A DNA stretch of 64,000 nt from positions 124,001 through 188,000 of the forward strand of contig NZ_CP083242.1 in assembly GCF_022836935.1 (NCBI RefSeq). The letters run 5' to 3'. Position numbers and translations under genes: made by a program. Positions 1 to 64,000 of the stretch are shown piece after piece (the first letter of the stretch is position 1; every line of letters begins with the position of its first letter). The notes beneath the pieces were generated by a model. That model did no database searches. It had not been told where the DNA came from and saw nothing but the letters and a program-made list of their open reading frames with translations. The stretch is from Ancylobacter polymorphus (GTDB lineage Bacteria; Pseudomonadota; Alphaproteobacteria; Rhizobiales; Xanthobacteraceae).

Positions 1-50
1 AGAGCGGCCTGGTGGCGATAGGCCGGCAGGAGGTGGGCGTAGTCGGTCAT
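1..50 (-). CDS. tniB: TniB-like transposition ATPase (first 16 codons only)
   Basis: Sixteen codons are visible, reading MTDYAHLLPAYRHQAA, before the window ends. The start overlaps the tniA stop as ATGA, the usual translational coupling. In this family TniB is an AAA+ ATPase that activates the TniA transposase and chooses the target. The identity rests on position and on the TniB-like N-terminus; the ATPase domain itself lies outside the window. Confidence 0.6.
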   Translation of the reverse strand, partial: MTDYAHLLPAYRHQAA

Positions 51-1690
51 GACCATTCCTCGACCGCCAGAACGGGCAAAGTCTCCGGTTCGTCCTTGGT
101 GCCGGGCGCGACGACCTCCGCCGCGGCGCCCTGATCTGCGGCGTTGAGCGATCTCGCCCGCCGCGCGACCTGACGACGTGCGGATTTCGTGATCGATGCC
201 GAGGTCTCCAGCAGCTCGCGCTGGGCCTCGACCGTGTCGAAGATGAGTTGCTCGTCGGTGAGCCGCACACCGCGCTGCCGCAAGGCCGCCTGGGCCAGCC
301 GGTGCTCGCCGAGCGTGATACGCGGCCGGCGCAGGTCCGCATACCGGATCGGCCAATGGGCGCCGTCGGGACCCTCGACGAACACGCAGGACAGGTCACG
401 GGGATCATACTTGACCCGCAGCTGTCGATCGAGCCGACCTGCCCAAGGGCTCAGAACGTCATCCCAGTAGCGCAGGCCGAAGATGTGCACGCCATCCCGA
501 CGGATGCTGCGCTCCTCGAACGGCAGGAAGTCGTAGAAGAACTGTTGATCATCATGCGGGTGCCGGAACGGCGCGCGGCGACGATCGAGAGCCTCCCGCC
601 AGGCGGCATTCGGAGGCATCTGCAGGCTGCTGTGGACCTCGTTGTGGTAGCGGCCGACGATTTCGAGCGTCAGCCAGCGCTCGAGCTCCTCGATCGTCAT
701 GACCGCGTGACGCTCGGGATCGTAGTCGCCGCGCTCTGAAATGGAGCTGAACGTAGTACCGGGGAGCATATGGACCGCTCCCATCATGGTGCCGATCAGC
801 CGCTCGATGTGGCCGCCATAGTGCGGGGTCGCCACAGGCCGGTGGAGCAGCGAGATGCCGTACTCGGCAGCTCCACGGGCCAGCGCCCGGGCGCGGAATT
901 CGCGCGCATTGTCGACGTGGATGATGTCCGGCAGGCCCGACACAGGCCAATCGAGCTCGATGCCGCGCGCCAGGAGCCACTCCGCCTTTGGCATCACCGC
1001 ATGATGTATGGCCAGGGCGACCGATGCCGACGACGGCGCCTCGAGGCTCAGATAAAAGCCCACCACGATGCGGCTTGCTACGTCGATCGCGAGCGTCAGC
1101 CATGGCCGCTGGATCGGCAGGCGGTAGATCGTGTCCACCACGAAGAGATCGACGCGCGTGTGATCGATCTGGACGATCTGGAGTGCGTGATCGGCACGGT
1201 ATTCCTCCGGAACCGGTCTGAGCCGATCTCTGGCGGCCTTGTTGCCTTCACGCTGGCGGACAAGCTTGAAGCGGTCGATCTGCTCGACACGGGCTCGAAC
1301 GGCTTTCCAGGACGGAATGTCCAGCCCGCGTTCACGACAAAGATGCCGGATGTGGTCATGAAGCGTGCTGACGGACGCTTTTTGCCGGGTGAGATACTTG
1401 TCGCGGATCGCCTCCTCGATGGCCGCCTCGACCTCGACGGCGAGGCGCCGGGCTCCTTTCTTTGGACCAGGTCGCGCCGCGGCCAGCGAACTCGTCACCG
1501 GCGCGCTGCGGTACTGCTCGATCAGCGCGTACAGCCGGCTTCGGCGTAATCCGAGGATACGGCACGCCGTCGCGACATCGATCGGCGACAATTGCCCGGC
1601 GTTGATCAGTGGCCGGATGACCGCCTCTCGGGCGACCGCGACCTGCCACCGGCTATCATCGATCGCGAGCTTGTCCTGGTCGCACGGCAC
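47..1690 (-). CDS. tniA: TniA/TnsB-like DDE transposase
   Basis: This 547-residue protein is a Mu/Tn7-class transposase that would cut and join the transposon ends. The N-terminal third is helix-turn-helix-like, with a CRILGLRRSRLY segment near residues 43-54. The RNase H-fold core has a plausible catalytic triad: D176 in QIDHTRVDL, D260 in HVDNAREF and E296 in GHIERLIG. A beta-rich C-terminal domain of the Mu transposase type follows. It is translationally coupled to tniB. The length matches TniA of Tn5053 relatives, which run about 550-560 residues. The gene appears intact. Whether the transposon is mobile depends on tniB, tniQ and a resolvase beyond the window. Confidence 0.88.
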   Translation of the reverse strand: MPCDQDKLAIDDSRWQVAVAREAVIRPLINAGQLSPIDVATACRILGLRRSRLYALIEQYRSAPVTSSLAAARPGPKKGARRLAVEVEAAIEEAIRDKYLTRQKASVSTLHDHIRHLCRERGLDIPSWKAVRARVEQIDRFKLVRQREGNKAARDRLRPVPEEYRADHALQIVQIDHTRVDLFVVDTIYRLPIQRPWLTLAIDVASRIVVGFYLSLEAPSSASVALAIHHAVMPKAEWLLARGIELDWPVSGLPDIIHVDNAREFRARALARGAAEYGISLLHRPVATPHYGGHIERLIGTMMGAVHMLPGTTFSSISERGDYDPERHAVMTIEELERWLTLEIVGRYHNEVHSSLQMPPNAAWREALDRRRAPFRHPHDDQQFFYDFLPFEERSIRRDGVHIFGLRYWDDVLSPWAGRLDRQLRVKYDPRDLSCVFVEGPDGAHWPIRYADLRRPRITLGEHRLAQAALRQRGVRLTDEQLIFDTVEAQRELLETSASITKSARRQVARRARSLNAADQGAAAEVVAPGTKDEPETLPVLAVEEWS

Positions 1691-1716
1691 GTGTCGACCT
1701 CCGCACTCGCCTTGAT

Positions 1717-1758
1717 CCAGCGATCAAGGCTAAGATTCCAACGAACAAGGCTGAATCC
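1717..1758. repeat. Two tandem ~21-bp repeats at the transposon end
   Basis: Two head-to-tail copies of CCARCGAWCAAGGCTRA lie immediately upstream of tniA, at 1717-1736 and 1738-1758. Tn7-like and Tn5053-like elements carry such direct repeats near their ends as transposase-binding sites. The repeat is seen directly; the function is inferred from its place beside tniA. Confidence 0.6.
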
Positions 1759-1950
1759 ACCGAATTAGGGTGAGCCGAACATGTTAAAAATCAATCAAAT
1801 GGAATCCGGGGAAAAGAGCAGTGCGACAAGCGATTCTGGCAGCCCAGAACCCGGAAAATCACGCCCGCCGGGCCTCCGATCGACGAGAGGACGCCGCCGC
1901 TGCCAGCCCCCTGCCCTCTTCCGGATGCAATCGGCCGCCGCCGGCGGCCG

Positions 1951-2397
1951 TCATTCGGTGCGCGGCACGCTCCGGTGCGGCGCGCTGGTCGCGACCTCGC
2001 CCCGGGCGATCGCCACAAAGCGGCGCTTCACCTCGGCGAACAGGCCCGGCGTCAGGGCGCCGTAATAGCCGCTTTCGGTGTCGATATTGCGCAGGTCCGG
2101 CCCCGGCCAGGTGAAGCGGTTGCTCTCGGTCAGCACGATCCACGAGCGCTCGTTGTCGAGCCGCAGGCGGCTCTTCACCTCAGCCGGGATCTCGATCGCG
2201 TCGGCCGGATTGGTGGGCGGCGTGTGGGTGATCGGCAGGACGCGCACGACCGGATCGCCCGCCTCCGTCGTCATGACGATCGCCAGCACCAGGCATGGGC
2301 GGTCCTTGTCGCCCTCCTCCCGGCCCTCGCGGTGCTGCCAGTCCCAAAGGTAGGCATAGCGGAAGACCCAGCCGAGCCTGATATCGGTCGGCAGCAC
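1951..2397 (-). CDS. PemK/MazF-like toxin of a toxin-antitoxin pair
   Basis: This 148-residue protein starts with GTG three bases after the stop of an antitoxin-like gene. Its pattern (GWVFRYAYLW, then KDRPCLVLAI, VRVLPITHTPP and a late WIVLTESNRFTWPG) resembles the beta-barrel MazF/PemK family of mRNA interferases. In that family, an early basic loop followed by RPCLVL and a later hydroxyl residue form the active site. It lies in a two-gene operon behind a Phd-like antitoxin, as expected for a plasmid addiction module. Family membership is inferred from pattern and context, not alignment. Confidence 0.66.
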   Translation of the reverse strand: MLPTDIRLGWVFRYAYLWDWQHREGREEGDKDRPCLVLAIVMTTEAGDPVVRVLPITHTPPTNPADAIEIPAEVKSRLRLDNERSWIVLTESNRFTWPGPDLRNIDTESGYYGALTPGLFAEVKRRFVAIARGEVATSAPHRSVPRTE

Positions 2398-2400
2398 CCC

Positions 2401-2670
2401 TCAGCCGGCAGTCTGCTTGGCGAAGGCGCCGACCTGGTCGGGGTCCGGCGTCATCTCGGCGGCCTCGACCGCGGCGATCTCGGCGTCGCTGAGGTCGACG
2501 GTGCGCTGGACGCGGCGATCGCGCTTCGACAGCCGGACGAAATCCTCGTAGGCCATCAGCACGGTGCGCGGCCGGCCATTCTTGGTAATCACCACCGGCT
2601 CGCGCACGGCGGCGTCCTGGTAGGCGCCGAAATTCTTGGAGACCTCGGCGGCGGTCACGGTGGAAGCCAT
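2401..2670 (-). CDS. Phd/YefM-type antitoxin
   Basis: This 89-residue protein begins MASTVTAAEVSKNFGAYQD and continues with EPVVITKNGRPRTVLMAYEDF, the classic Phd/YefM N-terminal DNA-binding fold. The acidic C-terminal tail, with several Asp and Glu around DLSDAEIAAVEAAEM, would wrap the toxin. An AGGAGA ribosome site lies seven bases before the ATG. It is the first gene of the pair and would repress its own promoter through the palindrome just upstream. Such modules stabilise plasmids by killing segregants. Confidence 0.82.
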   Translation of the reverse strand: MASTVTAAEVSKNFGAYQDAAVREPVVITKNGRPRTVLMAYEDFVRLSKRDRRVQRTVDLSDAEIAAVEAAEMTPDPDQVGAFAKQTAG

Positions 2671-2686
2671 GATAGGTTCTCCTTTG

Positions 2687-2703
2687 TTCCGGAATATACG
2701 GAA
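2687..2703. promoter_or_regulatory. Palindromic operator of the toxin-antitoxin operon
   Basis: TTCCGGAATATACGGAA is a 17-base near-perfect palindrome 17 bases upstream of the antitoxin start and 30 bases upstream of the divergent gene. Phd-type antitoxins bind palindromes of this size at their own promoters, so autoregulation is likely. Any effect on the divergent gene is conjecture. Confidence 0.55.
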
Positions 2704-2732
2704 ATCCCGCTAATCCCGCAAGAGGCCACGCC

Positions 2733-3827
2733 ATGAGCCCTTCCCCGGTTCGTCTGCCCGACGCAGCCTCCGTGCAGGCCGTCCTGGCCCAGCTTGAGCC
2801 GGCCTCGGTCGACGGTGCCCTTGTCCCCGCGCTCGCTGCGGCCTTTCCAGGCTTTGACTTCAGCCTCGCCCATGTCGACGACGACTATTGGCGCGACACC
2901 CGGTCGGTCATCCGACCAGACAAGATCCGGATCGGCGAACTCCGACCGTGGATGACGGCCGAGCTCGCCAAAGACGGCGGCGACGTCAAGGCGGTCTGGA
3001 CGCGCCTCGGGAAAACCGACCTGCAGATCACCGAGTGGCGCGGCACCGGCGCCTTCGTCTTCGCGCCGACCGGCCCCGCTCCGGCCGACTACATTCAGAT
3101 CGCGCTCGGCCGCGAGGTCGAGTGGCGCGCCGGCCCGGTCGTCAACCCGGACTACCGCCCGTGGGGTGAGCAGGAACTGCTCGACCCGAGCTGGCTGCGC
3201 CGTGATCCCCTGCCCGACACGGACCGCCTCGCCGGTCCGGTCTACCGCCTCCTCGACCGAGCCGGCAGCGCTTTCGTCCACGTCCGCAGCTTCCTCGACC
3301 GCTGCGGCCGCATCGAGCGCGAGAAGCGCGAGGCCAAGCGGCCCGAGATGGAGCGGCGCGTCGTCCGGGAGACCGGACCGCGCGGCGCGACGCGCGAGAC
3401 CCCCTTCCTCAACCTGGTGCCGGACTACTTCGAGTTCGTGCCGCGCGAGCTGCGCTTCTTCCGAGACTGGGAGGACTCGAGCGCCCGGCCGCAGCGCGTC
3501 TTCGCGCACTGGGCGCTGGACGCCCGCGACTATACCTACAAAGGCGAGCGCGAAGTCGGCTTCATCCCGCGGCCACTGAAGATGCCACGAGAGCGGCTCC
3601 TGCTGACACCAGAGACGTCGGTTCACCAGTTGATGGACCGGATCGAGGCGGTTGACGGTGAGGTCGGCCTGCCCTTCGGCTGGTTCTTTCTGATGACCCA
3701 TGGCCACTGGGTCGAGCCCGATGTCGGCCTCGCGATCGCGGAAGGCCTCAAGGCGCAGCGCGTCCGCCTGCCGGACGCGGATGCAGCGGTGCTACTGCGC
3801 TGGGCCGAGCGATCTTACGGATTCTGA
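2733..3827 (+). CDS. Unknown 364-residue protein
   Basis: The protein is soluble-looking, with no signal peptide or membrane segment, and I do not recognise its family. It is rich in Trp, Arg and acidic residues. Notable segments are AHVDDDYWRDTRSVIRPDKI near the N-terminus, NLVPDYFEFVPRELRFFRDW in the middle and FGWFFLMTHGHWVEPDVG near the end. The coding sequence has strong third-position G/C bias, so it is probably real. An AAGAGG ribosome site precedes the ATG. It is divergent from the toxin-antitoxin pair and ends eight bases before the tyrosine recombinase, suggesting co-transcription with it. Confidence 0.7.
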   Translation: MSPSPVRLPDAASVQAVLAQLEPASVDGALVPALAAAFPGFDFSLAHVDDDYWRDTRSVIRPDKIRIGELRPWMTAELAKDGGDVKAVWTRLGKTDLQITEWRGTGAFVFAPTGPAPADYIQIALGREVEWRAGPVVNPDYRPWGEQELLDPSWLRRDPLPDTDRLAGPVYRLLDRAGSAFVHVRSFLDRCGRIEREKREAKRPEMERRVVRETGPRGATRETPFLNLVPDYFEFVPRELRFFRDWEDSSARPQRVFAHWALDARDYTYKGEREVGFIPRPLKMPRERLLLTPETSVHQLMDRIEAVDGEVGLPFGWFFLMTHGHWVEPDVGLAIAEGLKAQRVRLPDADAAVLLRWAERSYGF

Positions 3828-3835
3828 GGCGTACC

Positions 3836-5005
3836 ATGGACGACATTGTCAAAGGCCGATCGCTTGACGCCGAATCCAGGCGCGTGCTGGAGCTCGACAC
3901 GCTTTCGGCCATCCTGCCGATCGACCGGCGCGATCGCCTCGCGCAACTGCTCACGGACGACGACGTCGCGACGCTCAAGCACCTCGCGCGCGAGGGCATG
4001 GGCGAAAACAGCCTGCGGGCTTTGGCATCGGATCTGGCTTATCTCGAAGGCTGGGCGGCGGCCGCCACCGGCGGGCCGCTGCCGTGGCCGGCGACGGAAG
4101 CGTTGGCGCTGAAGTTCGTCGCGCATCACTTGTGGGATCTGGCGCAGCGCGAAACCGACCCCCGGCACGGGATGCCGGCGGCGGTCGTCGAGGCGCTGCG
4201 CGGGGAGGGGCTGTTGCGCAGCGCCGGCCCGCATGCGCCGAGCACCGTGAAGCGGCGCCTGGCGAGCTGGGGCACGCTGCACCGGTGGAAGGGGATCGAG
4301 GGGCCCTTTGGCTCTCCCGCCGTGCGGTCGGCCGTGCGCCTGGCGGTGAGGGCCTCGCCGCGGCCGCGCCGGCGCAAGAGCAAGCGGGCCGTGACGCGCG
4401 ACGTCCTCGACCGCCTGGCCGCGACCTGCGCGACGGACCGACTCGCCGACACGCGCGACCTCGCGATCCTGCTGCTGGCCTTCGCCTCCGGCGGGCGGCG
4501 GCGCAGCGAGGTGGCGCGGCTGCGGATCGAGCAGCTGAGCGAGGAGCCGGCGGTGCCGCTTGATCCGCTCGACCCGAATTCGGCGACGCTGCCGTGCATC
4601 TCGATCCAGCTCGGTCGCACGAAAACCGGCGACGCTGATGACGAGGGGAGGGTGTTCCTGGTCGGCCCGCCGGTCGAGGCGTTGCGGGAGTGGCTCGATC
4701 GAGCTGATATCCGAAAAGGCGCGATCTTCCGCGCGATCGACCGTTGGGAGGCGATCGAGGAGCGCGCGCTGACCCCCCAATCGATCAATCTGATCGTCAA
4801 GCGGCGCTGCACGATGGCTGAGCTCGACCCCAAAGAGTTCGCTGCGCATGGATTGCGGGCAGGGTACCTCACCGAAGCGGCGCGCCAGGGCATTGGCTTG
4901 CCCGAGGCAATGCAGCAGTCGCAGCATCGGTCTGTGCAGCAGGCTGCGAGCTATTACAACGAGGCAGAGCGCGCGCAGGGCAGGGCGGCCCGCCTTGGGA
5001 TCTAG
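3836..5005 (+). CDS. Tyrosine site-specific recombinase
   Basis: This 389-residue integrase-like protein has an N-terminal SAM-like region (residues about 40-150) and a C-terminal catalytic domain. The catalytic signature is present: an arginine in GGRRRSEVARLR near residue 220, the HGLRAG box near 337, the second histidine in QSQHRSVQQAA near 362 and the tyrosine in ASYYNEAE near 372. It closely follows the unknown gene and lies just upstream of the parS/repABC segment. Recombinases in this position usually resolve plasmid multimers or integrate cassettes. No adjacent attachment-site repeats were identified. Confidence 0.85.
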   Translation: MDDIVKGRSLDAESRRVLELDTLSAILPIDRRDRLAQLLTDDDVATLKHLAREGMGENSLRALASDLAYLEGWAAAATGGPLPWPATEALALKFVAHHLWDLAQRETDPRHGMPAAVVEALRGEGLLRSAGPHAPSTVKRRLASWGTLHRWKGIEGPFGSPAVRSAVRLAVRASPRPRRRKSKRAVTRDVLDRLAATCATDRLADTRDLAILLLAFASGGRRRSEVARLRIEQLSEEPAVPLDPLDPNSATLPCISIQLGRTKTGDADDEGRVFLVGPPVEALREWLDRADIRKGAIFRAIDRWEAIEERALTPQSINLIVKRRCTMAELDPKEFAAHGLRAGYLTEAARQGIGLPEAMQQSQHRSVQQAASYYNEAERAQGRAARLGI

Positions 5006-5116
5006 TGTGAGGACCGCTCACAGTGCGAAATGTCGCGCGAACCTGCGGTGAAGGGGCGCCTCTTCCTGTGTCGATCGCTTCGTGCCGAGTCGATGGACGG
5101 CGGTTACGAAGGGAAA

Positions 5117-5132
5117 GTTCTCAGCTGAGAAC
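5117..5132. promoter_or_regulatory. parS: parS partition site 1
   Basis: GTTCTCAGCTGAGAAC is a perfect 16-base palindrome that fits the known repABC parS consensus, GTTNNCNGCNGNNAAC. In these plasmids RepB binds parS, and the RepA ATPase then segregates the complex. Its place upstream of repA, with an exact second copy nearby, supports the call. Confidence 0.9.
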
Positions 5133-5258
5133 TACCGCGGTTCCGTCTTTGCCCAACGTCGCTGCAAAGGCGCGCTTCGGGCGCGTCACCCTTCGCCGCG
5201 CAGTCCGAAACTCGCTAACAGATTTCGGCAATCCGCCTATCGGGCGTCTAGCGGGAAA

Positions 5259-5274
5259 GTTCTCAGCTGAGAAC
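5259..5274. promoter_or_regulatory. parS: parS partition site 2
   Basis: This is an exact second copy of the 16-base palindrome and again follows GGGAAA. Paired sites of this kind form a small centromere cluster for RepB. Confidence 0.9.
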
Positions 5275-5478
5275 TCTTCAGGACGGTCGTCGAAATTGAG
5301 TGGCAGCGCACGACCGCACAGCGGCTCCAGACCGATGCAATGCGACTCGCGTATGCTTTAGCGGCAGCCCGACCATTCCGCCACAATGGTTAATGCGCGT
5401 TAACTCTAAATCGCTTGACCGACTCGGACGAACAAGAGAATTTACGCTCGACACGAGAAATAGCGGCATCGAGCGTAG

Positions 5479-6702
5479 ATGACAGAGCTAACACAAATTG
5501 ACCCAAGTCATCGCACCGGAAAAAAGGTGCGCTCGTTGACTCGGTTGATCGAGTCGGACGCCGACTTGCTCAGTGCGCAGCTGAAGGAGCTGCGAACTCG
5601 CGCCTTCCCTCCCGCGGCTCAAAAGGAGCTGCGCAAATTCACGTCGGGTGAAGCCGCCAAGCTGGTTGGCGTCACCGACGCATACATTCGTCAATTGTCG
5701 ATCTCCGGTGACGTTCCGGAAACTGAAAAGAATGCGCGCGGGCGCCGCTTGTTTACGCTCGAACAGATTCACGAGGTCCGGCGAACGCTCGCCCGCTCGA
5801 AGCCGACATATCTGCCGACACGTCGCAAGGGCGATCATCTCCAGGTGATTGCTGTCACCAACTTCAAGGGCGGGTCAGGCAAAACAACCACTGCCGCACA
5901 TGTCGCGCAGTACTTCGCAATGCGTGGGTTCCGCACTCTCGCCATCGACCTAGACCCCCAGGCTTCGTTGTCGGCGCTTTTCGGATTGCAGCCGGAATTC
6001 GACCTACAAGAGAACGACACCCTTTACGGCGCGATCCGCTACGACGATCAGCAACGCCCGATGAGCGACGTTATCCGGACGACCTACTTCGCCGGTCTCG
6101 ATATCGTTCCCGGCAATCTGGAGCTTCAGGAATTTGAGCACGACACGCCACGTGTACTCGCCGAGGGCCGCCGTAGCTCCGACCGAATGTTTTTCTCCCG
6201 CATCGCTACGGCGTTAGCTTCGGTAGAAGATCGGTATGACGTTGTAATACTCGACTGCCCGCCCTCGCTCGGCTTTCTTACGCTCTCGGCGCTCTGCGCC
6301 GCGAGGAGCGTGCTCGTCACCATTCATCCGCAAATGCTAGACGTCGCGTCGATGTCCCAGTTCTTGCACATGACCTCCAGCCTCCTTGACGTTGTCGAGA
6401 AGGCCGGGGGGGACGCTGACTACGACTTCTTCCGGTACGCGATCACGCGATACGAGCCTTCCGACGGGCCACAGGGCCAAATCGTCGGCCTGATGCGAAG
6501 CTTGTTTGGCGAGCGTGTCCTTACGACCCCGATCCTTAAGTCGACTGCGATTGCAGACGCCGGGCTGACGAAGCAGACCCTTTACGAGATCGGCCGCGAG
6601 AATTTTACCCGCAGCACCTACGACCGGGCGATCGAGGCGCTCGATACTGTCCATGCCGAAATTGAGAGCCTTGTCCTTGAGGCTTGGGGGAGGGCGACGT
6701 GA
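5479..6702 (+). CDS. repA: RepA, plasmid partitioning ATPase
   Basis: This 407-residue protein is the ParA-type ATPase of a repABC operon. An N-terminal helix-turn-helix (GEAAKLVGVTDAYIRQLSISG, residues about 57-77) would bind operator DNA. A deviant Walker A motif, NFKGGSGKTT, lies at about 128-137, followed by DLDPQASLSALFG and VVILDCPPSLGF as the later nucleotide-binding motifs. With RepB it partitions the plasmid, and with RepB it usually represses the operon. It overlaps repB by four bases. The length is typical of RepA. Confidence 0.95.
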   Translation: MTELTQIDPSHRTGKKVRSLTRLIESDADLLSAQLKELRTRAFPPAAQKELRKFTSGEAAKLVGVTDAYIRQLSISGDVPETEKNARGRRLFTLEQIHEVRRTLARSKPTYLPTRRKGDHLQVIAVTNFKGGSGKTTTAAHVAQYFAMRGFRTLAIDLDPQASLSALFGLQPEFDLQENDTLYGAIRYDDQQRPMSDVIRTTYFAGLDIVPGNLELQEFEHDTPRVLAEGRRSSDRMFFSRIATALASVEDRYDVVILDCPPSLGFLTLSALCAARSVLVTIHPQMLDVASMSQFLHMTSSLLDVVEKAGGDADYDFFRYAITRYEPSDGPQGQIVGLMRSLFGERVLTTPILKSTAIADAGLTKQTLYEIGRENFTRSTYDRAIEALDTVHAEIESLVLEAWGRAT

Positions 6703-7685
6703 ACAAGCGCCGCGACCAACTGAAGGCCATGATGGCGCCGATCACCGCGCCAACCGCCCCGAGCGAAGATCGGCCGACGCGCCCGCCGGTGTCATCCGGT
6801 TCGCTTAAAGCGATGGGTCTCTCGCTGAAGAGCCTGTCCGACGATGCGGACGAGGCCCAGGCGCTACGGGCGCAACTCGCATCGGGCGCCCAAGTTGTCG
6901 AGATCGATCCGAATCTCGTCGATCCCGCATTCATACGCGATCGCCTTAATGTCAGCGATGGAGACGAGTTCGAGGCGTTCAAGGCTGGACTGTCGGAGGA
7001 TGGGCAACAAGTTCCGATCCTCGTGCGTCCGCGAATCGATGCTCCCGGACGCTACCAGGCCGCATATGGACATCGCCGGGTCGCAGCCCTTCGTGCCCTC
7101 GGTCGGCCCGTTAAGGCGATTGTGCGCGAGCTTAGCGACGAAGAGTTGGTCGTCGCTCAAGGCAAAGAGAATACAGATCGCAAGGATCTCTCGTTCATCG
7201 AGCGCGCGCTGTTCGCGGCCAGACTTGAGGATCGTGGCATTGCACGTGCGGCAATCATGTCAGCGCTCTCGGTGCCAAAGGGAAATCTGTCGACGATGAT
7301 TTCTCTTGTCAGAGAGCTTCCCGAAGACCTCATCATCGCTATTGGCGCGGCCCCGAAGGTCGGGCGCCCCCGTTGGGAGCAGTTGGCGACGCTGGTGAAG
7401 CACGGCGATACAAAATGGCGTGACGTGGTTTCCGATGCAAATTTTCAGGCTGGCCCGAGCGATGCCCGCTTCGAGCGAGTGTTGAAGGCCTTGGTTCGCC
7501 GTCCGAAGAAGCCGGCGACGCATATCGTCAAATCTGACGATGGAAAGCAGGTTGCGCGCATCGAGCGCGCCAAGGATCAAACCCGCCTCACGATCGACAA
7601 TCGTCACGCACCCGACTTCGGAGCGTATCTCGTCGATCAGCTGCCCGAGATCTATGCGGCATTCAAGCGCCGCGCAGATGCGTAA
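6699..7685 (+). CDS. repB: RepB, parS-binding partition protein
   Basis: This ParB-family protein of 328 residues should bind the two parS palindromes. The start chosen is the GTG at 6699, overlapping the repA stop as GTGA, because it gives the usual RepB opening (NKRRDQLKAMM). The ParB domain contains GRYQAAYGHRRVAALRALG and GKENTDRKDLSFIERA, the conserved boxes I and II of the family. A helix-turn-helix follows around ALSVPKGNLSTMISLV. It is the second gene of the operon. Confidence 0.94.
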   Translation: MNKRRDQLKAMMAPITAPTAPSEDRPTRPPVSSGSLKAMGLSLKSLSDDADEAQALRAQLASGAQVVEIDPNLVDPAFIRDRLNVSDGDEFEAFKAGLSEDGQQVPILVRPRIDAPGRYQAAYGHRRVAALRALGRPVKAIVRELSDEELVVAQGKENTDRKDLSFIERALFAARLEDRGIARAAIMSALSVPKGNLSTMISLVRELPEDLIIAIGAAPKVGRPRWEQLATLVKHGDTKWRDVVSDANFQAGPSDARFERVLKALVRRPKKPATHIVKSDDGKQVARIERAKDQTRLTIDNRHAPDFGAYLVDQLPEIYAAFKRRADA

Positions 7686-7876
7686 ACCGCGTACCCTGAC
7701 AACACGAGAGGAACCGTAGGCAAAGAAAAAGGCCCCCGAAACGTCACCGTCCCGGAAGCCTCTGTCTTAGTTTGGCGACTGATAGAGAATCACTTCCGCG
7801 AATCGCAGTCAAGTCTCTCGTGAGAGACGGCGCCGTTTCGGCGAGCAGATTTCCTTTGCCCGCATGAGGGCAAGAC
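7686..7876 (-). ncRNA. Counter-transcribed antisense RNA region between repB and repC
   Basis: repABC operons carry a small antisense RNA in the repB-repC gap that limits RepC synthesis. Here the minus strand ends in a stem of AGGCTTCCGGGA against TTTCGGGGGCCT (about 7730-7761, with G-U pairs), followed by TTTTTCTTT. That is a good intrinsic terminator for such an RNA. The RNA start was not located. The role is inferred from position, the terminator, and a parallel structure before the second repC. Confidence 0.65.
7722..7761 (-). terminator. Terminator of the repABC antisense RNA
   Basis: Read on the minus strand, a G/C-rich stem-loop ends in GGCC and runs into TTTTTCTTTGC. No minus-strand gene is upstream, which fits a small RNA rather than an mRNA. 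Confidence 0.65.
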
Positions 7877-9109
7877 ATGGAACCACACACACCGACGACG
7901 CCCTTTGGGCGGCGGTCGCTGACGCTCGCCCATGTGGCAACGCAGATCGCCGCAGCGTCGCGGCCGCCCGAGAAGGTCGTACACAAGTGGAAGATATTCC
8001 AGGCGATCTGCCGGGCGCGGCCGAGTCTCGGCGTGACGGAGCGCGCGCTTTCGGTGCTGAATGCGCTTCTCACGTTCCACCCCGAGACCGCGTTGACGGG
8101 CGAGGACGACCTCGTCGTCTTCCCGTCGAACCAACACCTGTCGCTTCGCGCGCACGGCATGCCGGCGTCTACGCTGCGACGCCATCTCGCCGTCCTGGTC
8201 GACGCTGGACTGATCGTCCGCCGGGACAGTCCCAACGGCAAGCGCTACGCGCGCAAGGGTGCATCGGGCGACATCGAGCTGGCCTTCGGCTTCGACCTCT
8301 CGCCGCTCGTGGTCCGCTCAGAGGAGTTCGAGAGCCTGGCCGCGGCCGTGGAGGCTGAAGCCCGCGCCATCAAGCTCGCACGCGAGCGCATCACACTGTG
8401 CCGACGCGACATCGCCAAGATGATCGCGACGGGCATAGAGGAAGGCGTCCCGACACGCATGGGAGGGCAGGGGCCTGCGGACTGGGCCCAGGTCCACGCC
8501 GGCTTTCGCTCGATCGTCGAGGGGATTCCGCGCACCGCGACGCGCGCGCAGCTGGAAACGGCCGCTGAGGAGCTGTCGCAATTGGCTGACGACGTCCACA
8601 ACTTGCTGGAAATCCACGTCAAAACACAAGATATGAGCGCCAATGAGTCCCGAAATGAGCGCCATATACAGAATTCAAATCCAGACCCCTTAATTGATCT
8701 TGAACCTGGCTTTCGAGGAAGCCGGGCGGCGAGGGCGGTGCCAGATCCTGAAATGCCGAGGGTTGCGGAGACGGCCTATCCGCTTGGACTGGTGATGAAA
8801 GCCTGTCCCGACATCGCCGACTACGCCAAGGGCGGAATTTCGAGCTGGCGAGACCTGCTGGCGACGGTGGCGGTGGTGCGGTCGATGCTCGGGATCAGCC
8901 CCAGCGCCTGGGAGGAGGCGCAAGCCGTGATGGGCGAAATGCAGGCGGCCGTGGTTGTCGCGTGCATCCTGCAGCGCGGCGCGGCCATTCGATCGGCCGG
9001 CGGCTATTTGCGTGGCCTGACCGAGAAGGCGCGGGCCGGGGAGTTCTCGCTCGGGCCGATCCTGATGTCGCAGATCAACGCGCAACTGCGCACCAAACGA
9101 TCGGCGTGA
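7877..9109 (+). CDS. repC: RepC, replication initiator (repABC copy)
   Basis: This 410-residue protein is the initiator of the repABC replicon. The N-terminal half has the winged-helix RepC signature, including HLSLRAHGMPASTLRRHLA and GLIVRRDSPNGKRYAR (residues about 92-135). The second half includes ISPSAWEEAQAVMGEMQ and a GGYLRGLTEKARAGEFSLGP tail that recurs in the paralogue at 11.2 kb. In characterised repABC plasmids oriV lies inside repC; an A+T-rich segment here could be that site. Expression would be controlled by the antisense RNA upstream. Confidence 0.94.
   Translation: MEPHTPTTPFGRRSLTLAHVATQIAAASRPPEKVVHKWKIFQAICRARPSLGVTERALSVLNALLTFHPETALTGEDDLVVFPSNQHLSLRAHGMPASTLRRHLAVLVDAGLIVRRDSPNGKRYARKGASGDIELAFGFDLSPLVVRSEEFESLAAAVEAEARAIKLARERITLCRRDIAKMIATGIEEGVPTRMGGQGPADWAQVHAGFRSIVEGIPRTATRAQLETAAEELSQLADDVHNLLEIHVKTQDMSANESRNERHIQNSNPDPLIDLEPGFRGSRAARAVPDPEMPRVAETAYPLGLVMKACPDIADYAKGGISSWRDLLATVAVVRSMLGISPSAWEEAQAVMGEMQAAVVVACILQRGAAIRSAGGYLRGLTEKARAGEFSLGPILMSQINAQLRTKRSA
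8617..8707. other. oriV: Candidate oriV, A+T-rich segment inside repC
   Basis: This part of repC is clearly A+T-rich against a G/C-rich gene and carries ATGAGCGCCA twice, at 8633-8642 and 8655-8664. For well-studied repABC plasmids the origin has been mapped to an A+T-rich stretch in the central part of repC, so this is the natural candidate. It is an inference from composition and known location. Confidence 0.5.
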
Positions 9110-9724
9110 CGGCGTGGCGGTCTCGAGGGGAGGGGAGCGCCCGATGCTGGCGGGTCGGTTCGACGTTCGCGGCGGCGTGGCCGGAATTTAGCGGACTGGC
9201 TTCGGCTTGTGCCCGGGCTGTTTGCGCTGCTGTTCTGCCGTTCGGCCAGGCAAGCGGCGGCCGCTCATTGTTGCTCGGTCCGTTCGGTGTGCCGTCGACT
9301 GCTTGGATCGCCCCGAAATCCAGCGCGGCGTCTTCTCGCTGGTGCAACGTCCTCGATGGATTGGCATCGACAACGCGGGTTCTTGCCGCCGAACTTTGGC
9401 CCGGCGCGGGGCAATGGTGGTACGGCGACGATTGCTCGCTTCTCCCCGTCGGGCAGCGCTCCCGGTTGCATGGCTGGATTCCTATGGCCGTCGCCGGCAC
9501 GTCGGTCCCTTCGCCCGAGAATTTTCCCCTGCCGCCACCCGCTTGCGGGTCCCGTCGGCATTCCTCGCGCACGCGCCTGCGGCGCCAAAATTCACGGGCT
9601 GACGGGACGCAGCGCTGCGCTCGCCCTTCGCCCGCGTCTCGCGGGCTTCGGCTCTGTGCCGTCTTCCCGGCCATGACGGATCGCCATCGCAACGGGGCGC
9701 AGCCCCAAAAGATGGAGAGAGACT
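9110..9724. other. 615-base non-coding region between repC and ssb
   Basis: Several overlapping open frames exist on both strands, but none has consistent codon bias or a recognisable protein, so I call it non-coding. It contains G/C-rich runs and, close to ssb, a GGCGCAGCCCC segment before the AGAGAG ribosome-binding region. I see no clear iterons, tRNA or attachment site. Confidence 0.4.
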
Positions 9725-10057
9725 ATGCGCAACATCGCCGAATTCACCCTCATCGGCCGCGTCGGGACCATCAAGCAGGTCGGCAAGACGGTCCGCGTCA
9801 CCGTCTGCGCCAACTACCCCTTCAAGGACAAAGGCGGCGAGTGGAAGGACGACCAGCACTGGAACGAGGTGACGATCTTCACCAAGTCGATCCAGGACTA
9901 CGTGAACGAGCACGTCAGCAAGGGCGACCTGGTGCACGTGCGCGGCCGGGTTCGGCAGAATAGCTACGAGCGCGACGGCCAACGGATCTACACCGTCGAC
10001 CTGATCGGCCTCGAGTTCGGCAGGCTCGCCCAAGCCGCCGAGCGGCCCGCCACCTAA
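9725..10057 (+). CDS. ssb: Single-stranded DNA-binding protein
   Basis: This 110-residue OB-fold protein opens MRNIAEFTLIGRVGTIKQVG, contains DDQHWNEVTIFTKSIQDYV and GDLVHVRGRVRQNSYERDG, and closes with YTVDLIGLEFGRLAQ. Those are the strand patterns of bacterial SSB. It lacks the long acidic tail and DDDIPF tip of chromosomal SSB, as is common for plasmid versions. It lies downstream of repC and ends in a hairpin terminator. A second, divergent SSB is in the transfer operon at 57.2 kb. It probably coats single strands during replication or after transfer. Confidence 0.9.
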   Translation: MRNIAEFTLIGRVGTIKQVGKTVRVTVCANYPFKDKGGEWKDDQHWNEVTIFTKSIQDYVNEHVSKGDLVHVRGRVRQNSYERDGQRIYTVDLIGLEFGRLAQAAERPAT

Positions 10058-10066
10058 GCCAGAGAC

Positions 10067-10086
10067 GGGGAGGCGCGAGCCTCCCC
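10067..10086 (+). terminator. Hairpin after ssb
   Basis: GGGGAGGC and GCCTCCCC form a perfect 8-bp stem with a GCGA loop, nine bases after the ssb stop. It lacks a strong T run and sits between convergent genes, so it may work in both directions. Confidence 0.6.
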
Positions 10087-10106
10087 GGTCCCTTCCACCT
10101 TGAGTA

Positions 10107-10517
10107 TCAGGACGGCAGTTTTCGTGATCGCGTCTGACGCGCCAGCGCGCGATCGGCGCGATTCTTCTTGGTGATCGCCGACATCAGCTCATCGTAGTTC
10201 ACGCCGCTCTTCTCCAGGGCGCGCCGCGCGTCGGCGACGTCGAAGCCCAAGAGCTCGAACACGCTCATGTTCAGGCTCGTCGCGATGCGCTCGATCGTGC
10301 GGATCGTCGGATTACCGATGCCGCGGACCATCGTGTAATAGGTGTGGCGCGCGAGCCCCGTCTTGGCCAGGAATGCCTCCGCGCCGCCATTTTCGATCTC
10401 GAGCTGCTGCATCCGAATCGCCAGCATCTCGTTCAGAACCGAGTGATCGAGAGACTGAGGCTTTCGGACGGGCGACATCTCGGCCGGCTCTGCTACGCGT
10501 TGGGCACGCTCCAGCAT
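10107..10517 (-). CDS. HTH (XRE-like) regulator 1
   Basis: This protein of about 136 residues has a helix-turn-helix in AFLAKTGLARHTYYTMVRG, followed by NPTIRTIERIATSLNMSVFE. That is the Cro/C1-type pattern. The chosen ATG at 10517 lies behind AGAGG; two upstream GTG codons are possible. Immediately upstream is a strong palindrome, a likely autoregulatory operator. It resembles the next gene in layout (Cro-like core followed by a basic tail). It is a candidate for the regulator that reads the AT-rich boxes across this plasmid; no direct evidence distinguishes it from its neighbour. Confidence 0.75.
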   Translation of the reverse strand: MLERAQRVAEPAEMSPVRKPQSLDHSVLNEMLAIRMQQLEIENGGAEAFLAKTGLARHTYYTMVRGIGNPTIRTIERIATSLNMSVFELLGFDVADARRALEKSGVNYDELMSAITKKNRADRALARQTRSRKLPS

Positions 10518-10531
10518 CACCACACCTCTGT

Positions 10532-10559
10532 GTCAAAGTCTAGAATATTGGACATTGAC
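10532..10559. promoter_or_regulatory. Palindromic operator upstream of HTH regulator 1
   Basis: GTCAA and TTGAC flank GTC and GGAC around a TAGAATATT centre, a 28-base imperfect palindrome fifteen bases before the start codon. It resembles, more weakly, the AT-rich box seen at five other places in the window. Confidence 0.55.
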
Positions 10560-10589
10560 CAAGCGAATTTCTTGTTGAGGCGACTCGAC

Positions 10590-10883
10590 TTAGCGCGCGC
10601 CGACACCGAATCGGTGCGCGCTCTGGCCGGCCTTACCCAGGAACGAGATCGGCTCGACGCCGGCGCGCTCGGCTATGAGCTCGATGTAGTCGAGACTTGG
10701 GTTCGCTGCATCGGTCATCAGGTGGAAGTAGCTCGACCTTGGAATCCCGAGGCGTTCCGCGAAGGCGCAACGGGTGAGGCCCATCTCCTTGCGCAGGCAC
10801 TCGAGAGCGTCCTGGAATGCAATAAGCAGCGTGTTGCCGTGAGCCGCGTGAGCGGCCTTCCGGCCGGATACCTTCGTGTTCAT
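10590..10883 (-). CDS. HTH (XRE-like) regulator 2
   Basis: This 97-residue protein starts at the ATG giving MNTKVSGRKAAHAAHG; the longer open frame upstream has no ribosome site and runs through the operator. The helix-turn-helix is in CAFAERLGIPRSSYFHLMT, followed by NPSLDYIELIAERAG, paralleling regulator 1. A 23-base AT-rich box with GTCTA/TAGAC ends lies about 75 bases upstream, consistent with autoregulation. It sits just before the second repC, in the opposite orientation, so it may control copy number, partition or transfer. Confidence 0.75.
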   Translation of the reverse strand: MNTKVSGRKAAHAAHGNTLLIAFQDALECLRKEMGLTRCAFAERLGIPRSSYFHLMTDAANPSLDYIELIAERAGVEPISFLGKAGQSAHRFGVGAR

Positions 10884-10957
10884 CGAGTCGCTCGCGTCCC
10901 TCGCTGATGCGACGTCGTCACTGCGGTGCGGGCGTATAACCCACACGTTGGACTGCC

Positions 10958-10980
10958 GTCTAACATTCAATATAATAGAC
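10958..10980. promoter_or_regulatory. AT-rich box A (shared operator)
   Basis: A 23-base element begins GTCTAAC and ends ATATAATAGAC, with GTCTA/TAGAC as inverted ends. Box B, upstream of parA, differs at only three positions. Read on the other strand it fits the shared core ATTATATTAGATGTTA seen at four other sites. It lies upstream of HTH regulator 2. Confidence 0.65.
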
Positions 10981-11010
10981 GGATTCGATTCAACCAACAG
11001 GAGCGCGCTC

Positions 11011-11039
11011 GGACAAAGAAAAACCCGGCAGAGCCGGGT
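11011..11039 (-). terminator. Terminator of the antisense RNA of repC2
   Basis: On the minus strand, ACCCGGC and GCCGGGT form a perfect 7-bp stem around a TCT loop, followed directly by TTTTCTTTGTCC. No minus-strand gene is upstream, so it most likely ends a small counter-transcribed RNA for repC2, as in the repABC copy. Confidence 0.75.
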
Positions 11040-11150
11040 CTCCCAAGAGGGTCAGCGGGCTGGCGACGCCAATCGCCAGCGGTGCCTCGTAAACGCTACA
11101 GCATCCTAGCCCGCGCCACCCGACAGTTCAAGAGACTCGCGCGTTTTCAC
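11040..11150 (-). ncRNA. Probable counter-transcribed RNA for repC2
   Basis: The stretch between the minus-strand terminator and the repC2 start can fold through GCTGGCGA/TCGCCAGC-type pairing near 11060-11080. It occupies the place where RepC-family replicons encode their inhibitor RNA. The 5' end is not determined. Confidence 0.45.
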
Positions 11151-11196
11151 GCCACGGTCTTTGTTTGCCACGCGCTCTCGCGAAGAGAGGACGCGA

Positions 11197-12408
11197 ATGC
11201 AGATGCCTGGCCTCAATCCAACCGCCCCCTTCGGGCCGCGGCCGTTGTCCGCGACTGCGCTGCGCGCGCAGCGAGACGTCACGCTGTGCGCCGGCAAGGC
11301 TGCACACAAGTGGAGGATGTTCCGCCACGTCTGCGAGGCGAGGGCGGAGCTCCGGCTCTCCGACCGATCGCTCACGGTGCTGAATGCACTGCTGAGCTTC
11401 CACCCGGACACGGTTCTCACGCTCGGGTCGGACGACCTTGTGGTTTTCCCCTCGAACCGGGAGCTCTCGGTGCGGGCGCACGGCATTCCCGCCTCGACAC
11501 TTCGCAGACACATTGCTGCCCTGGTCGACGTCGGGCTCATCCTTCGCCGCGACAGCCCCAACGGAAAGCGCTACGTGAGGCGCGCGCCGGGCGGCGGCAT
11601 CGAGCAGGCTTTCGGGTTCGACCTCAGCCCGCTCGTGGCGAGCGCGGACGAGCTGGCTGGCCGAGCCGCCCGTACCATTGAAGAGCGCCGGGCAGTGGAC
11701 GCGCTCCGCGAGCAGATTACGCTTGCCCGCCGCGACATCGCGAAGATGCTGTCGTTCGGCGTCGAGCAGCACGTCGACGCCGGCCTTCCGGCGCTTCACC
11801 GCGAGTACAGGGAACTGCTCGACAGCCGGCCGCGGGCCGCGCGCAGAGAGACGCTGGAGCCGCTCGCTGCCGCGTTGGCCGAGCTATCGAAACGGATCCT
11901 CCACATTCTGGAGAATCAGATCGAGGACGCGCCCCCTCGCGACGCGACCGGCGAAACGGAATGCCCGGCATCCGAAGGCAGCTACGGCGCCGGCGAGCCC
12001 CGTCAAGCCGAACCGAAGGGCGACGCTGCGCTCCCCGTCCCGGTGCGGCTGGTCGCCGAGAGGTGCCCCGACTTCGTCGACTACGCGCGCGAGGGTCTGC
12101 GCACGGCGCGCGACGTTACCGACACCGCGGCGATCGTGCGCCCGTTGCTCGGCGTCAGCCCGAGCGCTTGGGAGGAAACCTGCGTTGCAATGGGGCCTGG
12201 CCTGGCGAGCGTCACGCTCGCCCTTATCCTGCAACGCGGCAGCGCAATCAGGAACCCCGGCGGCTACCTGAGGACGTTGGCGCGACGTGCCTCGGCCGGC
12301 CAGTTCTCCGTGTGGCCCATGCTGATGGCGCTCGGCGCCACGCAGCGCCAAAAGTCCCCCGCTGCGCGCACCCCACCCACCCCTTCCTTCCCGGACGAAG
12401 GTGCATAG
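11197..12408 (+). CDS. repC: Second RepC-family replication initiator
   Basis: This 403-residue paralogue of the RepC at 7.9 kb is colinear along its whole length. It shares SVRAHGIPASTLRRHIA, GLILRRDSPNGKRYVRR, GVSPSAWEETCVAMG and a GGYLRTLARRASAGQFSVWP tail. I start it at the ATG giving MQMPGLNPTAPFG, since its PFG motif aligns with the start of the first RepC. It has no repA or repB directly upstream but has its own antisense-RNA terminator and a ParA-type pair downstream. The central segment that is A+T-rich in the first copy is G/C-rich here, so its origin may lie elsewhere. Confidence 0.9.
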   Translation: MQMPGLNPTAPFGPRPLSATALRAQRDVTLCAGKAAHKWRMFRHVCEARAELRLSDRSLTVLNALLSFHPDTVLTLGSDDLVVFPSNRELSVRAHGIPASTLRRHIAALVDVGLILRRDSPNGKRYVRRAPGGGIEQAFGFDLSPLVASADELAGRAARTIEERRAVDALREQITLARRDIAKMLSFGVEQHVDAGLPALHREYRELLDSRPRAARRETLEPLAAALAELSKRILHILENQIEDAPPRDATGETECPASEGSYGAGEPRQAEPKGDAALPVPVRLVAERCPDFVDYAREGLRTARDVTDTAAIVRPLLGVSPSAWEETCVAMGPGLASVTLALILQRGSAIRNPGGYLRTLARRASAGQFSVWPMLMALGATQRQKSPAARTPPTPSFPDEGA

Positions 12409-12449
12409 AGACCGGTCATCACTGCGCGGTCGCTTTTCCTCGCCGACGG

Positions 12450-12878
12450 CTATTGCCCGTCGACGGGCGGCAAACGTCCGAGCCGTTTCAAGAGGTCGTG
12501 GATTGCGCGGTCGACAATGCGCAAAGGCTGCGTGCGCTCCTCGGCGGCGAGCTGGCGAAGCGCGAGGTCAATGGCGTCGGGCAGGCGTAGCGCGTAGGGC
12601 CGCGACGACGCGCGCTCGCCATAGGCCTCGAACGGATTGCGATTGCGGTCGCGCGGCGACCGTGGCGCTTTCTTCGGCTGGTCGGGCTCGCCCGTCTCCG
12701 ACGACAACCTCCTTTGCGCAGGCGGCGCCGGCGTGACCGGGTCATGATAGGCCGGGGTGACGACGACGGGCTGTAGCGGGGGCCTCTGTCCTGGCGGCGT
12801 GCCGACGCGTTGAGCGCGGAACGCGTCGCGGGGCAGGGGAGGCCGATCCGGCTTCTCACTCGGCGCGCCGTCGCTCAT
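12450..12878 (-). CDS. ParA partner, probable centromere-binding protein
   Basis: This 142-residue protein is translated right after parA, with ATGA coupling. The N-terminal two thirds are Pro/Arg-rich and look disordered. The C-terminal part (ALRLPDAIDLALRQLAAEER onward) looks like a short ribbon-helix-helix or helical domain. Small ParA partners of type Ib systems, such as ParG, combine a flexible tail with such a fold. The call rests on gene order and layout, not on a recognised domain. Confidence 0.55.
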   Translation of the reverse strand: MSDGAPSEKPDRPPLPRDAFRAQRVGTPPGQRPPLQPVVVTPAYHDPVTPAPPAQRRLSSETGEPDQPKKAPRSPRDRNRNPFEAYGERASSRPYALRLPDAIDLALRQLAAEERTQPLRIVDRAIHDLLKRLGRLPPVDGQ

Positions 12879-13573
12879 GCTGCGGTGTCATCCGCGGAGC
12901 CTTGGCTCGCGGCGAGCAGCTCGCGCACGACCTGGTCGGCGTTGTAGCGCGCCTTGCGCACGGACTCGTCCTTGTCGCTCATCTGGTAGAGCGTGCCGAA
13001 GCCGCTGGTCATCGTGCGGAAGGTCACGCGACGGTAGAGCGCCGTCGCGCACACCGGGACATGCTCGGAATCGAAGTAGCCGACGACCTCGCGCAGGGGG
13101 CGCGTGTTGCGGTCGAGGCTGTCGTACTCGTTGAACAGCACGCGGTGCTGACTCATCGGCAGCTGCGCGGTGGCGGCGTGCTGCTCGAGGTTGCGGATCG
13201 TCCGTACGACCTGAGACGCGTCGAAAGTGTGGACCTTGCAGGGCAGCACGACGAGGTCGGCGCGCAACGCCGCCTGGACTAGGACCTCGCCATAGTAACC
13301 GGGCGTGTCGATGACGACGACGTCGTAGCCGGCGAGCCGCTCGACAGCCTGGGCCAACGCCGCCTCGTCAGGTGCGCGGACGAGGTCGACCCCCTGAGGG
13401 CTCAGCCCGCGCGCGACGGACGACGCGTGCCACTGGTAGGAGGACCCCTGCGGGTCGGCGTCGACGATCGCGGCGGAGTAGCCGTGTTTGGCGAACTCGC
13501 CGGCGAGAATGATCGCGACCGTGGTCTTACCACTGCCGCCCTTTGGGTTAGCCACTGCGAAAACGCTTGGCAC
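12875..13573 (-). CDS. parA: ParA/MinD-type partition ATPase of the second replicon
   Basis: This small ParA of 232 residues has no N-terminal HTH. Starting at the GTG at 13573, behind AGGAGG, gives the standard opening PSVFAVANPKGGSGKTTVA with the deviant Walker A at residues 9-17. DADPQGSSYQW and VVVIDTPGYYGEVLV follow as the switch motifs. It is paired with a small partner gene. Box B lies 31-53 bases upstream of the start, and a repeat array behind that may be its centromere. It is a type Ib-like partition system, independent of repAB. Confidence 0.88.
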   Translation of the reverse strand: MPSVFAVANPKGGSGKTTVAIILAGEFAKHGYSAAIVDADPQGSSYQWHASSVARGLSPQGVDLVRAPDEAALAQAVERLAGYDVVVIDTPGYYGEVLVQAALRADLVVLPCKVHTFDASQVVRTIRNLEQHAATAQLPMSQHRVLFNEYDSLDRNTRPLREVVGYFDSEHVPVCATALYRRVTFRTMTSGFGTLYQMSDKDESVRKARYNADQVVRELLAASQGSADDTAA

Positions 13574-13603
13574 GCCCACCTCCTGCTTCTCGTGGAATCG
13601 CTC

Positions 13604-13626
13604 GTCTAACATACGATATAATAGAC
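13604..13626. promoter_or_regulatory. AT-rich box B (shared operator) upstream of parA
   Basis: This 23-base element begins GTCTAAC and ends ATATAATAGAC, matching box A except at three central bases. It is placed where the parA promoter should be, so the factor that binds box A probably also controls this partition operon. Confidence 0.65.
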
Positions 13627-13860
13627 ATTCGGCAATACCGCAGTCCGTCACTCCGGAAGTGCGTGACTGCTGTGTTGCGGTGGTCACGCGTTGCGGTGCT
13701 CGGGCAATGCGTCATTGCGGTATTTCGGCAATATGTGAAGGCGGCAATGCGCGGATACAACAGCACGCTTTTATGGCATTCCGGTATTGGCGGTGTCGTT
13801 CATTGAGGTATTGCCGCATTAGTGGACTTCGTCATTGCTGACTTGCGGTGAGATTATCCG
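13627..13860. repeat. Degenerate repeat array, candidate centromere or iterons
   Basis: The stretch contains about eight imperfect copies of an RTTGCGGTR-like word in both orientations (for example near 13636, 13674, 13690, 13714, 13741, 13788, 13811 and 13851), often with GTCAYT or GTGACT next to it. There is no coding gene. A repeat cluster directly upstream of a small ParA operon is the usual place for a type Ib centromere; an initiator-binding array for repC2 is the alternative. The unit spacing is irregular. Confidence 0.55.
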
Positions 13861-13929
13861 GAAGATCCGTGTCGGGAGATGGGCTGGCTTCCCTGGTCGT
13901 GAACGCCCTTCTTTGGGAGAAGTCTGACA

Positions 13930-13954
13930 GTCGATTTATTAGATGTTAGTTGAC
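13930..13954. promoter_or_regulatory. AT-rich box E (shared operator) upstream of the mob genes
   Basis: GTCGATTTATTAGATGTTAG continues to GTTGAC, giving GTC/GAC ends about 25 bases apart. Its TTATTAGATGTTA core matches boxes C and D near the secretion genes. It lies 110 bases before the mobC-like start. Confidence 0.62.
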
Positions 13955-13962
13955 AAGATACC

Positions 13963-14004
13963 GGTTTGTGGGCCAAACCCGGGGACGACTGCTGAACGCA
14001 GTCG
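13963..14004. other. oriT: Candidate oriT with two hairpins
   Basis: Two inverted repeats sit just upstream of the mobilization genes: GGTTTG/CAAACC (13963-13979) and CGACTGC/GCAGTCG with a TGAAC loop (13986-14004). Origins of transfer usually lie next to the relaxase genes and carry such repeats beside the nick site. No known nick sequence was recognised. Confidence 0.45.
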
Positions 14005-14063
14005 GACAGCGCTGACGCGCGATGGCGGCAGAGCCGCGCGAACGGGAAGGAAGGGGAGCGCCG

Positions 14064-14489
14064 ATGGCCCGCTCCGCCACAGCACCGCGACGCAAGCCGA
14101 GGCTTCGAACGGAGTTGTCGGAGGCCGACGAGGCGCGGCTGCAGGCGGCCGTGGCGCTATTCGGCGTGCCGAAGGCCGAGGTGGTGCGGCGCCTGATCCG
14201 CGCGTCCGTGCACGCCGGGCCGGCGTTGTCGGCCGAGAACACGCGCGCCGTCGTCGAGCTCGCCCAGCAGGTCCGGATGGTCGGCCGCAACCTCTCGCAG
14301 GTCCTGCGCGCGATCCACCGCGGCCAAGCGGTGCGCATCGAGGACACCGAGCCGGTGTGGCGCGGCCTGCACGAGGTGGTTGCCGCCATCAACGACGAAT
14401 TGACCGAGATGACCGTGGCCTACGGTTCGAAATTGCGCCGGCAGGCCGGGCTTCCGCTGCCATCCGAGATCCCGACCGAGGAGGCGTGA
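14064..14489 (+). CDS. MobC-like relaxosome accessory protein
   Basis: This 141-residue protein has an N-terminal ribbon-helix-helix-like segment (LSEADEARLQAAVALFGVPKAEVVRRLIRASV) and a helical second half, ENTRAVVELAQQVRMVGRNLSQVLRAI. That is the pattern of MobC/TraJ-type accessory proteins, which bind oriT and help the relaxase. GGGGAG precedes the ATG. It overlaps the relaxase start as TGATG, so the two are co-translated. The RMVGRNLSQ motif is typical of MobC. Confidence 0.78.
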   Translation: MARSATAPRRKPRLRTELSEADEARLQAAVALFGVPKAEVVRRLIRASVHAGPALSAENTRAVVELAQQVRMVGRNLSQVLRAIHRGQAVRIEDTEPVWRGLHEVVAAINDELTEMTVAYGSKLRRQAGLPLPSEIPTEEA

Positions 14490-16807
14490 TGAACCGCGCA
14501 GCCCAGATCGCCTGGTGGGTCGCGCAGGTCGAGGCCGCACGGACAGCTGTCACCGCGGCCGCCGAGTCACGGCGCCGACCCCGAGCCTTTGGCGGCCTTG
14601 ACGACGAGCCGAGACGGCGGGCGGCGCGGGTTGCGCCGCTTCCCAAAGTGCCACCTGCAGACCAGGTCATCCGCGGGCATACAATCACCGGCGGTCGCGA
14701 CGAAGAGCGCTCGCGGTCGTTGCCACCGTCGTCGGCTGGGGGAGGTGGCGGTGGACCGCCCCCGGTTCGTCCTGCCGCGCGGGCGCCGATCCCCGGCGGC
14801 GCGGGCGGGGCAGGGCCGGGCGCCGTCGGCCGCGCGCGCCAGCTCGCCGCGGGCTACCAGCCTGCGGTCATCAAGGTGCTGTCCTGGGCGCACGGGACCG
14901 TCCGGGCCACCAAGACGGGGCAGTACGTGCAGCGCGAGGACGTGCCGCTCGAAACCCACGACGGCCGCATGTTGACGGACCGCGAGGCGGTCGCCGACGA
15001 GATCAAGGCGTGGTCGGTCAACTTCTCGAAGCGGGCCGAGAGCCAGGACGTCGCCGCAGTCCGCCTGATGCTGCGCGGCGTGAAGGATACTGAAGAGGGC
15101 CGCGAAACCTACGAGAAGGCGATCGCTGCCGGCTTCGCCGGGCACCGCTACGCGTACCGGCTCGACACGACGTCATCCGGCGACCTCGAGGCGCGCCTCG
15201 TCATCGCCTTGGCAGGGCCGGCGAAGGAGCGGTTCCGCGTCCGCGAGGAGCGGGTCGGAGACCACGAAAAGCAGTTCACCCGGAAGCGCTTCGACATGGC
15301 CTCGGAGGGAAAGATCGCGGATCGCATCCATGCCGCGACCGGGATTGGTACCCAGGCAATCGGCGTGTCGCCCGGAATGACCAACCACGGCCGCAACGGC
15401 GTGACCTATCGACTCAATAAGCTGGTCGAGCACGGCGCAGTGGTCGACGACAAGGGCAAGGCCATCGCCAACGTCGCCGACACACGGGTCGCGGCGCGCG
15501 AGTGGGGGCCGTCCCTTCGCTCGCAGTCGGTGCGCGACACGATGCACCTCATGCTGTCAGCGAAAGCGGGCACCAATGTCGAGGCCTTGAGACGGGCCGC
15601 GCGCGCCTTCCTGCAGGACCGCTTCGGTGACCACAAATTCATGTTCGGCATCCACGTCGATAAGGAGGCGGCCGGCCACATCCACGTCCACGCCGTGATC
15701 GCCGCGAAAGGCGAGTCCGGCCAGAAACTGCACCCGGGGCCAGAAACGTTCCGCGAATGGCGCACGGCATACGCCCAGCACGCCCAGGCGGAGGGGCTGC
15801 GCATCGTAGCAACCTCGGCGCGGGAGCGCGCGTCGTCGCAGAGCTACGGCCCGAAGGACAAGGCCATAGTCGAGACGGCGGAGCGGCCGCGAACCGCTCG
15901 CGAAGCAAGGGATCGCGCCTATGCCGCCGATCCGGCTAACCGGCGGTTGATCGACAATGCCCGGCAGCGGATCGCGACTGCGCGTGCAAATCCGATCAGC
16001 TTGCCGAAGTCGCCGCTGGCTCGCAAAGTTGTGAATGAAAGCGTGTTGGCCTGGCGAACGGTAGCGGCCGAACAGCCGGCCAATCCGATCGCCAAGGACA
16101 TGCTCGAACGTCTGTTGATGGCGCAGGCCATCGGGGGGATACTTCAAGCAATCGGACGTCGTGTCGAGCAGATCACAAAGGAAGATAGCGGCATGGCCAT
16201 TTCATCTGAACAGATGGCGAAGGACCTTCGCGTGATGAACGAGGCGGTCTCGCGAACGAGCGACCTTCTCGTGGGAGAGACCAAGCAGCAGTTCCGCGAG
16301 ACGTCTGCTCGCTATCTCGAAACTCTGGCCAACCGCATCGACCTTCAACGAGTCCAGGAGCGCGGCGTCGAACGACTCAGTCGCGGCGAGGTCGAGTCAA
16401 TCGTGGGAACGAATGCAGACCGGCTTATCGAGCGAGCCCAAGAAATCCGCCTTAAGGAAGAACGCGAGGCCGCATCCGCGGAACAAATCGCTGCTCGCGC
16501 GGTCAATGCCGAGCGGAGACAAGAGGCCGGTGTTGCGTTGGATGCGACATCGCAGCGTGAGCTGCGAGCCGAACGAAGCATTGTGGCCGGATCGCAGCAG
16601 GCCGCGTCAAGGGAGGCGCGGGAGGCCGCCGCCGCCGCCGAGGCTGCGCGAGCGATTACGGAACATCCCGGTCAGCCGATTCCCGCGGCGCTTGTGCAAA
16701 CGGATGCGCTTGCGAAGCTCCGCGCGGAGCAAGAACAAGTTATCCGGGAGATCGAAGCGAGCGAGCGGGCGACGGCACAATCAACGAAAGGTCAGCGTCT
16801 AGTCTAG
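14489..16807 (+). CDS. Relaxase / mobilization nuclease
   Basis: This 772-residue protein nicks oriT and leads the strand into the recipient. The histidine motif is GHIHVHAVIAAKG (residues about 396-408), preceded by MFGIHVDKEAAG, the metal-binding signature of the MobA/VirD2-like relaxase fold. The C-terminal third is Arg/Glu/Ala-rich and probably coiled-coil or a secretion signal. The open frame extends upstream into the mobC gene, but the overlapping ATG at 14489 is the sensible start. Together with VirD4 and VirB proteins at 43-56 kb it would make the plasmid self-transmissible. Its MOB class is not certain. Confidence 0.85.
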   Translation: MNRAAQIAWWVAQVEAARTAVTAAAESRRRPRAFGGLDDEPRRRAARVAPLPKVPPADQVIRGHTITGGRDEERSRSLPPSSAGGGGGGPPPVRPAARAPIPGGAGGAGPGAVGRARQLAAGYQPAVIKVLSWAHGTVRATKTGQYVQREDVPLETHDGRMLTDREAVADEIKAWSVNFSKRAESQDVAAVRLMLRGVKDTEEGRETYEKAIAAGFAGHRYAYRLDTTSSGDLEARLVIALAGPAKERFRVREERVGDHEKQFTRKRFDMASEGKIADRIHAATGIGTQAIGVSPGMTNHGRNGVTYRLNKLVEHGAVVDDKGKAIANVADTRVAAREWGPSLRSQSVRDTMHLMLSAKAGTNVEALRRAARAFLQDRFGDHKFMFGIHVDKEAAGHIHVHAVIAAKGESGQKLHPGPETFREWRTAYAQHAQAEGLRIVATSARERASSQSYGPKDKAIVETAERPRTAREARDRAYAADPANRRLIDNARQRIATARANPISLPKSPLARKVVNESVLAWRTVAAEQPANPIAKDMLERLLMAQAIGGILQAIGRRVEQITKEDSGMAISSEQMAKDLRVMNEAVSRTSDLLVGETKQQFRETSARYLETLANRIDLQRVQERGVERLSRGEVESIVGTNADRLIERAQEIRLKEEREAASAEQIAARAVNAERRQEAGVALDATSQRELRAERSIVAGSQQAASREAREAAAAAEAARAITEHPGQPIPAALVQTDALAKLRAEQEQVIREIEASERATAQSTKGQRLV

Positions 16808-16997
16808 AGAGACGCCGTGTTTTTGAATATTCTTGCGGCGGCCATCCTGGATTCTTGGCGCGAAGCGGAATTAGAGTGGATAATCAGGTGCCAATGGCGT
16901 CGTCGCACGCGGACCGTCGGTCGCGCTGAGGTGGCGTTAGGGACGACGATCATTCCCTATCTTCCCTTAACGTGAGGCCTGTGGCATCCTAGTGCCT

Positions 16998-17351
16998 ATG
17001 AGGGTTGGCATCTGGCTCCGCAGGTTGCTCCCGATCCTAGCGGTTTTGGGGCTCATTGCCGGACCGTTCGCTGTATCGGCGAGCGGTGCTGTCGTGCAGG
17101 CTGCCTCCGCCATGTCGATGTCCGACGTGGCGGAGGACATGTCCTGTTGTCCGGTTGAGAAGCCAAACCTGCCAGATTGCCCGAAATCGTGCCCGTTGAT
17201 GGCGCTTTGCATGGCCAAGTGCTCCTCGGTGTCGTCGACACTTTCGAGCCTCGTCGTCTTTTGGGATCAAACAGATACGCTCCTTCCGGCCAACGCCGTG
17301 TTCGGCGACGCGCTTGTGATAGAACCCCCAGCTCGACCTCCGCGAATCTAG
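16998..17351 (+). CDS. Small Cys-rich secreted protein 1 (RPPR tail)
   Basis: This 117-residue protein has a signal peptide (MRVGIWLRRLLPILAVLGLI, cleaved near the SASGA region) and a cysteine cluster, DMSCCPVEKPNLPDCPKSC followed by PLMALCMAKC. About fifty residues later it ends PPARPPRI. It heads the first copper cassette, and its paralogue at 23.6 kb has the same gene order, so a metal-related role is likely. The Cys/Met content suits copper or silver binding in the periplasm. It resembles the loose CopL/DUF2946 group, but I cannot confirm that. Confidence 0.72.
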   Translation: MRVGIWLRRLLPILAVLGLIAGPFAVSASGAVVQAASAMSMSDVAEDMSCCPVEKPNLPDCPKSCPLMALCMAKCSSVSSTLSSLVVFWDQTDTLLPANAVFGDALVIEPPARPPRI

Positions 17352-17386
17352 AACATCGCCGGTGGCGTTAGCGCGCCGGATCGTGT

Positions 17387-17435
17387 CGCCCTAGCAAGGC
17401 TCGGGCGGCCGAGAGCGCGTGGCCCTAAGCCACGC
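17387..17435 (+). ncRNA. Structured leader RNA before efflux cassette 1
   Basis: Two adjacent hairpins lie between the Cys-rich gene and the FixH-like gene: CGCCC/GGGCG, then GCGTGGC/GCCACGC with a CCTAA loop. The second cassette has matching hairpins at the same place. The second stem is kept there with a different loop (GCGTGGCC-AT-GGCCACGC), which suggests the structure is selected. Possible roles are attenuation, mRNA processing or metal-dependent control. Confidence 0.5.
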
Positions 17436-17485
17436 CATGCCGGGCCATGTGCACGGTACGTCGATGCATCTAGGACTTTCAAACG

Positions 17486-17890
17486 ATGACCACTTCTAAG
17501 AAGAGCGCCGCCGCGGGCGCGCTCGCAGTTGCACTCTGCGTGGCAGGCCTCTCGACGGCGCAAGCAGAGGTCACGGACTACGAATTCCAGCTCCTTCAGA
17601 CCGACGTCAAGCAGGGCAACGCGGCCATCGTCGATGTCCGCCTCGTCGACAAGCGAACCGGTTCATCAGTCGCCGACGCCGTCATCTTTGCAACCCGGAT
17701 CGACATGGCGCCAGACGGCATGGAAACGATGACAGCGCCGATCGAGGTTCTCCCCTCGACGGAGCCGGGAGTCTATCGTTTCAAGGCCAACCTGGTGATG
17801 GCCGGCGGATGGCGCCTTTCGCTCGGAGCGAAGATACAAGGTGAAACCGGCACGCTCGAAAGCAAGCTGGTCCTGAAGGCGACGCCGTGA
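17486..17890 (+). CDS. Periplasmic FixH/YtkA-like protein, cassette 1
   Basis: This 134-residue protein has a signal peptide (to about TAQAEV) and an Ig-like beta domain: QTDVKQGNAAIVDVRLVDK, then VADAVIFATRIDMAPDGM and PGVYRFKANLVMAGGWRLSL. This is the FixH/YtkA-like pattern, often encoded beside metal-efflux RND genes. The RIDMAPDGMETM segment is Met-rich, suggesting metal contact. It overlaps the adaptor gene as GTGA, so translation is coupled. Its precise role in efflux is unknown; a periplasmic metallochaperone or adaptor is plausible. Confidence 0.75.
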   Translation: MTTSKKSAAAGALAVALCVAGLSTAQAEVTDYEFQLLQTDVKQGNAAIVDVRLVDKRTGSSVADAVIFATRIDMAPDGMETMTAPIEVLPSTEPGVYRFKANLVMAGGWRLSLGAKIQGETGTLESKLVLKATP

Positions 17891-19296
17891 GACGGATCTC
17901 TCTGCGGGTCCTCGCCCTCGCCGCTGTTCTGGCGGCGGGGATCGGAGGTTATTGGGCTGGCGTCCGGGGCTTACCCGTGGCCGGCCTCCGCGAATGGCTT
18001 GGTCGCGAGGGAACCCTCGTAACGGCTCAGCCCGAGGCCACGGGGGCGATCATCTATTATCAGGATCCTGACGGCAGGCCGGCTTATTCGACGACGCCGC
18101 GCCAGACCCGAGACGGCCGGGCTTTTCGCGCCGTTCGTGCCAGCGAGGATGTGAGCTTCGAGGAAAGGCCGCCGGCGACGGCCGATGCCACCCCGCGGCG
18201 CATTCTCTACTACCGCAATCCGATGGGGCTGCCTGACACCTCGCCGACGCCGAAAAAGGATTCGATGGGGATGGATTACATCCCCGTTTACGAGGGGGAA
18301 GATGATGGTAGCCCCGTCGTGCGGGTGCCGCTTGGCAAGCTGCAGCGGACTGGTGTGCGATCCGAGTTGGCGACGCGGCGTCCTGTGGGCAGATCAATGC
18401 GCGTACCTGGAATGGTTCAGCTCGACGAACGGCGCATTTCCGTGGTCGCAACCCGGAGCGATGCCTTCATCAACGAGGTCGCGAGCGTCACGACCGGGGA
18501 TCGCGTGAAGAAAGGCCAGGTACTCCTCAGGCTCTATTCGCCAGACATTGCCGCCGCCGGCGCCCAGTTCCTCAGCGATCTTAATATCGGCGGTCGCGAC
18601 AGTGCTGCCGGCGGTGCCCGACAGCGCCTGGAAAATCTGGGTGTACCGCCAGAGGCGATCGCGGAGATCGAGAGCACACGCAAGGTGCCGCTCTCGATGA
18701 CGTGGCGCGCGCCGCGCGATGGCGTCGTGCTCGAACGCAATGTCGTCGACGGCATGAAGGCAGCGCCGGGCGACGTGCTATTCCGTCTCGCGGACATTTC
18801 GACCATCTGGGTACTGGCCGATGTGCCGGAGTTCGATCTTGAGGCCGTTCGGCTCGGTGCGCCCGTGGCGATCCACGTCCGAAGCCTACCGGGGCGCACC
18901 TTCGAAGGACGCGCTTCGCTGATTTATCCGCAGGTCGGTGAGGCGACCAGGGCAACGAGAGTGCGGATCGAGATCGCCAATCCCGGGGATGTTCTGCTCC
19001 CAAATATGTATGCGGAAGTGGAGATCGGCGCAGGCGATGCGGCGCCGGTGTTGGCGGTCCCCGAGAGTGCGGTGATCGATAGCGGCACGCGGCAGTTCGT
19101 TATCATTGATCGTGGAGAAGGGCAGTTCGAGCCGCGAAACGTGAAAATCGGCGCGCGGGGCGCGGGCTTCACCGAAATTCGCGAAGGGATTGCGGAGGGC
19201 GATCGTGTCGTGGTCGCTGCAAATTTCCTGATCGACGCCGAGAGCAATCTGAAGGCGGCGCTCCGCGGCCTGACTCCGCCGGAGCCACAACCATGA
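17887..19296 (+). CDS. cusB: CusB-like efflux RND periplasmic adaptor, cassette 1
   Basis: This 469-residue membrane-fusion protein has a GTG start and a membrane-anchoring N-terminus. A heavy-metal-binding-domain-like segment follows (LYYRNPMGLPDTSPTPKKDS, then MGMDYIPVYEGE, residues about 106-138). After it come the lipoyl/barrel region, with VATRSDAFINEVASVTTGDRV and SIWVLADVPEFDLEAVRLG, and a membrane-proximal domain (LLPNMYAEVEIG, GDRVVVAANFLIDAESNL). It would link the inner-membrane pump to an outer-membrane channel. It overlaps both neighbours by four bases. The paralogue at 24.5 kb is colinear and very similar. Confidence 0.9.
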   Translation: MRRISLRVLALAAVLAAGIGGYWAGVRGLPVAGLREWLGREGTLVTAQPEATGAIIYYQDPDGRPAYSTTPRQTRDGRAFRAVRASEDVSFEERPPATADATPRRILYYRNPMGLPDTSPTPKKDSMGMDYIPVYEGEDDGSPVVRVPLGKLQRTGVRSELATRRPVGRSMRVPGMVQLDERRISVVATRSDAFINEVASVTTGDRVKKGQVLLRLYSPDIAAAGAQFLSDLNIGGRDSAAGGARQRLENLGVPPEAIAEIESTRKVPLSMTWRAPRDGVVLERNVVDGMKAAPGDVLFRLADISTIWVLADVPEFDLEAVRLGAPVAIHVRSLPGRTFEGRASLIYPQVGEATRATRVRIEIANPGDVLLPNMYAEVEIGAGDAAPVLAVPESAVIDSGTRQFVIIDRGEGQFEPRNVKIGARGAGFTEIREGIAEGDRVVVAANFLIDAESNLKAALRGLTPPEPQP

Positions 19297-22200
19297 TGAT
19301 CGCTCGCTTCATCGACTGGTCGGCCCGCAATCTTGTGCTCGTCTTCGTCGGCACCATCTTCGCGGTCGCCGCCGGGCTCTACGCGCTTAAGACGCTCCCG
19401 CTCGACGCTATACCCGACCTCTCCGACGTGCAGGTGATCATCTATACGGATTATCCCGGCCAGGCGCCGCAGGTGGTCGAAGACCAAGTTACCTATCCGC
19501 TCACCACCTCGATGCTGACGGTACCAAGATCGAAGGTAGTGCGCGGTTTCTCCTTCTTCGGCGTCTCGTTCGTCTACGTCATATTCGAAGACGGCACCGA
19601 TCCCTATTGGGCGCGTTCGCGCGTGCTCGAATATCTCAACGCTGCCGGGCAGCGATTACCGACAGGGGTCACGCCGACCTTGGGGCCGGATGCAACTGGC
19701 GTTGGCTGGGTGTACCAATACGCGGTCGTCGCCAAGGAAATGACTCTTGCCGAGTTGCGCTCGCTGCAGGATTGGGTGATCCGCTTCGGCGCATCCAAGG
19801 CCGAGGGCGTTGCGGAGGTCGCCAGTGTTGGCGGGTTCGTGAAGCAATATTCGATCGTGGTTGATCCGAACCGGCTGCGGGCACTGGGTATTTCGCTCGA
19901 TCGAGTGCGCGAGGCGGTCAAGGCCAGCAACGCCGATGTTGGCGGCCGCACCGTCGAGCTATCCGAATTCGAGTTCATGGTGCGCGGTCGCGGCTATATC
20001 CGAAGTGTCGCGGACATTGAGAACGTTGTGCTGAAGACCGACGGGGGCGTGTCGCTACGGGTCAAAGATGTTGCGCGTGTCGAAATCGGGCCGGACGAAC
20101 GCCGCGGCATCACCGAACTCAACGGCGACGGTGAGGTCGCAAGCGGAATCGTGCTGCAACGGTTTGGTGCCAACGCGCTCACGGTGATCGAGAACGTCAA
20201 GATGCGGCTGGCTGAGATTGCGACTAGCCTGCCCAAGGGCGCCGAAATTGTCCCGGTCTACGACAGGTCTGAACTGATCGACCGGGCGATCGAGACGCTG
20301 AAAGGGACGCTGATCGAGGAGAGCGTGATCGTTGCGCTAGTCTGCGTGGTGTTCCTGCTGCATCTGCGGAGCGCGCTCGTCGCCATCCTGATGCTCCCGG
20401 TCGGTATCCTGATCGCCTTTGCGGGGATGAGGTCGATAGGCCTCGGCTCGAACATCATGAGCTTAGGCGGCATCGCGATCGCCGTAGGCGCCATGATCGA
20501 CGCCGCCATCGTAATGATCGAGAACGCGCACAAGCATTTGGAACGTGCGCCACCGGCCAAGCCGCGCACCGAGATCCTCATAGAGGCGGCCAGTCAGGTC
20601 GGCCCGGCGCTTTTCTTCAGCCTGCTCGTCATTACCGTCTCTTTCCTGCCAATTTTTACGCTGGAGTCGCAGGAGGGTCGGATGTTCGGCCCGCTCGCCT
20701 TCACCAAGACCTTCTCAATGGCGGCCGCCGCGTTGCTGTCGGTGACGTTGGTGCCGGCGCTCATGGTGGTCTTCGTGCGCGGCCGGATCATCCCGGAGCA
20801 TCGGAACCCGATCAACCGCTTCTTGATTTGGGCCTACCGTCCAGTCATTCGTGGCGTCTTGAGGGCCAAGACGCTCACCCTCTTCGTCGCGCTCATTGCT
20901 CTCGGGGTGACAGTGTGGCCGGCGCGACAGATCGGCTCAGAGTTCATGCCGAATCTCGACGAGGGCACGTTAATGTACATGCCAACCACCTTGCCCGGCA
21001 TTTCCGTGACCAAGGCGGCGGAGCTTCTCCAGATGCAGGACCGCATCATCAAGAGCTTCCCGGAGGTGGCTTCCGTCTATGGCAAGGCGGGACGTGCCCT
21101 CACAGCGACCGATCCGGCGCCGACCGAGATGTTCGAGACCATCATCAATCTGAAGCCGAAGAGCGACTGGCGCCCGGGCGTCACCATCGACCGCCTGAGG
21201 GCCGAGATGGACAAGGCATTGCAGTTCCCGGGGGTCTCCAATGCCTGGACTATGCCGATCCGTGCTCGCATTGACATGCTTGCCACCGGCATCCGCACGC
21301 CCGTCGGTGTGAAGGTCTTTGGCACCGATCTCGGTCAGATGGAGCAGAGCGCTCGCGAAGTCGAGCGGGTGCTCCGCAGTGTATCAGGCACATCGAGCGC
21401 CTATGCCGAGCGGGTGATCGGCGGCTATTATCTCGACATTGTGCCAGATCGTGACGCGCTCGGCCGTTATGGCTTGTCGATCGGGGACATCCAGAGCGTG
21501 ATCGCGAGTGCGTTGGGCGCCGAGACGGTGACGACCACCGTCGAGGGGCGCGAGCGCTATGCCGTTACCATCCGCTATCCACGGGATTTCAGGAGCGACC
21601 CCCAGTCTATCGCGCGCGATGTGCAGGTGTCGTTGCCAACCGGCGGAATGGTGCCCCTCGGCGAGATCGCCAAGGTCAAGCTCACCCGCGGCGCGACATC
21701 GATCCGTACCGAGAACGGCCAACTTGCAGTCTACGTCTTCGTCGACATCGTCGGCCGCGATCTTGGCGGCTATGTCGCCGAGGCACAGCAGGCGGTCTCG
21801 AAAGAGATCAGACTCCCTGCCGGCACCTACCTTTCGTGGAGCGGCCAGTTTGAATATCTGCAACGCGCCGAAGCACGATTGAAGATTGTCGTCCCACTCA
21901 CGCTGCTCGTCATATTCCTGTTGCTCTATCTCAACTTCCGGGCGCTGACGGAAACGGTCATCGTCATGCTGTCGCTGCCGTTCGCGCTCGTCGGTGGCAT
22001 CTGGTTGATGTGGTGGCTCGGGTTCAATATGTCGGTGGCGGTGGCGGTCGGCTTTATCGCGCTTGCCGGCGTTGCCGCCGAGACTGGCGTCATAATGCTG
22101 ATTTATCTGGAGCAGGCCATGGCGGACCTGCGGGCGACTCGGGACGCAGAGGGACGGCCCTTTACCCGCGATGACGTCTACGAGGCGATAATGCTGGGTG

Positions 22201-22505
22201 CCGTGGAGCGGGTACGACCGAAGATGATGACGGTGATCGCGATTACGGCTGGCCTCGTCCCGATCTTGTGGAGCAACGGCACCGGCTCGGAGGTGATGCA
22301 GCGCATTGCTGTGCCGATGATCGGCGGCATGGTCTCCTCGACCGTCCTGACGCTGGTTGTGATCCCCGCTGTCTACGCACTGGTCAAATGCTGGCGGTTG
22401 CCGCGAACCAACGAGCCGCCGCATGAGCATAGAACCGGCCATCGGAGCCTCGATCCGACCAGTGTTCGAAAAAAGCTCAGCAATATCAACAAATTAGTTC
22501 CATAA
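19293..22505 (+). CDS. cusA: CusA-like copper/silver RND efflux pump, cassette 1
   Basis: This 1,070-residue RND transporter of the heavy-metal class opens SARNLVLVFVGTIFAVAAGL and has the usual twelve-helix, two-loop layout. Three methionines that form the copper/silver relay in E. coli CusA (573, 623, 672) have exact equivalents at M563 (YMPTTLPG), M613 (PTEMFET) and M662 (RIDMLATGI), with identical spacing. The transmembrane relay region GGIAIAVGAMIDAAIVMIEN is present. It would pump periplasmic or cytosolic Cu(I)/Ag(I) outward with the adaptor upstream. The C-terminal tail differs completely from that of the second copy. Confidence 0.93.
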   Translation: MMIARFIDWSARNLVLVFVGTIFAVAAGLYALKTLPLDAIPDLSDVQVIIYTDYPGQAPQVVEDQVTYPLTTSMLTVPRSKVVRGFSFFGVSFVYVIFEDGTDPYWARSRVLEYLNAAGQRLPTGVTPTLGPDATGVGWVYQYAVVAKEMTLAELRSLQDWVIRFGASKAEGVAEVASVGGFVKQYSIVVDPNRLRALGISLDRVREAVKASNADVGGRTVELSEFEFMVRGRGYIRSVADIENVVLKTDGGVSLRVKDVARVEIGPDERRGITELNGDGEVASGIVLQRFGANALTVIENVKMRLAEIATSLPKGAEIVPVYDRSELIDRAIETLKGTLIEESVIVALVCVVFLLHLRSALVAILMLPVGILIAFAGMRSIGLGSNIMSLGGIAIAVGAMIDAAIVMIENAHKHLERAPPAKPRTEILIEAASQVGPALFFSLLVITVSFLPIFTLESQEGRMFGPLAFTKTFSMAAAALLSVTLVPALMVVFVRGRIIPEHRNPINRFLIWAYRPVIRGVLRAKTLTLFVALIALGVTVWPARQIGSEFMPNLDEGTLMYMPTTLPGISVTKAAELLQMQDRIIKSFPEVASVYGKAGRALTATDPAPTEMFETIINLKPKSDWRPGVTIDRLRAEMDKALQFPGVSNAWTMPIRARIDMLATGIRTPVGVKVFGTDLGQMEQSAREVERVLRSVSGTSSAYAERVIGGYYLDIVPDRDALGRYGLSIGDIQSVIASALGAETVTTTVEGRERYAVTIRYPRDFRSDPQSIARDVQVSLPTGGMVPLGEIAKVKLTRGATSIRTENGQLAVYVFVDIVGRDLGGYVAEAQQAVSKEIRLPAGTYLSWSGQFEYLQRAEARLKIVVPLTLLVIFLLLYLNFRALTETVIVMLSLPFALVGGIWLMWWLGFNMSVAVAVGFIALAGVAAETGVIMLIYLEQAMADLRATRDAEGRPFTRDDVYEAIMLGAVERVRPKMMTVIAITAGLVPILWSNGTGSEVMQRIAVPMIGGMVSSTVLTLVVIPAVYALVKCWRLPRTNEPPHEHRTGHRSLDPTSVRKKLSNINKLVP

Positions 22506-22739
22506 TTAAGGTTCTGCGACTCACGATTTCGGCGCTCTGCAGGGGGCTTGGCGGATCTCCATAACGCCGGCGCCCCCGCCCGCTGCTCGCCACCTTTCAG
22601 CACCGCCGCAACGGCCTTCGCCGGTCCGCCTTCGCGCTCATCGCCTGATAAGGCTGGACTCTGATTTTGCAGTATATTAAACAGACTACAACCTGATTCA
22701 TACACATTGTAATCAGGCTACGATCTACAATCATACGAT
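22506..22739. other. Gap between cusA1 and mobile mystery protein A
   Basis: The first half is G/C-rich and non-coding. The second half is A+T-rich and holds the promoter and operator of the downstream HTH gene, including a 7-bp inverted repeat and several ATACGATATGA-like words. Confidence 0.5.
22691..22716. promoter_or_regulatory. Operator upstream of mobile mystery protein A
   Basis: CCTGATT and AATCAGG form a perfect inverted repeat with a 12-base spacer, 24 bases before the start of an HTH gene. It most likely mediates autoregulation. Confidence 0.55.
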
Positions 22740-23219
22740 ATGAAATCAGACCTTGATATGAAACCAGACATTCGGCAAAAGGCCAGACAGCGGCTCGACG
22801 AACGGCTGATGCCGCTCAAGCCGACCGATCGCTTTCAGGTGCCGCCCAAGGGCTGGATCAGGGCGATCCGTGAGGCTTTGGGCATGACGGGGGTGCAGTT
22901 CGCCCGGCGCCTCCATGTGAAGCCGCAGAGCATCGACGCGTTGGAGAAGTCCGAGGCCAATGGCGTGATCAAGATCGAGACGCTGCGCCGGGCGGCCGAG
23001 GCGTTGGATTGCACGCTTGTCTATGCCCTCGTGCCCAACAGCACGCTCGAGGAGGCGGTGCGGGTGCGCGCGCACAAGATCGCCCTGCGCGATCTCGGCC
23101 GGGTCGCGCATACCATGAGGCTGGAGGCGCAGGGCACGACAGACGCCGACCTGGAGGCGCGGATCGAGGCCTATGTCCGCGACACGCTGCGCGACCGTGA
23201 CCTCTGGGAGCAGCCATGA
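22740..23219 (+). CDS. Mobile mystery protein A (HTH protein)
   Basis: This 159-residue protein has a Cro/C1-type helix-turn-helix in MTGVQFARRLHVKPQSIDAL, residues about 49-68. Its opening ARQRLDERLMPLK and the LDCTLVYALVPNSTLEEAVR segment are typical of the family called mobile mystery protein A. That family is always paired with a Fic-domain partner (protein B) on mobile elements and behaves like the regulatory half of a toxin-antitoxin-type pair. Here its stop overlaps the start of protein B. It lies between the two copper cassettes. Confidence 0.85.
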   Translation: MKSDLDMKPDIRQKARQRLDERLMPLKPTDRFQVPPKGWIRAIREALGMTGVQFARRLHVKPQSIDALEKSEANGVIKIETLRRAAEALDCTLVYALVPNSTLEEAVRVRAHKIALRDLGRVAHTMRLEAQGTTDADLEARIEAYVRDTLRDRDLWEQP

Positions 23220-23368
23220 CGGACCTGTTCCAAGAGCCCGACGATGCGACGCCTCTGACGCCGGCGGAGCGCGAAGGGCTGCGGCAGGCCTGGATCACCC
23301 ATCGCCGCGATCTCAACGAAGCCGAGCAGGAGAACATCGTGCAGGGCGCGGACAATGTCTCACCGTAG
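23216..23368 (+). pseudogene. Mobile mystery protein B, truncated after about 46 codons
   Basis: The frame starts with ATGA overlap on protein A and gives MTDLFQEPDDATPLTPAERE, continuing to NIVQGAD. That is the conserved N-terminus of mobile mystery protein B, whose Fic (HPFxxGNGR) domain should follow. After QGAD it reads NVSP and stops; the Fic domain is missing. The break marks the left junction of the second copper cassette, suggesting a rearrangement that removed the catalytic part and left protein A alone. Confidence 0.75.
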
Positions 23369-23579
23369 AAAACTAGAAATGGCACACTCCCCCGGCTTCG
23401 AGCATGGGAGTCTGGTATGGGCTGGTGGAGATGAGCGAATGGCAGCTTCGTCGCTCTGAGGTGGTGCATGGGTTTTGCGCGCCAGCGGGCGCTGAACGAC
23501 CGCCGTCCGGCACCAATCTGTGACATTTGTGCCCCTTCGGCGTATTCTCATAGCCTGCCATCTGTGACACGTTACTGCT

Positions 23580-23939
23580 ATGAAAATCAGGGCATGGCTC
23601 TGGAACCTGCTCCCGATCCTAGCGGTCGTGGGGTTGGTTGTAGGAGCGTTCACTGCATCAATGAGCGGCTCCGCCATGGCGGGTTCGGCCGATATGTTTG
23701 TAGCCATGTCCGCGATGACGGACGACATGCCGTGCTGCCCGGATAAGGTGCCCGCCTTTCCAGATTGCCAGAAGTCCTGCCCGTTGATGGCGACCTGCAT
23801 GGCCAAATGCACGTCTGGCACGCCGATGCATTTCGGCCTCGCCTTCGTTTCCCGCGAAGGTAATGTCCTCCGCCCCGGCAGAAACGCAGTGGGCGAAGCG
23901 CTCACGATAAAGCCCCCTGCCCGACCTCCGCGAACCTAG
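23580..23939 (+). CDS. Small Cys-rich secreted protein 2 (RPPR tail)
   Basis: This 119-residue paralogue of the protein at 17 kb has a signal peptide (MKIRAWLWNLLPILAVVGLV) and the cluster DMPCCPDKVPAFPDCQKSC plus PLMATCMAKC. It ends PPARPPRT. The cysteines and the Pro-Asp-Cys core are conserved while the spacer residues differ, so the cysteines are under selection. It heads the second copper cassette in the same position. Periplasmic metal binding is inferred. Confidence 0.74.
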   Translation: MKIRAWLWNLLPILAVVGLVVGAFTASMSGSAMAGSADMFVAMSAMTDDMPCCPDKVPAFPDCQKSCPLMATCMAKCTSGTPMHFGLAFVSREGNVLRPGRNAVGEALTIKPPARPPRT

Positions 23940-23969
23940 GACATCGCCGGCGTTCGCGCGCCGGCTCGT

Positions 23970-24018
23970 GCCGCCCCAGCAAGCTCGGGCGGCCGAGGGC
24001 GCGTGGCCATGGCCACGC
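23970..24018 (+). ncRNA. Structured leader RNA before efflux cassette 2
   Basis: The hairpins GCCGCCC/GGGCGGC (23970-23993) and GCGTGGCC/GGCCACGC with an AT loop (24001-24018) correspond to the pair in cassette 1. The second stem is longer here and its loop changed, while pairing is preserved. It lies between the Cys-rich gene and the FixH-like gene. Confidence 0.5.
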
Positions 24019-24068
24019 AACGCCGGGCCATGCGCACGGCGCTCCGACAATCCTGGGAATTTCAGACA

Positions 24069-24476
24069 ATGACGACCTTCGATCCAAAGCACGCCGCTGC
24101 GGCGGCGCTTGCGGCCGCGCTTTCCGTGGCTGCGCTCTCGACGGCCCGCGCCGACATCGCCAATTACGAGTTCCGGCTCGTCCAGACCGACATCAAGCAG
24201 GGCAATGGCGCCATTGTCGCGGTGCGGCTCGTCGACAAGCGATCCGGTAAGCCGGTGGCGGACGCGGTGATCTTCACGACCCGTATCGACATGGCGCCCG
24301 ACGGCATGCCGACCATGACGGCCCCGATCGAGGCGCTGCCCTCGACCGAGCCCGGCGTCTACCGTTTCAAGGCCAATCTGATGATGGCGGGCGGCTGGCA
24401 GTTGTCGCTCGGCGCCAAGATCCAGGGTGAGATCGGCACCATCGAGAACAAGCTGGTCCTCAAGGCCGTGCCATGA
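24069..24476 (+). CDS. Periplasmic FixH/YtkA-like protein, cassette 2
   Basis: This 135-residue paralogue of the protein at 17.5 kb starts at MTTFDPKHAAAAALAAALSV to match that copy; the longer open frame upstream runs through the leader hairpins. The signal peptide ends near TARADI. The body keeps QTDIKQGNGAIVAVRLVDK, VIFTTRIDMAPDGMPTM and PGVYRFKANLMMAGGWQLSL. It overlaps the adaptor start by four bases, so it is part of the efflux operon. Confidence 0.76.
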   Translation: MTTFDPKHAAAAALAAALSVAALSTARADIANYEFRLVQTDIKQGNGAIVAVRLVDKRSGKPVADAVIFTTRIDMAPDGMPTMTAPIEALPSTEPGVYRFKANLMMAGGWQLSLGAKIQGEIGTIENKLVLKAVP

Positions 24477-25885
24477 AACGGATCGCCCTTACGGGCCTCA
24501 CCCTCGCCGCCGTTGTGGCGGCGGGGACCGGAGGCTATTGGGCCGGTGTTCGGGGACTTCCCGCACCCGGTCTTCGCCAGTTGTTCGATGCCGTAGGCAT
24601 TCCGGCGGCGGCCGAACCTGCCGGCACAGGGGCTGTGATCTATTATCAGGACCCCGATGGCAGGCCGGTCTATTCGGCGACCGCGCGCCAGACCGAAGAC
24701 GGTCGAGCGTTTCGCCCCGTCCGCGCCAGCGAGGATGTGAGTTTCGAAGACAAGCCACTAGTGACGGCCGATGCGGCAAGTCCGCGACGCGTCCTTTACT
24801 ACCGCAATCCAATGGGTCTGCCGGACACCTCGCCGGTGCCGAAGAAAGACTCCATGGGGATGGACTACATCCCGGTCCATGAGGGCGAGGACGACGACGG
24901 CGCGGTCGTGGAGGTCTCGCTCGGCAGGCTGCAGCGGACTGGCGTGCGATCGGAGCCCGTCGAGCGGCGTGTCGTCGGACGGCTGGTGCGCGTGCCGGGA
25001 ACCGTCCAGCTCGACGAGCGGCGCGTCTCCGTGGTGGCAACCCGGAGCGAGGCCTTCATCAACGAGGTGGCGAGCGTCACCACGGGCGACCGGGTGACGA
25101 AGGGCCAAATGCTGCTCCGGCTTTATGCGCCGGACATCGCCACCGCCGGCGCCCAACTCCTCACCGATCTCAATGGCGGCGGCCGCGACAACGCGCTCGG
25201 AGGCGCCCGCCAGCGCCTGGAGAATCTCGGCCTCCCGCCCGAGGCGATCGCCGAGATCGAGCGCACCCGCAAGGTGCCGCTGTCGATGATCTGGCGGGCG
25301 CCGAGCGATGGCGTCGTGCTCGAGCGCAATGTCGTCGACGGCATGAAGGCGGCGCCCGGAGATGTGCTGTTCCGCCTTGCCGACATCTCGACCATCTGGG
25401 TGTTGGCGGATGTGCCGGAATTCGATCTCGGCGCCGTCCGGCTCGGTGCGCCGGTGACGATAAGGGTCCGGAGCCTGCCGGGACGCAGCCTCAACGGCCG
25501 GGTGTCGCTGATCTATCCGCAGGTCGGCGAAGCCACGCGGGCCGCAAGGGTGCGGATCGAGATCGCGAACCCGGACGGTGCCCTGCTGCCCAACATGTAT
25601 GCCGAGGTGGAGATCGGCACTGGTGCTGCCGCTCCGGTCGTCGCCGTGCCGGACGACGCCGTCATCGACACCGGCACAAGGCAGGTGGTGATCCTCGACC
25701 GGGGCGAAGGCCGGTTCGAGCCGCGCGAGGTGAAGATCGGCCTACGTGGCGAAGGCTTCACCGAGATCCGCAGCGGGATCGCAGAGGGCGACCGCGTCGT
25801 CGTCGCGGCGAACTTCCTGATCGACGCCGAGAGCAATCTGAAGGCGGCGCTGCGCGGCCTGACATCTCAGGAGGCACGGCCATGA
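24473..25885 (+). CDS. cusB: CusB-like efflux RND periplasmic adaptor, cassette 2
   Basis: This 470-residue adaptor is colinear with the one at 17.9 kb, with only scattered substitutions and one extra residue near ADAASPRR. It has an ATG start where the first copy has GTG. The metal-binding segment LYYRNPMGLPDTSPVPKKDS plus MGMDYIPVHEGED and the adaptor core SIWVLADVPEFDLGAVRLG are kept. It overlaps the pump gene by four bases. Function as for the first copy: bridging pump and outer-membrane channel, possibly handing over metal. Confidence 0.9.
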   Translation: MKRIALTGLTLAAVVAAGTGGYWAGVRGLPAPGLRQLFDAVGIPAAAEPAGTGAVIYYQDPDGRPVYSATARQTEDGRAFRPVRASEDVSFEDKPLVTADAASPRRVLYYRNPMGLPDTSPVPKKDSMGMDYIPVHEGEDDDGAVVEVSLGRLQRTGVRSEPVERRVVGRLVRVPGTVQLDERRVSVVATRSEAFINEVASVTTGDRVTKGQMLLRLYAPDIATAGAQLLTDLNGGGRDNALGGARQRLENLGLPPEAIAEIERTRKVPLSMIWRAPSDGVVLERNVVDGMKAAPGDVLFRLADISTIWVLADVPEFDLGAVRLGAPVTIRVRSLPGRSLNGRVSLIYPQVGEATRAARVRIEIANPDGALLPNMYAEVEIGTGAAAPVVAVPDDAVIDTGTRQVVILDRGEGRFEPREVKIGLRGEGFTEIRSGIAEGDRVVVAANFLIDAESNLKAALRGLTSQEARP

Positions 25886-28800
25886 TCGCCCGGCTCATCG
25901 GCTGGTCCGCCCGCAATCTTGTGCTGGTCCTCATAGGCACGCTCTTCGCTGTCGCCGCCGGCCTCTATGCGCTGAAGACGCTGCCGCTCGACGCCATCCC
26001 CGATCTCTCCGACGTGCAGGTGATCGTCTACACCGATTATCCGGGCCAGGCGCCGCAGGTGGTCGAGGACCAGGTCACCTATCCACTCACAACCTCGATG
26101 CTGACGGTGCCGAAATCGAAGGTGGTGCGCGGCTTCTCCTTCTTCGGGGTCTCCTTCGTCTATGTGATCTTCGAGGACGGCACCGACCCCTATTGGGCGC
26201 GCTCCCGCGTGCTGGAATATCTCAACGCCGCCGCGCAACGCCTGCCGGCGGGCGTCACCCCGATCCTCGGGTCGGACGCCACCGGCGTCGGCTGGGTCTA
26301 TCAATATGCCGTGGTCGCCAAGGAGATGACGCTCGCCGAGCTGCGCTCGCTGCAGGATTGGGTGATCCGCTTCGGTGCCTCCACGGCGGAGGGCGTAGCC
26401 GAGGTCGCCAGCGTCGGCGGCTTCGTGAAGCAATATTCGATCGTGGTCGATCCGAACCGGCTGCGGGCGCTGGGCATCCCGCTCGATCGGGTGCGCGATG
26501 CCGTCAACGCGAGCAACACCGATGTCGGCGGCCGCACGGTCGAACTCTCCGAGTTCGAGTTCATGGTGCGCGGCCGCGGCTATCTTCGTGGCGTCGCCGA
26601 CATCGAGAATGTGGTGTTGAAGACCGACGGCGGCGTGCCGCTGCGGGTGAAGGACGTCGCTCGCGTCGAGGTCGGGCCGGATGAGCGGCGCGGCATCACC
26701 GAACTCAATGGCGAGGGCGAGGTGGCGAGCGGCATCGTGCTACAACGCTTCGGCGCCAATGCACTGACCGTGATCGAGAACGCCAAGGCGCGGCTCGCCG
26801 AGATCGCCTCCAGCCTGCCCAAGGGCGCCGAGATCATCCCGGTCTATGACCGTTCCGAGCTGATCGGCCGGGCGATCGAGACGCTGAAGGGCACGCTGGT
26901 CGAGGAGAGCATCATCGTCGCTCTGGTCTGCGTCGTGTTCCTGCTGCATCTGCGCAGCGCGCTGGTCGCCATATTGATGCTGCCGGTAGGCATCCTGATG
27001 GCGTTCGCGGCGATGAAGGCGATCGGGCTCGGCTCCAACATCATGAGCCTGGGGGGCATCGCCATCGCGGTCGGCGCCATGATCGACGCTGCCATCGTCA
27101 TGATCGAGAACGCCCACAAGCATATGGAGCGCGCGCCGCCGGACAAGCCGCGCATCGAGATCCTGATCGAGGCGGCAAGCGAGGTCGGGCCGGCGCTGTT
27201 CTTCAGCCTGCTGGTCATCACCGTCTCCTTCCTGCCGATCTTCACGCTGGAATCGCAGGAAGGCCGGATGTTCGGTCCGCTCGCCTTCACCAAGACGTTT
27301 GCCATGGCGGCATCGGCGCTGCTGTCGGTAACGCTGGTGCCGGCGCTCATGGTGGTCTTCGTGCGCGGGCGGATCATCCCTGAGCACAAGAACCCGATCA
27401 ACCGCTTCCTGATCTCGGTCTATCGCCCGGTCATAAGCGGCGTGCTGAAGGCAAAGACACTTACCATCCTCGTCGCGCTCGTCGCGCTCGGCGTCACCAT
27501 CTGGCCGGCCCGCCAGCTTGGTTCCGAGTTCATGCCGAGCTTGGACGAAGGCACGTTGATGTACATGCCGACCACCTTGCCGGGGATCTCCGTCACCAAG
27601 GCGGCCGAGCTGCTCCAGGTGCAGGACCGGATCATCAAGAGCTTCCCGGAGGTGGCTTCGGTCTACGGCAAGGCCGGTAGGGCCTTGACCGCGACCGATC
27701 CGGCGCCGACCGAGATGTTCGAGACCATCATCAATCTGAAACCAAGGAGCGAATGGCGACCCGGCGTCACCGTCGACAGCCTCAAGGCCGAAATGGACCA
27801 GGCGTTGCAATTTCCCGGCGTGTCAAACGCCTGGACGATGCCGATCCGCGCCCGGATCGACATGCTGGCGACCGGCATCCGCACCCCGGTCGGCGTCAAG
27901 GTGTTCGGCACCGATCTCGCCCAGATGGAGCAGACCGCACGCGAGATCGAACGGGTGCTGCGATCCGTGCCCGGGACATCGAGCGCCTATGCCGAGCGGG
28001 TGTTCGGCGGCTACTATCTCGACATGGTGCCGGATCGCGAGTCGCTGGGTCGCTACGGTCTCGCCATCGGCGACGTCCAAAGCGTGATCGCAAGCGCGCT
28101 CGGGGCCGAGACGGTGACGACCACGGTCGAGGGACGCGAGCGCTACGCGGTCACCATCCGCTATCCTCGCGACTTCCGGAGCGACCCGCAATCGATCGCC
28201 CACGACGTGCAGGTGCCGTTGCCGGACGGCGGCACGGTGCCGCTCGGCGAGGTCGCCAAGGTGGAACTTACCCGCGGCGCGACCTCGATCCGCACCGAGA
28301 ACGGCCGGCTCGCGGTCTATGTCTTCGTCGACATCGCCGGCCGGGACCTCGGCGGCTATGTCGCGGAGGCTCACGTGGCGGTGGCGAACGAGGTGAAGCT
28401 GCCGCCCGGCACCTACGTCTCGTGGAGCGGCCAGTTCGAATATCTGCAGCGTGCCGAGGCACGGCTGAAGATCGTCGTTCCCGTGACGCTGCTCATCATC
28501 TTCCTGCTGCTCTATCTCAACTTCCGGGCGCTCACCGAAACGCTCATCGTCATGTTGTCGCTGCCCTTCGCGCTGGTCGGCGGCATCTGGCTGATGTGGT
28601 GGCTCGGCTTCAACATGTCGGTCGCGGTCGCCGTGGGCTTCATTGCGCTCGCCGGCGTCGCCGCCGAGACCGGCGTCGTCATGCTGATCTATCTCGAGCA
28701 GGCCATGGCGGAACTGAGAGCGGAACGGGAGGCGGAAGGGCGGTCCTTCGACCGGGCCGACCTCTATCAGGCGATCATGCTCGGCGCCGTCGAGCGGGTG

Positions 28801-29118
28801 CGGCCGAAAATGATGACCGTCGTCGCTATCATGGCCGGCCTCCTGCCCATCCTGTGGAGCAGTGGCACCGGCTCGGAAGTGATGCAGCGCATAGCCGTGC
28901 CGATGATCGGCGGCATGGTTTCCTCAACCTTGCTGACCCTCGTCGTTATTCCCGTGATCTATGCGCTGGTAAAGGGCTGGAGCCTTTCGACAGCTACGTC
29001 CGATGGAGGCTCAACCGAGCTGCAAACCGAAGTGCTTGCAGATGTGCCCCAAATAAGCGGAGGCTTCGATGACGCACGAGATGATGAGCGGCATGGCTCA
29101 CACCGCGCCAGCATTTAG
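25882..29118 (+). CDS. cusA: CusA-like copper/silver RND efflux pump, cassette 2
   Basis: This 1,078-residue pump is highly similar to the first copy and keeps the methionine relay at M562 (YMPTTLPG), M612 (PTEMFET) and M661 (RIDMLATGI). Its third codon positions are more uniformly G/C than in the first copy, so the two have separate mutational histories. After VIYALVKGW the C-terminal tail is unrelated to copy 1, with an acidic GGFDDARDDERHGSH stretch. No outer-membrane channel gene is next to either cassette; the TolC-like gene at 35.4 kb may serve both. Confidence 0.93.
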   Translation: MIARLIGWSARNLVLVLIGTLFAVAAGLYALKTLPLDAIPDLSDVQVIVYTDYPGQAPQVVEDQVTYPLTTSMLTVPKSKVVRGFSFFGVSFVYVIFEDGTDPYWARSRVLEYLNAAAQRLPAGVTPILGSDATGVGWVYQYAVVAKEMTLAELRSLQDWVIRFGASTAEGVAEVASVGGFVKQYSIVVDPNRLRALGIPLDRVRDAVNASNTDVGGRTVELSEFEFMVRGRGYLRGVADIENVVLKTDGGVPLRVKDVARVEVGPDERRGITELNGEGEVASGIVLQRFGANALTVIENAKARLAEIASSLPKGAEIIPVYDRSELIGRAIETLKGTLVEESIIVALVCVVFLLHLRSALVAILMLPVGILMAFAAMKAIGLGSNIMSLGGIAIAVGAMIDAAIVMIENAHKHMERAPPDKPRIEILIEAASEVGPALFFSLLVITVSFLPIFTLESQEGRMFGPLAFTKTFAMAASALLSVTLVPALMVVFVRGRIIPEHKNPINRFLISVYRPVISGVLKAKTLTILVALVALGVTIWPARQLGSEFMPSLDEGTLMYMPTTLPGISVTKAAELLQVQDRIIKSFPEVASVYGKAGRALTATDPAPTEMFETIINLKPRSEWRPGVTVDSLKAEMDQALQFPGVSNAWTMPIRARIDMLATGIRTPVGVKVFGTDLAQMEQTAREIERVLRSVPGTSSAYAERVFGGYYLDMVPDRESLGRYGLAIGDVQSVIASALGAETVTTTVEGRERYAVTIRYPRDFRSDPQSIAHDVQVPLPDGGTVPLGEVAKVELTRGATSIRTENGRLAVYVFVDIAGRDLGGYVAEAHVAVANEVKLPPGTYVSWSGQFEYLQRAEARLKIVVPVTLLIIFLLLYLNFRALTETLIVMLSLPFALVGGIWLMWWLGFNMSVAVAVGFIALAGVAAETGVVMLIYLEQAMAELRAEREAEGRSFDRADLYQAIMLGAVERVRPKMMTVVAIMAGLLPILWSSGTGSEVMQRIAVPMIGGMVSSTLLTLVVIPVIYALVKGWSLSTATSDGGSTELQTEVLADVPQISGGFDDARDDERHGSHRASI

Positions 29119-29378
29119 AGATGGCATCAGGCCTCACAAACTTGTGTCGCATTTCCCTGATGGACGTCACGCGCTCGCTCGCGAGCAAATCGAGACCACC
29201 TCTGCCTTCTGAAGGCAGAGCTTAATAAATGCCTAAATCTGGCCTTCACACCAATACTCTACAAAAAACATTTCGTGAATTCGGTTGTGAATAATTTCAC
29301 ATCAAGGGCGAGCGCGTTGATGTACTCCATTGTCTGCTCAAAGGAGCAATGGATTCACCCTGCGAGGATAACACTCCG
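29119..29378. other. Gap after efflux cassette 2
   Basis: This A+T-richer, non-coding stretch contains GCCTTCTGAAGGC near 29201, a small hairpin that could end the cassette transcript. No gene is visible. Confidence 0.4.
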
Positions 29379-29558
29379 ATGTCCAAGTTTATAACCGCAT
29401 GCACCGTAATCATCATCGCCTCCACCAGCGTGGCATTGGCTGACTATTATCCACCCACACTCTCGGCAGACGCACAGCAGCGTCACGAATTCAGGGATGT
29501 CCAGCAGGGGAACTATCCGACAGGCCCTGCGCCGTCCGACTCGTCTGTCAGCCAATGA
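29379..29558 (+). CDS. Small secreted protein, 59 residues
   Basis: MSKFITACTVIIIASTSVAL is a convincing signal peptide with likely cleavage at VALA-DY. The mature part is a short Tyr/Pro-rich peptide, DYYPPTLSADAQQRHEFRDV onward. I do not recognise a family. The ATG at 29379 is used instead of an earlier ATG because it starts the signal peptide cleanly. It stands alone between the copper cassette and decayed DNA. Confidence 0.5.
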   Translation: MSKFITACTVIIIASTSVALADYYPPTLSADAQQRHEFRDVQQGNYPTGPAPSDSSVSQ

Positions 29559-30313
29559 CGGGCTGATCACTGAAGATGGCCGCTTAGATGGCTTGCATTG
29601 CAGCGCGCAGAATAGGCTAAAAGGGCGCATCCTTTCGCCTGTGAGCGAACCCGATTTAATCGAATGAAGTTCGCATCGTGCGGGCGCGCGGATCGGGCGA
29701 AGCTGCTGGCGCTGAAAAGGGGACCTCCAATGGTCACGCATGCGCGCGTGTCCGAGCCATCGAAATGTTAACGGTGAGAGGCACCGAGGGGCGCGCCACT
29801 GGCGCGTCCCTCGGTCGTTCTCAAGCGGCAATCAACCCGCGACGTCCCATCTTTCAGGAGAAGTCCACATTGCTCCAGCGTTCTGACGTTGGCAACACGT
29901 CGTACAGAGTGGCTTAAACCAGGGCGTTGCGAAGCGCTTGAAAACTTGAAGGGCTTGCAACCCCTTTCTTCATTCAGCACTTCAATAGAATCAAAGGGGT
30001 GGGCCTTTTCAAGTCGATTATTGATGGAAACCGATCCAAATAAATCCAGAATAACTCTAAATCATTATGTTTGCAGTTCTTTTTCCAAAAACCTATCAAG
30101 CCACGTGCATCGTGGCGCATAAGCGCATGTCAACTCTCCTCGCTTGTGTAGCAGCCCATGTGTCTAGCAATATGAGGGCACTGACGCTGCCCTCATGTAA
30201 GCACCGCACCCCGTCCTTCACCGGGTGCCGACACGGGGTGGGTTCAAGGCCGGCCAGACAGCTACCGGAACTTTTTGGGAAACATGACCGGATCGCGGGC
30301 GAGAGCAATCTGA
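29559..30313. other. 755-base region without a recognisable gene
   Basis: Composition is mixed and locally A+T-rich around 30020-30090. Short frames are present but none looks coding. It contains AAGGGCTTGCAACCCCTTTC (near 29948), a hairpin-like element, and may include the lost promoter of the receptor pseudogene downstream. Confidence 0.4.
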
Positions 30314-30810
30314 TTGCACCAGAAATCGCCGCTTCTTCTGCTTCTGTTGATGACGACGGCCCTCGCCGCGCCTTCTGCGCACATCTCGCCTGCCGATGCA
30401 CAGACGACGCCGGCTGCGGCCTCCGTTGAGCCAATATCCTACGACACTCCCGCCCAGCCTCTCTCGAGGGTGCTCGTGGCGTTTTTCAATCGACGGGATT
30501 CCAACTCTTCTTTGATGCGCCCCTGGTTCGCGGAAAGAACTCGCCGGGCGCTCCCGGCCGGATGACGCGCGAGGAAGCGCTCGCGCGAATTCTTAGCGGC
30601 TCGGGATTGAATTATCGTGTCAGCGGCAATGCAATCATCATCTCGGATCCGGCCGCCGCGGCCGGTGGTTCATTCGACTCCGACAGCTCGCTTCTCGTCG
30701 ACACCATCGACGTTACATCAAGCCAAAATCCTGCCTCGGGCTCTGGCTTCCAGGGCACGCCGGACTGGGCTTACGAGACGCCGCAGCTCGCCGGTCACGG
30801 TTCGGCCTAG
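30314..30810 (+). pseudogene. TonB-dependent receptor, N-terminal remnant with frameshift
   Basis: The first frame gives a signal peptide and PISYDTPAQPLSRVLVAF; after a shift in the T run near 30482, another frame continues QSTGFQLFFDAPLVRGKNSP, then MTREEALARILSGSGLNYRV and GNAIIISDP. Together these are the secretin/TonB short N-terminal domain of FecA-type receptors. The following VDTIDVTSSQNPASGSGFQG leads to the expected plug domain, but the match stops near YETP at 30780. The gene is therefore frameshifted and missing its plug and barrel. The start codon is uncertain (a TTG directly after a stop). Confidence 0.72.
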
Positions 30811-30905
30811 CGCACTTATGTCGATACGTACGCCTCCGGTGAGGACCGCCTTGTTTGTCCGGGGCGATGGGCTGAAGTCCTAGGGATAATCCTAGGAGTA
30901 GCCCT

Positions 30906-31137
30906 ATGACGTCGCGGATTGAGGTGATCACGTCGGTCGAACGCCGCCGTCGGTGGCCGCGCGTGGAGAAGGAGCGGCTGGTGGCCGCCTCTCTTGAGCC
31001 AGGTGTGTCGGCGTCGGAGATTGCCCGCGGTGCCGGGATTCATGTGAGCCAGCTGTTTCGGTGGCGCAAGGAGCTGTGTGCCGTGTCGCCGGCGGCAGAG
31101 ATCGGGTTTCTGCCGGTTGTGACGGAAGGCGCCGCCG
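30906..31137 (+). pseudogene. tnpA: IS66-family accessory protein TnpA, truncated
   Basis: MTSRIEVITSVERRRRWPRV is followed by SASEIARGAGIHVSQLFRWR, the helix-turn-helix opening of the IS66 TnpA (OrfA) protein. The gene is cut by the end of an IS3 element at about codon 77, and its remainder is not found on the far side. IS66 TnpB and TnpC are absent here. Confidence 0.75.
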
Positions 31138-31163
31138 TGACGTTGCCCCCTATTTGCCCTCGT

Positions 31164-31985
31164 TCATAACTGGACTCTGTTCTCGCTCTGGTCCGTTCTG
31201 GACCGGGTTGCAAACTCGCTCGGGGTGAGGCCGCCAAGGCTCGTATGCGGCCGGTGGGCGTTGTAGTCCGTTCTCCATTCCTCGATCAGCTGGCGAGCGC
31301 TCGATAGATTTCGGAACATGTGCTCGTTCAGGCATTCGTCCCGGAAGCGGCCGTTCAGGCTCTCGACGAAGCCGTTCTGCATGGGCTTGCCGGGTGCGAT
31401 GTAGTGCCACTCGACCCGGCTGTCTTCCTGCCATTGCAGGATCGCGCGCGAGGTCAGTTCGGTGCCGTTGTCGCTGACCACCATGAGCGGGCGGCCGCGA
31501 AGGGCGATGAGTGCATCGAGCTCCCGGACAACACGCTGGCCGGAGAGCGAGGTGTCAACGACGAGCGCCAGGCATTCGCGCGTAAAGTCATCGACGATGA
31601 CCAGCACGCGGAAGCGCCGGCCATCGACGAGTTGGTCCGCGACAAAGTCGAGGCTCCAGCGCTGGTTCGGTCCCTGTGGCAGGGTCATCGGCGCCCGTGT
31701 CCCGAGCGCGCGCTTGCGCCCGCCACGCCGGCGCACCGTCAGCCGCTCCTCCCGATAGAGCCGGAACAGCTTCTTATGGTTCAGCGCAATGCCCTCGCGT
31801 CTCAGCAGGATGTGCAGCCGCCGGTAGCCGAACCGCCGCCGCTGGCCCGCAAGGATCTTCAGCCGCTCCCGGATCTCCACATCGTCTGATCGCCGCGAGG
31901 CATAGCGATAGGTCTTTGGAGCGAGCCCGATCAGGCCGCAGGCCCGCCGCTGCGAGTAGCTCTTCTCTTCGATCGCCCAGGTCAC
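31164..31985 (-). CDS. IS3-family transposase OrfB
   Basis: This 273-residue integrase domain has the DDE residues in [22 protein letters not shown] and [18 protein letters not shown]. It is read after orfA; a GGAAAAAAC run at the orfA end permits -1 frameshifting into the orfB frame (continuing [13 protein letters not shown]), the normal way IS3 elements make the OrfAB transposase. It appears intact. Confidence 0.9.
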
Positions 31986-32008
31986 GAACGCTCTCCGCGA
32001 TCCGGGCT

Positions 32009-32275
32009 TCAGAAGTTTTTTCCGAGCGCCTCGCGCAGCGTCGCGACGTCCAGCATCGATTCCGCCAGAAGCTTCTTGAGCTTACGGTTCTCGTCGTCCA
32101 ACGCTTTCAGGCGACGCGCGTCGGACACCTCCATGCCGCCGTAGCGATTGCGCCAGTTGTAGAAGGTCGCGTCACTGATCCCATGCTTGCGGCAGATATC
32201 CACCACCGCAATCCCGGCCTGATGCTCCTTCAGCACGGCAATGATCTGTTCTTCGCTGAACCGGCTCTTCTTCAT
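32009..32275 (-). CDS. IS3-family transposase OrfA
   Basis: This 88-residue protein has a helix-turn-helix, [20 protein letters not shown], and a C-terminal leucine-rich segment ([20 protein letters not shown]) for multimerisation. It ends LGKNF at the A6 slippery run. An AAGGAG ribosome site precedes the start. Confidence 0.9.
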
Positions 32276-32334
32276 CTCCGTCTCCTTCCGACGGAGTCCA
32301 ATTCAAACCGAGGACGCTTCAGGGGGCAACGTCA

Positions 32335-32814
32335 CAGGACACTCACCTGTTCGAGTTCCGCGCGGGCGAGCAGCGCTTTGCCATCCCCGACCCGGAGTGG
32401 GACAACCTGCGCGACAGGACTTATTCCCCCAAGATTTTGAGGCTCGGCGCTCTCATCGACCGCGGCGTCACCGAGTTCAGCTACACCTATGACTTCGGCG
32501 ACGACTGGCGGCACACGATCACGATCGAGGCGACCGCCGCGGCCGATCACGCCACGGATTATCCTCGCTACCTCGATGGCGCGCGCCGCGCCCCACCCGA
32601 GGATGTCGGCGGCATCCCGGGCTTCGAGCTCTTCCTCGAAGCCATCGCCGATCCGAACCACGAGGAGCATGACGAGCTCATGCGCTGGTACGGGGCGCCA
32701 TTCGATCCGGCTCTCATCGACGAGGACGCCATCCGCACCCGCATCGCAAAGCTCGCCCGACGCCGCGCCATCGGAAAAGCTGGGGTCGCCAAAAGCCGTG
32801 GCCAGATCAACTGA
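32335..32814 (+). pseudogene. pRiA4b ORF-3-like protein, 5' end lost to the IS3 element
   Basis: The frame is open from the IS end and reads THLFEFRAGEQRFAIPDPEW, then SYTYDFGDDWRHTITIE and a PPEDVGGIPGFELFLEAIAD segment. This is the signature of the plasmid pRiA4b ORF-3-like family, in which the expected N-terminus lies before THLFEF. The C-terminus, to GVAKSRGQIN, is complete. The first quarter is missing, so it is probably dead unless an internal TTG at 32437 is used. Members often accompany transposons; the biochemical role is unknown. Confidence 0.75.
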
Positions 32815-33169
32815 GCAGACCAGTAAGAATCGTGGCCCTCGCCGGAGGGTACGTCGATACGGCGTCATTCGCGAGATCGACACGGAAAACATGGGCATTC
32901 AAGGCGTCGGAGGCGCAGGCGCCCTCGGCGGCGCCGTGGACTTCCGTTCCATCATTGCCGACGACCTCATCGATCCCAAACTTGGGGTCGCGAGATAAAC
33001 GCTACAATGGGCACCAACGATAGCGCGGAAATGGTGAACTTTTAGAGCTCGATCATCGCCCTATGAATTTTGCCTGAGATATAATTTCTCTTGTCGAAGA
33101 GCGATACAAGGCTGCAGAAAATACATATTAGCTAGACGGCGGCGCGCCGGTGGCGCGCCACCATCCCCA
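32815..33169. other. 355-base gap before the copper operon's end
   Basis: There is no convincing gene. Close to the cusF stop, GGCGCGCC occurs twice around GGT (33139-33157), a palindromic G/C-rich stretch that could end the minus-strand copper operon, although no T run follows. Confidence 0.4.
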
Positions 33170-33454
33170 TCACATGGATTTTTGGATCTTCGTGACAGTC
33201 AAACGCCCATTGACTCGGTCCGCCTCAAATTTGACCTTATCGCCGACCTTGACAACCTTTAACAGAGCGGGGTCACCAATCGCAAAGACCATTGTCATCC
33301 CATCCATATCGAGATTTTTGATTGGCCCATGCTTGAGCGTGATCTTGCCCTGCGCTTCATCAATCTTTGTCACCTGTCCGTCGACAGGCGCCGCTTGTGC
33401 TAGTGCGACAGTGGAGAACGCCGATAGAACTGCCGTAATGACCAATCTACGCAT
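33170..33454 (-). CDS. cusF: CusF-like periplasmic copper/silver-binding protein
   Basis: This 94-residue protein has a signal peptide ending ALAQA and a small OB-like fold. The metal site motif is LKHGPIKNLDMDGMTMVF, with the His and the two Met residues of MTM conserved. The tryptophan that caps Cu(I) in E. coli CusF (W44) is replaced by Met (LDM). It is the last gene of the copper operon, 25 bases after the cupredoxin. It would carry Cu(I) or Ag(I) to the efflux pump. Confidence 0.88.
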   Translation of the reverse strand: MRRLVITAVLSAFSTVALAQAAPVDGQVTKIDEAQGKITLKHGPIKNLDMDGMTMVFAIGDPALLKVVKVGDKVKFEADRVNGRLTVTKIQKSM

Positions 33455-33479
33455 CGTAATTCCCTCTTTGGTTGATCAT

Positions 33480-33950
33480 CTATTTAACGATGATTGTGCC
33501 GAACATCCCGGATTCGCGATGGCCAGGAATTAGACAAGAAAAGTCGAACTCGCCGACTTTGGTAAACCTCCAGACAATCTCGCCCGTCTTCTTCGGCGCA
33601 AGGCGCTTCGCGTTGGGATCGTCGTGCTCCATGTCGGGGTTCTTTGCCATCTCCACCGCGTGCTTTAGGTTCTCTTCTAGTGTCCCAATGACGATCTCAT
33701 GGTCCATCTCGCCATTATTGCGCAGAACGAATTTGACCTGTTCTCCCCTGCGAATCTCTAGGCGACTAGGGACAAATTCCATCTTTCCTTCTGTCTCACG
33801 CATGGTGACTTGCACGATGCGGCCAGGCTTGCCGGGATCACCTGGCACTCCGTAGGCACGCTCGTCACCGTGGGAATGACCGGCATCCGCTAAAACGGGG
33901 CCAGGGAGCGAAAGCGCCAGGAGAGCGGCGAGCCAGATTTTCATCTTCAT
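33480..33950 (-). CDS. Periplasmic cupredoxin
   Basis: This is a protein of about 156 residues from MKMKIWLAALLALSLPGPVL; the longer frame upstream adds an unlikely leader. After a signal peptide and a His-rich start (DAGHSHGDERAYG) it has a plastocyanin-like domain. The type 1 copper ligands are His in EMDHEIVIG and Cys, His and Met in FSCLIPGHRESGMFG. It lies 13 bases after the multicopper oxidase, so it probably accepts or stores copper, or passes electrons, in the same pathway. Confidence 0.87.
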   Translation of the reverse strand: MKMKIWLAALLALSLPGPVLADAGHSHGDERAYGVPGDPGKPGRIVQVTMRETEGKMEFVPSRLEIRRGEQVKFVLRNNGEMDHEIVIGTLEENLKHAVEMAKNPDMEHDDPNAKRLAPKKTGEIVWRFTKVGEFDFSCLIPGHRESGMFGTIIVK

Positions 33951-33963
33951 ACAGGAGTCCCTT

Positions 33964-35361
33964 TCAGTGTTTATCATGAGGAGATTTGCTGCCGGGCTTT
34001 ACAATGGTGAATTCTGCGGTCTTGCTCTTGTCGAAATCGGGAGAGGGTGCGCGCACCGCATTCTTCGATTCCCCCTTCCACTCGAAGGCAACTGTGCCTT
34101 CCGGATGCTTGAACCAGCCCGGGTCCTTGTAGTCGTTGCGCTCAAGACCCTCGCGGACCTTTACGACCGAGAACATGCCGCCCATCTCGATCGGGCCGAA
34201 CGGACCCCAGCCGGTCATCATTGGCAGCGTGTTGTCGGGGAGCGGCATCTCCATCTCGCCCATATCCGCCATCCCGGCCGTGCCCATAGGCATGTAATCT
34301 GGCACGAGCTTGCGAATTCTCTTCGTTACCTCCTTCTTGTCGACGCCGATGAAGTTGCGCAGGTCGTGCCCCATGGCGTTCATGGTGTGGTGTGACTTGT
34401 GGCAATGGATTGCCCAGTCGCCAGGGGCATCGGCAACGAAGTCGAAGGCGCGCATTTGGCCGACCGCGCAGTCGATCGTGACTTCGGGCCAGGCTGCAGC
34501 TTCTGGGACCCATCCGCCGTCGGTGCACGACACCTTGAAGTCGTAGCCGTGCATGTGGATGGGGTGGTTGGTCATGGTCAGATTGCCGAAGCGGATCCGA
34601 ACCTTGTCGCCCTTTGCCGCCACGATATGGTCGATCCCGGGAAAAACCCGGCTGTTCCACGTCCACATGTTGAAGTCGGTCATTTCGGCGACTCGAGGGA
34701 CATAGGAGCCGGGATCGATGTCATAGGCTGCCATCAAGAAGACGAAGTCGCGGTCGACCCGGCGAAAACTCGGATCCTTCGGATGGACAACGAAGAAACC
34801 CATCATGCCCATGGCCATCTGGACCATCTCATCGGCGTGTGGGTGGTACATAAAGGTTCCGCTTTTGCGTAGCTGGAACTCGTAGACGAAGGTCTGGCCC
34901 GGCTTGATGTGCGGCTGGGTTAGGCCGCCGACCCCGTCCATCCCGCTCGGCAACAGTTGCCCGTGCCAATGCACCGAGGTGTGCTCGGGCAACTTGTTCG
35001 TGACGAAGAGGCGAACCTTGTCCCCTTCTACGGCTTCAATCGTGGGACCGGGCGATTGGCCGTTATAGCCCCACAGATGCCCGACCATTCCAGGCGCGAA
35101 TTCGCGCACGACCGGCTCGGCAACGAGATGGAACTCCTTCCAGTCGCCGTTCATCCGCCACGGCAAGGTCCAGCCATTCAGTGTAACGACAGGCTGGTAA
35201 TCGGGGCCGCTCGTTGGTACGAGCGGCGGCTGCATTGTCGCCTCCTTCATTGTGGGCGCCTCGGGGATCGAGGCCGCTTGAACGCGACCTGAAATCGCGC
35301 CCGCACTGATCAGCGCTGCCGCACCGGAGGCGCCGAGGAAATTGCGACGGGAGACCGTCAT
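33964..35361 (-). CDS. Multicopper oxidase, Tat-exported
   Basis: This 465-residue oxidase starts at MTVSRRNFLGASGAAALISA, a twin-arginine signal, with AGGTGG seven bases before. Copper-site motifs are HWHGQLLPSG, FMYHPHADEM, HPIHMHGYDF and the C-terminal HCHKSHHTMNAMGH, which supplies types 1 and 3 ligands and the axial Met. This is the CopA/CueO group that oxidises Cu(I) to less toxic Cu(II) in the periplasm. A Met-rich GMADMGEMEMPLPDN region near residues 375-390 suits copper binding. It sits between the TolC-like and cupredoxin genes in the operon. Confidence 0.92.
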   Translation of the reverse strand: MTVSRRNFLGASGAAALISAGAISGRVQAASIPEAPTMKEATMQPPLVPTSGPDYQPVVTLNGWTLPWRMNGDWKEFHLVAEPVVREFAPGMVGHLWGYNGQSPGPTIEAVEGDKVRLFVTNKLPEHTSVHWHGQLLPSGMDGVGGLTQPHIKPGQTFVYEFQLRKSGTFMYHPHADEMVQMAMGMMGFFVVHPKDPSFRRVDRDFVFLMAAYDIDPGSYVPRVAEMTDFNMWTWNSRVFPGIDHIVAAKGDKVRIRFGNLTMTNHPIHMHGYDFKVSCTDGGWVPEAAAWPEVTIDCAVGQMRAFDFVADAPGDWAIHCHKSHHTMNAMGHDLRNFIGVDKKEVTKRIRKLVPDYMPMGTAGMADMGEMEMPLPDNTLPMMTGWGPFGPIEMGGMFSVVKVREGLERNDYKDPGWFKHPEGTVAFEWKGESKNAVRAPSPDFDKSKTAEFTIVKPGSKSPHDKH

Positions 35362-35380
35362 GATGTCCACCTTTCTCATG

Positions 35381-36850
35381 TCAATGCCCGCCGCCTGCGG
35401 CCACCATCGCGACCCCAGGTCCCTCGCCCGGCGAGTTCGACGAACCGCCTCCGCCGATGATTGAGGTCTCGAAGTCCACCGCAGCGATGAAGAAGTCCCG
35501 CTTGGCCCCGATCGCCGCAACATTGCTTTCAATGCTTTCGTTCATCGTCGTAAGAAGCTCGAAAACATCGATCAACATGCCATTGTATTCGAGCAGAGCC
35601 TGCTCGTTTATCGTCCGTCGCAGCGGAAGAATGCTATTCTGATACTGTCGGGCGATGTCATGGCTCGCGCGATAGGTCTGGTAGGCAGCCCGTGCTTCCG
35701 AACGAACGTTGATCGCCTTTTCCATGAGCCGGTTGACAGCCTGCATGTAAGTCTCGCGCGAACGCCGGACATTTACTTCGCCGCCATCGAAAATCGGTAT
35801 CTGGATCTCTAGTTCGAAGCCGCGCGGCGAGGCGCTTTCACGCTCTCCATTCTCCGTCACACGTTCATAGTTGCCGCGCCAGCCCCCATCCAACATCGAG
35901 ATGAACCGGGTTGCCTCGGTCAGGCCGAGGGTCTTTGCCATTGCATCGAGCTCCAACCGCGCGGCGATGAGGTCCACTCGCTTTCGAACCGCATCAGCCT
36001 CCACCTGTTGCACCGTCTGCACACGGGGCATACTCGGCAGTTGTCCGGGCAGCTTGTAACCGACGTCGCCACCCCATAGGCCAAGCATGCGGGTCAACGC
36101 CTCGCGGTCGGTGGTAGCATTCATCCGTGCCTGGGCAAGCTCATTGGAGACCTCGGCGTAAAACGCTCCTGCCCGTGCCTGGTCCAGTTTCTTCGCGGCA
36201 CCCGTCTCGCCAAGCTTGCGGGTGAGGTCCGCGGCGGCGTCGGCGGAGATCCGCGCCTGTTCGAGGAATGATGCGGTCTGCCGGGACGCGACGGCGCGAT
36301 AATAGGCCCGGCGCGTATCGGCCGCGATGCGGAAGGTGGCCTCGATAGCCTTTTGCCGCGCCGCTTCGAACTGCGTCTTCGCAATCGCGCTGCGAGCCGG
36401 GAGTGTGATCAGGGCAAGGATATTAGCAATTACCCGGCGCTCGATTTCAAGCTCTCCGCCCGTCGCCAGGCGCTCGATGCCGATGACTGGGTTCGGCGGC
36501 AGGCTGGCTTCGACGAATGATGCCTCGGAAACTCCCAGCTCGTTGTACTCGGCCTGAAGCCCTCGATTGTTGAGGAGCGCCAGCTGAACGGCGGCATCGG
36601 CGGTGAGCGGTTTGATCAGGAGTGCCTTCACCCGGCTTTCGACCGCCGCCGCCTCGGCCGTGGAGGCGATCTTGACCGTTTCCATGCCGATCGCAGACGT
36701 GACCTGGTTCGACACGGGGCTCATGCCGCCATCACGTGCAAAGGTCGCACAGCCGGCTAGCAGAGCGGCAAGCCCACCCACCATTGTATGGCGCACCAGC
36801 TGCCGCCCAACGGGCTTATTTGCTGAACGAGTGTATCTCTTTTCCATCAC
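35381..36850 (-). CDS. TolC/CusC-like outer-membrane efflux lipoprotein
   Basis: This 489-residue protein has a lipoprotein signal ending LLAGC and two repeats of the outer-membrane efflux domain: LNNRGLQAEYNELGVSEASF at the first, and QIPIFDGGEVNVRRSRETYM at the second. It overlaps the upstream small lipoprotein gene by four bases. As the only channel gene in the window, it could serve the two CusBA pumps at 17-29 kb, which lack one, though this is conjecture. Confidence 0.88.
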   Translation of the reverse strand: MMEKRYTRSANKPVGRQLVRHTMVGGLAALLAGCATFARDGGMSPVSNQVTSAIGMETVKIASTAEAAAVESRVKALLIKPLTADAAVQLALLNNRGLQAEYNELGVSEASFVEASLPPNPVIGIERLATGGELEIERRVIANILALITLPARSAIAKTQFEAARQKAIEATFRIAADTRRAYYRAVASRQTASFLEQARISADAAADLTRKLGETGAAKKLDQARAGAFYAEVSNELAQARMNATTDREALTRMLGLWGGDVGYKLPGQLPSMPRVQTVQQVEADAVRKRVDLIAARLELDAMAKTLGLTEATRFISMLDGGWRGNYERVTENGERESASPRGFELEIQIPIFDGGEVNVRRSRETYMQAVNRLMEKAINVRSEARAAYQTYRASHDIARQYQNSILPLRRTINEQALLEYNGMLIDVFELLTTMNESIESNVAAIGAKRDFFIAAVDFETSIIGGGGSSNSPGEGPGVAMVAAGGGH

Positions 36851-37065
36851 TCGCCTCTCTTCTTGGGCGCGACCTGTTCGTTGCGCTCGATCCAGGACTT
36901 CGGATCGACTGGGCGATAATCAACGGTGCCGCTCATAACTGGCGCATAGCGCGCTACTGGTACCTGCACGCCCGCATCAGACGGATCGGCACCGGCTTCG
37001 ATGTTGGGCGGGCCAGAGCATGCGGATAGGATGACGGCTAAAGCCATCAAAGAAACGGTCTTCAT
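36847..37065 (-). CDS. Small lipoprotein of the copper operon
   Basis: This 72-residue protein begins MKTVSLMALAVILSACSGPP, a clear lipobox with Cys16. The rest is short and polar, with VPVARYAPVMSGTVDYRPVD. Its stop overlaps the start of the TolC-like gene. Small lipoproteins of this type recur at the head of copper oxidase/TolC operons in Rhizobiales, but I know no function. It is the first clear gene of the operon. Confidence 0.75.
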   Translation of the reverse strand: MKTVSLMALAVILSACSGPPNIEAGADPSDAGVQVPVARYAPVMSGTVDYRPVDPKSWIERNEQVAPKKRGE

Positions 37066-37237
37066 GGAAATCCTCGGAATCGGTCAAGTCGGCCTGAGCG
37101 GATACAGCGCACGGCGTCGAACAGCAGTCCTCCCGGCGCGGGGGGCGCGGCGAAGGGCGTTGACAGATACCCAAGCGTGACATGAAACGGACGAAATCCG
37201 TCAGCGGTGCAATGACGCGAAGAGTATCAGCCGACGA

Positions 37238-37666
37238 TCAGATGTCGGTTGTTCTCGGCGGCCGCTCAAAGCGCAACCCTACAGCCTCTTTCATGCCGAC
37301 GAGCAGAGGTGCGTGGTTCGCGTCATGCGAGATCATATGGACTATGGGGAGGTATTGGCTGGTCAACATCGCTGTATGACAAGCCGCTGCGCAGCACGAA
37401 CTAGCCTCGCCATTCTTCTGAGAATCGGATCCGCACATTTCCCCGCCAGGGGAATCGCATTTTGCGGATTGTTCGCTTGAACCGTGTTCATGCGCGGCAT
37501 CGCCCTGCAGACCAACATGCGCGGAGCCAGCAATTCCTACCGCCGCATGATGACCTTTCCCCAGCATGCCGCCGGCCACAACACCCGCGACACTCCAGCC
37601 CACGCTCGACATCGAGAACGCGAGCGCAACCAAGAGCACAATCATATGTCGCATGAGTTGAGGCAT
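37238..37666 (-). CDS. Small Cys/His-rich secreted protein 3 (RPPR tail)
   Basis: This 142-residue protein has an N-terminal hydrophobic signal (MRHMIVLLVALAFSMSSVGW), a His-rich middle (HEHGSSEQSAKCDSPGG) and the cluster SCCAAACHTAM. It ends FERPPRTTDI. The Cys-cluster and RPPR layout matches the small proteins that head the two efflux cassettes, though the sequences differ. It lies 172 bases upstream of the copper operon and may be co-transcribed. A role in metal sensing or sequestration is inferred. Confidence 0.6.
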   Translation of the reverse strand: MPQLMRHMIVLLVALAFSMSSVGWSVAGVVAGGMLGKGHHAAVGIAGSAHVGLQGDAAHEHGSSEQSAKCDSPGGEMCGSDSQKNGEASSCCAAACHTAMLTSQYLPIVHMISHDANHAPLLVGMKEAVGLRFERPPRTTDI

Positions 37667-38073
37667 TGTGAACCACACTTGAGCGACTCGGCGTTGATGT
37701 CAAGGCTGCGAAAGAGCCCCGAGGGCTACAAAAATCAATGTGGTGCCAGACTGCTACGGCAAGGAACATGTCATTGTACGCCACTCCGAAACGATACTTC
37801 GCCACTGTCGATACTTAGCTGCAAAGTCGTCGGTCGTGCGGTGACGTTTTCCACATAATCTCACCGCGATCGGACGTTGTGGTGAAGTTGTGATGCATGC
37901 TGGGCCAATTGGCCAGGTTCGCGCCTCGCGCAGTTCGCGAGGCGCACCTTTTTGCAAGCCGAACTGCCTTGACCGTCGAGGTTCGCCGGAGGCCACGCAC
38001 CCAAGCTGGAACTTGCGCTTGGTTGGAGATGGCGCGAGACGGGGACCGAGCCTCGCACAGTCGCGCCTTGAAC
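37667..38073. other. Gap between copper operon and crp-like gene
   Basis: This 407-base stretch has no gene. It contains a strong G/C-rich hairpin with a T run (37921-37953) and the palindrome TGGGCCAATTGGCCAG near 37903. It should hold the promoter of the copper genes. Confidence 0.5.
37921..37953 (+). terminator. Strong hairpin terminator
   Basis: GCGCCTCGCG and CGCGAGGCGC form a perfect 10-bp stem with a CAGTT loop, followed by ACC and TTTTT on the plus strand. It looks like an intrinsic terminator for plus-strand transcription, although no plus-strand gene lies just upstream. It may insulate the copper promoter or end a small RNA. Confidence 0.6.
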
Positions 38074-38748
38074 CTAAGCCTCGAAATGCGGCAAACAACG
38101 AATGCGGATGCTCCGACCCCGTCGTTCCACGGCCCCGATTCGTGTGAGGCGAGCCAGTTCCTTGGTGACGGCCTCACGCTGGGTGGCGATACGGAGCGCT
38201 AACTCTTCGTGGGTCGGCATGGAGTTGATGACAAGACTGCCATCAGACTCGGTCGCAGCCATCCGCAGTAGCTCTGCTCTCAGGCGCTCCCGCATCGGCA
38301 GGCTGACGTGATCGACTAACCGCTCATTGATTCGGCATAACCGTCGACACATCGCACGCGTCACGCACACCGCGAAGTCCGGATGCGTCATCAGAGCAGT
38401 TACAAAACGCCGTGGATCAATCGCCCACGCCTGGGATTCTTCGGTCGTTCGGACGAGCAACGAAAGCCCTTCATTTCCGAAGGCACCAGATTCGCCGACA
38501 ATTTCTCCTGGCTGCAAATCCGTAACGAATACGTCTATCCCTTTTGATGTTGAAGCATATACGGTCATGCGACCCGTAATGAGGATCAGGACCGAGCCGC
38601 CCAAAACGTCGGTTTCATCGAGATTGCGAGCCTTGGGTATCGTGAGGCGTTTTGCGGAGAAGTCCGCGGGACGCTTTTCGAGGATTTCAAGCAGTGCCGA
38701 GTGCTCTCGCCCTCTCGGGTGAGGCGAGGTTGCGTAATGATGATCCAT
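38074..38748 (-). CDS. Crp/Fnr-family transcriptional regulator
   Basis: This 224-residue protein has an N-terminal cyclic-nucleotide-like beta-roll (VLGGSVLILITGRMTVYAST, DLQPGEIVGESGAFGNEGLS). A C-terminal winged helix follows, with its recognition segment in THEELALRIATQREAVTKEL. No Fnr-type cysteine set is visible. The ATG at 38748 is chosen over an upstream TTG. It points toward the copper operon and may regulate it, though its signal is unknown. Confidence 0.86.
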   Translation of the reverse strand: MDHHYATSPHPRGREHSALLEILEKRPADFSAKRLTIPKARNLDETDVLGGSVLILITGRMTVYASTSKGIDVFVTDLQPGEIVGESGAFGNEGLSLLVRTTEESQAWAIDPRRFVTALMTHPDFAVCVTRAMCRRLCRINERLVDHVSLPMRERLRAELLRMAATESDGSLVINSMPTHEELALRIATQREAVTKELARLTRIGAVERRGRSIRIRCLPHFEA

Positions 38749-38919
38749 GTTCAAGCCGTGTTGCCGCTGCTTAAAGCGTCGCTAAGGACCCCTCGCCCTT
38801 GCGTGCGCTGCAGCCAAGATTGCTCACCTGCGAGCGAACCCATGAAGACGTATGGCGCCGCGATAGGTTAACGGCAGCCGACATCCGCGTGTGGTTAACG
38901 CCTGCGCCCGATTCAAAGA

Positions 38920-39276
38920 TCAGGCGATTCGCGGTGGCCGATCCAGGCGTCCACAACGACGTCCGTCCAAAACCTCATCGCGGAGGGACGGCGCTGGACG
39001 GGCAACACTATTTGCTGCCACCGCGCCTACCAAGAGGCGCGGCATGATTAAAAAGCACGTTCCAACTGAACACTCAGACGGCACTCGGTCGTGATCCGAA
39101 GATGAACCACATTGATGGGAAGGAGCATCGATACAGCCCCCGCGGTCTACGGCATAAGTTACATATGAAGTTTGGTGAGCAGCCTTGGAACCAGTCGGGG
39201 CCGCATCACCGCTATGCGCAGCCATGCCGACAATTACCAACACAGCACAGAAAAGCACGCGAATCGCGCGAGCCAT
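38920..39276 (-). CDS. Small Cys-containing secreted protein 4 (RPPR tail)
   Basis: This 118-residue protein has a signal peptide (MARAIRVLFCAVLVIVGMAA) and scattered Cys in GGCIDAPSHQCGS and SECSVGTCFLIM. Its C-terminus, GRRCGRLDRPPRIA, recalls the other RPPR-tailed proteins in this window. It is upstream of the crp-like gene on the same strand. Coding character is only moderate, so it may be decaying. Confidence 0.45.
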   Translation of the reverse strand: MARAIRVLFCAVLVIVGMAAHSGDAAPTGSKAAHQTSYVTYAVDRGGCIDAPSHQCGSSSDHDRVPSECSVGTCFLIMPRLLVGAVAANSVARPAPSLRDEVLDGRRCGRLDRPPRIA

Positions 39277-39339
39277 CGTTTGCTCAAAATTGCACGACCT
39301 CATCGTGACCATGCGTACACTCACTGATTCTGATGCCAT

Positions 39340-39754
39340 TATCCGCCGGATTGAGGCGCGAAGGAGACGTCACCGTAAGATCCGAAATCGATCGTTCGAC
39401 GATGGCAGTTTCGGCCCCTAGTTGGCGTCCACAGGAAGGGTTAGCTCCTCCCTGCGGGCATAGTGCGTATTGAATGGCCAAAGCGAGCCTTCTCATTGGT
39501 TGATTATCATCCGGCCTTCAGCGCCCGGCTACGCGATGATGGTGGCCAGCGAGGGTCTGTTGTTCAGTCTTCACTTCGAACCGGGAACGTCGGCCTCGTG
39601 GCGTCGCTTGAACAACCAGGGCGCAGTGACCGAGACGCGTGCCGAGGAAGAGGTAGTTCACGCATCGGCTCCTCAGAGCCTGACCGAGAAAGCGGTGAGT
39701 GATTTCAGTCCTTTGTGTTTTCGTCGAATTTGGGAAGTTTCGATGGAGATCACG
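39340..39754. other. 415-base gap before IS remnants
   Basis: I see no gene with coding character and no repeat. It probably includes the left flank of the IS5 remnant. Confidence 0.35.
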
Positions 39755-40018
39755 ATGGCCTGGACTAAAACCGCGTGGGCGTATTATCCGCGCGAGGGCT
39801 TGCACAACACAAGCGACCTGAGGGATTGCGAATTGGGGGCTGCTGAGCGCCTTGCTCCCCGAGCGTTCGCGGCTGAGTCGGCCACGCAAGGTCGAGTTGC
39901 GGGCTGTCGTGAACGCGATCCTCTACATTCTGGAAACAGGGTGTCAGTGGCGCGCCTTGCCGAGGGGTGTGCTGCCACTCTCGACCGTAGAGCTATTTTT
40001 GTCGCTGGCGCGAAGTAA
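39755..40018 (+). pseudogene. IS5-family transposase, N-terminal remnant with frameshift
   Basis: One frame gives MAWTKTAWAYYPREGLHNTS and DLRDCELG; the adjacent frame continues [20 protein letters not shown], then [18 protein letters not shown] and a degenerate STVELFL. This is the standard opening of IS5-group transposases, interrupted by a frame change near 39845 and ending before the catalytic core. It is a decayed fragment. Confidence 0.72.
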
Positions 40019-40116
40019 GACCGTATGTCCGCTGAGCCGGATTGGCTCGCCCTACACTGCGCCTTCGAGGGTTGCTCGGAGCGGCCGAGCCGATCCTTTG
40101 GGCAGGAGGGCGAGCC

Positions 40117-40209
40117 GTGGAGCAGCATACAGAAGTTTACGTCGGGATTGATGTCGCAAAACTCCGCAACGCGATAGCCGTGGCAGATTGTTATTCGGCG
40201 TGCAAGTTT
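40117..40209 (+). pseudogene. IS110-family transposase, N-terminal remnant
   Basis: Starting at GTG, it reads [20 protein letters not shown] and AVAD, the RuvC-like DEDD opening (GIDVAK) of IS110-family enzymes. It is cut by the left end of the ISL3 element, and the rest of the gene is not present on the other side. Confidence 0.7.
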
Positions 40210-41860
40210 GGCTCTGACTCACTTTTGATGGAGTTGAGCGTCTGGCTGGCGTTGGTTTACTTGGAGAATCAATGCCATGGGTCAGCATTTACGGGTCTCG
40301 GAGCTGGTGCCGCGCGGGTTTGCTGTCGATGAAGTGGTCGACGCGGATTCCGGTATCCGGATCTACCTGCGTGCCTCCAGAGCAAGCAGTTGTTGCCCGG
40401 GATGCGGGGCAGCCTCGATGCGCGTTCACAGCCGCTATGCCCGGCAGCTGGCGGATCTGCCACTTTCTGGCAGGCCGGTTCGCCTTATTCTTCAGGCGCG
40501 GCGCTTTCATTGCGATGGGGTTCTCTGCTCCCGCCGCATCTTCACGGAGCGCTTCGACAACGGGGCGCTGCTGCCATGGTCCCGGCGCACATCCCGGCTC
40601 GATCAGATTATCCACCATCTCGGTCTCGCCTTGGGCGGCCGGCCTGCGGCGCGCTTTGCGCGACGGCTGATGCTGCCGGCTAGCAACGACACGCTGCTCC
40701 GGGTGATCCGACGACAAGGCCGCCCGCCTTTCATTCCGCCTGCCGTGGTCGGGATTGACGACTGGGCTTGGCGACGCAATCAGCGCTATGGAACATTGAT
40801 CTGCGATCTGGAGAGACGCCAGACCATAGCCCTGTTGCCCGACCGGGAGCCGGCAACGGCACAGGCATGGCTTACGGCCCAACCGCAGATCACCATTGTC
40901 GCCCGGGACCGGGGTGGCGGCTATGCCCTGGCCGCAGCCAAGGCTCTTCCAACGGCGACACAGGTCGCCGATCGTTGGCACCTGATGGAGAATGCGAGCC
41001 GGGCCTTCGTCGACGCCGTTCGCAAATCCATGCGCCAGATCCGTGCCGCCGTCGGCACATCCACCATCAATCCGGATCTGCTGACCGCTGCCGAACGCAT
41101 CCAATATGAAGGATATCTGCACCGTGAGGAGACCAACGGGGTCATTCTCGAACTCGCAAGGGCTGGGGTGACGATCAAGGATATCGTTCGCCGCACCGGG
41201 TACAGCCGTGGTCTGGTCCGGCGCGTCTTGCGCGGGCAGCGCTCGGATGTCTTCCGCACCCGTGAGAGCTCTCTCGAGCTGTTCCTGCCCTGGCTCGACG
41301 CGCAATGGGCGGCTGGACATCGGAACGGTGCGGAGCTCTGGCGCCGGCTCGGACTGCAAGGTTTCCGCGGCAGCCTTAGGGTCGTCACGGAATGGGCCAC
41401 GCGCCGCCGGCGAGCCGAGGCGGTCGAGGGCGGCGCCCTGAACCGCACGCCATCGGCGCGAACCCTTGCACGATTGATGACCGTGGCTCGCGACCAACTG
41501 TCCAGATCCGAAACCGTGTTGATCGCGGCGATCGAGAGCGGCGTACCCTCGCTTGTCGAGGCCCGCGAGATCATCGCTGCCTTCCAGGCCATGATCCGTA
41601 AGAAGGCTCTTCCCGCTCTCGGCCCCTGGCTGGAACGTGCAGACTCAAGCCTCGTGGCGGCGTTCGGCCGCGGCGTAAGAAAGGATCACGCTGCCGTCGC
41701 CGCGGCCATCACGTCTTCCTGGTCCAATGGCCAGACCGAGGGCCAGATCACCAAGCTCAAGCTGGTGAAGCGCCAAATGTATGGACGCGGAAGCTCGATC
41801 TCCTGGAGGCGCGCCTCGTCGCTCCAGCATAAGGGACACCACCAAATATGCGTCAGAGCC
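40210..41860 (+). mobile_element. ISL3-family insertion sequence
   Basis: The element is about 1,651 bp, with ends GGCTCTGACTCACTTTTGAT at the left and, read inward from the right, GGCTCTGACGCATATTTGGT. The flanking octamers GCAAGTTT and AATATTGG do not match, so no 8-bp target duplication remains and a deletion or recombination after insertion is likely. The left flank is an IS110 remnant; the right flank is a short IS-like scrap and then a truncated cusF. Confidence 0.8.
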
Positions 41861-41941
41861 AATATTGGACGCCGATTAGGGGTCAATATTCCGCGCCGTT
41901 TGACACTCTCGCACAAACGGTTCCCACCGATGGACAAGTGA
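40277..41941 (+). CDS. ISL3-family transposase with C-terminal frameshift
   Basis: This protein has an N-terminal zinc-finger-like CCPGCGAASMRVHSRY and CDGVLCSRRIF, then the catalytic region VVGIDDWAWRRNQRYGTLIC and VARDRGGGYALAAA, and the late SWSNGQTEGQITKLKLVKRQ box. After MYGRG the frame is shifted: a neighbouring frame gives KLDLLEARLVAPA and stops at 41833, the usual ISL3 ending. The current frame instead runs out through the right inverted repeat. The catalytic core is complete, so activity is possible but uncertain. Confidence 0.85.
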   Translation: MGQHLRVSELVPRGFAVDEVVDADSGIRIYLRASRASSCCPGCGAASMRVHSRYARQLADLPLSGRPVRLILQARRFHCDGVLCSRRIFTERFDNGALLPWSRRTSRLDQIIHHLGLALGGRPAARFARRLMLPASNDTLLRVIRRQGRPPFIPPAVVGIDDWAWRRNQRYGTLICDLERRQTIALLPDREPATAQAWLTAQPQITIVARDRGGGYALAAAKALPTATQVADRWHLMENASRAFVDAVRKSMRQIRAAVGTSTINPDLLTAAERIQYEGYLHREETNGVILELARAGVTIKDIVRRTGYSRGLVRRVLRGQRSDVFRTRESSLELFLPWLDAQWAAGHRNGAELWRRLGLQGFRGSLRVVTEWATRRRRAEAVEGGALNRTPSARTLARLMTVARDQLSRSETVLIAAIESGVPSLVEAREIIAAFQAMIRKKALPALGPWLERADSSLVAAFGRGVRKDHAAVAAAITSSWSNGQTEGQITKLKLVKRQMYGRGSSISWRRASSLQHKGHHQICVRANIGRRLGVNIPRRLTLSHKRFPPMDK

Positions 41942-42141
41942 CCAAGATCGATCAGGCCCAAAACAAGGTCACGCTCAAACACGGGCCGATCAAGAATCTG
42001 GACATGGATGGCATGACGATGGTGTTCGTGGTCGGCGATCCGGCCCAGCTGAAATCAATAAAGGTCGGCGACAAAGTGAAGTTCGAAGCCGATCGGGTCG
42101 ACGGTCGCCTCACCGTGACAAAGATACAAAAAGCGAAATGA
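41848..42141 (+). pseudogene. Second CusF, signal peptide replaced by IS-derived sequence
   Basis: From LAQ onward the frame matches the CusF at 33.2 kb: DGQVTKIDQAQNKVTLKHGP, NLDMDGMTMVF and VGDKVKFEADRVDGRLTVTK. Upstream of LAQ, the signal peptide is gone. The frame is instead open back to an ATG inside the right inverted repeat of ISL3, giving the unrelated leader MRQSQYWTPIRGQYSAPFDT. Without a signal peptide it cannot reach the periplasm, so it is probably non-functional. Identity with the other CusF stops exactly at the old signal-cleavage region. Confidence 0.8.
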
Positions 42142-42153
42142 ACCACGCTCCGC

Positions 42154-42182
42154 GCAGGGAGGCCGTAAGCCAGCCTCCCTGC
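42154..42182 (+). terminator. Hairpin after truncated cusF
   Basis: GCAGGGAGGC and GCCTCCCTGC form a perfect 10-bp stem with a nine-base loop, twelve bases after the stop. There is no T run. It separates the cusF fragment from luxR. Confidence 0.6.
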
Positions 42183-42280
42183 GACGGAGATCGAGCAAAA
42201 CGGTAGCAACATCCGCGCACGCAAGGAGATCTGAGCGAGCACGACCAGTACATTCCAACCATAGAGAGAGCGAGGCTTGA

Positions 42281-43009
42281 ATGGCCGACCGCTTTGAACA
42301 AACCTTAGAATTCATCGATGCAATAGAACGAGCTCAATCCACCGAGGATGTGGAGCGATGCCTCCTCGCATTTGCGGCAGGATTTGGTTTCACGTCCGTC
42401 TTCGGCGGGATCGTTCCGCTCAAGCCGATACCGCTGTCGGAAATCCCTTCCCGCATCATGTTTCAGGCGGTCCCCGAAGCCTGGGCCGAGCGCTACAACA
42501 CCCGCGGCTACGTGTTCCGTGATCCTGTCGTCGGCCATCTGCTTCACCAACGCACGCCCTTCACTTGGAACGATGCCTATCAGGCATCCTCTCATTCAAA
42601 CGACGTCCATGTTATTGGTGGAGAGGCCTCAGAATTCGGACTGCGAGACGGTTACGTCGTTCCCATTTATACGCTTGAAGGCAGTCTCGCAGCCATCTCC
42701 TTCGGAGGTCCAACAAAGGTGGCCGACGTGGCCGAGCTCGCTTCCTTGAACTTTGCAGCGAGCTATACACTTGGAAGCCACCTTCATCGCCAGGCCGCAC
42801 GCACGCGGCGACCGAATACGCTGACGCCACGCGAGTATGACTGCTTGCTGTGGGCGGGCGAAGGAAAGACCGATTGGGAGATTTCGATCATCCTGGGAAT
42901 CTCCCGGTCGACCGTACTCAAGCACGTCGCATCCGCTCGCGAGAAGCTTGGGGCCGTCAACAAGGCGCATGCGATTGCCACGGCGCTGCGCATCAAGCTC
43001 ATCGGCTAG
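42281..43009 (+). CDS. LuxR/TraR-type quorum-sensing regulator
   Basis: This 242-residue protein has an N-terminal acyl-homoserine-lactone-binding domain with the conserved Trp, Tyr and Asp-Pro of the family in WAERYNTRGYVFRDPVVGH and a later Trp in PFTWNDAYQ. The C-terminal LuxR helix-turn-helix is LTPREYDCLLWAGEGKTDWE, then ISRSTVLKHVASAREKLG. It is convergent with virD4, seventy bases away. A LuxI-type synthase lies at the other end of the secretion cluster, so this is probably the receptor controlling conjugation, as TraR does on Ti plasmids. Confidence 0.9.
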   Translation: MADRFEQTLEFIDAIERAQSTEDVERCLLAFAAGFGFTSVFGGIVPLKPIPLSEIPSRIMFQAVPEAWAERYNTRGYVFRDPVVGHLLHQRTPFTWNDAYQASSHSNDVHVIGGEASEFGLRDGYVVPIYTLEGSLAAISFGGPTKVADVAELASLNFAASYTLGSHLHRQAARTRRPNTLTPREYDCLLWAGEGKTDWEISIILGISRSTVLKHVASAREKLGAVNKAHAIATALRIKLIG

Positions 43010-43082
43010 CATGGCGGCAGCGCCTGTCGCACTGCTCGTCTCGCTTGATCCGCCGTGGTCGCATACGAGCGCAGCAGCGGCG

Positions 43083-45224
43083 TCACTTTTCGGTTTCTCC
43101 AAAAGATTGATTGAGAGAACGCAGAGTTTCAAACGCTTCTTGCACCTTCGGCCCCGGCGCCGTTCTCAACACATCGACCATCATGCCGAACTCGTCGCGT
43201 TGGTCGGCCACCGCCGCAGCCAATATCTCACGAATGTCACAGTTCTCGCCCGCCGGCGCGGGCGGCTGAGCTCCGAGAGATAGTGCTTTGCGTTTTGGCT
43301 CTGCCGGAGAGGTCGGAGCGCGGCGCGGTGTCAGGAGTAAGGTCGGACCAGCATCCGGCGGTGTCGGCTTTGCCTTGGACGCGGGTTTCGATGGTGTACG
43401 CCGCGACGTCGGCTTTGGCTTTTGCACGCGCGCCGGTTCTTCGGATGCGGCTTCGCCGTTGTCTTGGGCTGGTTCCGGAGCTGGATTGATTGCTCCCTGC
43501 AACGCCTCGTCGTGCCAAGCCCGCAATCGTGGCAAAGTCGGCGGAGAGCTCTTGGCGCGTTCGAGGTAACTCCTATACGGCTTGTCCAGGTAGTGTCGGA
43601 TCTTTGTGAGTTCGAAGGACGGCGAGTTCTTGACCATCAAGATCGAGAGTCGTGGGGACATCTCCCGCAATTCGAGCGGGCTGCGCAGCGGCCGCGGGGT
43701 GTAATGCGGCGCCCAGACCCGCGGCGCAAAAATGCCCTGCCCCGGCCGTTGGATCGGCGTCTTATACACCTGTGTGGTCTCGCCCAACATCTCTGAAACG
43801 AATTCGGAGGTATCGAGATCGTTGATCTGGATGAACAGCTTGATCTGAGAGCCGGACACCGTGGTGATGCGGGTGTTCCTGCCATAGAGCTCGTCCAACT
43901 GCGCGAGGTCCTGCATCACGATCGCCATCCGGAAGCCGTATCCGGCGCTGATCGTGATCTTGGAGATCAGCGAGTCCATGCGGCCGACGTGATAGAATTC
44001 ATCGAGCATCAGGAGAACCTGATGGGGTTCGTCGTCGCCGGGAATCCTGACCATCAGGAGGTCGTGGATTTGCTGGAATAGGATACGGATGAGCGGCCGG
44101 AAGATGGAAAGCTCGGCGATCGTACACCCGATGAAGATGGTCATCGGCGTGCGCCTGAGCTCCCGGATGTCGAAGTCCGAAGTTTCCGTCGCGGCCGAGA
44201 TGAGACCGTTGTTCCAAAGACTCATCGCCATGTTGACGTTGAATACCGCGCTGTTGCGCGTCTCCGGCTCGAGGGCGATGTACTGGTTGAAGCTGTCCAC
44301 CACCCAGGTCGGCAGATGCTGCCGCTCGGTCTTGACGATGGCCCGCAACACGGTCGAGATATCCTTGCCGGTGGTCGTCATCCGGGCCACGGTGCGCATA
44401 TGCTGAGCGCCCTCGATGAGCGGCGAGGAGAGCACATACCCGATCAGCGCGGAGAGCAGCAGTCGGCCAGCACCGGCCCAGGTATCGTCGGCCTTCTCCG
44501 GAATGACGAAGGAGGCCACCACGAGGCAGTCGGTGGCCATCCGCTCGTCGCGGCGCACGAAATCAAGCGGATTGTAGCGATGTGTGTCGTTCGAGCCGGG
44601 CGAGAACATGAAGACCTTGTTGCCCATCGCCGTGCGATGGTTGGCGAGGGCCTCGAAGTTCTCGCGCTTGGGGTCGAAGAAGACCGCCGAGCCTTGCCAC
44701 AAATAGCCGTTGGGCAGGACGAAGCCCGTTCCTTTTCCGGACCGCGATGGTCCGACCACGAGGATATGCGCAGGTTCGTCGGACCGGATGGTGACGCCAC
44801 TGAGCAATCCGAGCACGATTCCCCGCTTGGCGGTCAGACCCTGCCTTGCGGCTTCCATCAGGTGGCCGAAGCGGGCGGCCCCATAGGGCATCTGTTTGCG
44901 ATTGATGAAAGTGAAGAGTGCCCCCCCAAGACCTAATGCGACGACCGCGGCGGCGGCATAGCCGGCCCGGATGAGCGCCTCAGTCCGCGTCGGAGGATAG
45001 AGCAGCCTGTCGTAGAATTGGCGCCAGGCGACGAGAAAGAAGTCGGCCGAACGGTCGGCATTTTGCATCGCGAATAAGGCCCACCGGCTTACGCCCTCGC
45101 TTGGGAACCGCTGTGGCGCCCAGCGGAGCGCGACCACCACCTCGTACGCCAGGCTCCACAACAACCAGAACGCCAGAAGGACGAGGAGCCCGATGCCGAT
45201 CCGGAATGCGACGATGCGGCTCAT
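43083..45224 (-). CDS. virD4: VirD4/TraG-type coupling ATPase
   Basis: This 713-residue type IV coupling protein has two N-terminal membrane helices (residues about 10-30 and 85-110) and Walker A GPSRSGKGTG at 158-167. Walker B is in QVLLMLDEFYHVG. The Pro/Lys/Arg-rich C-terminal extension (about 570-680) is longer than in Agrobacterium VirD4 and may bind substrates. It delivers the relaxase-DNA complex to the VirB pore. It is the last gene of the long minus-strand operon, overlapping virB11 as ATGA. Confidence 0.93.
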   Translation of the reverse strand: MSRIVAFRIGIGLLVLLAFWLLWSLAYEVVVALRWAPQRFPSEGVSRWALFAMQNADRSADFFLVAWRQFYDRLLYPPTRTEALIRAGYAAAAVVALGLGGALFTFINRKQMPYGAARFGHLMEAARQGLTAKRGIVLGLLSGVTIRSDEPAHILVVGPSRSGKGTGFVLPNGYLWQGSAVFFDPKRENFEALANHRTAMGNKVFMFSPGSNDTHRYNPLDFVRRDERMATDCLVVASFVIPEKADDTWAGAGRLLLSALIGYVLSSPLIEGAQHMRTVARMTTTGKDISTVLRAIVKTERQHLPTWVVDSFNQYIALEPETRNSAVFNVNMAMSLWNNGLISAATETSDFDIRELRRTPMTIFIGCTIAELSIFRPLIRILFQQIHDLLMVRIPGDDEPHQVLLMLDEFYHVGRMDSLISKITISAGYGFRMAIVMQDLAQLDELYGRNTRITTVSGSQIKLFIQINDLDTSEFVSEMLGETTQVYKTPIQRPGQGIFAPRVWAPHYTPRPLRSPLELREMSPRLSILMVKNSPSFELTKIRHYLDKPYRSYLERAKSSPPTLPRLRAWHDEALQGAINPAPEPAQDNGEAASEEPARVQKPKPTSRRTPSKPASKAKPTPPDAGPTLLLTPRRAPTSPAEPKRKALSLGAQPPAPAGENCDIREILAAAVADQRDEFGMMVDVLRTAPGPKVQEAFETLRSLNQSFGETEK

Positions 45225-46258
45225 CCGTCACGCCCCGTCGCCTGTTCACGCCGCCAGTCTGGCATCCGCGAGAAATAGATCTCCGATGTACCGCGCCAGC
45301 CGCCGACCTTGGTCTGCTGAACGACGATCGGAAGGACGGACTTGATGTAGGCGATGATCTCGTCGCGGCGCAGGCCAAGGCCTGCCTGCATGACCATCAG
45401 CGCTAGCTGTTCAAAGGCGCCGGCCGAGCTGTCGGCATGGACCGTGGTAATGCTGCCGGGATGTCCGGTGTTGATCGCTCTTAGAAACGAATAGGCCTCG
45501 GCGCCGCGGATCTCGCCGAGGAAAATGCGGTCAGGACGCAGCCGCATCGAGGCCTGCAGGAGCGTTTCGACGGTAACGCGCGCTTCGCCCTGGTCCCCCT
45601 TCGAGGCCACCAGGGGAAGATAGTTCTTCTGGATCGGATTGACCTCGCGCGTGTCCTCGATCGTGATGATGCGCTCGTCCGCCGGCACTTCCTTGAGGAT
45701 CGCGTTCAGGAACGTCGTCTTTCCGGAGCTTGTCCCTCCCGAAAGGAGGATCGAATATCGACTGACAACGGCCAGCTTTATGAAGTCCTCGATGCGACTG
45801 GCGTCGAGATGTTCGCACAAGCGGCGATCGACGTCGGACAAGGCCCCCTCTTCCGCCATCGCGACCTTGTCGAAGGATCCCATGCGGCGATAGTCGTCGA
45901 GCCGCATCTCCTTGATGACCTGCTTGCGGATGGCAAAGGCGCCTCCCGAGGTCGTGGCGGGTGGAATAACGCCCTGAAAGCGCTCGCCAGTCGGTAATGC
46001 TGCGGACAGGAGCGGATGCTCTTCATTGATGCTTTGCCCGGAATGACCCGCGACACGCTCGGCCAGGTGGCGGATCGCGTGCTCGGTCAACGCCGGCACG
46101 TCGTAACGCTCCATCGCCGACTGTCCGAACCGTTCGATCCAGACTTCGCCCGGCCCGTTGGCACAGATCTCTACGACCTGGTCGTCCTCGAGCCAAGGCC
46201 GGATCGGCTCCAGTGCACGATCAATGAAGACCGTCAGGCTTCGCGCCACTACGCTCAC
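45221..46258 (-). CDS. virB11: VirB11 hexameric ATPase
   Basis: This 345-residue traffic ATPase has Walker A GGTSSGKTT at about 174-182, an Asp box in ITIEDTREVN, Walker B in RIFLGEIRGAEAYSFL, and the His box GHPGSITTVHADS. It energises pilus assembly and substrate transfer at the inner membrane. Its start lies within the last 38 bases of virB10, and its stop overlaps virD4, so expression is coupled. Confidence 0.95.
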   Translation of the reverse strand: MSVVARSLTVFIDRALEPIRPWLEDDQVVEICANGPGEVWIERFGQSAMERYDVPALTEHAIRHLAERVAGHSGQSINEEHPLLSAALPTGERFQGVIPPATTSGGAFAIRKQVIKEMRLDDYRRMGSFDKVAMAEEGALSDVDRRLCEHLDASRIEDFIKLAVVSRYSILLSGGTSSGKTTFLNAILKEVPADERIITIEDTREVNPIQKNYLPLVASKGDQGEARVTVETLLQASMRLRPDRIFLGEIRGAEAYSFLRAINTGHPGSITTVHADSSAGAFEQLALMVMQAGLGLRRDEIIAYIKSVLPIVVQQTKVGGWRGTSEIYFSRMPDWRREQATGRDG

Positions 46259-47567
46259 GCTTCAGCTCCCTGAGGGCTTCCCTGACCGGATCCGGATACA
46301 GCGCCGAGAAATCGAGATCGCGCCGCACGAACACGATGATGCGCGTGCCCTGGTCGAGGTAGATGGTCGGTGGAATGTTGATGGAGTTGCGCAAGGCCTC
46401 CTGGGCAATGTTGGTCAAGGTCTGAGAGATGTTCTGCGCGGCGATCTGACGGGCCTGCAACGAAAGCTGGTTCTGGTTCACACCAGTTTGGGTTTGCGTC
46501 ACCACGCCCGTCACGGGATCGGTGGTGGTGATGACCGTGCCGTTGCCATAGCCGTCGGTGTTTTGCCCATAGGCGCTGAGGAACTGGGCTCCGCCGCCGA
46601 CCAGCGACAACACGATCGCCGAGCCGAAGCGCTCGAGATAGTGATTGTCGACGAAACCAGCGTTGCCGGCCCGGCCGAGCTCGTCCGCGCCATTCGAGCC
46701 GAGTTGGACCGAGACGCCATCGGACCGCAGCATCCGGGTCCATACGATGAAGACGCGGGTCTGGCCCTGGGCGATGCCGGAGCGATACTCGCCGATTAAG
46801 CGGCTGCCGGAGGGGATAAGCACCCGCCGGCCGTCGAACGACCAGACGTTCTCGGTCACCACGGCGCGCACCATGCCGGGTAGGTCGCTTTGTACGGCCG
46901 TTTCCAGAACCCCGCGGATCAGTGTGCCTTGGGCCACGAGCGCGTCAATGCGGTTGTTCTTTGTGGCGCGGGCCACCTCGACGCCCGCAGCAGAGACGGA
47001 GGCAAGAAAACGCCGATTGGGATCGTCCTCGTTGCCTGCCACGCCACGGGGCCCCTCCTCGCCGTTGGCAGCGGCGGCCGCCGAGGCGTTGTCTGCGATG
47101 ACCTGCGGCGCTCGCAGCCGCTCCCAACGCCGCCGTTCCTCCTCCTGACGTTGCCGCTCGAGCTCCGCGAGCCGCCTCGCCTCGTCGTCGTTGGGCGGCG
47201 CCGCCGCAAGGGGCGGTTCCGGCGCCGGCGGGGGAGGCAAGGCGAGCGGCGGTGCGACTGGAGGTGCGGGTGGTGTGGCTTCGGGGGGCGCCGACGGCAC
47301 GACGATCGTGCCTTGGTCGGTTTGCGGGCGGGGCGTCGAAAGCGACGGCGCGGGAAACTGCGTGGTGGTGAATTCTTCTTTGTCCGGCGTCGTCAACGTG
47401 GGGGTCCGGCGGGCCAGCGATCCGTAGATAAGCCAGGCGGCGATCGCCAGCGCCCCAAGCGGTATGGCGATCTTCAAGAAGCCGCCGAGAGCGGTTCGCC
47501 CCCGGGCGACAGAGCTGGCGGCGGCCGCCTCGAGCTCCAGTGAACGATAATCGTCGGCCGTCGGCAT
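46221..47567 (-). CDS. virB10: VirB10 core-complex protein
   Basis: This 448-residue protein has a short cytoplasmic tail, one membrane helix (LKIAIPLGALAIAAWLIYG, about 32-50), and a Pro-rich periplasmic linker rich in PPAPP units. The C-terminal beta-barrel domain contains LIRGVLETAVQSDLPGMVRA and LIGEYRSGIAQGQTRVFIVW. It spans both membranes and links VirB9/VirB7 to the ATPases. It sits six bases after virB9. Confidence 0.94.
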   Translation of the reverse strand: MPTADDYRSLELEAAAASSVARGRTALGGFLKIAIPLGALAIAAWLIYGSLARRTPTLTTPDKEEFTTTQFPAPSLSTPRPQTDQGTIVVPSAPPEATPPAPPVAPPLALPPPPAPEPPLAAAPPNDDEARRLAELERQRQEEERRRWERLRAPQVIADNASAAAAANGEEGPRGVAGNEDDPNRRFLASVSAAGVEVARATKNNRIDALVAQGTLIRGVLETAVQSDLPGMVRAVVTENVWSFDGRRVLIPSGSRLIGEYRSGIAQGQTRVFIVWTRMLRSDGVSVQLGSNGADELGRAGNAGFVDNHYLERFGSAIVLSLVGGGAQFLSAYGQNTDGYGNGTVITTTDPVTGVVTQTQTGVNQNQLSLQARQIAAQNISQTLTNIAQEALRNSINIPPTIYLDQGTRIIVFVRRDLDFSALYPDPVREALRELKRERSGAKPDGLH

Positions 47568-47573
47568 GCGCGC

Positions 47574-48377
47574 TCAACCTCCCGAAGCGATGGCCGCGCC
47601 GACGCGTTGCGGCGCATAAGGCTCGAGGCCTGTCGGCTCATGCACATTGGTCAGGCGGCGGTTGAAGATGCAGGTCGATTCCTGGCCGTTGCGCAGGGTC
47701 CATTGCGCGGAGACCTTGTCGACGACGACATAGGGTCCCTCTGTCCGGAAATTGACGAGGCTTTCATTGCGATCAGCGTCGACGATGTAGATCGCCGGCG
47801 TTTCACCTTCGAACCGAAACCAGGTCTTGGTTCCGTCGTCGAAGACGGCGATCGGCTTGTTGGTCGATGATCCCTTGTAGCCGTAGTTGCTGTTCGCGTT
47901 CGCGATGTTGAGTGCTTTCAAGTTCGGATTGGCCGCGCGCTCCTTGGCTTCGGCGAGGAGGCGGGCACTAGCCTCGTCATCCGGAAAACGGAAGCGCACG
48001 GCGTAGATCTGACTCGAGGGTGGGCGCGCATTCGAACGCAGCAGGAAGGAGTAGACCCGCTTGTCGGTGACGACGTTGAGATTGGATTGCGCGTTCTTCT
48101 CCACAGGCTTGATGAAGATGATGTCGCCTTTGCGGTTCGGCTCGACACGCCAGGCAATGGAATCGCCGAGCGCCAACGTCTCGATCTTTTCGTCGGGCTG
48201 GAGCTGAATCATCGTTGACGTGCCATACGTAGCGTCGATCGCGGTGACGTTGTCGCGGCTGTAGACGACGTCGCGCACGCGCGGGTCCAGGCGGCCCGGA
48301 CGTGGTGTCGATTCTGCGAAAGCCAGGCCCGTCGACAGCAAGAGGGTGAGAAGCGCTGAAGCGTACGGTCGCATCAT
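47574..48377 (-). CDS. virB9: VirB9 core-complex protein
   Basis: This 267-residue secreted protein has a signal peptide ending AFAES. The N-terminal domain contains RVRDVVYSRDNVTAIDATYG and ALGDSIAWRVEPNRKGDIIF. The C-terminal domain, with TWFRFEGETPAIYIVDADRN, inserts in the outer-membrane ring with VirB7 and VirB10. It overlaps virB8 by four bases. Confidence 0.94.
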   Translation of the reverse strand: MMRPYASALLTLLLSTGLAFAESTPRPGRLDPRVRDVVYSRDNVTAIDATYGTSTMIQLQPDEKIETLALGDSIAWRVEPNRKGDIIFIKPVEKNAQSNLNVVTDKRVYSFLLRSNARPPSSQIYAVRFRFPDDEASARLLAEAKERAANPNLKALNIANANSNYGYKGSSTNKPIAVFDDGTKTWFRFEGETPAIYIVDADRNESLVNFRTEGPYVVVDKVSAQWTLRNGQESTCIFNRRLTNVHEPTGLEPYAPQRVGAAIASGG

Positions 48378-49087
48378 GGCTGCTGTCCCGCCGTGCGCGG
48401 AGACGGCGCGGATTCCTGGTCACGCCGATATTCCAGCACCTGGAAGCCGAGCGGATTGTCAAAACGCCATTCGTTGCGCATTGGCACTGACGTGTAGCGA
48501 AAGCGGATCAGCGAAACCCAATGTCTGGTCACGATGTTGGTCGCGGACTTCTCGTCGGTCGAGAAGCGGACCAGCGCGGTGCGGTTGTTCGGGAAGGTCA
48601 CCGACTTGATGGTGACGCTGACCTCGGTGTTGGTCCCATAGATCTTCACCGGGTTGTTGGGATTAGCCGGCGAGTAGATCTCCGTGAGCTCGCGGGCAGC
48701 GTCTCCGGCTGCGAGAAGCTGGGCGAGATCGAAATTGTCTTTCAGTGCCTTCGGATCGTAGGTCTCGCGTGCCTTGATGTAGCGGACGACATTGAACATC
48801 GTCACCGCCTCGTCCTGCGTCAGGGGTCCCTCCGCCGTCGGCCGCTTGACCTCGACGAACCCCGTGGTTTTGTCGACGACGACCATGTAGGGCTCGTAGG
48901 TCTTGAGCGGCACGAGGAGCGCCAGGACAGCCAGCGCGGTGACGGCGACTACAGTCATCACCGTGGCGACGATCCAGGCGAGGGCGCGCGAATTGCGATT
49001 GCGCCGGGCGATATCTTGCTCCCAGGTCGCGCCGTCGGCGTAGTAGCGCGGATCCACGCGGTCGGGCTCCGCGGCGGTCTCCGTCAT
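48374..49087 (-). CDS. virB8: VirB8 inner-membrane scaffold protein
   Basis: This 237-residue protein has one membrane helix (AWIVATVMTVVAVTALAVLA, about 37-56). Its periplasmic NTF2-like domain carries EPYMVVVDKTTGFVEVKRP and RHWVSLIRFRYTSVPMRNEW, typical of VirB8. It organises the inner-membrane complex and contacts VirB9 and VirB10. It overlaps both neighbours as ATGA, so the order virB6-8-9 is tightly coupled. Confidence 0.93.
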   Translation of the reverse strand: MTETAAEPDRVDPRYYADGATWEQDIARRNRNSRALAWIVATVMTVVAVTALAVLALLVPLKTYEPYMVVVDKTTGFVEVKRPTAEGPLTQDEAVTMFNVVRYIKARETYDPKALKDNFDLAQLLAAGDAARELTEIYSPANPNNPVKIYGTNTEVSVTIKSVTFPNNRTALVRFSTDEKSATNIVTRHWVSLIRFRYTSVPMRNEWRFDNPLGFQVLEYRRDQESAPSPRTAGQQP

Positions 49088-50214
49088 GGCCGCCCTCCCC
49101 CGCTCTGCGCCGGCGGTGCGCCGGAGTTGCGGAGCTGGTCAGCAAGCCGACGAAACTCTGCGGATTGCGCCCAGCTCGCAGAGCGGAGGCCGACACGCGC
49201 TCTCTGCCGGGAGGCCAATTCTTCGCGCCGTGATAGCGAGGCAGGGTTGAACGGGTTGCGAAGGGCGAGGCGCGCACGGTTGGCGGCCGCTCCCATCCGG
49301 TAACCCGAAGCGGTGGCCAGCACCGCGCCCAACCGGGGTGCGAAGATCGGAACGCCGCCAGCGATCGCAGCCGCCATGTTGTTGATCTGGCTCACCAGCA
49401 GGATGCCGATGATAGCGAGCAGCACCACCGGCCCGATCGTCGCCCAGGTCGCCGACTTGCTGTTGGCAACGCCATTCAGCGTGTCGATCGATTGCTGGAT
49501 CAGCGAGACATAGAAGGCGAGAAAGGCATAGACCAGCACCTGCACGAGGAAATACTGCACGAGCGAGCTCATCCAACCGCTGAAGAAACGCGACGTGACG
49601 CCGAACAGGAGCAGGATAATGAACAACGGTGCCAGCGCGAGCAGCAGCCACATGAACATCTTCGACAGAACGATCAAGAAGATGGCAAAACCGATCAAGA
49701 TCGCCATGACCACATAGAACACGGCGGCGAAGATGTAGGGGCCCCAATTGGTGATGCCGGCATTCTGGAGAAATGCCTCCGTCGCGCTATTGGTAGTGTC
49801 CCACATATTCTGCAACGCCGACTGAACCGCGTTGACCGAGGTCAGATTCGCCGAAGTACCGGTGTTGTTGGCGGACGTGACCGCGCTGAGGAGCGCGTTG
49901 CCGATGGCCGAGGGGCCGTCATTCAAGACCGTATAGACGAAGGTCTGGAATTCGCCCCAGCGCGTCGCCAGGACATAAATCATCACCGCGCGAAACAGCC
50001 GGAAGGCGTGATCCGACGGGCCGCCACTGGCCGTGCCCTGCCAGATTCCAACACCCCAGAAGATCACGTATAGCGTCAGAAGCAGGCCGGCGACGCCGGT
50101 CGTCCCACCCGATGTAGCCGCGTTCGCGAGGGCCTGATAGGCCGTCGAAACGTAATTCTGGCCCAGCTGATCGACCGATTGCAGCAGCGAGGTGATATTG
50201 AAGTTGTTGGCCAT
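49084..50214 (-). CDS. virB6: VirB6 polytopic inner-membrane protein
   Basis: This 376-residue protein has several membrane helices (for example VAGLLLTLYVIFWGVGIW, FAAVFYVVMAILIGFAIFLI, MFMWLLLALAPLFIILLLF and IGPVVLLAIIGILLVS). The conserved W in the FSGWMSSLVQYFLVQ segment is typical of VirB6. It forms part of the inner-membrane channel. The C-terminal tail is hydrophilic and Arg-rich. It lies nine bases after the small lipoprotein gene. Confidence 0.9.
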   Translation of the reverse strand: MANNFNITSLLQSVDQLGQNYVSTAYQALANAATSGGTTGVAGLLLTLYVIFWGVGIWQGTASGGPSDHAFRLFRAVMIYVLATRWGEFQTFVYTVLNDGPSAIGNALLSAVTSANNTGTSANLTSVNAVQSALQNMWDTTNSATEAFLQNAGITNWGPYIFAAVFYVVMAILIGFAIFLIVLSKMFMWLLLALAPLFIILLLFGVTSRFFSGWMSSLVQYFLVQVLVYAFLAFYVSLIQQSIDTLNGVANSKSATWATIGPVVLLAIIGILLVSQINNMAAAIAGGVPIFAPRLGAVLATASGYRMGAAANRARLALRNPFNPASLSRREELASRQRARVGLRSASWAQSAEFRRLADQLRNSGAPPAQSGGGRP

Positions 50215-50222
50215 CGGACTCC

Positions 50223-50420
50223 TCAGATCGGCCGCATCGGGCCGCAGGAATCGACGGCATGAATCGCGGCGCGAGCGTATGGCGCTGGGGGAAGTTGCGC
50301 ATAGGCGAGTGGCGCGCCTCCCTCATCGGGCGAGCACGGCGCTTTCAACGGCTTGTAAGCGCAGCCGCCGACCGCGAGCGCAAGCAGGAGACTGGTCGTG
50401 AGAGGGAGGATAATTCTCAC
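50223..50420 (-). CDS. VirB7-like small lipoprotein
   Basis: This 65-residue protein starts at GTG overlapping the upstream stop (GTGA). RIILPLTTSLLLALAVGGCA is a lipobox with Cys20. The mature part is Pro/Ala-rich. Its size, lipid anchor and place between virB5 and virB6 fit VirB7 or an entry-exclusion lipoprotein; VirB7 sequences are too short and variable to confirm. Confidence 0.6.
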   Translation of the reverse strand: MRIILPLTTSLLLALAVGGCAYKPLKAPCSPDEGGAPLAYAQLPPAPYARAAIHAVDSCGPMRPI

Positions 50421-50608
50421 CGCGTTGGCGCCTTGGGTTGGGTGAACGTCATGGCCCGTGACGCCGATTCCGCGGCGCCGTCCTGCTTTGGCGTCGTCTC
50501 GGCCGCGCTCGTCGCGGCCGGCGTTGGTGCCTTCAGTGCGAAGCGCCCGATGGCAATGCCGACGGCAAGGGCGACAACGGCTATCGCGATGACAATGGTC
50601 TTCGTCAT
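50417..50608 (-). CDS. Small membrane protein sharing a tail with VirB5
   Basis: This 63-residue protein starts at MTKTIVIAIAVVALAVGIAI, a single membrane helix or signal anchor. Its end, AAESASRAMTFTQPKAPTR, closely matches the VirB5 end, AAESAAARAMKFTQ, at both protein and DNA level, so the tail was probably copied. It lies between virB5 and the VirB7-like gene. TrbK or entry-exclusion proteins occupy this place in other systems, but the function is unknown. Confidence 0.6.
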   Translation of the reverse strand: MTKTIVIAIAVVALAVGIAIGRFALKAPTPAATSAAETTPKQDGAAESASRAMTFTQPKAPTR

Positions 50609-50682
50609 CAGGGCCCCCAAATGTTGTGTTGCGCCATCCCGGAGCTTTCACGAGACGCCTCAAAGGCGAGACGCCCCTTACC

Positions 50683-51393
50683 TTACTGGGTGAACTTCAT
50701 GGCGCGAGCCGCAGCCGACTCCGCCGCGATGCGATCGAGATTGGCCTGGTTCGCCGCGGCTGCTGCGTTGTTCGCAACACCGTTCAGCTCATTGATCGTC
50801 AAACCTGTTTGAACCTGGACCTGGGTGTTCTGATCGATGCTGCCTTTCAGATCCTGCGCCTGGCCGATCTGCTGGCCTCCCTGCTTGAAAGCGCTCGAAC
50901 GCTGCTGCACCGCGCTCTGTGTCGAATTGATAAGGCCGGAGAGGGTAGCGGCGACGTTCACCGAACTCTTGTAAGCCGTGTCCACGGGATGGCTCTGCCC
51001 GCTGGTGAGACCGGTGATCGTCTGTACGAGCTGCAGGCCATTGATCAGCGTCGACACGATGTTCTGCGAATTCGAGCCCATGCCGGCGAAGGACAGCGCC
51101 CCGCCCGAGATCACCGATCCGAGGGAGGGCGCCTGCGCCATGGAGAAGCCGCCGCCGAGGGCCATTTGTGCGAGGGTTCCTTGCGCCTGGGACGAGCGAT
51201 CGCCCGTCACCGCTTGCAGCGTCTTCTGGGTGAACTGCATGATCTGCTGATCGGCGGTCAGGATTTTCTGGGTGCTGGTTGCGATCTCCTGGGCCTTTTG
51301 CAGGTTGGCGTTGTCGATGACCGGGACTTGCGCCCACGCTGGCGACAATTGGGCGGTCACGATGACGGCGACGAGGGCAAGGATGGTGTGCAT
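50683..51393 (-). CDS. virB5: VirB5 minor pilus component
   Basis: This 236-residue protein has a signal peptide (MHTILALVAVIVTAQLSPAW, cleaved at AQV) and is otherwise alpha-helical and Gln/Ser/Ala-rich: NLQKAQEIATSTQKILTADQ and QFTQKTLQAVTG. It resembles VirB5/TrbJ adhesins at the pilus tip. It sits eleven bases after an unknown secreted protein gene. Family assignment is from layout and operon position as much as from sequence. Confidence 0.8.
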   Translation of the reverse strand: MHTILALVAVIVTAQLSPAWAQVPVIDNANLQKAQEIATSTQKILTADQQIMQFTQKTLQAVTGDRSSQAQGTLAQMALGGGFSMAQAPSLGSVISGGALSFAGMGSNSQNIVSTLINGLQLVQTITGLTSGQSHPVDTAYKSSVNVAATLSGLINSTQSAVQQRSSAFKQGGQQIGQAQDLKGSIDQNTQVQVQTGLTINELNGVANNAAAAANQANLDRIAAESAAARAMKFTQ

Positions 51394-51404
51394 GAAAATC
51401 CTCC

Positions 51405-52292
51405 CTAGCGGGTGTCGTTGTTGATCGCGGCCAGCGCCGCGGCGACGTCGGCGACAGTCAAGCCCCCGGCCGACGCGCCGTTCGCCGGCGTGCTTTGCGC
51501 CTGTGCGAGGTAAAAGATGACGTTGCCCTCAGTGTCGACGTAGCGGGCGCTGACGCATCCAGGGTCGGGGTTCGTGCCTGGTGGCGTGGTCGAGCATCCC
51601 GTCGGCGTCCGGCAAGGGTCAGTCGGCGAGCCGGTCCCGATCATGCCCACGGGACAGACCGGACCGGAGGCGGGCCGTCCCCCCGTCGCCGCCCGCATGC
51701 CCCCGGCCGCCCGGCTCATGTCGCTCGTTCTGGCGAGGTTGAGCGCGTTCAGGGCGGTGACCCAAAGGTTCGTCGAATCAATGACGCCGTTCCAGGCAAG
51801 GTTGTTCTGCAGCCGCGCCGCGCTGTTCATGTCCATCGCCGCCATCACGGTCGAGCCCGTGCCGACCTGCTGGCCCGCGACCTGAAACCCAGACTGCGCG
51901 GCGCCAAGCGTCGAGCGACTGGCATCGAGACCGGCAACCACATTGCCGCTCGACTGAAACAATGTCTGGCTGTTCAGCGCGCCGCCTTGCGCCCCAGGAT
52001 CGGGAGCGGCGGGCATGTCCGGCGCATAGGAGCGAATGGCCTGGCTGCCGGCGCCCGCCTGCGGCTTCACGGTCGGATCGGTGACGTTGGCCTTCTTGCC
52101 CGTGGTCACCGCGCATTTGACGCCGCTATTGGCGTCCTTGCGCTGCGTCGTCACCGGTACGAGTTTGACCGTCGTGCTGGCTGTCAACGAATGTTGGCTG
52201 AGCTGTCCTGCGTCGTCGACCGGGATGGCCGCGTGCGCCTGGGTGGCCAAAGCCGCCGCGGCCGCCGCGAGAATGATCAGGATGGTCTTCAT
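51405..52292 (-). CDS. Unknown secreted protein within the virB operon
   Basis: This 295-residue protein starts at MKTILIILAAAAAALATQAH, a signal peptide with GGAGAG just upstream. The middle is Gln/Ser/Gly-rich with NLAWNGVIDSTNLWVTALNA. Five cysteines lie in the body, among them VCPVGMIGTGSPTDPCRT and GCSTTPPGTNPDPGC. It lies between virB4 and virB5, where no canonical vir gene belongs. A pilus-associated or pore-accessory protein is possible, but I do not recognise its family. Confidence 0.72.
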   Translation of the reverse strand: MKTILIILAAAAAALATQAHAAIPVDDAGQLSQHSLTASTTVKLVPVTTQRKDANSGVKCAVTTGKKANVTDPTVKPQAGAGSQAIRSYAPDMPAAPDPGAQGGALNSQTLFQSSGNVVAGLDASRSTLGAAQSGFQVAGQQVGTGSTVMAAMDMNSAARLQNNLAWNGVIDSTNLWVTALNALNLARTSDMSRAAGGMRAATGGRPASGPVCPVGMIGTGSPTDPCRTPTGCSTTPPGTNPDPGCVSARYVDTEGNVIFYLAQAQSTPANGASAGGLTVADVAAALAAINNDTR

Positions 52293-54700
52293 GAAGGGTC
52301 TCTCCCCAGGAAGATCGGCAGCCACACCGCTGGATCGTCGCCAACGCGCGCCCGCAGCGCGTCGAGCTCGGCCACGGTCTCGGTACGACCGGACAGCACC
52401 TTGATGAGGTCGGGCATGCTCGACAGGTTCAGCCGGGCCACGACGCTGTCCCGGCCGTGCTTGATCAGGAAGGACCGTCTTTCGGGCACGGTGCTGCGAA
52501 TCCAGTCGACCTCGCGGCCCGAAAGGCGGAAAGCCTGACGATAGCTCTCGTCATCGGCTTTGGGATTCGGAAAGAAGATGTTCGTGCTGGTCTGCTCGAT
52601 CAGCGTGTTGGACGCGCGTGAGCGGACAATATCGGCCGCAGATTGCGTGCCGAAGCCGATGATGCCGTTCTGCTTGCGGATCGTCTTCAGTTTATCGCGG
52701 ATGAAGAAGGCAAAGACCTCGTCGTCGAGCAGCCGCCAGCCTTCATCAAGAAAGATCATCACCGGATCGCCCGTGAGCAACTCCTCGGTGCGGTGGAAGA
52801 TGTACATGAGCGCGGCGGTTCGGATGACAGGATCATCGAGAACCCGCGTCATGTCGAAACCGAAGATGCTCGAAATCGAGAACTGATCCTCATCATTGTT
52901 GAACAGCCATCCCCGCTGATCCGGACGCATCCAACTTTCCAAGCGTGCGAGGAGATCCCCCTCCCCCGCCCGGATGCGACCGCGCAGCAACGTCGAAAAA
53001 GCCTTCAGCGTCCGCCCGTCCGGCCCGGCTGAAAGCGCCGCTCCGATTGCGTTTCGGATCACCTGCTCCTCGGACGCGCTGAGATCACCGCCCTTGGCCG
53101 GGCGCAGCATGAAAGCGAACAGTTGATACAGAAACTCACGGTTCGCAGCCGAGTCGGGCAACGACAGCGGATTGAATCCGGTGGGTTCGCCGGGGACGAG
53201 CGCTTCATACTGGCCACCGAGGGCGCGAATGAAGATCTCGGCGCCACGATCCTTGTCGACGAAGACGAGCTTGGGGCGTGGCTCGATGCGTTGCGTCTGC
53301 GCCGCGATGAACGACAGGAACACGGTCTTGCCCGACCCGGTCGGCCCAACCACGGTGAAATTGCCGATGTCACGGACGTGATGATTGTAATAGTACGCCG
53401 TCTGCGACGTGGTCTCGAAGACCGAGATTGCGGGCCCCCAGTGGTTGCCGTCGGGCCGCCCGCTCGGATAGTTGTGCAGCGAGGCGAAGCCGGCGAAGTT
53501 TTTCGACGAGATCACAGCCTTGCGGGCGATATAGGCGAAATTGCCCGGCAGCTGCGACCAGAACGCCGGCTCGCAGTTTAGGTCCTCGCGCACCCAGATC
53601 ACCGACCGATCGGTCAGTGCGGCGCCGACCGCCGTCACCGCCGCGCCCACCTCGGCGAGATCGCGGCCGAGGCACATCACCGTCATATGGTGCTCGCCAT
53701 AGATGGCCTCGGACGCCAGCAATTCGTCCCGGGCCTCGTCAAGGTGCTCGGCGACGATCGAACCGGCCTCGTCGGACATATCGACTTGCCGCGACACGCG
53801 GTCGATCTGTTTGGCGGCGACCGGTCGATCGACGATGGCGAAGGTCTGGGTGGCTATGAATTCGTGCGGAACCCGCAGGAGATTGTCGAACGAACCGGGA
53901 CCGCTTTGCGCCGGATATTCCCGGATCGAGATCATCGCGCCGAACCGCGTGTCGTCACGGCTGGCGCCGCGGACCTCGATGGCGTTGCGGCCGAAGAAGA
54001 GGCGCTTCGTGGAGAGCGCGTCGGCGAGGTCCATCCGGGGCAGGTGCATCGGCCGCGGCAGGCCGCCGTTCAGGATCTGCACGAGGAATTCCAGCGGCTC
54101 GGAGAACCAGATGCCGCCCCGCCGCACGACGCCCAGTTGGCGCGCGCCGTAGGCGGACAGGTTCTCGCGAACGGCGGTCGCCGCGTCTCGCAGCTCGTTG
54201 AGGGCGGTCTGAATGGCCACCGACTCGCCCGCCTCATCCTTGCGGCCGAGCGCCTTCGTCATCACGACGTCGAAGGTCCCGGCCTGGCCCTGGAGCGGAC
54301 GGCGCACTATCGTGAGATAGATGTCGTTCACGAACATCCGGCGCTTCGACAGCGAGGCGTCGTAACGCTCGTCGATCTCGCGGCACAACGCATTGTCAAA
54401 GGTCGACGCGATCCGGGGTTGCACCTCGCGCCGGACGATGTGCGCCGCGAGCGCGAAGCGCGAGTTGGCGAGCGTGCGGACGATATCGTTGCGGCCGAGC
54501 AGACGGGCGTTGACCTCGCTCATGTCGGATGTCTCGAACGAATAGCCGTCGAGCTTCAGCACCGTGAGAACCAGGCCGTCACGCGTTTTCAGGATATGGT
54601 CGTCGACGTGCCGGGTATAGGGAACGTGCGACGCAACCGGCCGCTCGCGGCGGGAGACGGCGCCGAAGGTCAGCTCGTCGAGAAGGGCGCGAGTGACCAT
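52289..54700 (-). CDS. virB4: VirB4 ATPase
   Basis: This 803-residue protein is the largest VirB ATPase. The N-terminal VirB3/B4-contact region is followed by Walker A GPTGSGKTVF near 455-463 and Walker B in PVMIFLDEGWRLLDD near 650. The tail has GFGTQSAADIVRSRASNTLI. It drives pilus subunit extraction and substrate transfer. It starts seven bases after virB3 and its stop overlaps the next gene. Confidence 0.95.
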   Translation of the reverse strand: MVTRALLDELTFGAVSRRERPVASHVPYTRHVDDHILKTRDGLVLTVLKLDGYSFETSDMSEVNARLLGRNDIVRTLANSRFALAAHIVRREVQPRIASTFDNALCREIDERYDASLSKRRMFVNDIYLTIVRRPLQGQAGTFDVVMTKALGRKDEAGESVAIQTALNELRDAATAVRENLSAYGARQLGVVRRGGIWFSEPLEFLVQILNGGLPRPMHLPRMDLADALSTKRLFFGRNAIEVRGASRDDTRFGAMISIREYPAQSGPGSFDNLLRVPHEFIATQTFAIVDRPVAAKQIDRVSRQVDMSDEAGSIVAEHLDEARDELLASEAIYGEHHMTVMCLGRDLAEVGAAVTAVGAALTDRSVIWVREDLNCEPAFWSQLPGNFAYIARKAVISSKNFAGFASLHNYPSGRPDGNHWGPAISVFETTSQTAYYYNHHVRDIGNFTVVGPTGSGKTVFLSFIAAQTQRIEPRPKLVFVDKDRGAEIFIRALGGQYEALVPGEPTGFNPLSLPDSAANREFLYQLFAFMLRPAKGGDLSASEEQVIRNAIGAALSAGPDGRTLKAFSTLLRGRIRAGEGDLLARLESWMRPDQRGWLFNNDEDQFSISSIFGFDMTRVLDDPVIRTAALMYIFHRTEELLTGDPVMIFLDEGWRLLDDEVFAFFIRDKLKTIRKQNGIIGFGTQSAADIVRSRASNTLIEQTSTNIFFPNPKADDESYRQAFRLSGREVDWIRSTVPERRSFLIKHGRDSVVARLNLSSMPDLIKVLSGRTETVAELDALRARVGDDPAVWLPIFLGRDPS

Positions 54701-54707
54701 GATCGCC

Positions 54708-55004
54708 TCACGGAGCGTAGCTATCAGCGCCCCAGAAGGAGCGTGCGCGTGGCGGGCATTTTGTCGAGCGGACGAACAGGATCTCGAAGATCCGATCGTC
54801 GCGGAGGGTCATCACATAGCCGAACAGATGCAGCGGGATCGCGACCAGCAGCATGAAGAGATTGTGGGTGACTAGGAAGCACACGCTCGAGACCACCCCG
54901 TTGAACATGAAATACATGTACGGCACGCCCATCAGCGTCGGCGCTCGGGTGAGCGCCTTGACCAGCGGCGTGATGAGTGGATCGTCGAGCTCGGCTTCCG
55001 TCAT
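54708..55004 (-). CDS. virB3: VirB3 inner-membrane protein
   Basis: This 98-residue protein has one or two membrane helices (FMFNGVVSSVCFLVTHNLFM, LLVAIPLHLFGYVMTL) and the family ending LRDDRIFEIL. The N-terminal DPLITPLVKALTRAPTLMGV is typical of VirB3. It assists pilus assembly with VirB4. It overlaps virB2 by four bases. Confidence 0.92.
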   Translation of the reverse strand: MTEAELDDPLITPLVKALTRAPTLMGVPYMYFMFNGVVSSVCFLVTHNLFMLLVAIPLHLFGYVMTLRDDRIFEILFVRSTKCPPRARSFWGADSYAP

Positions 55005-55303
55005 TGGCCGACCGCCGACTGGAAGAATTGGACGATCTGCGCCGAGCCGAACACCAGGACGATGCCGAAAATGACGCTGCCGGCGATGCCCCAGGTCAGA
55101 CGACCGGACCAGGCGAACAATCCGCAGGCGATGACGGCAAGCGTCGCCAGCGCGGTGGCGATCGGGCCTGTCAAAGCCTGAACCAACTGCGTCAGCGTCG
55201 ATTGCACCGGCTGCAGCGTGCCGCCGGACTGTGCAGCGGCGCCAACGGCGCTGAGCGCAAGCAAGCTGAGAGCGAGCGGAGCGCGCGAGATCCAGCGTAT
55301 CAT
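55001..55303 (-). CDS. virB2: VirB2 pilin
   Basis: This 100-residue prepilin has a long signal peptide (to about GAAAQS) and two hydrophobic helices: IATALATLAVIACGLFAW and WGIAGSVIFGIVLVFGSAQI. That is the structure of T-pilins. The start at 55303 avoids the longer frame that runs into virB1. AGGGAGA precedes the ATG. Confidence 0.9.
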   Translation of the reverse strand: MIRWISRAPLALSLLALSAVGAAAQSGGTLQPVQSTLTQLVQALTGPIATALATLAVIACGLFAWSGRLTWGIAGSVIFGIVLVFGSAQIVQFFQSAVGQ

Positions 55304-55316
55304 CAAGTTCTCCCTG

Positions 55317-56015
55317 TCAATCGACGTGCATGACGAAGCCATCATTCCACTGCCTTCCCGCGCGTTGGCGCCCCGCGTCGGCCCTAGGAGCCATCTCGAC
55401 GACATCCGGCTGTGCTGACGCGCGCGGGTCGCCGCCAGGAGTCGGCCAGCTGTTGAAGTCGTTGATGACCTGAGCGACGAAGCGCACCGTCTCAGGATAG
55501 GGAGGAACGCCGCGACTCTTGGCGACGGCTTCTTCGCCGGCGTTGTAAGCGGCGAGAACAAAGAACAAATTCTTGTATTTGTCCTGGAGGCTGCGCAGGA
55601 AGCGAATGCCGCCACGCACGTTATCGGCGGGATCGCAGAGGTCGACTTTGAACCGATCCGCGGTCTGTGGAAGCAACTGCATCAGGCCGAAGGCGCCCTT
55701 TTCCGACAGCGCGATCGAGTTGTAGCGGCTTTCGTTTTTCGCCACCGATTGGACGAAGTCGGGCGAGAACTGCTCTTCCGTCGCGATGCGGGCCACCAGA
55801 GCTCGCGCTTCGTCTGGCGCCATCGCCTGTGCGTTAGCACATGCGGTGGGCCCAGGCGCGGCGGCATCGAGGCGGAAACGCGAGGGGTCGAGCGGAAGGA
55901 CCCGGCCGGACGCATCGACGGTCGCGACCCGCGGCAAGGTCGCGGCATCCTGGGCGTTCGCCCCAGCGCAAGCCACCGCCATCCCCAATGCGATTACCGC
56001 GATTCGTCTCGCCAT
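55317..56015 (-). CDS. virB1: VirB1 lytic transglycosylase
   Basis: This 232-residue secreted enzyme has a signal peptide ending GANAQ. The SLT domain contains the catalytic Glu in VAKNESRYNSIALSEKGAFG, then LMQLLPQTADRF and FVLAAYNAGEEAV. It would open the peptidoglycan for pilus assembly. It is the first gene of the minus-strand operon, and its promoter region holds box C, shared with the divergent operon. Confidence 0.93.
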   Translation of the reverse strand: MARRIAVIALGMAVACAGANAQDAATLPRVATVDASGRVLPLDPSRFRLDAAAPGPTACANAQAMAPDEARALVARIATEEQFSPDFVQSVAKNESRYNSIALSEKGAFGLMQLLPQTADRFKVDLCDPADNVRGGIRFLRSLQDKYKNLFFVLAAYNAGEEAVAKSRGVPPYPETVRFVAQVINDFNSWPTPGGDPRASAQPDVVEMAPRADAGRQRAGRQWNDGFVMHVD

Positions 56016-56038
56016 GCCTCCAGACCCTCACTTTTCAA

Positions 56039-56062
56039 TAGACAATATATTAGATGTTGTTA
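56039..56062. promoter_or_regulatory. AT-rich box C (shared operator) between the transfer operons
   Basis: TAGACAATATATTAGATGTT is followed by GTTAC. The ATATTAGATGTT core matches boxes D and E and, read on the other strand, boxes A and B. It lies about 25 bases before the virB1 start and 53 bases before the divergent gene, well placed to control both transcripts. Confidence 0.68.
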
Positions 56063-56114
56063 CGTTGGCAACCGGTTAGTGAGCCACGTCCCCAGCTCCG
56101 ATCCGGAGGGTTGG

Positions 56115-56603
56115 ATGAACCACTGCTTCGCCCTGCTCGCCCTTGTCGGCCTCGTTCCTGCGGTCGCCCCACCCGCCGTAGCGCAGGACGCCTCGTTCGG
56201 CTGCAAGGTGCTGCTCTGTGCGGCGGCCAGCAATCCGAGCTGGTCCGGCATTCCCTATTGCGTCCCGGTCATGCAGGAATTGTTTCGGCGGCTGGCACGC
56301 GGCGGCAGTTGGCCGTCCTGTTCTGAAGGGCACGCCAGCAACCCCGGCTATGAGCCCTACGAACCCTGTCCCTCCGGCCTGACGCCCGTCGCGGGATCGG
56401 CGGGCAGCGAAACCCCGCCGTCGCCCAACGGAGAGCTGTGCGCAGATCTCTCCAAGCCCGAGCGCACCTGCTCTGGAAGCGATGGCGGCTGTACCACCAC
56501 ATATCCGACGACGCCGCGCCAGCACCGGAAGGAGCCGTATTACGTCGACATCAGCTCGGCCAATGGCGTGCAGCGGTTCTACTTCTCGCTGCAGGGCTAC
56601 TAG
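56115..56603 (+). CDS. TrbM/KikA-like secreted protein
   Basis: This 162-residue protein starts at the ATG of MNHCFALLALVGLVPAVAPP, a signal peptide. The Cys-rich body SFGCKVLLCAAASNPSWSGI, then PYCVPVMQELFRRLARGGSW and PSC, resembles the TrbM/KikA/MpfK family of conjugal-transfer proteins. It is the first gene of the plus-strand operon and diverges from virB1. The family's exact role in mating is unknown. Confidence 0.75.
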   Translation: MNHCFALLALVGLVPAVAPPAVAQDASFGCKVLLCAAASNPSWSGIPYCVPVMQELFRRLARGGSWPSCSEGHASNPGYEPYEPCPSGLTPVAGSAGSETPPSPNGELCADLSKPERTCSGSDGGCTTTYPTTPRQHRKEPYYVDISSANGVQRFYFSLQGY

Positions 56604-56604
56604 C

Positions 56605-57207
56605 ATGGGCGGGGCATCGCTGTTCGCCGGGATTTTGGCCCTGCCACTCACCGCAACAGTGGTGACGGCTCAACCCGCGTCGTCCTGGTTTCCAGTTCCA
56701 GCGGACGCCATCTATCTGACAGGCGACAGCTGGTCGGACGGCGATCGGACCTACCGCCTTTATGGCGTCCAGGCCTGCCTGCGTGGCACGAGCTTCACGA
56801 ATGGGCATGGCCTCAAGCGTGACTGCGGTGAGGCCTCGCTTGCCATGCTGGTCGCGCTGGTGCGCGATCTGAGACCGCAGTGCTATGATGCGGCCGAGTC
56901 GCCGCAACTGCGAACCGTTTTCGTGTTCTGCCTGGCCAGCCCGAACAAAGGGGCTGCAGCGGGTTCGCGCATCGATCTCGGCACCGCTTTGATCTCGACC
57001 GGATTTGCGTTCTCGGCATTGAAGCCGGACGGACAACCGGTCCATGCGCCGTACTTCGTGGCCCAACTCGTCGCGCAGCGATCCAAGGTTGGATTGTGGG
57101 CTTTTGCCGATGTTCCCGATCCGAACGCGATCATCTTGCGCGCCCTAAGGCAGCCCCTGGCCGCGCCCGGGACCGGGAGGTCCGACGGGAAAGAAGCGAC
57201 GCCATAG
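56605..57207 (+). CDS. Secreted SNase-fold protein 1, catalytic residues missing
   Basis: This 200-residue protein has a signal peptide (MGGASLFAGILALPLTATVV) and a staphylococcal-nuclease-like pattern: DRTYRLYGVQACLRG, then DCGEASLAMLVALVRDLRPQ and SAPYFVAQLVAQRSKVGLWA-like endings. In SNase the D-T-P-E segment after the R-L-x-G motif carries catalytic Asp40 and Glu43; here it reads VQACL, so both are absent. It is probably a derived, non-hydrolytic binding module. It follows the trbM-like gene by one base, in the same operon as a second such protein. Confidence 0.62.
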   Translation: MGGASLFAGILALPLTATVVTAQPASSWFPVPADAIYLTGDSWSDGDRTYRLYGVQACLRGTSFTNGHGLKRDCGEASLAMLVALVRDLRPQCYDAAESPQLRTVFVFCLASPNKGAAAGSRIDLGTALISTGFAFSALKPDGQPVHAPYFVAQLVAQRSKVGLWAFADVPDPNAIILRALRQPLAAPGTGRSDGKEATP

Positions 57208-57235
57208 GCATCAACATCCAGCACGAGGAGCGAGC

Positions 57236-57574
57236 ATGCGAACCACAAATCTTTTCATCGTCCGCGGTTTTGTGGGACAGGCGCCGAAGGCGTTCAACAA
57301 GGCCGCCAAGGTCAATGTCGCGACCGATCGCGCTTGGACCGATACCAAGGGCGAACGACACGAAGAGACCGACTGGGTGACCGTCACCGTCCTCAATGAA
57401 AAGGCTGCGGCCTGGGTCATCGCCAACGTTGCGAAGGGCGATGCCGTCTATGCGGAATGCCGGATCGCCGACGGCTCCTATAAGAAGGACGGCGAGACGG
57501 TCTATACCACCGACATCATCGCCAACGTCTTCCACAAGCTCGACCTCGGTGCACGCGACGATGCGGCGGCATGA
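57236..57574 (+). CDS. Transfer-operon SSB-like protein
   Basis: This 112-residue OB-fold protein begins MRTTNLFIVRGFVGQAPKAF and contains EETDWVTVTVLNEKAAAWVI and GDAVYAECRIADGSYKKDGE. It is SSB-like but divergent from the ssb at 9.7 kb and lacks an acidic tail. GAGCGAGC lies upstream of the ATG. It is unusual that a cytoplasmic DNA-binding protein sits among secreted transfer proteins; it may protect the incoming or outgoing strand. Confidence 0.8.
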   Translation: MRTTNLFIVRGFVGQAPKAFNKAAKVNVATDRAWTDTKGERHEETDWVTVTVLNEKAAAWVIANVAKGDAVYAECRIADGSYKKDGETVYTTDIIANVFHKLDLGARDDAAA

Positions 57575-58148
57575 CGGCCTGCTGCTCACGATCGCGCTCC
57601 TGGCAGTCGCTATGATGACCGCGGCTGAGGCGCAGTCCGCCGATCGGAAGGACGGCGTCTATGCGCCGCAGGCGCCGCTTCAATCGCGGCCATTGCGGGT
57701 CGAAGTCATCGACGGAGTGCGTTTCCGCGATATTGAGACAGACGAAGTCTACCGACTCTACGGCATTGATACCTGCGCGCCCGGCCAAACCGCACGCCTG
57801 GGCAGACAGCCCTGGCCGTGCGGGACGATGGCGATCTCGTGGCTCGTTACGGCGACGCTGAATGCCTGGCTCGCCTGCAACACATTGCGGAAGGAGGCAT
57901 CAGAACACCTGGTGCGTTGCGCCACGGCTGGCCATCCCGACATCGCCGCCGACATGCTCCGGGCCGGTGTTGCCGTGGCGCTTCCCGGCACGGAGCAGGA
58001 TCCGCCCGTCCGGGTATACATCCGAGCCGAGCAGGATGCGCGGAAAGCCTTTCGCGGGCTTTGGTCGAGCACGTTCCAGATGCCGTGGGAGTGGCGTGCC
58101 AACCATCCGACGACGCTGCCACTCGCACGCTCCGAGGCAACGCCATGA
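57561..58148 (+). CDS. Secreted SNase-fold protein 2, catalytic Glu missing
   Basis: This 195-residue protein starts at MRRHDGLLLTIALLAVAMMT, overlapping the ssb-like gene by 14 bases. The nuclease-fold region reads RVEVIDGVRFRDIETDEVYR, then LYGIDTCAPGQTARLG. The Arg and Asp-Thr of the SNase site are kept, but the Glu43 position is Ala (DTCA in place of DTPE). WPCGTMAISWLVTATLNAWL follows. It is similar in layout to the protein at 56.6 kb. Loss of the general base suggests a binding role in transfer. Confidence 0.65.
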   Translation: MRRHDGLLLTIALLAVAMMTAAEAQSADRKDGVYAPQAPLQSRPLRVEVIDGVRFRDIETDEVYRLYGIDTCAPGQTARLGRQPWPCGTMAISWLVTATLNAWLACNTLRKEASEHLVRCATAGHPDIAADMLRAGVAVALPGTEQDPPVRVYIRAEQDARKAFRGLWSSTFQMPWEWRANHPTTLPLARSEATP

Positions 58149-58687
58149 GCCGCGCCGCCGTTCTCATCATCCCCGTTCTGCTGCTGTCCTCCTGCGCTGC
58201 GCCGCAGCCATGGCCGGTCTCAGACTATGGGCCCCCCGCGCGTGAGCCGCTCTACACGCCCGCCGTCGTCAAGCCCGGCCGTCTCGAATATGCTCCCGAC
58301 CGTTCGACATTTGCGCCGATTTTGACCGATCGCTTTCCCTACCCGACCCAGCCGGAGGCCAATGCGGCTTATCAGAGGCTCCACGCTGGCGATGCCGCCG
58401 ACGGCACCCCCTCGTGGGTATGGCTGTTCGGGTGCAAGCCAGGTGCGCTGGACGCGCAAACCGCCCGTGTGACCCGCTACCGCGGTCCCGTCGTTCACTG
58501 CGCTACGGATTTTCTGGACACCAGCGGTCGCCGTCTGCGCCGCGAGGCCGTGAATTTCTATTACCACGGCGACGTATGGAACATGCAGCCAATCGACCCG
58601 CCGCGCAGCGCGGTGCCCTGGCGCAATCGCGAGCGCTCGCCCACAGATTTCTGGAAGTGGTGGCCGGGGCGCGATCGCTACGAATAG
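58145..58687 (+). CDS. Transfer-operon lipoprotein
   Basis: This 180-residue lipoprotein has the signal MSRAAVLIIPVLLLSSCAAP with Cys17. The mature part contains TDRFPYPTQPEANAAYQRLH and NFYYHGDVWNMQPIDPPRSA, rich in Tyr, Trp and Pro. It overlaps the previous gene by four bases. I do not recognise the family; a surface or pore-associated role is likely from its neighbours. Confidence 0.72.
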   Translation: MSRAAVLIIPVLLLSSCAAPQPWPVSDYGPPAREPLYTPAVVKPGRLEYAPDRSTFAPILTDRFPYPTQPEANAAYQRLHAGDAADGTPSWVWLFGCKPGALDAQTARVTRYRGPVVHCATDFLDTSGRRLRREAVNFYYHGDVWNMQPIDPPRSAVPWRNRERSPTDFWKWWPGRDRYE

Positions 58688-58720
58688 CAGGCAGCACGAT
58701 GCAGGCGGCAAACCCGTTGA

Positions 58721-58742
58721 GTCATTATATTAGATGTTATAC
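58721..58742. promoter_or_regulatory. AT-rich box D (shared operator)
   Basis: GTCATTATATTAGATGTTAT is followed by AC. It has the shared core ATTATATTAGATGTT and lies just before the likely GTG start of the next gene, so this part of the operon probably has its own regulated promoter. Confidence 0.65.
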
Positions 58743-58749
58743 GCAGCGC

Positions 58750-59355
58750 GTGTCGCCGGCTATTCGACCCGCTGCCGCTGTTTTCCTGATGATGGAGTTC
58801 GCCGGGATGATGAACACTCCAACTTGGGCGCAAACGGTGACGCCGGACCCAGGGACGTGGCGGCCAATGGCCTATGCTGATCTACAGCGGCCCTCACGCG
58901 CGACCGCTACCTACACTGATATCTGGAAGGATGCGATCGAACGCAACAATGATGGCTATCGGCAACGCGGCGATCATCGCTTCGCGGGCGGTAACGCGCC
59001 CGTCACCGAAGCTCATTTCGTCATCTGGAGCCGCGGTCGTTCCGTTGTCCTAAGTATTCTCAACACGGCGATTGGATGCACGATCAAGACCGCGGTGCCG
59101 CAGGCGCGCGCGACGGTGAAGCTCTGCCCCATACGGATCGCGATTTACGAAGGGATTCAAGTCCACACGCTGGACGGCGGTTACGCTTGCTTTCTTGAGC
59201 TCGAGCCCGGCGCATCGCCCGATCCTACGGTGTCCGCCGCCTATGCGTCATATGACGTGCCGAAACGAACGCTGAAGACGGGCATGATCGTCAACCATAA
59301 GGCTGTCGATGGCTGCTCGCTGGATGTGCCGCTGGGCCGGCGCAATGCTGATTGA
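58750..59355 (+). CDS. Unknown secreted transfer-operon protein
   Basis: This protein of about 201 residues starts at a GTG that gives MSPAIRPAAAVFLMMEFAGM, a signal peptide ending TWAQT; the ATG at 58699 would read through box D. The body includes NAPVTEAHFVIWSRGRSVVL and GCTIKTAVPQARATVKLCPI. Cysteine residues suggest a periplasmic fold. I do not recognise it. Box D overlaps its promoter region. Confidence 0.6.
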   Translation: MSPAIRPAAAVFLMMEFAGMMNTPTWAQTVTPDPGTWRPMAYADLQRPSRATATYTDIWKDAIERNNDGYRQRGDHRFAGGNAPVTEAHFVIWSRGRSVVLSILNTAIGCTIKTAVPQARATVKLCPIRIAIYEGIQVHTLDGGYACFLELEPGASPDPTVSAAYASYDVPKRTLKTGMIVNHKAVDGCSLDVPLGRRNAD

Positions 59356-59367
59356 GGAGACACAAGG

Positions 59368-59844
59368 ATGCGCTCTCACATGATTTGTCTGCTCGCCGCG
59401 GCGGGGCTGCTCGCCGCGGGGGCAGCGGCCGCGGCCGACGTGGCTTTCACCTATAAGACCTCCTACCGGAACGTGAGCCAGGATCCCGACAAGATCTGGA
59501 CCGGCGATGCGCTGGCAGCCGGTTCTTCCGGCACCGTGACCATTCACGAATATGAACTGCGCACCCCGCGCGGCGACTACTTGATCTCGCAGATATGGAA
59601 CGACGACTGCGCGTCGGCGACCTGCCCCACGCGCCTCGTGCGCGTGGCTCCGCACCAGCCGCCGGCCATCCTAGTCGACGACATGATGCATCAGATCGTC
59701 CCTCCCGATGATCCGCGCTTCGCCGGGCTGTCGAACTCGGGCCCGCAGGCCGCGTTTGCCGAGCATCCCTTTCTCCTTAGCGACGACGGCAAGACGCTGG
59801 TCAACGGAGACTTCAAGTTCGAGATCGGGTCGGTGAAGCCATGA
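59368..59844 (+). CDS. Unknown secreted protein, transfer operon
   Basis: This 158-residue protein has a signal peptide (MRSHMICLLAAAGLLAAGAA) and a beta-rich body with DVAFTYKTSYRNVSQDPDKI, then VTIHEYELRTPRGDYLISQI and a Cys pair in CASATCPTRL. The family is not recognised. It overlaps the next gene by four bases and so is translated with it. Confidence 0.7.
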   Translation: MRSHMICLLAAAGLLAAGAAAAADVAFTYKTSYRNVSQDPDKIWTGDALAAGSSGTVTIHEYELRTPRGDYLISQIWNDDCASATCPTRLVRVAPHQPPAILVDDMMHQIVPPDDPRFAGLSNSGPQAAFAEHPFLLSDDGKTLVNGDFKFEIGSVKP

Positions 59845-60533
59845 GCCGCCCTCGCGCTGTCCAATCGGCTGTCTTCAACGCAGGCGTCGTACTTTGCCTG
59901 TCGGCGACGCTGGCGCTCGCGGGAGAATCCGCCGCGAGCCTGACCTCGGCCGGCATTCCGGCGAACTGCGCGAATTTTGCGGCCAAGGTCTCGAGCAGCG
60001 AGGGGAATTTCGGATCTATCAACCAGGCGGGTTGCCTTGGGGCGTTCCAGTTCTGTCCGGGCACCTTCGAACGTTATTACAACGGCAATGCTCAAAGCTT
60101 TCTCAACGACCCCTCCGCGCAGGTCGCGGCCTGGACCCGATATCAGCAGGATGAGTGGTCAAAGGCGCAGAGCAACGGCATGACCTCGCTGATCGGGCAG
60201 CAGGTATGCTACGGCGGTCGCTGCGCCACGGTCGACCAGTCTGCGATCCTCATGGCCTGCCAGTTCGGCTGCGGCCCCCGCGGAAAGCTTGCAAACTATG
60301 CCGCGGGCGGCGACTGCAACGCCCGGAACGTCAAGGACGGCAATGGCGTCAGCGTCTGCAGTTATTTGATCCGTGGCGCCGGCTATGATGCCTCCTGTTT
60401 CACGGGAGACCAGTCGGCGGTTTGCCAACAAAGCCCGACTGGGCCGGGCGATTTCCCGACCTCCACCGGCATAGCCGCCAACCCGCCGACACCGTCGACA
60501 GCTTCAATCATCGTCAGCCCCACCGACGTCTAG
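59841..60533 (+). CDS. Secreted lysozyme/transglycosylase-like protein
   Basis: This 230-residue protein has a signal peptide ending ALAGE. A lysozyme-like core starts at ANFAAKVSSSEGNFGSINQA, with a candidate catalytic Glu in SSSEGNFG, then GCLGAFQFCPGTFERYYNG. Paired cysteines are spread through QVCYGGRCATVDQ and GCGPRGKLANYAAGGDCNAR. It would be a second cell-wall enzyme besides VirB1. It closes the plus-strand operon and is convergent with the luxI operon. Confidence 0.68.
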   Translation: MSRPRAVQSAVFNAGVVLCLSATLALAGESAASLTSAGIPANCANFAAKVSSSEGNFGSINQAGCLGAFQFCPGTFERYYNGNAQSFLNDPSAQVAAWTRYQQDEWSKAQSNGMTSLIGQQVCYGGRCATVDQSAILMACQFGCGPRGKLANYAAGGDCNARNVKDGNGVSVCSYLIRGAGYDASCFTGDQSAVCQQSPTGPGDFPTSTGIAANPPTPSTASIIVSPTDV

Positions 60534-60545
60534 ATTGCCTGATGA

Positions 60546-60791
60546 TCAATTCATCTCGGACGGATCGCGGATAATGAAGGGCGAGAAGAAGTTAAGCTGA
60601 TCTTCCGTCGACGCGCACAGATCGCCACCCCGATAATGGGCGTGAACCAGCGCCCAGAAGACGACTTCGTCGGATCTCCCGGCGAATAGCGCCTTCTGAA
60701 GCGTGCGCCCGATCAAAGTTACGGCGCGTAGATGGTCGTAACGGGCATGCAGCTCGTGAGCAACGATCTTGGTATCGGCAGTTCGTATCAC
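60546..60791 (-). CDS. Unknown 81-residue protein downstream of luxI
   Basis: It starts at a GTG behind GGAGGA (another GTG two codons upstream is possible) and reads IRTADTKIVAHELHARYDHL, then TLIGRTLQKALFAGRSDEVV and WALVHAHYRGGDLCAS. It is soluble-looking with no recognised domain. It lies 29 bases after luxI on the same strand, so a role in quorum-sensing control of transfer is possible. Confidence 0.55.
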   Translation of the reverse strand: MIRTADTKIVAHELHARYDHLRAVTLIGRTLQKALFAGRSDEVVFWALVHAHYRGGDLCASTEDQLNFFSPFIIRDPSEMN

Positions 60792-60820
60792 AAGCACTCC
60801 TCCATTTTATCTTCATCGCG

Positions 60821-61444
60821 TCACGCAGCCGACGGCCAGCACGCAGTTGGTAGAACCGGATCGGTGCACCCGCGTGCCGCTTGAATCGCCGTCAACGTTT
60901 CGCGATTGAATGACATGCGCAGCGCCACGACCTCGTCTCGGCCGACCCGTTTGGGAAACCCGAGCGGTCTCACAAAAAAGCGGAGCTGCATGGCGATCAC
61001 CATAAGGCGCCAGTCGATCGCGACGGTGACGGTGTCGACCCGGTTCGCCGCCCCCCATTCGACGACTCCCTGCGCGAGCTCGAGGAAAGGACTATCGCCG
61101 CGCGGCCGCATTTCGCGGTGGCCTTGCGCAACACAAAAGCGCGTCCACTCGAAGATGCGCGGGCCGCGGGGCGGTGCGCGCCGGCAAAGGTCCGTCAGCA
61201 CGTTCGTCAGCAGGTGCGGACGGGTGGTCGGCAGCAGGCGCTGATAACCCACAATCTCTTCGCCGCGCAGGCAGATATGATGAACGGCATATGCGTCGTC
61301 GAACTGGTCACGCTCGCAACCATCGGGTTGACGCAGCTCCTCCCAGCCCTTCTCCTCGACGAAGACGCCGTGACGGAATCGGTGGGCGCGGTTCATCAGG
61401 GCGGGGTGCCGACTGACGTCCGAACCGGGGATGACCATGAGCAT
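60821..61444 (-). CDS. LuxI-type acyl-homoserine-lactone synthase
   Basis: This 207-residue enzyme makes an acyl-homoserine lactone from S-adenosylmethionine and an acyl carrier. The invariant residues of the family are visible: Arg, Phe and Trp in HRFRHGVFVEEKGWE, the acidic pair in CERDQFDD, Arg in GYQRLLPTTRPHLL, and Glu and Arg in FEWTRFCV. GAGGAG lies six bases before the chosen ATG. A lux-box-like palindrome is about 50 bases upstream. With the LuxR at 42.3 kb, it brackets the type IV secretion genes. Confidence 0.88.
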   Translation of the reverse strand: MLMVIPGSDVSRHPALMNRAHRFRHGVFVEEKGWEELRQPDGCERDQFDDAYAVHHICLRGEEIVGYQRLLPTTRPHLLTNVLTDLCRRAPPRGPRIFEWTRFCVAQGHREMRPRGDSPFLELAQGVVEWGAANRVDTVTVAIDWRLMVIAMQLRFFVRPLGFPKRVGRDEVVALRMSFNRETLTAIQAARGCTDPVLPTACWPSAA

Positions 61445-61491
61445 GTTGAACTCCTCGGCAATGAGAACAAGGCCGAGTTGCGCATGCTATC

Positions 61492-61511
61492 TGCCCACAT
61501 TGTATGGGTAC
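61492..61511. promoter_or_regulatory. Lux-box-like palindrome upstream of luxI
   Basis: TGCCCACATTGTATGGGTAC has dyad symmetry (CCCAYA and its complement). It lies 48-67 bases upstream of luxI, where LuxR-type activators bind near -40. It supports autoinduction by the LuxR at 42.3 kb; the match is imperfect. Confidence 0.5.
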
Positions 61512-61740
61512 AAAGCTCCATTGAAATCGCGATTGGAAGCTCGTGCGGGACGACCCAAGGTCAAAAGCGGGCGATATTTCGGAAGCAATGGCACAGATTA
61601 TCTCGCCGCTTATGCAATGCCGTAGGCAGGAACGCGAGCGAGCTCAGGAACAGATCTTGATCTGGGTTAAAGAAGTGGCGCCTCCTCCTGTCAGTCTGAC
61701 CTGCGCGCCTCGCGCATCTTCGAGTCAAGGAATGTGAAGC

Positions 61741-62397
61741 ATGGCGTCAAACAGCCACCAAGACGACGTGCCAGCGTCCCGCGGTGTCGAGGATCATGAA
61801 GCTGCAAAGCCTCACGACCGCGCCGTGCAGAGCGCTCTGGTCGAAGCCCAAAAGCAAATCCTTCAGTTCCTCCAGCGGCGCCTCGGCGATCGCGACGCGG
61901 CAGACGAGGTCTTGCAGCGCTTCTCACTACGGGCACTCGAACGCGCATCTCAGCTCCACGATGTTCGAATGGTGCGCGGCTGGTTGGGCCGCATCCTCGC
62001 GACAACGATCGTCGACTACCAACGAGAGACGGCACGCCGCCGCCGCCGCGAAATCGTAGTCGATCAGGCTGAGGTCGAGAACCACCCCGTCGATGAGGAG
62101 CTCGACGCGGCGATCTGCAACTGTCTTTATCGCCTATTGCCGACGCTGAAGGCAGAATACGCCGACATCATCTGGCGCGCCGATATTCTCGGAGAACCGA
62201 GGAACCGTTTGGCGGAGAGTTTGGGGACGTCGTTGAACAATCTGACCGTGCGATTGCATCGCGGCCGACAGGCGTTGCGCAAACGTCTCGAAGAGATGTG
62301 CCGGACGTGTCCGGTGCATGGCTTCTTGGATTGCCATTGCGAAAAAGGCGAACAAACGCAAGCGTTCGCCGATGCCAAGGCCAAGACCACCCCATAA
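61741..62397 (+). CDS. ECF-type sigma factor
   Basis: This 218-residue sigma-70-family protein has region 2 in QQRFSLRALERASQLHDV-like sequence and RMVRGWLGRILATTIVDYQR, and region 4 with a helix-turn-helix in NRLAESLGTSLNNLTVRLHR. A Cys/His-rich tail, CRTCPVHGFLDCHCEKG, could bind metal or sense redox. No anti-sigma gene is adjacent. It might respond to metal stress, given the copper genes, but that is inference. Confidence 0.82.
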   Translation: MASNSHQDDVPASRGVEDHEAAKPHDRAVQSALVEAQKQILQFLQRRLGDRDAADEVLQRFSLRALERASQLHDVRMVRGWLGRILATTIVDYQRETARRRRREIVVDQAEVENHPVDEELDAAICNCLYRLLPTLKAEYADIIWRADILGEPRNRLAESLGTSLNNLTVRLHRGRQALRKRLEEMCRTCPVHGFLDCHCEKGEQTQAFADAKAKTTP

Positions 62398-62572
62398 CCC
62401 GGGGGGCTCGCCGATACTACTTCATGGCTGCACCCATACCGACCGCCGGCTGTGTGTCTGATCTGGCGCAATCAGGATCGCTCACGCACCGGTTCCAATT
62501 GAGAGCCAAGTAGGTCGCCTGCGACCTAAATCGTCGTTCTCAAGCGGGCCGTCGAGGGGCGAAACGCTCGCG

Positions 62573-62794
62573 TCATGAGGAACGAGACCTTTGTCGCGGC
62601 CATTCTCCCAGCGCAACGATCCAGAGGCCGAGCAGATTGGCCAGCGGCACGAATGCAAGAACCGACCAGAATGGTGAGTATCCAATCCGACCGAGAATGC
62701 GCCCAATTGGGTAAAGCACCAAGGCTGCAAACACGACGAACGCGACCCAGTGCCAAGATGACCAGTAGCCGAGCATCATATACGAGTGGTCCAT
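62573..62794 (-). CDS. Small two-helix membrane protein
   Basis: This 73-residue protein has two hydrophobic segments, WHWVAFVVFAALVLYPIGRI and FWSVLAFVPLANLLGLWIVA, and a short basic tail. It has the look of small inner-membrane proteins found near metabolic or stress genes. No function is assigned. It is on the same strand as the PPK2 gene but 83 bases upstream of it in the other transcript order. Confidence 0.6.
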   Translation of the reverse strand: MDHSYMMLGYWSSWHWVAFVVFAALVLYPIGRILGRIGYSPFWSVLAFVPLANLLGLWIVALGEWPRQRSRSS

Positions 62795-62877
62795 TATCGG
62801 AGTGTCCTTGGGGTGGTAACCTGCACGCTCATGCGCTGTCGGTTACTCTGTTTTCGAGGGCGACCCATATGACGTGA

Positions 62878-63648
62878 TCACGACGCGATCTGGCCGTTCG
62901 TCAGCGCCGCTTTGTCATAGGGAAATACGACATTCGGGTCGGGGAGGTCGCGCGCACGATCCTTTCCGCCGAATTCGAAACGCGTCAAAAGATCACGGAT
63001 GACGTTAAGGCGGGCCTCCGATTTGTCGTCTGCGCGGACCATAGTCCACGGCGCGAAGGGCGTATGCGTTCGGGCCAGCATTTCATTGCGGGCTGTACTA
63101 TAATCATCCCAGTGCTTTGTCGCAGCGTCGTCGATGGGACTGAGCTTCCACTGCTTCAGTGGGTCATCTCGTCGCTCTTTCAGCCGACGTTTCTGTTCAC
63201 TCCGCGAGATATCCAAATAGTATTTGACAATGGTGACGCCGCAATGGGCGAGCAACTGCTCGAAGAGTGGTGCTGTCGTCAGGAATTCTTCATAGTCCTC
63301 GTCGCTGCAGAAGCCCATAACCCGCTCGACCCCGGCACGGTTGTACCAGCTGCGATTGAACAGCACGATCTCTCCGCCGGCAGGGAGGTTCGGAACCCAA
63401 CGTTGAAAATACCAGGATCTCTGATCTCTGTCAGACGGCTTGCCCAAGGCGACAACACGCGTGTCGCGTGGGCTGAGATGCTCGACGATCCGCTTTATCG
63501 TTCCGTCCTTGCCGGAGGCGTCTCGTCCCTCAAAGAGCACCAGAACCTTCTTGCCGGATTTAATGACATGCTTTTGGAGCCGCGACAGGTCAACCTGGAG
63601 CTCGCGAAGTGCTTTGCTCGCGGCGTCGCGCTTGTCCTTCTTGCCCAT
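62878..63648 (-). CDS. ppk2: Polyphosphate kinase 2
   Basis: This 256-residue PPK2-family kinase has Walker A GRDASGKDGT (residues 41-50), the lid and catalytic segments EHLSPRDTRVVALGKPSDRD and FNRSWYNRAGVERVMGFCSD, and YYLDISRSEQKRRLKERRDD. PPK2 moves phosphate between polyphosphate and nucleotides. Polyphosphate also binds metals, so linkage with copper resistance is conceivable but untested. It appears complete. Confidence 0.93.
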   Translation of the reverse strand: MGKKDKRDAASKALRELQVDLSRLQKHVIKSGKKVLVLFEGRDASGKDGTIKRIVEHLSPRDTRVVALGKPSDRDQRSWYFQRWVPNLPAGGEIVLFNRSWYNRAGVERVMGFCSDEDYEEFLTTAPLFEQLLAHCGVTIVKYYLDISRSEQKRRLKERRDDPLKQWKLSPIDDAATKHWDDYSTARNEMLARTHTPFAPWTMVRADDKSEARLNVIRDLLTRFEFGGKDRARDLPDPNVVFPYDKAALTNGQIAS

Positions 63649-64000
63649 TTACGAATCCTGCCATCTAGTCTGTCATGCATTACGCCGTTGCAGGCGCTCA
63701 ATTAGGCCTGGAAGGGATTTCAGGCCAAAGGTTCATTCCGGAAAGTGTTCTCCGCCAAACGGGTGACGGAATCGAGATCGTCCAGGCCGCATACGGCGCG
63801 CTGTCCGCGTTACGCGGCTAGGCAATATCAACCCCCGCCGCAGCAGCTCGATCTTTTCGGTTGAACGCGCGCGGTGGAGGCTGAGCCACCCTGATCACCA
63901 GCGGATCCTGCCGTTGCCGCAGGTTGGGCGTCGCCTTCGTGAGACGCGCATGTGTCGCGGGCATGGCCTGTCCCACCTTCCGATCTCCTGTGGTCTCCGC
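63649..64000. other. Right-hand edge with no supported gene
   Basis: After the ppk2 start there is a 352-base stretch with no convincing complete gene. On the minus strand, a frame is open from the window edge to a stop at 63818 and could be the end of a gene outside the window, but the sequence is not recognisable. Confidence 0.35.

Follow-up and report, generated by a model that had tools for sequence, protein, structure and literature searches.

A conserved box at transfer-region promoters of an Ancylobacter polymorphus plasmid and its relatives, and HTH1 as its likely reader

Introduction

Which protein reads an AT-rich box that recurs at several promoters of one plasmid, and which functions does the box bring together? 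The question arises from a 64-kb stretch (hereafter the window; 63% G+C) of a plasmid-type contig of Ancylobacter polymorphus. An initial annotation had listed five such boxes there, at promoters of partition, mobilization and secretion genes, and had taken them for a plasmid-wide regulon that ties stable inheritance to conjugation. In IncP plasmids, the global regulators TrbA, KorA and KorB coordinate transfer and maintenance genes through common operators. A search of titles and abstract openings found no literature on the regulon considered here.

Results

Organization of the window

The contig carries two RepC replication genes (Table 1). In the virB1-virD4 operon, part of whose genes were scanned, we recognized SLT, TrbC/VirB2, VirB4, TrbL/VirB6, CagX/VirB9, TrbI/VirB10, VirB11-type and TraG/VirD4 domains. 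The TrbM-like protein had no family match in the Pfam scan and keeps the name given in the initial annotation. The gene downstream of box E had been called accessory. Its box is indeed present, and tblastn relatives of the gene occupy the same position beside the virB region in all 14 relative stretches covering that place; its product has no Pfam match. The LuxI-type gene next to the boxed E operon has no box match with the relatives-only profile described below. In the nearest relative, L001, a LuxR gene comes after the relaxase, so transfer may be under quorum sensing as well.

Table 1. Features of the window (positions within the window; empty cell, not given).
Feature	Positions	Strand	Evidence and remarks
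RepA, RepB, RepC	5479-9109		RepABC genes
RepC of RepABC	7877-9109		
HTH1, XRE-family regulator, 123 aa	10107-10478	-	XRE fold; near repC and an SSB gene
Sixth box, 59 nt from the HTH1 start	10538-10560	+	HTH1 gene on - strand
HTH2, second XRE-family protein, 97 aa	10590-10883	-	PF01381
Box A, upstream of HTH2	10958-10980	-	
Second repC	11161-12408		RepA/RepB absent beside this copy
P4, ParA-partner protein	12450-12878	-	No Pfam match
Second ParA ATPase, GTG start	12875-13576	-	Distinct from the RepA partition protein
Box B, 27 nt upstream of parA	13604-13626	-	Spans likely -10 TATGTT, 16 bp from TTGCCG
Box C, upstream of mobC	13929-13951	+	2-nt overlap with putative oriT core
Putative oriT core TTGACAAGATACCGGTTTGTGGGCCAAACC, inverted repeat GGTTTG/CAAACC	13950-13979	+	Conservation
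MobC-like relaxosome protein	14064-14489	+	tblastn relatives precede annotated relaxases; no Pfam match
Relaxase, MobA/VirD2-like	14486-16807	+	PF03432
Efflux cargo	17887-29118		HlyD/CusB-type fusion protein and two RND transporters, ~1070 aa
virB1-to-virD4 transfer-channel operon	43083-56015	-	SLT domain and VirB/VirD4 domains in scanned genes
Box D 23-mer, divergent promoter of virB1 (-) and trbM-like operon (+)	56040-56062	+	
TrbM-like small protein, opening a + strand operon	56115-56603	+	Adjoins virB1 in 13/14 relative stretches
Box E, upstream of the operon that follows nuclease/SSB genes	58720-58742	+	
Conserved protein of unknown function downstream of box E	58789-59355	+	tblastn
LuxI-type autoinducer synthase	60821-61444	-	PF00765, 61.6 bits
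Gene with sigma-70 region 2 and 4 domains	61741-62397	+	Perhaps an ECF sigma factor

Six boxes with an apparent dyad

All five boxes listed initially were recovered, within 3 nt of the positions first given, and a sixth box, missing from that list, was detected upstream of HTH1. The described likenesses also held: boxes A and B are near-identical 23-mers that differ at 2 of 23 positions and share the arms GTCTA/TAGAC, and ATTAGATGTT is exactly common to C, D and E. With up to 3 mismatches, the pattern ATTATATTAGATGTTA matched 5 times in the window, against 0.00 in 100 shuffles, and these five were its only matches in the whole genome (5,225,369 bases). The reversed control also gave 4 matches in the genome; therefore the notable feature is the clustering of all five boxes in one 64-kb stretch, and not their genome-wide number.

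A profile was built from 102 distinct sites in relatives, to which neither the window nor the relatives nearest to it contributed. It scored the five window boxes at 36.8 (box A), 32.4, 31.9, 30.0 and 22.9 bits. The sixth box, which the five-site window profile had missed (8.9), reached 18.4 bits with the relatives-only profile, the best score in 40 Markov 64-kb windows being 17.6; it is the weakest of the six. With the same profile, no position from 1.8 to 10.5 kb reached 6 bits, and RepABC is thus unboxed.

Boxes A to E are oriented like the gene that each precedes, and D also faces virB1 on the other strand. The sixth box is oriented opposite to HTH1, unlike the other five. Overlapping copies, shifted by 7 bp, were detected on the opposite strand. 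At box D this copy (56033-56055) scored 27.6 bits with the relatives-only profile, the whole element spanning 56033-56062. Those starting at 13611, 13922, 10531 (10531-10553, a weaker copy of the sixth box) and 10965 scored 9.5-15.2 bits, under the best random score. With these second copies the candidate operator looks like a dyad, whose core resembles RTYYAAT-AT-ATTRRAY and is often followed by GTTAG.

Relatives carry the box at the same promoters

Members of the plasmid family occur in Hyphomicrobiales such as Bosea, Bradyrhizobium, Nitrobacter, Afipia and Mesorhizobium. This alphaproteobacterial plasmid region also appears on a scaffold named Streptomyces sp. AcH 505 (L036), probably through contamination. 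We examined 15 plasmid records, corresponding to 15 of the 18 best similarity rows (H6, H13 and H15 were left out), together with virB/trbM regions of relative plasmids and 35 loci from species genomes. Scanning the 15 whole records with the box pattern returned 42 matches in 13 records, against 6 for the reversed control. Pairs of boxes about 2.7 kb apart, reproducing D and E, were present in 8 of the 15 records. Some matches sit in cargo regions; they are few and look like chance.

Promoters were then scored by clade of HTH1, clades I and II being described below. With the five-site window profile at a score of at least 12, a limit chosen after the scores were inspected, and with the window (training sites) included, a box was present in clade I rows upstream of HTH1 (39/42), HTH2 (24/24), parA (38/39) and mobC (37/37), at trbM/virB1 (12/12) and upstream of the E gene (10/13). 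For comparison, the highest scores in five random 64-kb windows were 10.3-14.0, whereas most of the promoter stretches that were searched had lengths of 60-300 bases. The fair count for HTH2 is 23/23, because the L060 row had been extracted wrongly and matched the HTH1 box. The single parA row without a box, L041, likewise gives no fair test, since its ParA is a distant one (46% over 41 aa). At the same limit, no box was detected upstream of repC (0/27), P4 (0/38) or the relaxase (0/36) in clade I rows, and the E gene lacked it in 3 of 13 clade I rows and in both clade II rows. Rows L022, L023, L013 and L068 (same records or copies) and L048 (near relative) were dropped from the counts, and L069 (26% identity), without a tblastn match, enters none of them. 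The motif scan proposed at the outset, over plasmid, relatives and genome, thus yields matches that cluster in the window and recur at the same promoters of relatives.

In 25 of the 38 boxed parA promoters, we observed the pattern TTG[CT]CN, 16 bp, TA[CT][AG]TT, picked after the alignment was seen, with the second hexamer inside the box. This position of the likely -10 hexamer suggests that a protein bound to the box at parA would block RNA polymerase.

A conserved putative oriT adjoins the mobC box

The 30-nt stretch that box C overlaps has 27-30/30 identical positions in all 43 loci examined, from both HTH1 clades, and we infer that it is the core of oriT. When sought in eight further plasmids with up to 3 mismatches, this core was not found. 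A related TTGACAAGATAC stretch precedes mobC in a third, more distant group of HTH1 loci. In the distant plasmids L080-L083, TTGACAAGATAC is kept and both repeat arms have changed together, from GGTTTG/CAAACC to AATTTG/CAAATT; this paired change supports the oriT reading.

HTH1 is the better candidate reader

The initial annotation had proposed two helix-turn-helix proteins as readers, and the relatives favour one of them. All 15 relative plasmid records contain HTH1, a count helped by the choice of records through similarity to the HTH1-mobC stretch, and 6 of the 15 contain HTH2; of the nine plasmids without HTH2, seven still carry boxes. Thus, the likely reader is HTH1 and not HTH2. The two proteins resemble each other in the helix-turn-helix (30% over 44 aa).

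The HTH1 model displays an XRE fold (pLDDT 77.4); its nearest structures include SinR and restriction controller proteins, and Foldseek indicated nothing more specific than this general fold. HTH1 has no match to the KorA or TrbA families; HTH2 scored 17.8 bits against the IncP TrbA family (NCBIfam PRK13890), below the cut-off of 96. The sources examined give this regulator general XRE/HTH names only. Two features of a global transfer-repressor regulon are found together here: one type of site common to several transfer promoters, and a plasmid-encoded regulator of DNA-binding type whose promoter carries that site.

In a divergent clade the box changes with HTH1

Clade II of HTH1 comprises six loci with 54-55% identity to HTH1 of the window. 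In the HTH1 tree it forms one side of a branch with support 100/100; this long branch arises within clade I. For the recognition helix, clade II has GKGTYYDVSRA, the clade I majority ARGTYYTMLRG and the window ARHTYYTMVRG. The clade I profile finds very little at clade II promoters (HTH1 1/6, parA 0/6, mobC 0/6, trbM 0/2). Another dyad, GTC[ACG][AG]TATN[ACT]NGAC, a pattern written from the very loci counted, is present there at mobC (6/6), parA (4/6) and trbM/virB1 (2/2). The other two parA promoters carry the variant GACCAATATACCGACT, and the site at the promoter of HTH1 itself corresponds to part of the dyad only. The clade II dyad gave 19 strand hits at 12 places, with all 8 clade II stretches being hit, against a null mean of 0.04; clade I loci and the window had none.

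Beside these changed boxes, the putative oriT is 28-30/30 identical. The candidate reading segment of MobC, RLRTELS, is invariant between the clades, and the conserved segment of P4, SRPxALR[LF]P, shows one inter-clade change, Y95 to L. A changed helix and changed boxes, next to a fixed oriT and a fixed MobC segment, fit HTH1 better than MobC or HTH2 as the reader; the same contrast favours HTH1 over P4 less clearly. This co-change represents one evolutionary split, on a long branch, and the remaining backbone has diverged as well. Altogether, the plasmid-wide regulon initially proposed is well supported, by a box at the same promoters of relatives and by its changed form at these promoters in the divergent clade.

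Five Mesorhizobium plasmids carry an orphan HTH1 with a weaker box at its own promoter, whose score (13.6-13.8) is no higher than that of the best random 64-kb window (14.0). In the stretch examined, these plasmids have no parA, P4 or mobC match; MobC at 35-50% identity is found elsewhere in four of the five. In the third HTH1 group (about 35% identity; pMLa, CB3171, Methylocystis), the HTH and mobC promoters have no recognizable box in common.

The boxed ParA and its partner

The boxed parA product has its best NCBIfam match to the partition ParA NF041546, at 118.5 bits, below the cut-off of 180. Against VirC1 it scored 40.6 bits with PF07015, over the cut-off of 24, and 41.8 bits with the NCBIfam family, below the cut-off of 313. 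In the P4 model (pLDDT 65.8 overall), two helices follow the conserved segment, with values of 84-91 there, and no strand is formed by the strand-like segment in the monomer; the C-terminus may be a ribbon-helix-helix. With such a C-terminus, the ParA-P4 pairing would be like that of VirC1 and VirC2.

These observations bear on the tie between stable inheritance and conjugation. Its inheritance half is weak because RepABC is unboxed and the boxed ParA is the second one, beside the putative oriT; partition-transfer coupling as first worded is weakened on these grounds. ParA-P4 may position the plasmid for transfer, a role no less likely than partition.

Discussion

From the sequence comparisons, the box is probably the operator of HTH1; the predicted effect is repression of the HTH1 gene together with the DNA-processing and transfer-channel operons. 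An HTH1 dimer would sit on the dyad and cover the -10 region at parA, and probably elsewhere too. HTH2, the parA-P4, mobC-relaxase and virB1-virD4 operons, and the trbM-like and following operons would thereby be kept low, and through its own box HTH1 would hold its own level constant. In a new cell without HTH1, all boxed promoters would fire until HTH1 builds up. Repressors with negative feedback and a burst after transfer are described for plasmid R388 (PMC3937220), and by this analogy a burst of transfer genes would be expected in new hosts. Moreover, since the box abuts the putative oriT at mobC, bound HTH1 could, more speculatively, also hinder relaxosome assembly. A fuller version, in which HTH1 and HTH2 form a CI/Cro-like switch between resting and spreading on one set of operators, and the box fused to oriT also blocks DNA processing directly, seems unlikely.

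Other readings of the box have to be weighed against HTH1. HTH2, acting alone or competing with HTH1 as in a CI/Cro pair, has the best box of all at its promoter and, given its resemblance to HTH1, could read the same site where it is present; the boxed plasmids that lack it make this reading quite unlikely. P4 and MobC, both possible ribbon-helix-helix proteins, could instead be the readers, as partition or relaxosome proteins that regulate their own genes. Both genes belong to boxed operons next to the putative oriT, both proteins are kept in the two clades, and P4 has two predicted helices after its strand-like segment and the Y95 to L change between clades whose boxes differ. However, the remainder of the P4 segment is nearly as constant as that of MobC between these clades, and the orphan HTH1 genes retain their weak box with no P4 or MobC match nearby. 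We therefore give this reading little credence.

The box might also be a mere AT-rich promoter element, such as a -10 region or the site of a special sigma factor, and not an operator. It does overlap likely -10 sequences in a G+C-rich window, which also contains a gene with sigma-70 domains. Yet the box has a dyad and is longer than a -10 element, clade II has another dyad in its place, and the regions upstream of repC do without it, all of which renders a promoter element highly improbable. HTH1 as a repressor acting at the box is thus the reading that we retain.

We consider the regulon, with its likely reader, to be real and conserved, and the kind of transfer repressor that it represents is already known elsewhere. 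With a candidate regulator and an operator code proposed for this family of conjugative plasmids, control of transfer becomes directly testable. The two versions of operator and regulator amount to a natural specificity swap. Since one box lies at the edge of the putative oriT, an unusual location, one may ask whether the repressor gates DNA processing as well as transcription. If the proposal is true, one small plasmid-encoded repressor would switch the spread of the plasmid as a unit.

Several known systems invite comparison. HTH1 differs from IncP TrbA in that it has no match to that family, and the HTH2 score also falls far from the TrbA cut-off. On NAH7, transfer genes and oriT are sites of action of the partition proteins ParB/ParR (PMC12421886). 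Repeated sites in the neighbourhood of partition and transfer genes occur both there and on the plasmids described here, but the NAH7 partition protein activates, whereas here an XRE protein is predicted to repress. TrbR of the Rhizobium leguminosarum plasmid pRleVF39b is an XRE-type transfer repressor whose mutation raises transfer (PMC7449395, PMC9601222, PMC8628070). HTH1 is set beside it by description, as another XRE-type candidate repressor of transfer of an alphaproteobacterial plasmid; the trbR gene lies between the Dtr and Mpf regions, whereas HTH1 lies by repC and an SSB gene. In R388, StbA links stability and transfer beside oriT (PMC3098194), and KorA, ArdK and StbA each control several promoters, as proposed here for HTH1, KorA acting on the T4SS promoters and its own (PMC3937220). 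R388 distributes this control over six repressors, whereas here one box spans the DNA-processing and channel operons. By analogy, the box family likely belongs to an autoregulated transfer-region repressor of the kind of R388 KorA, IncP TrbA and rhizobial TrbR.
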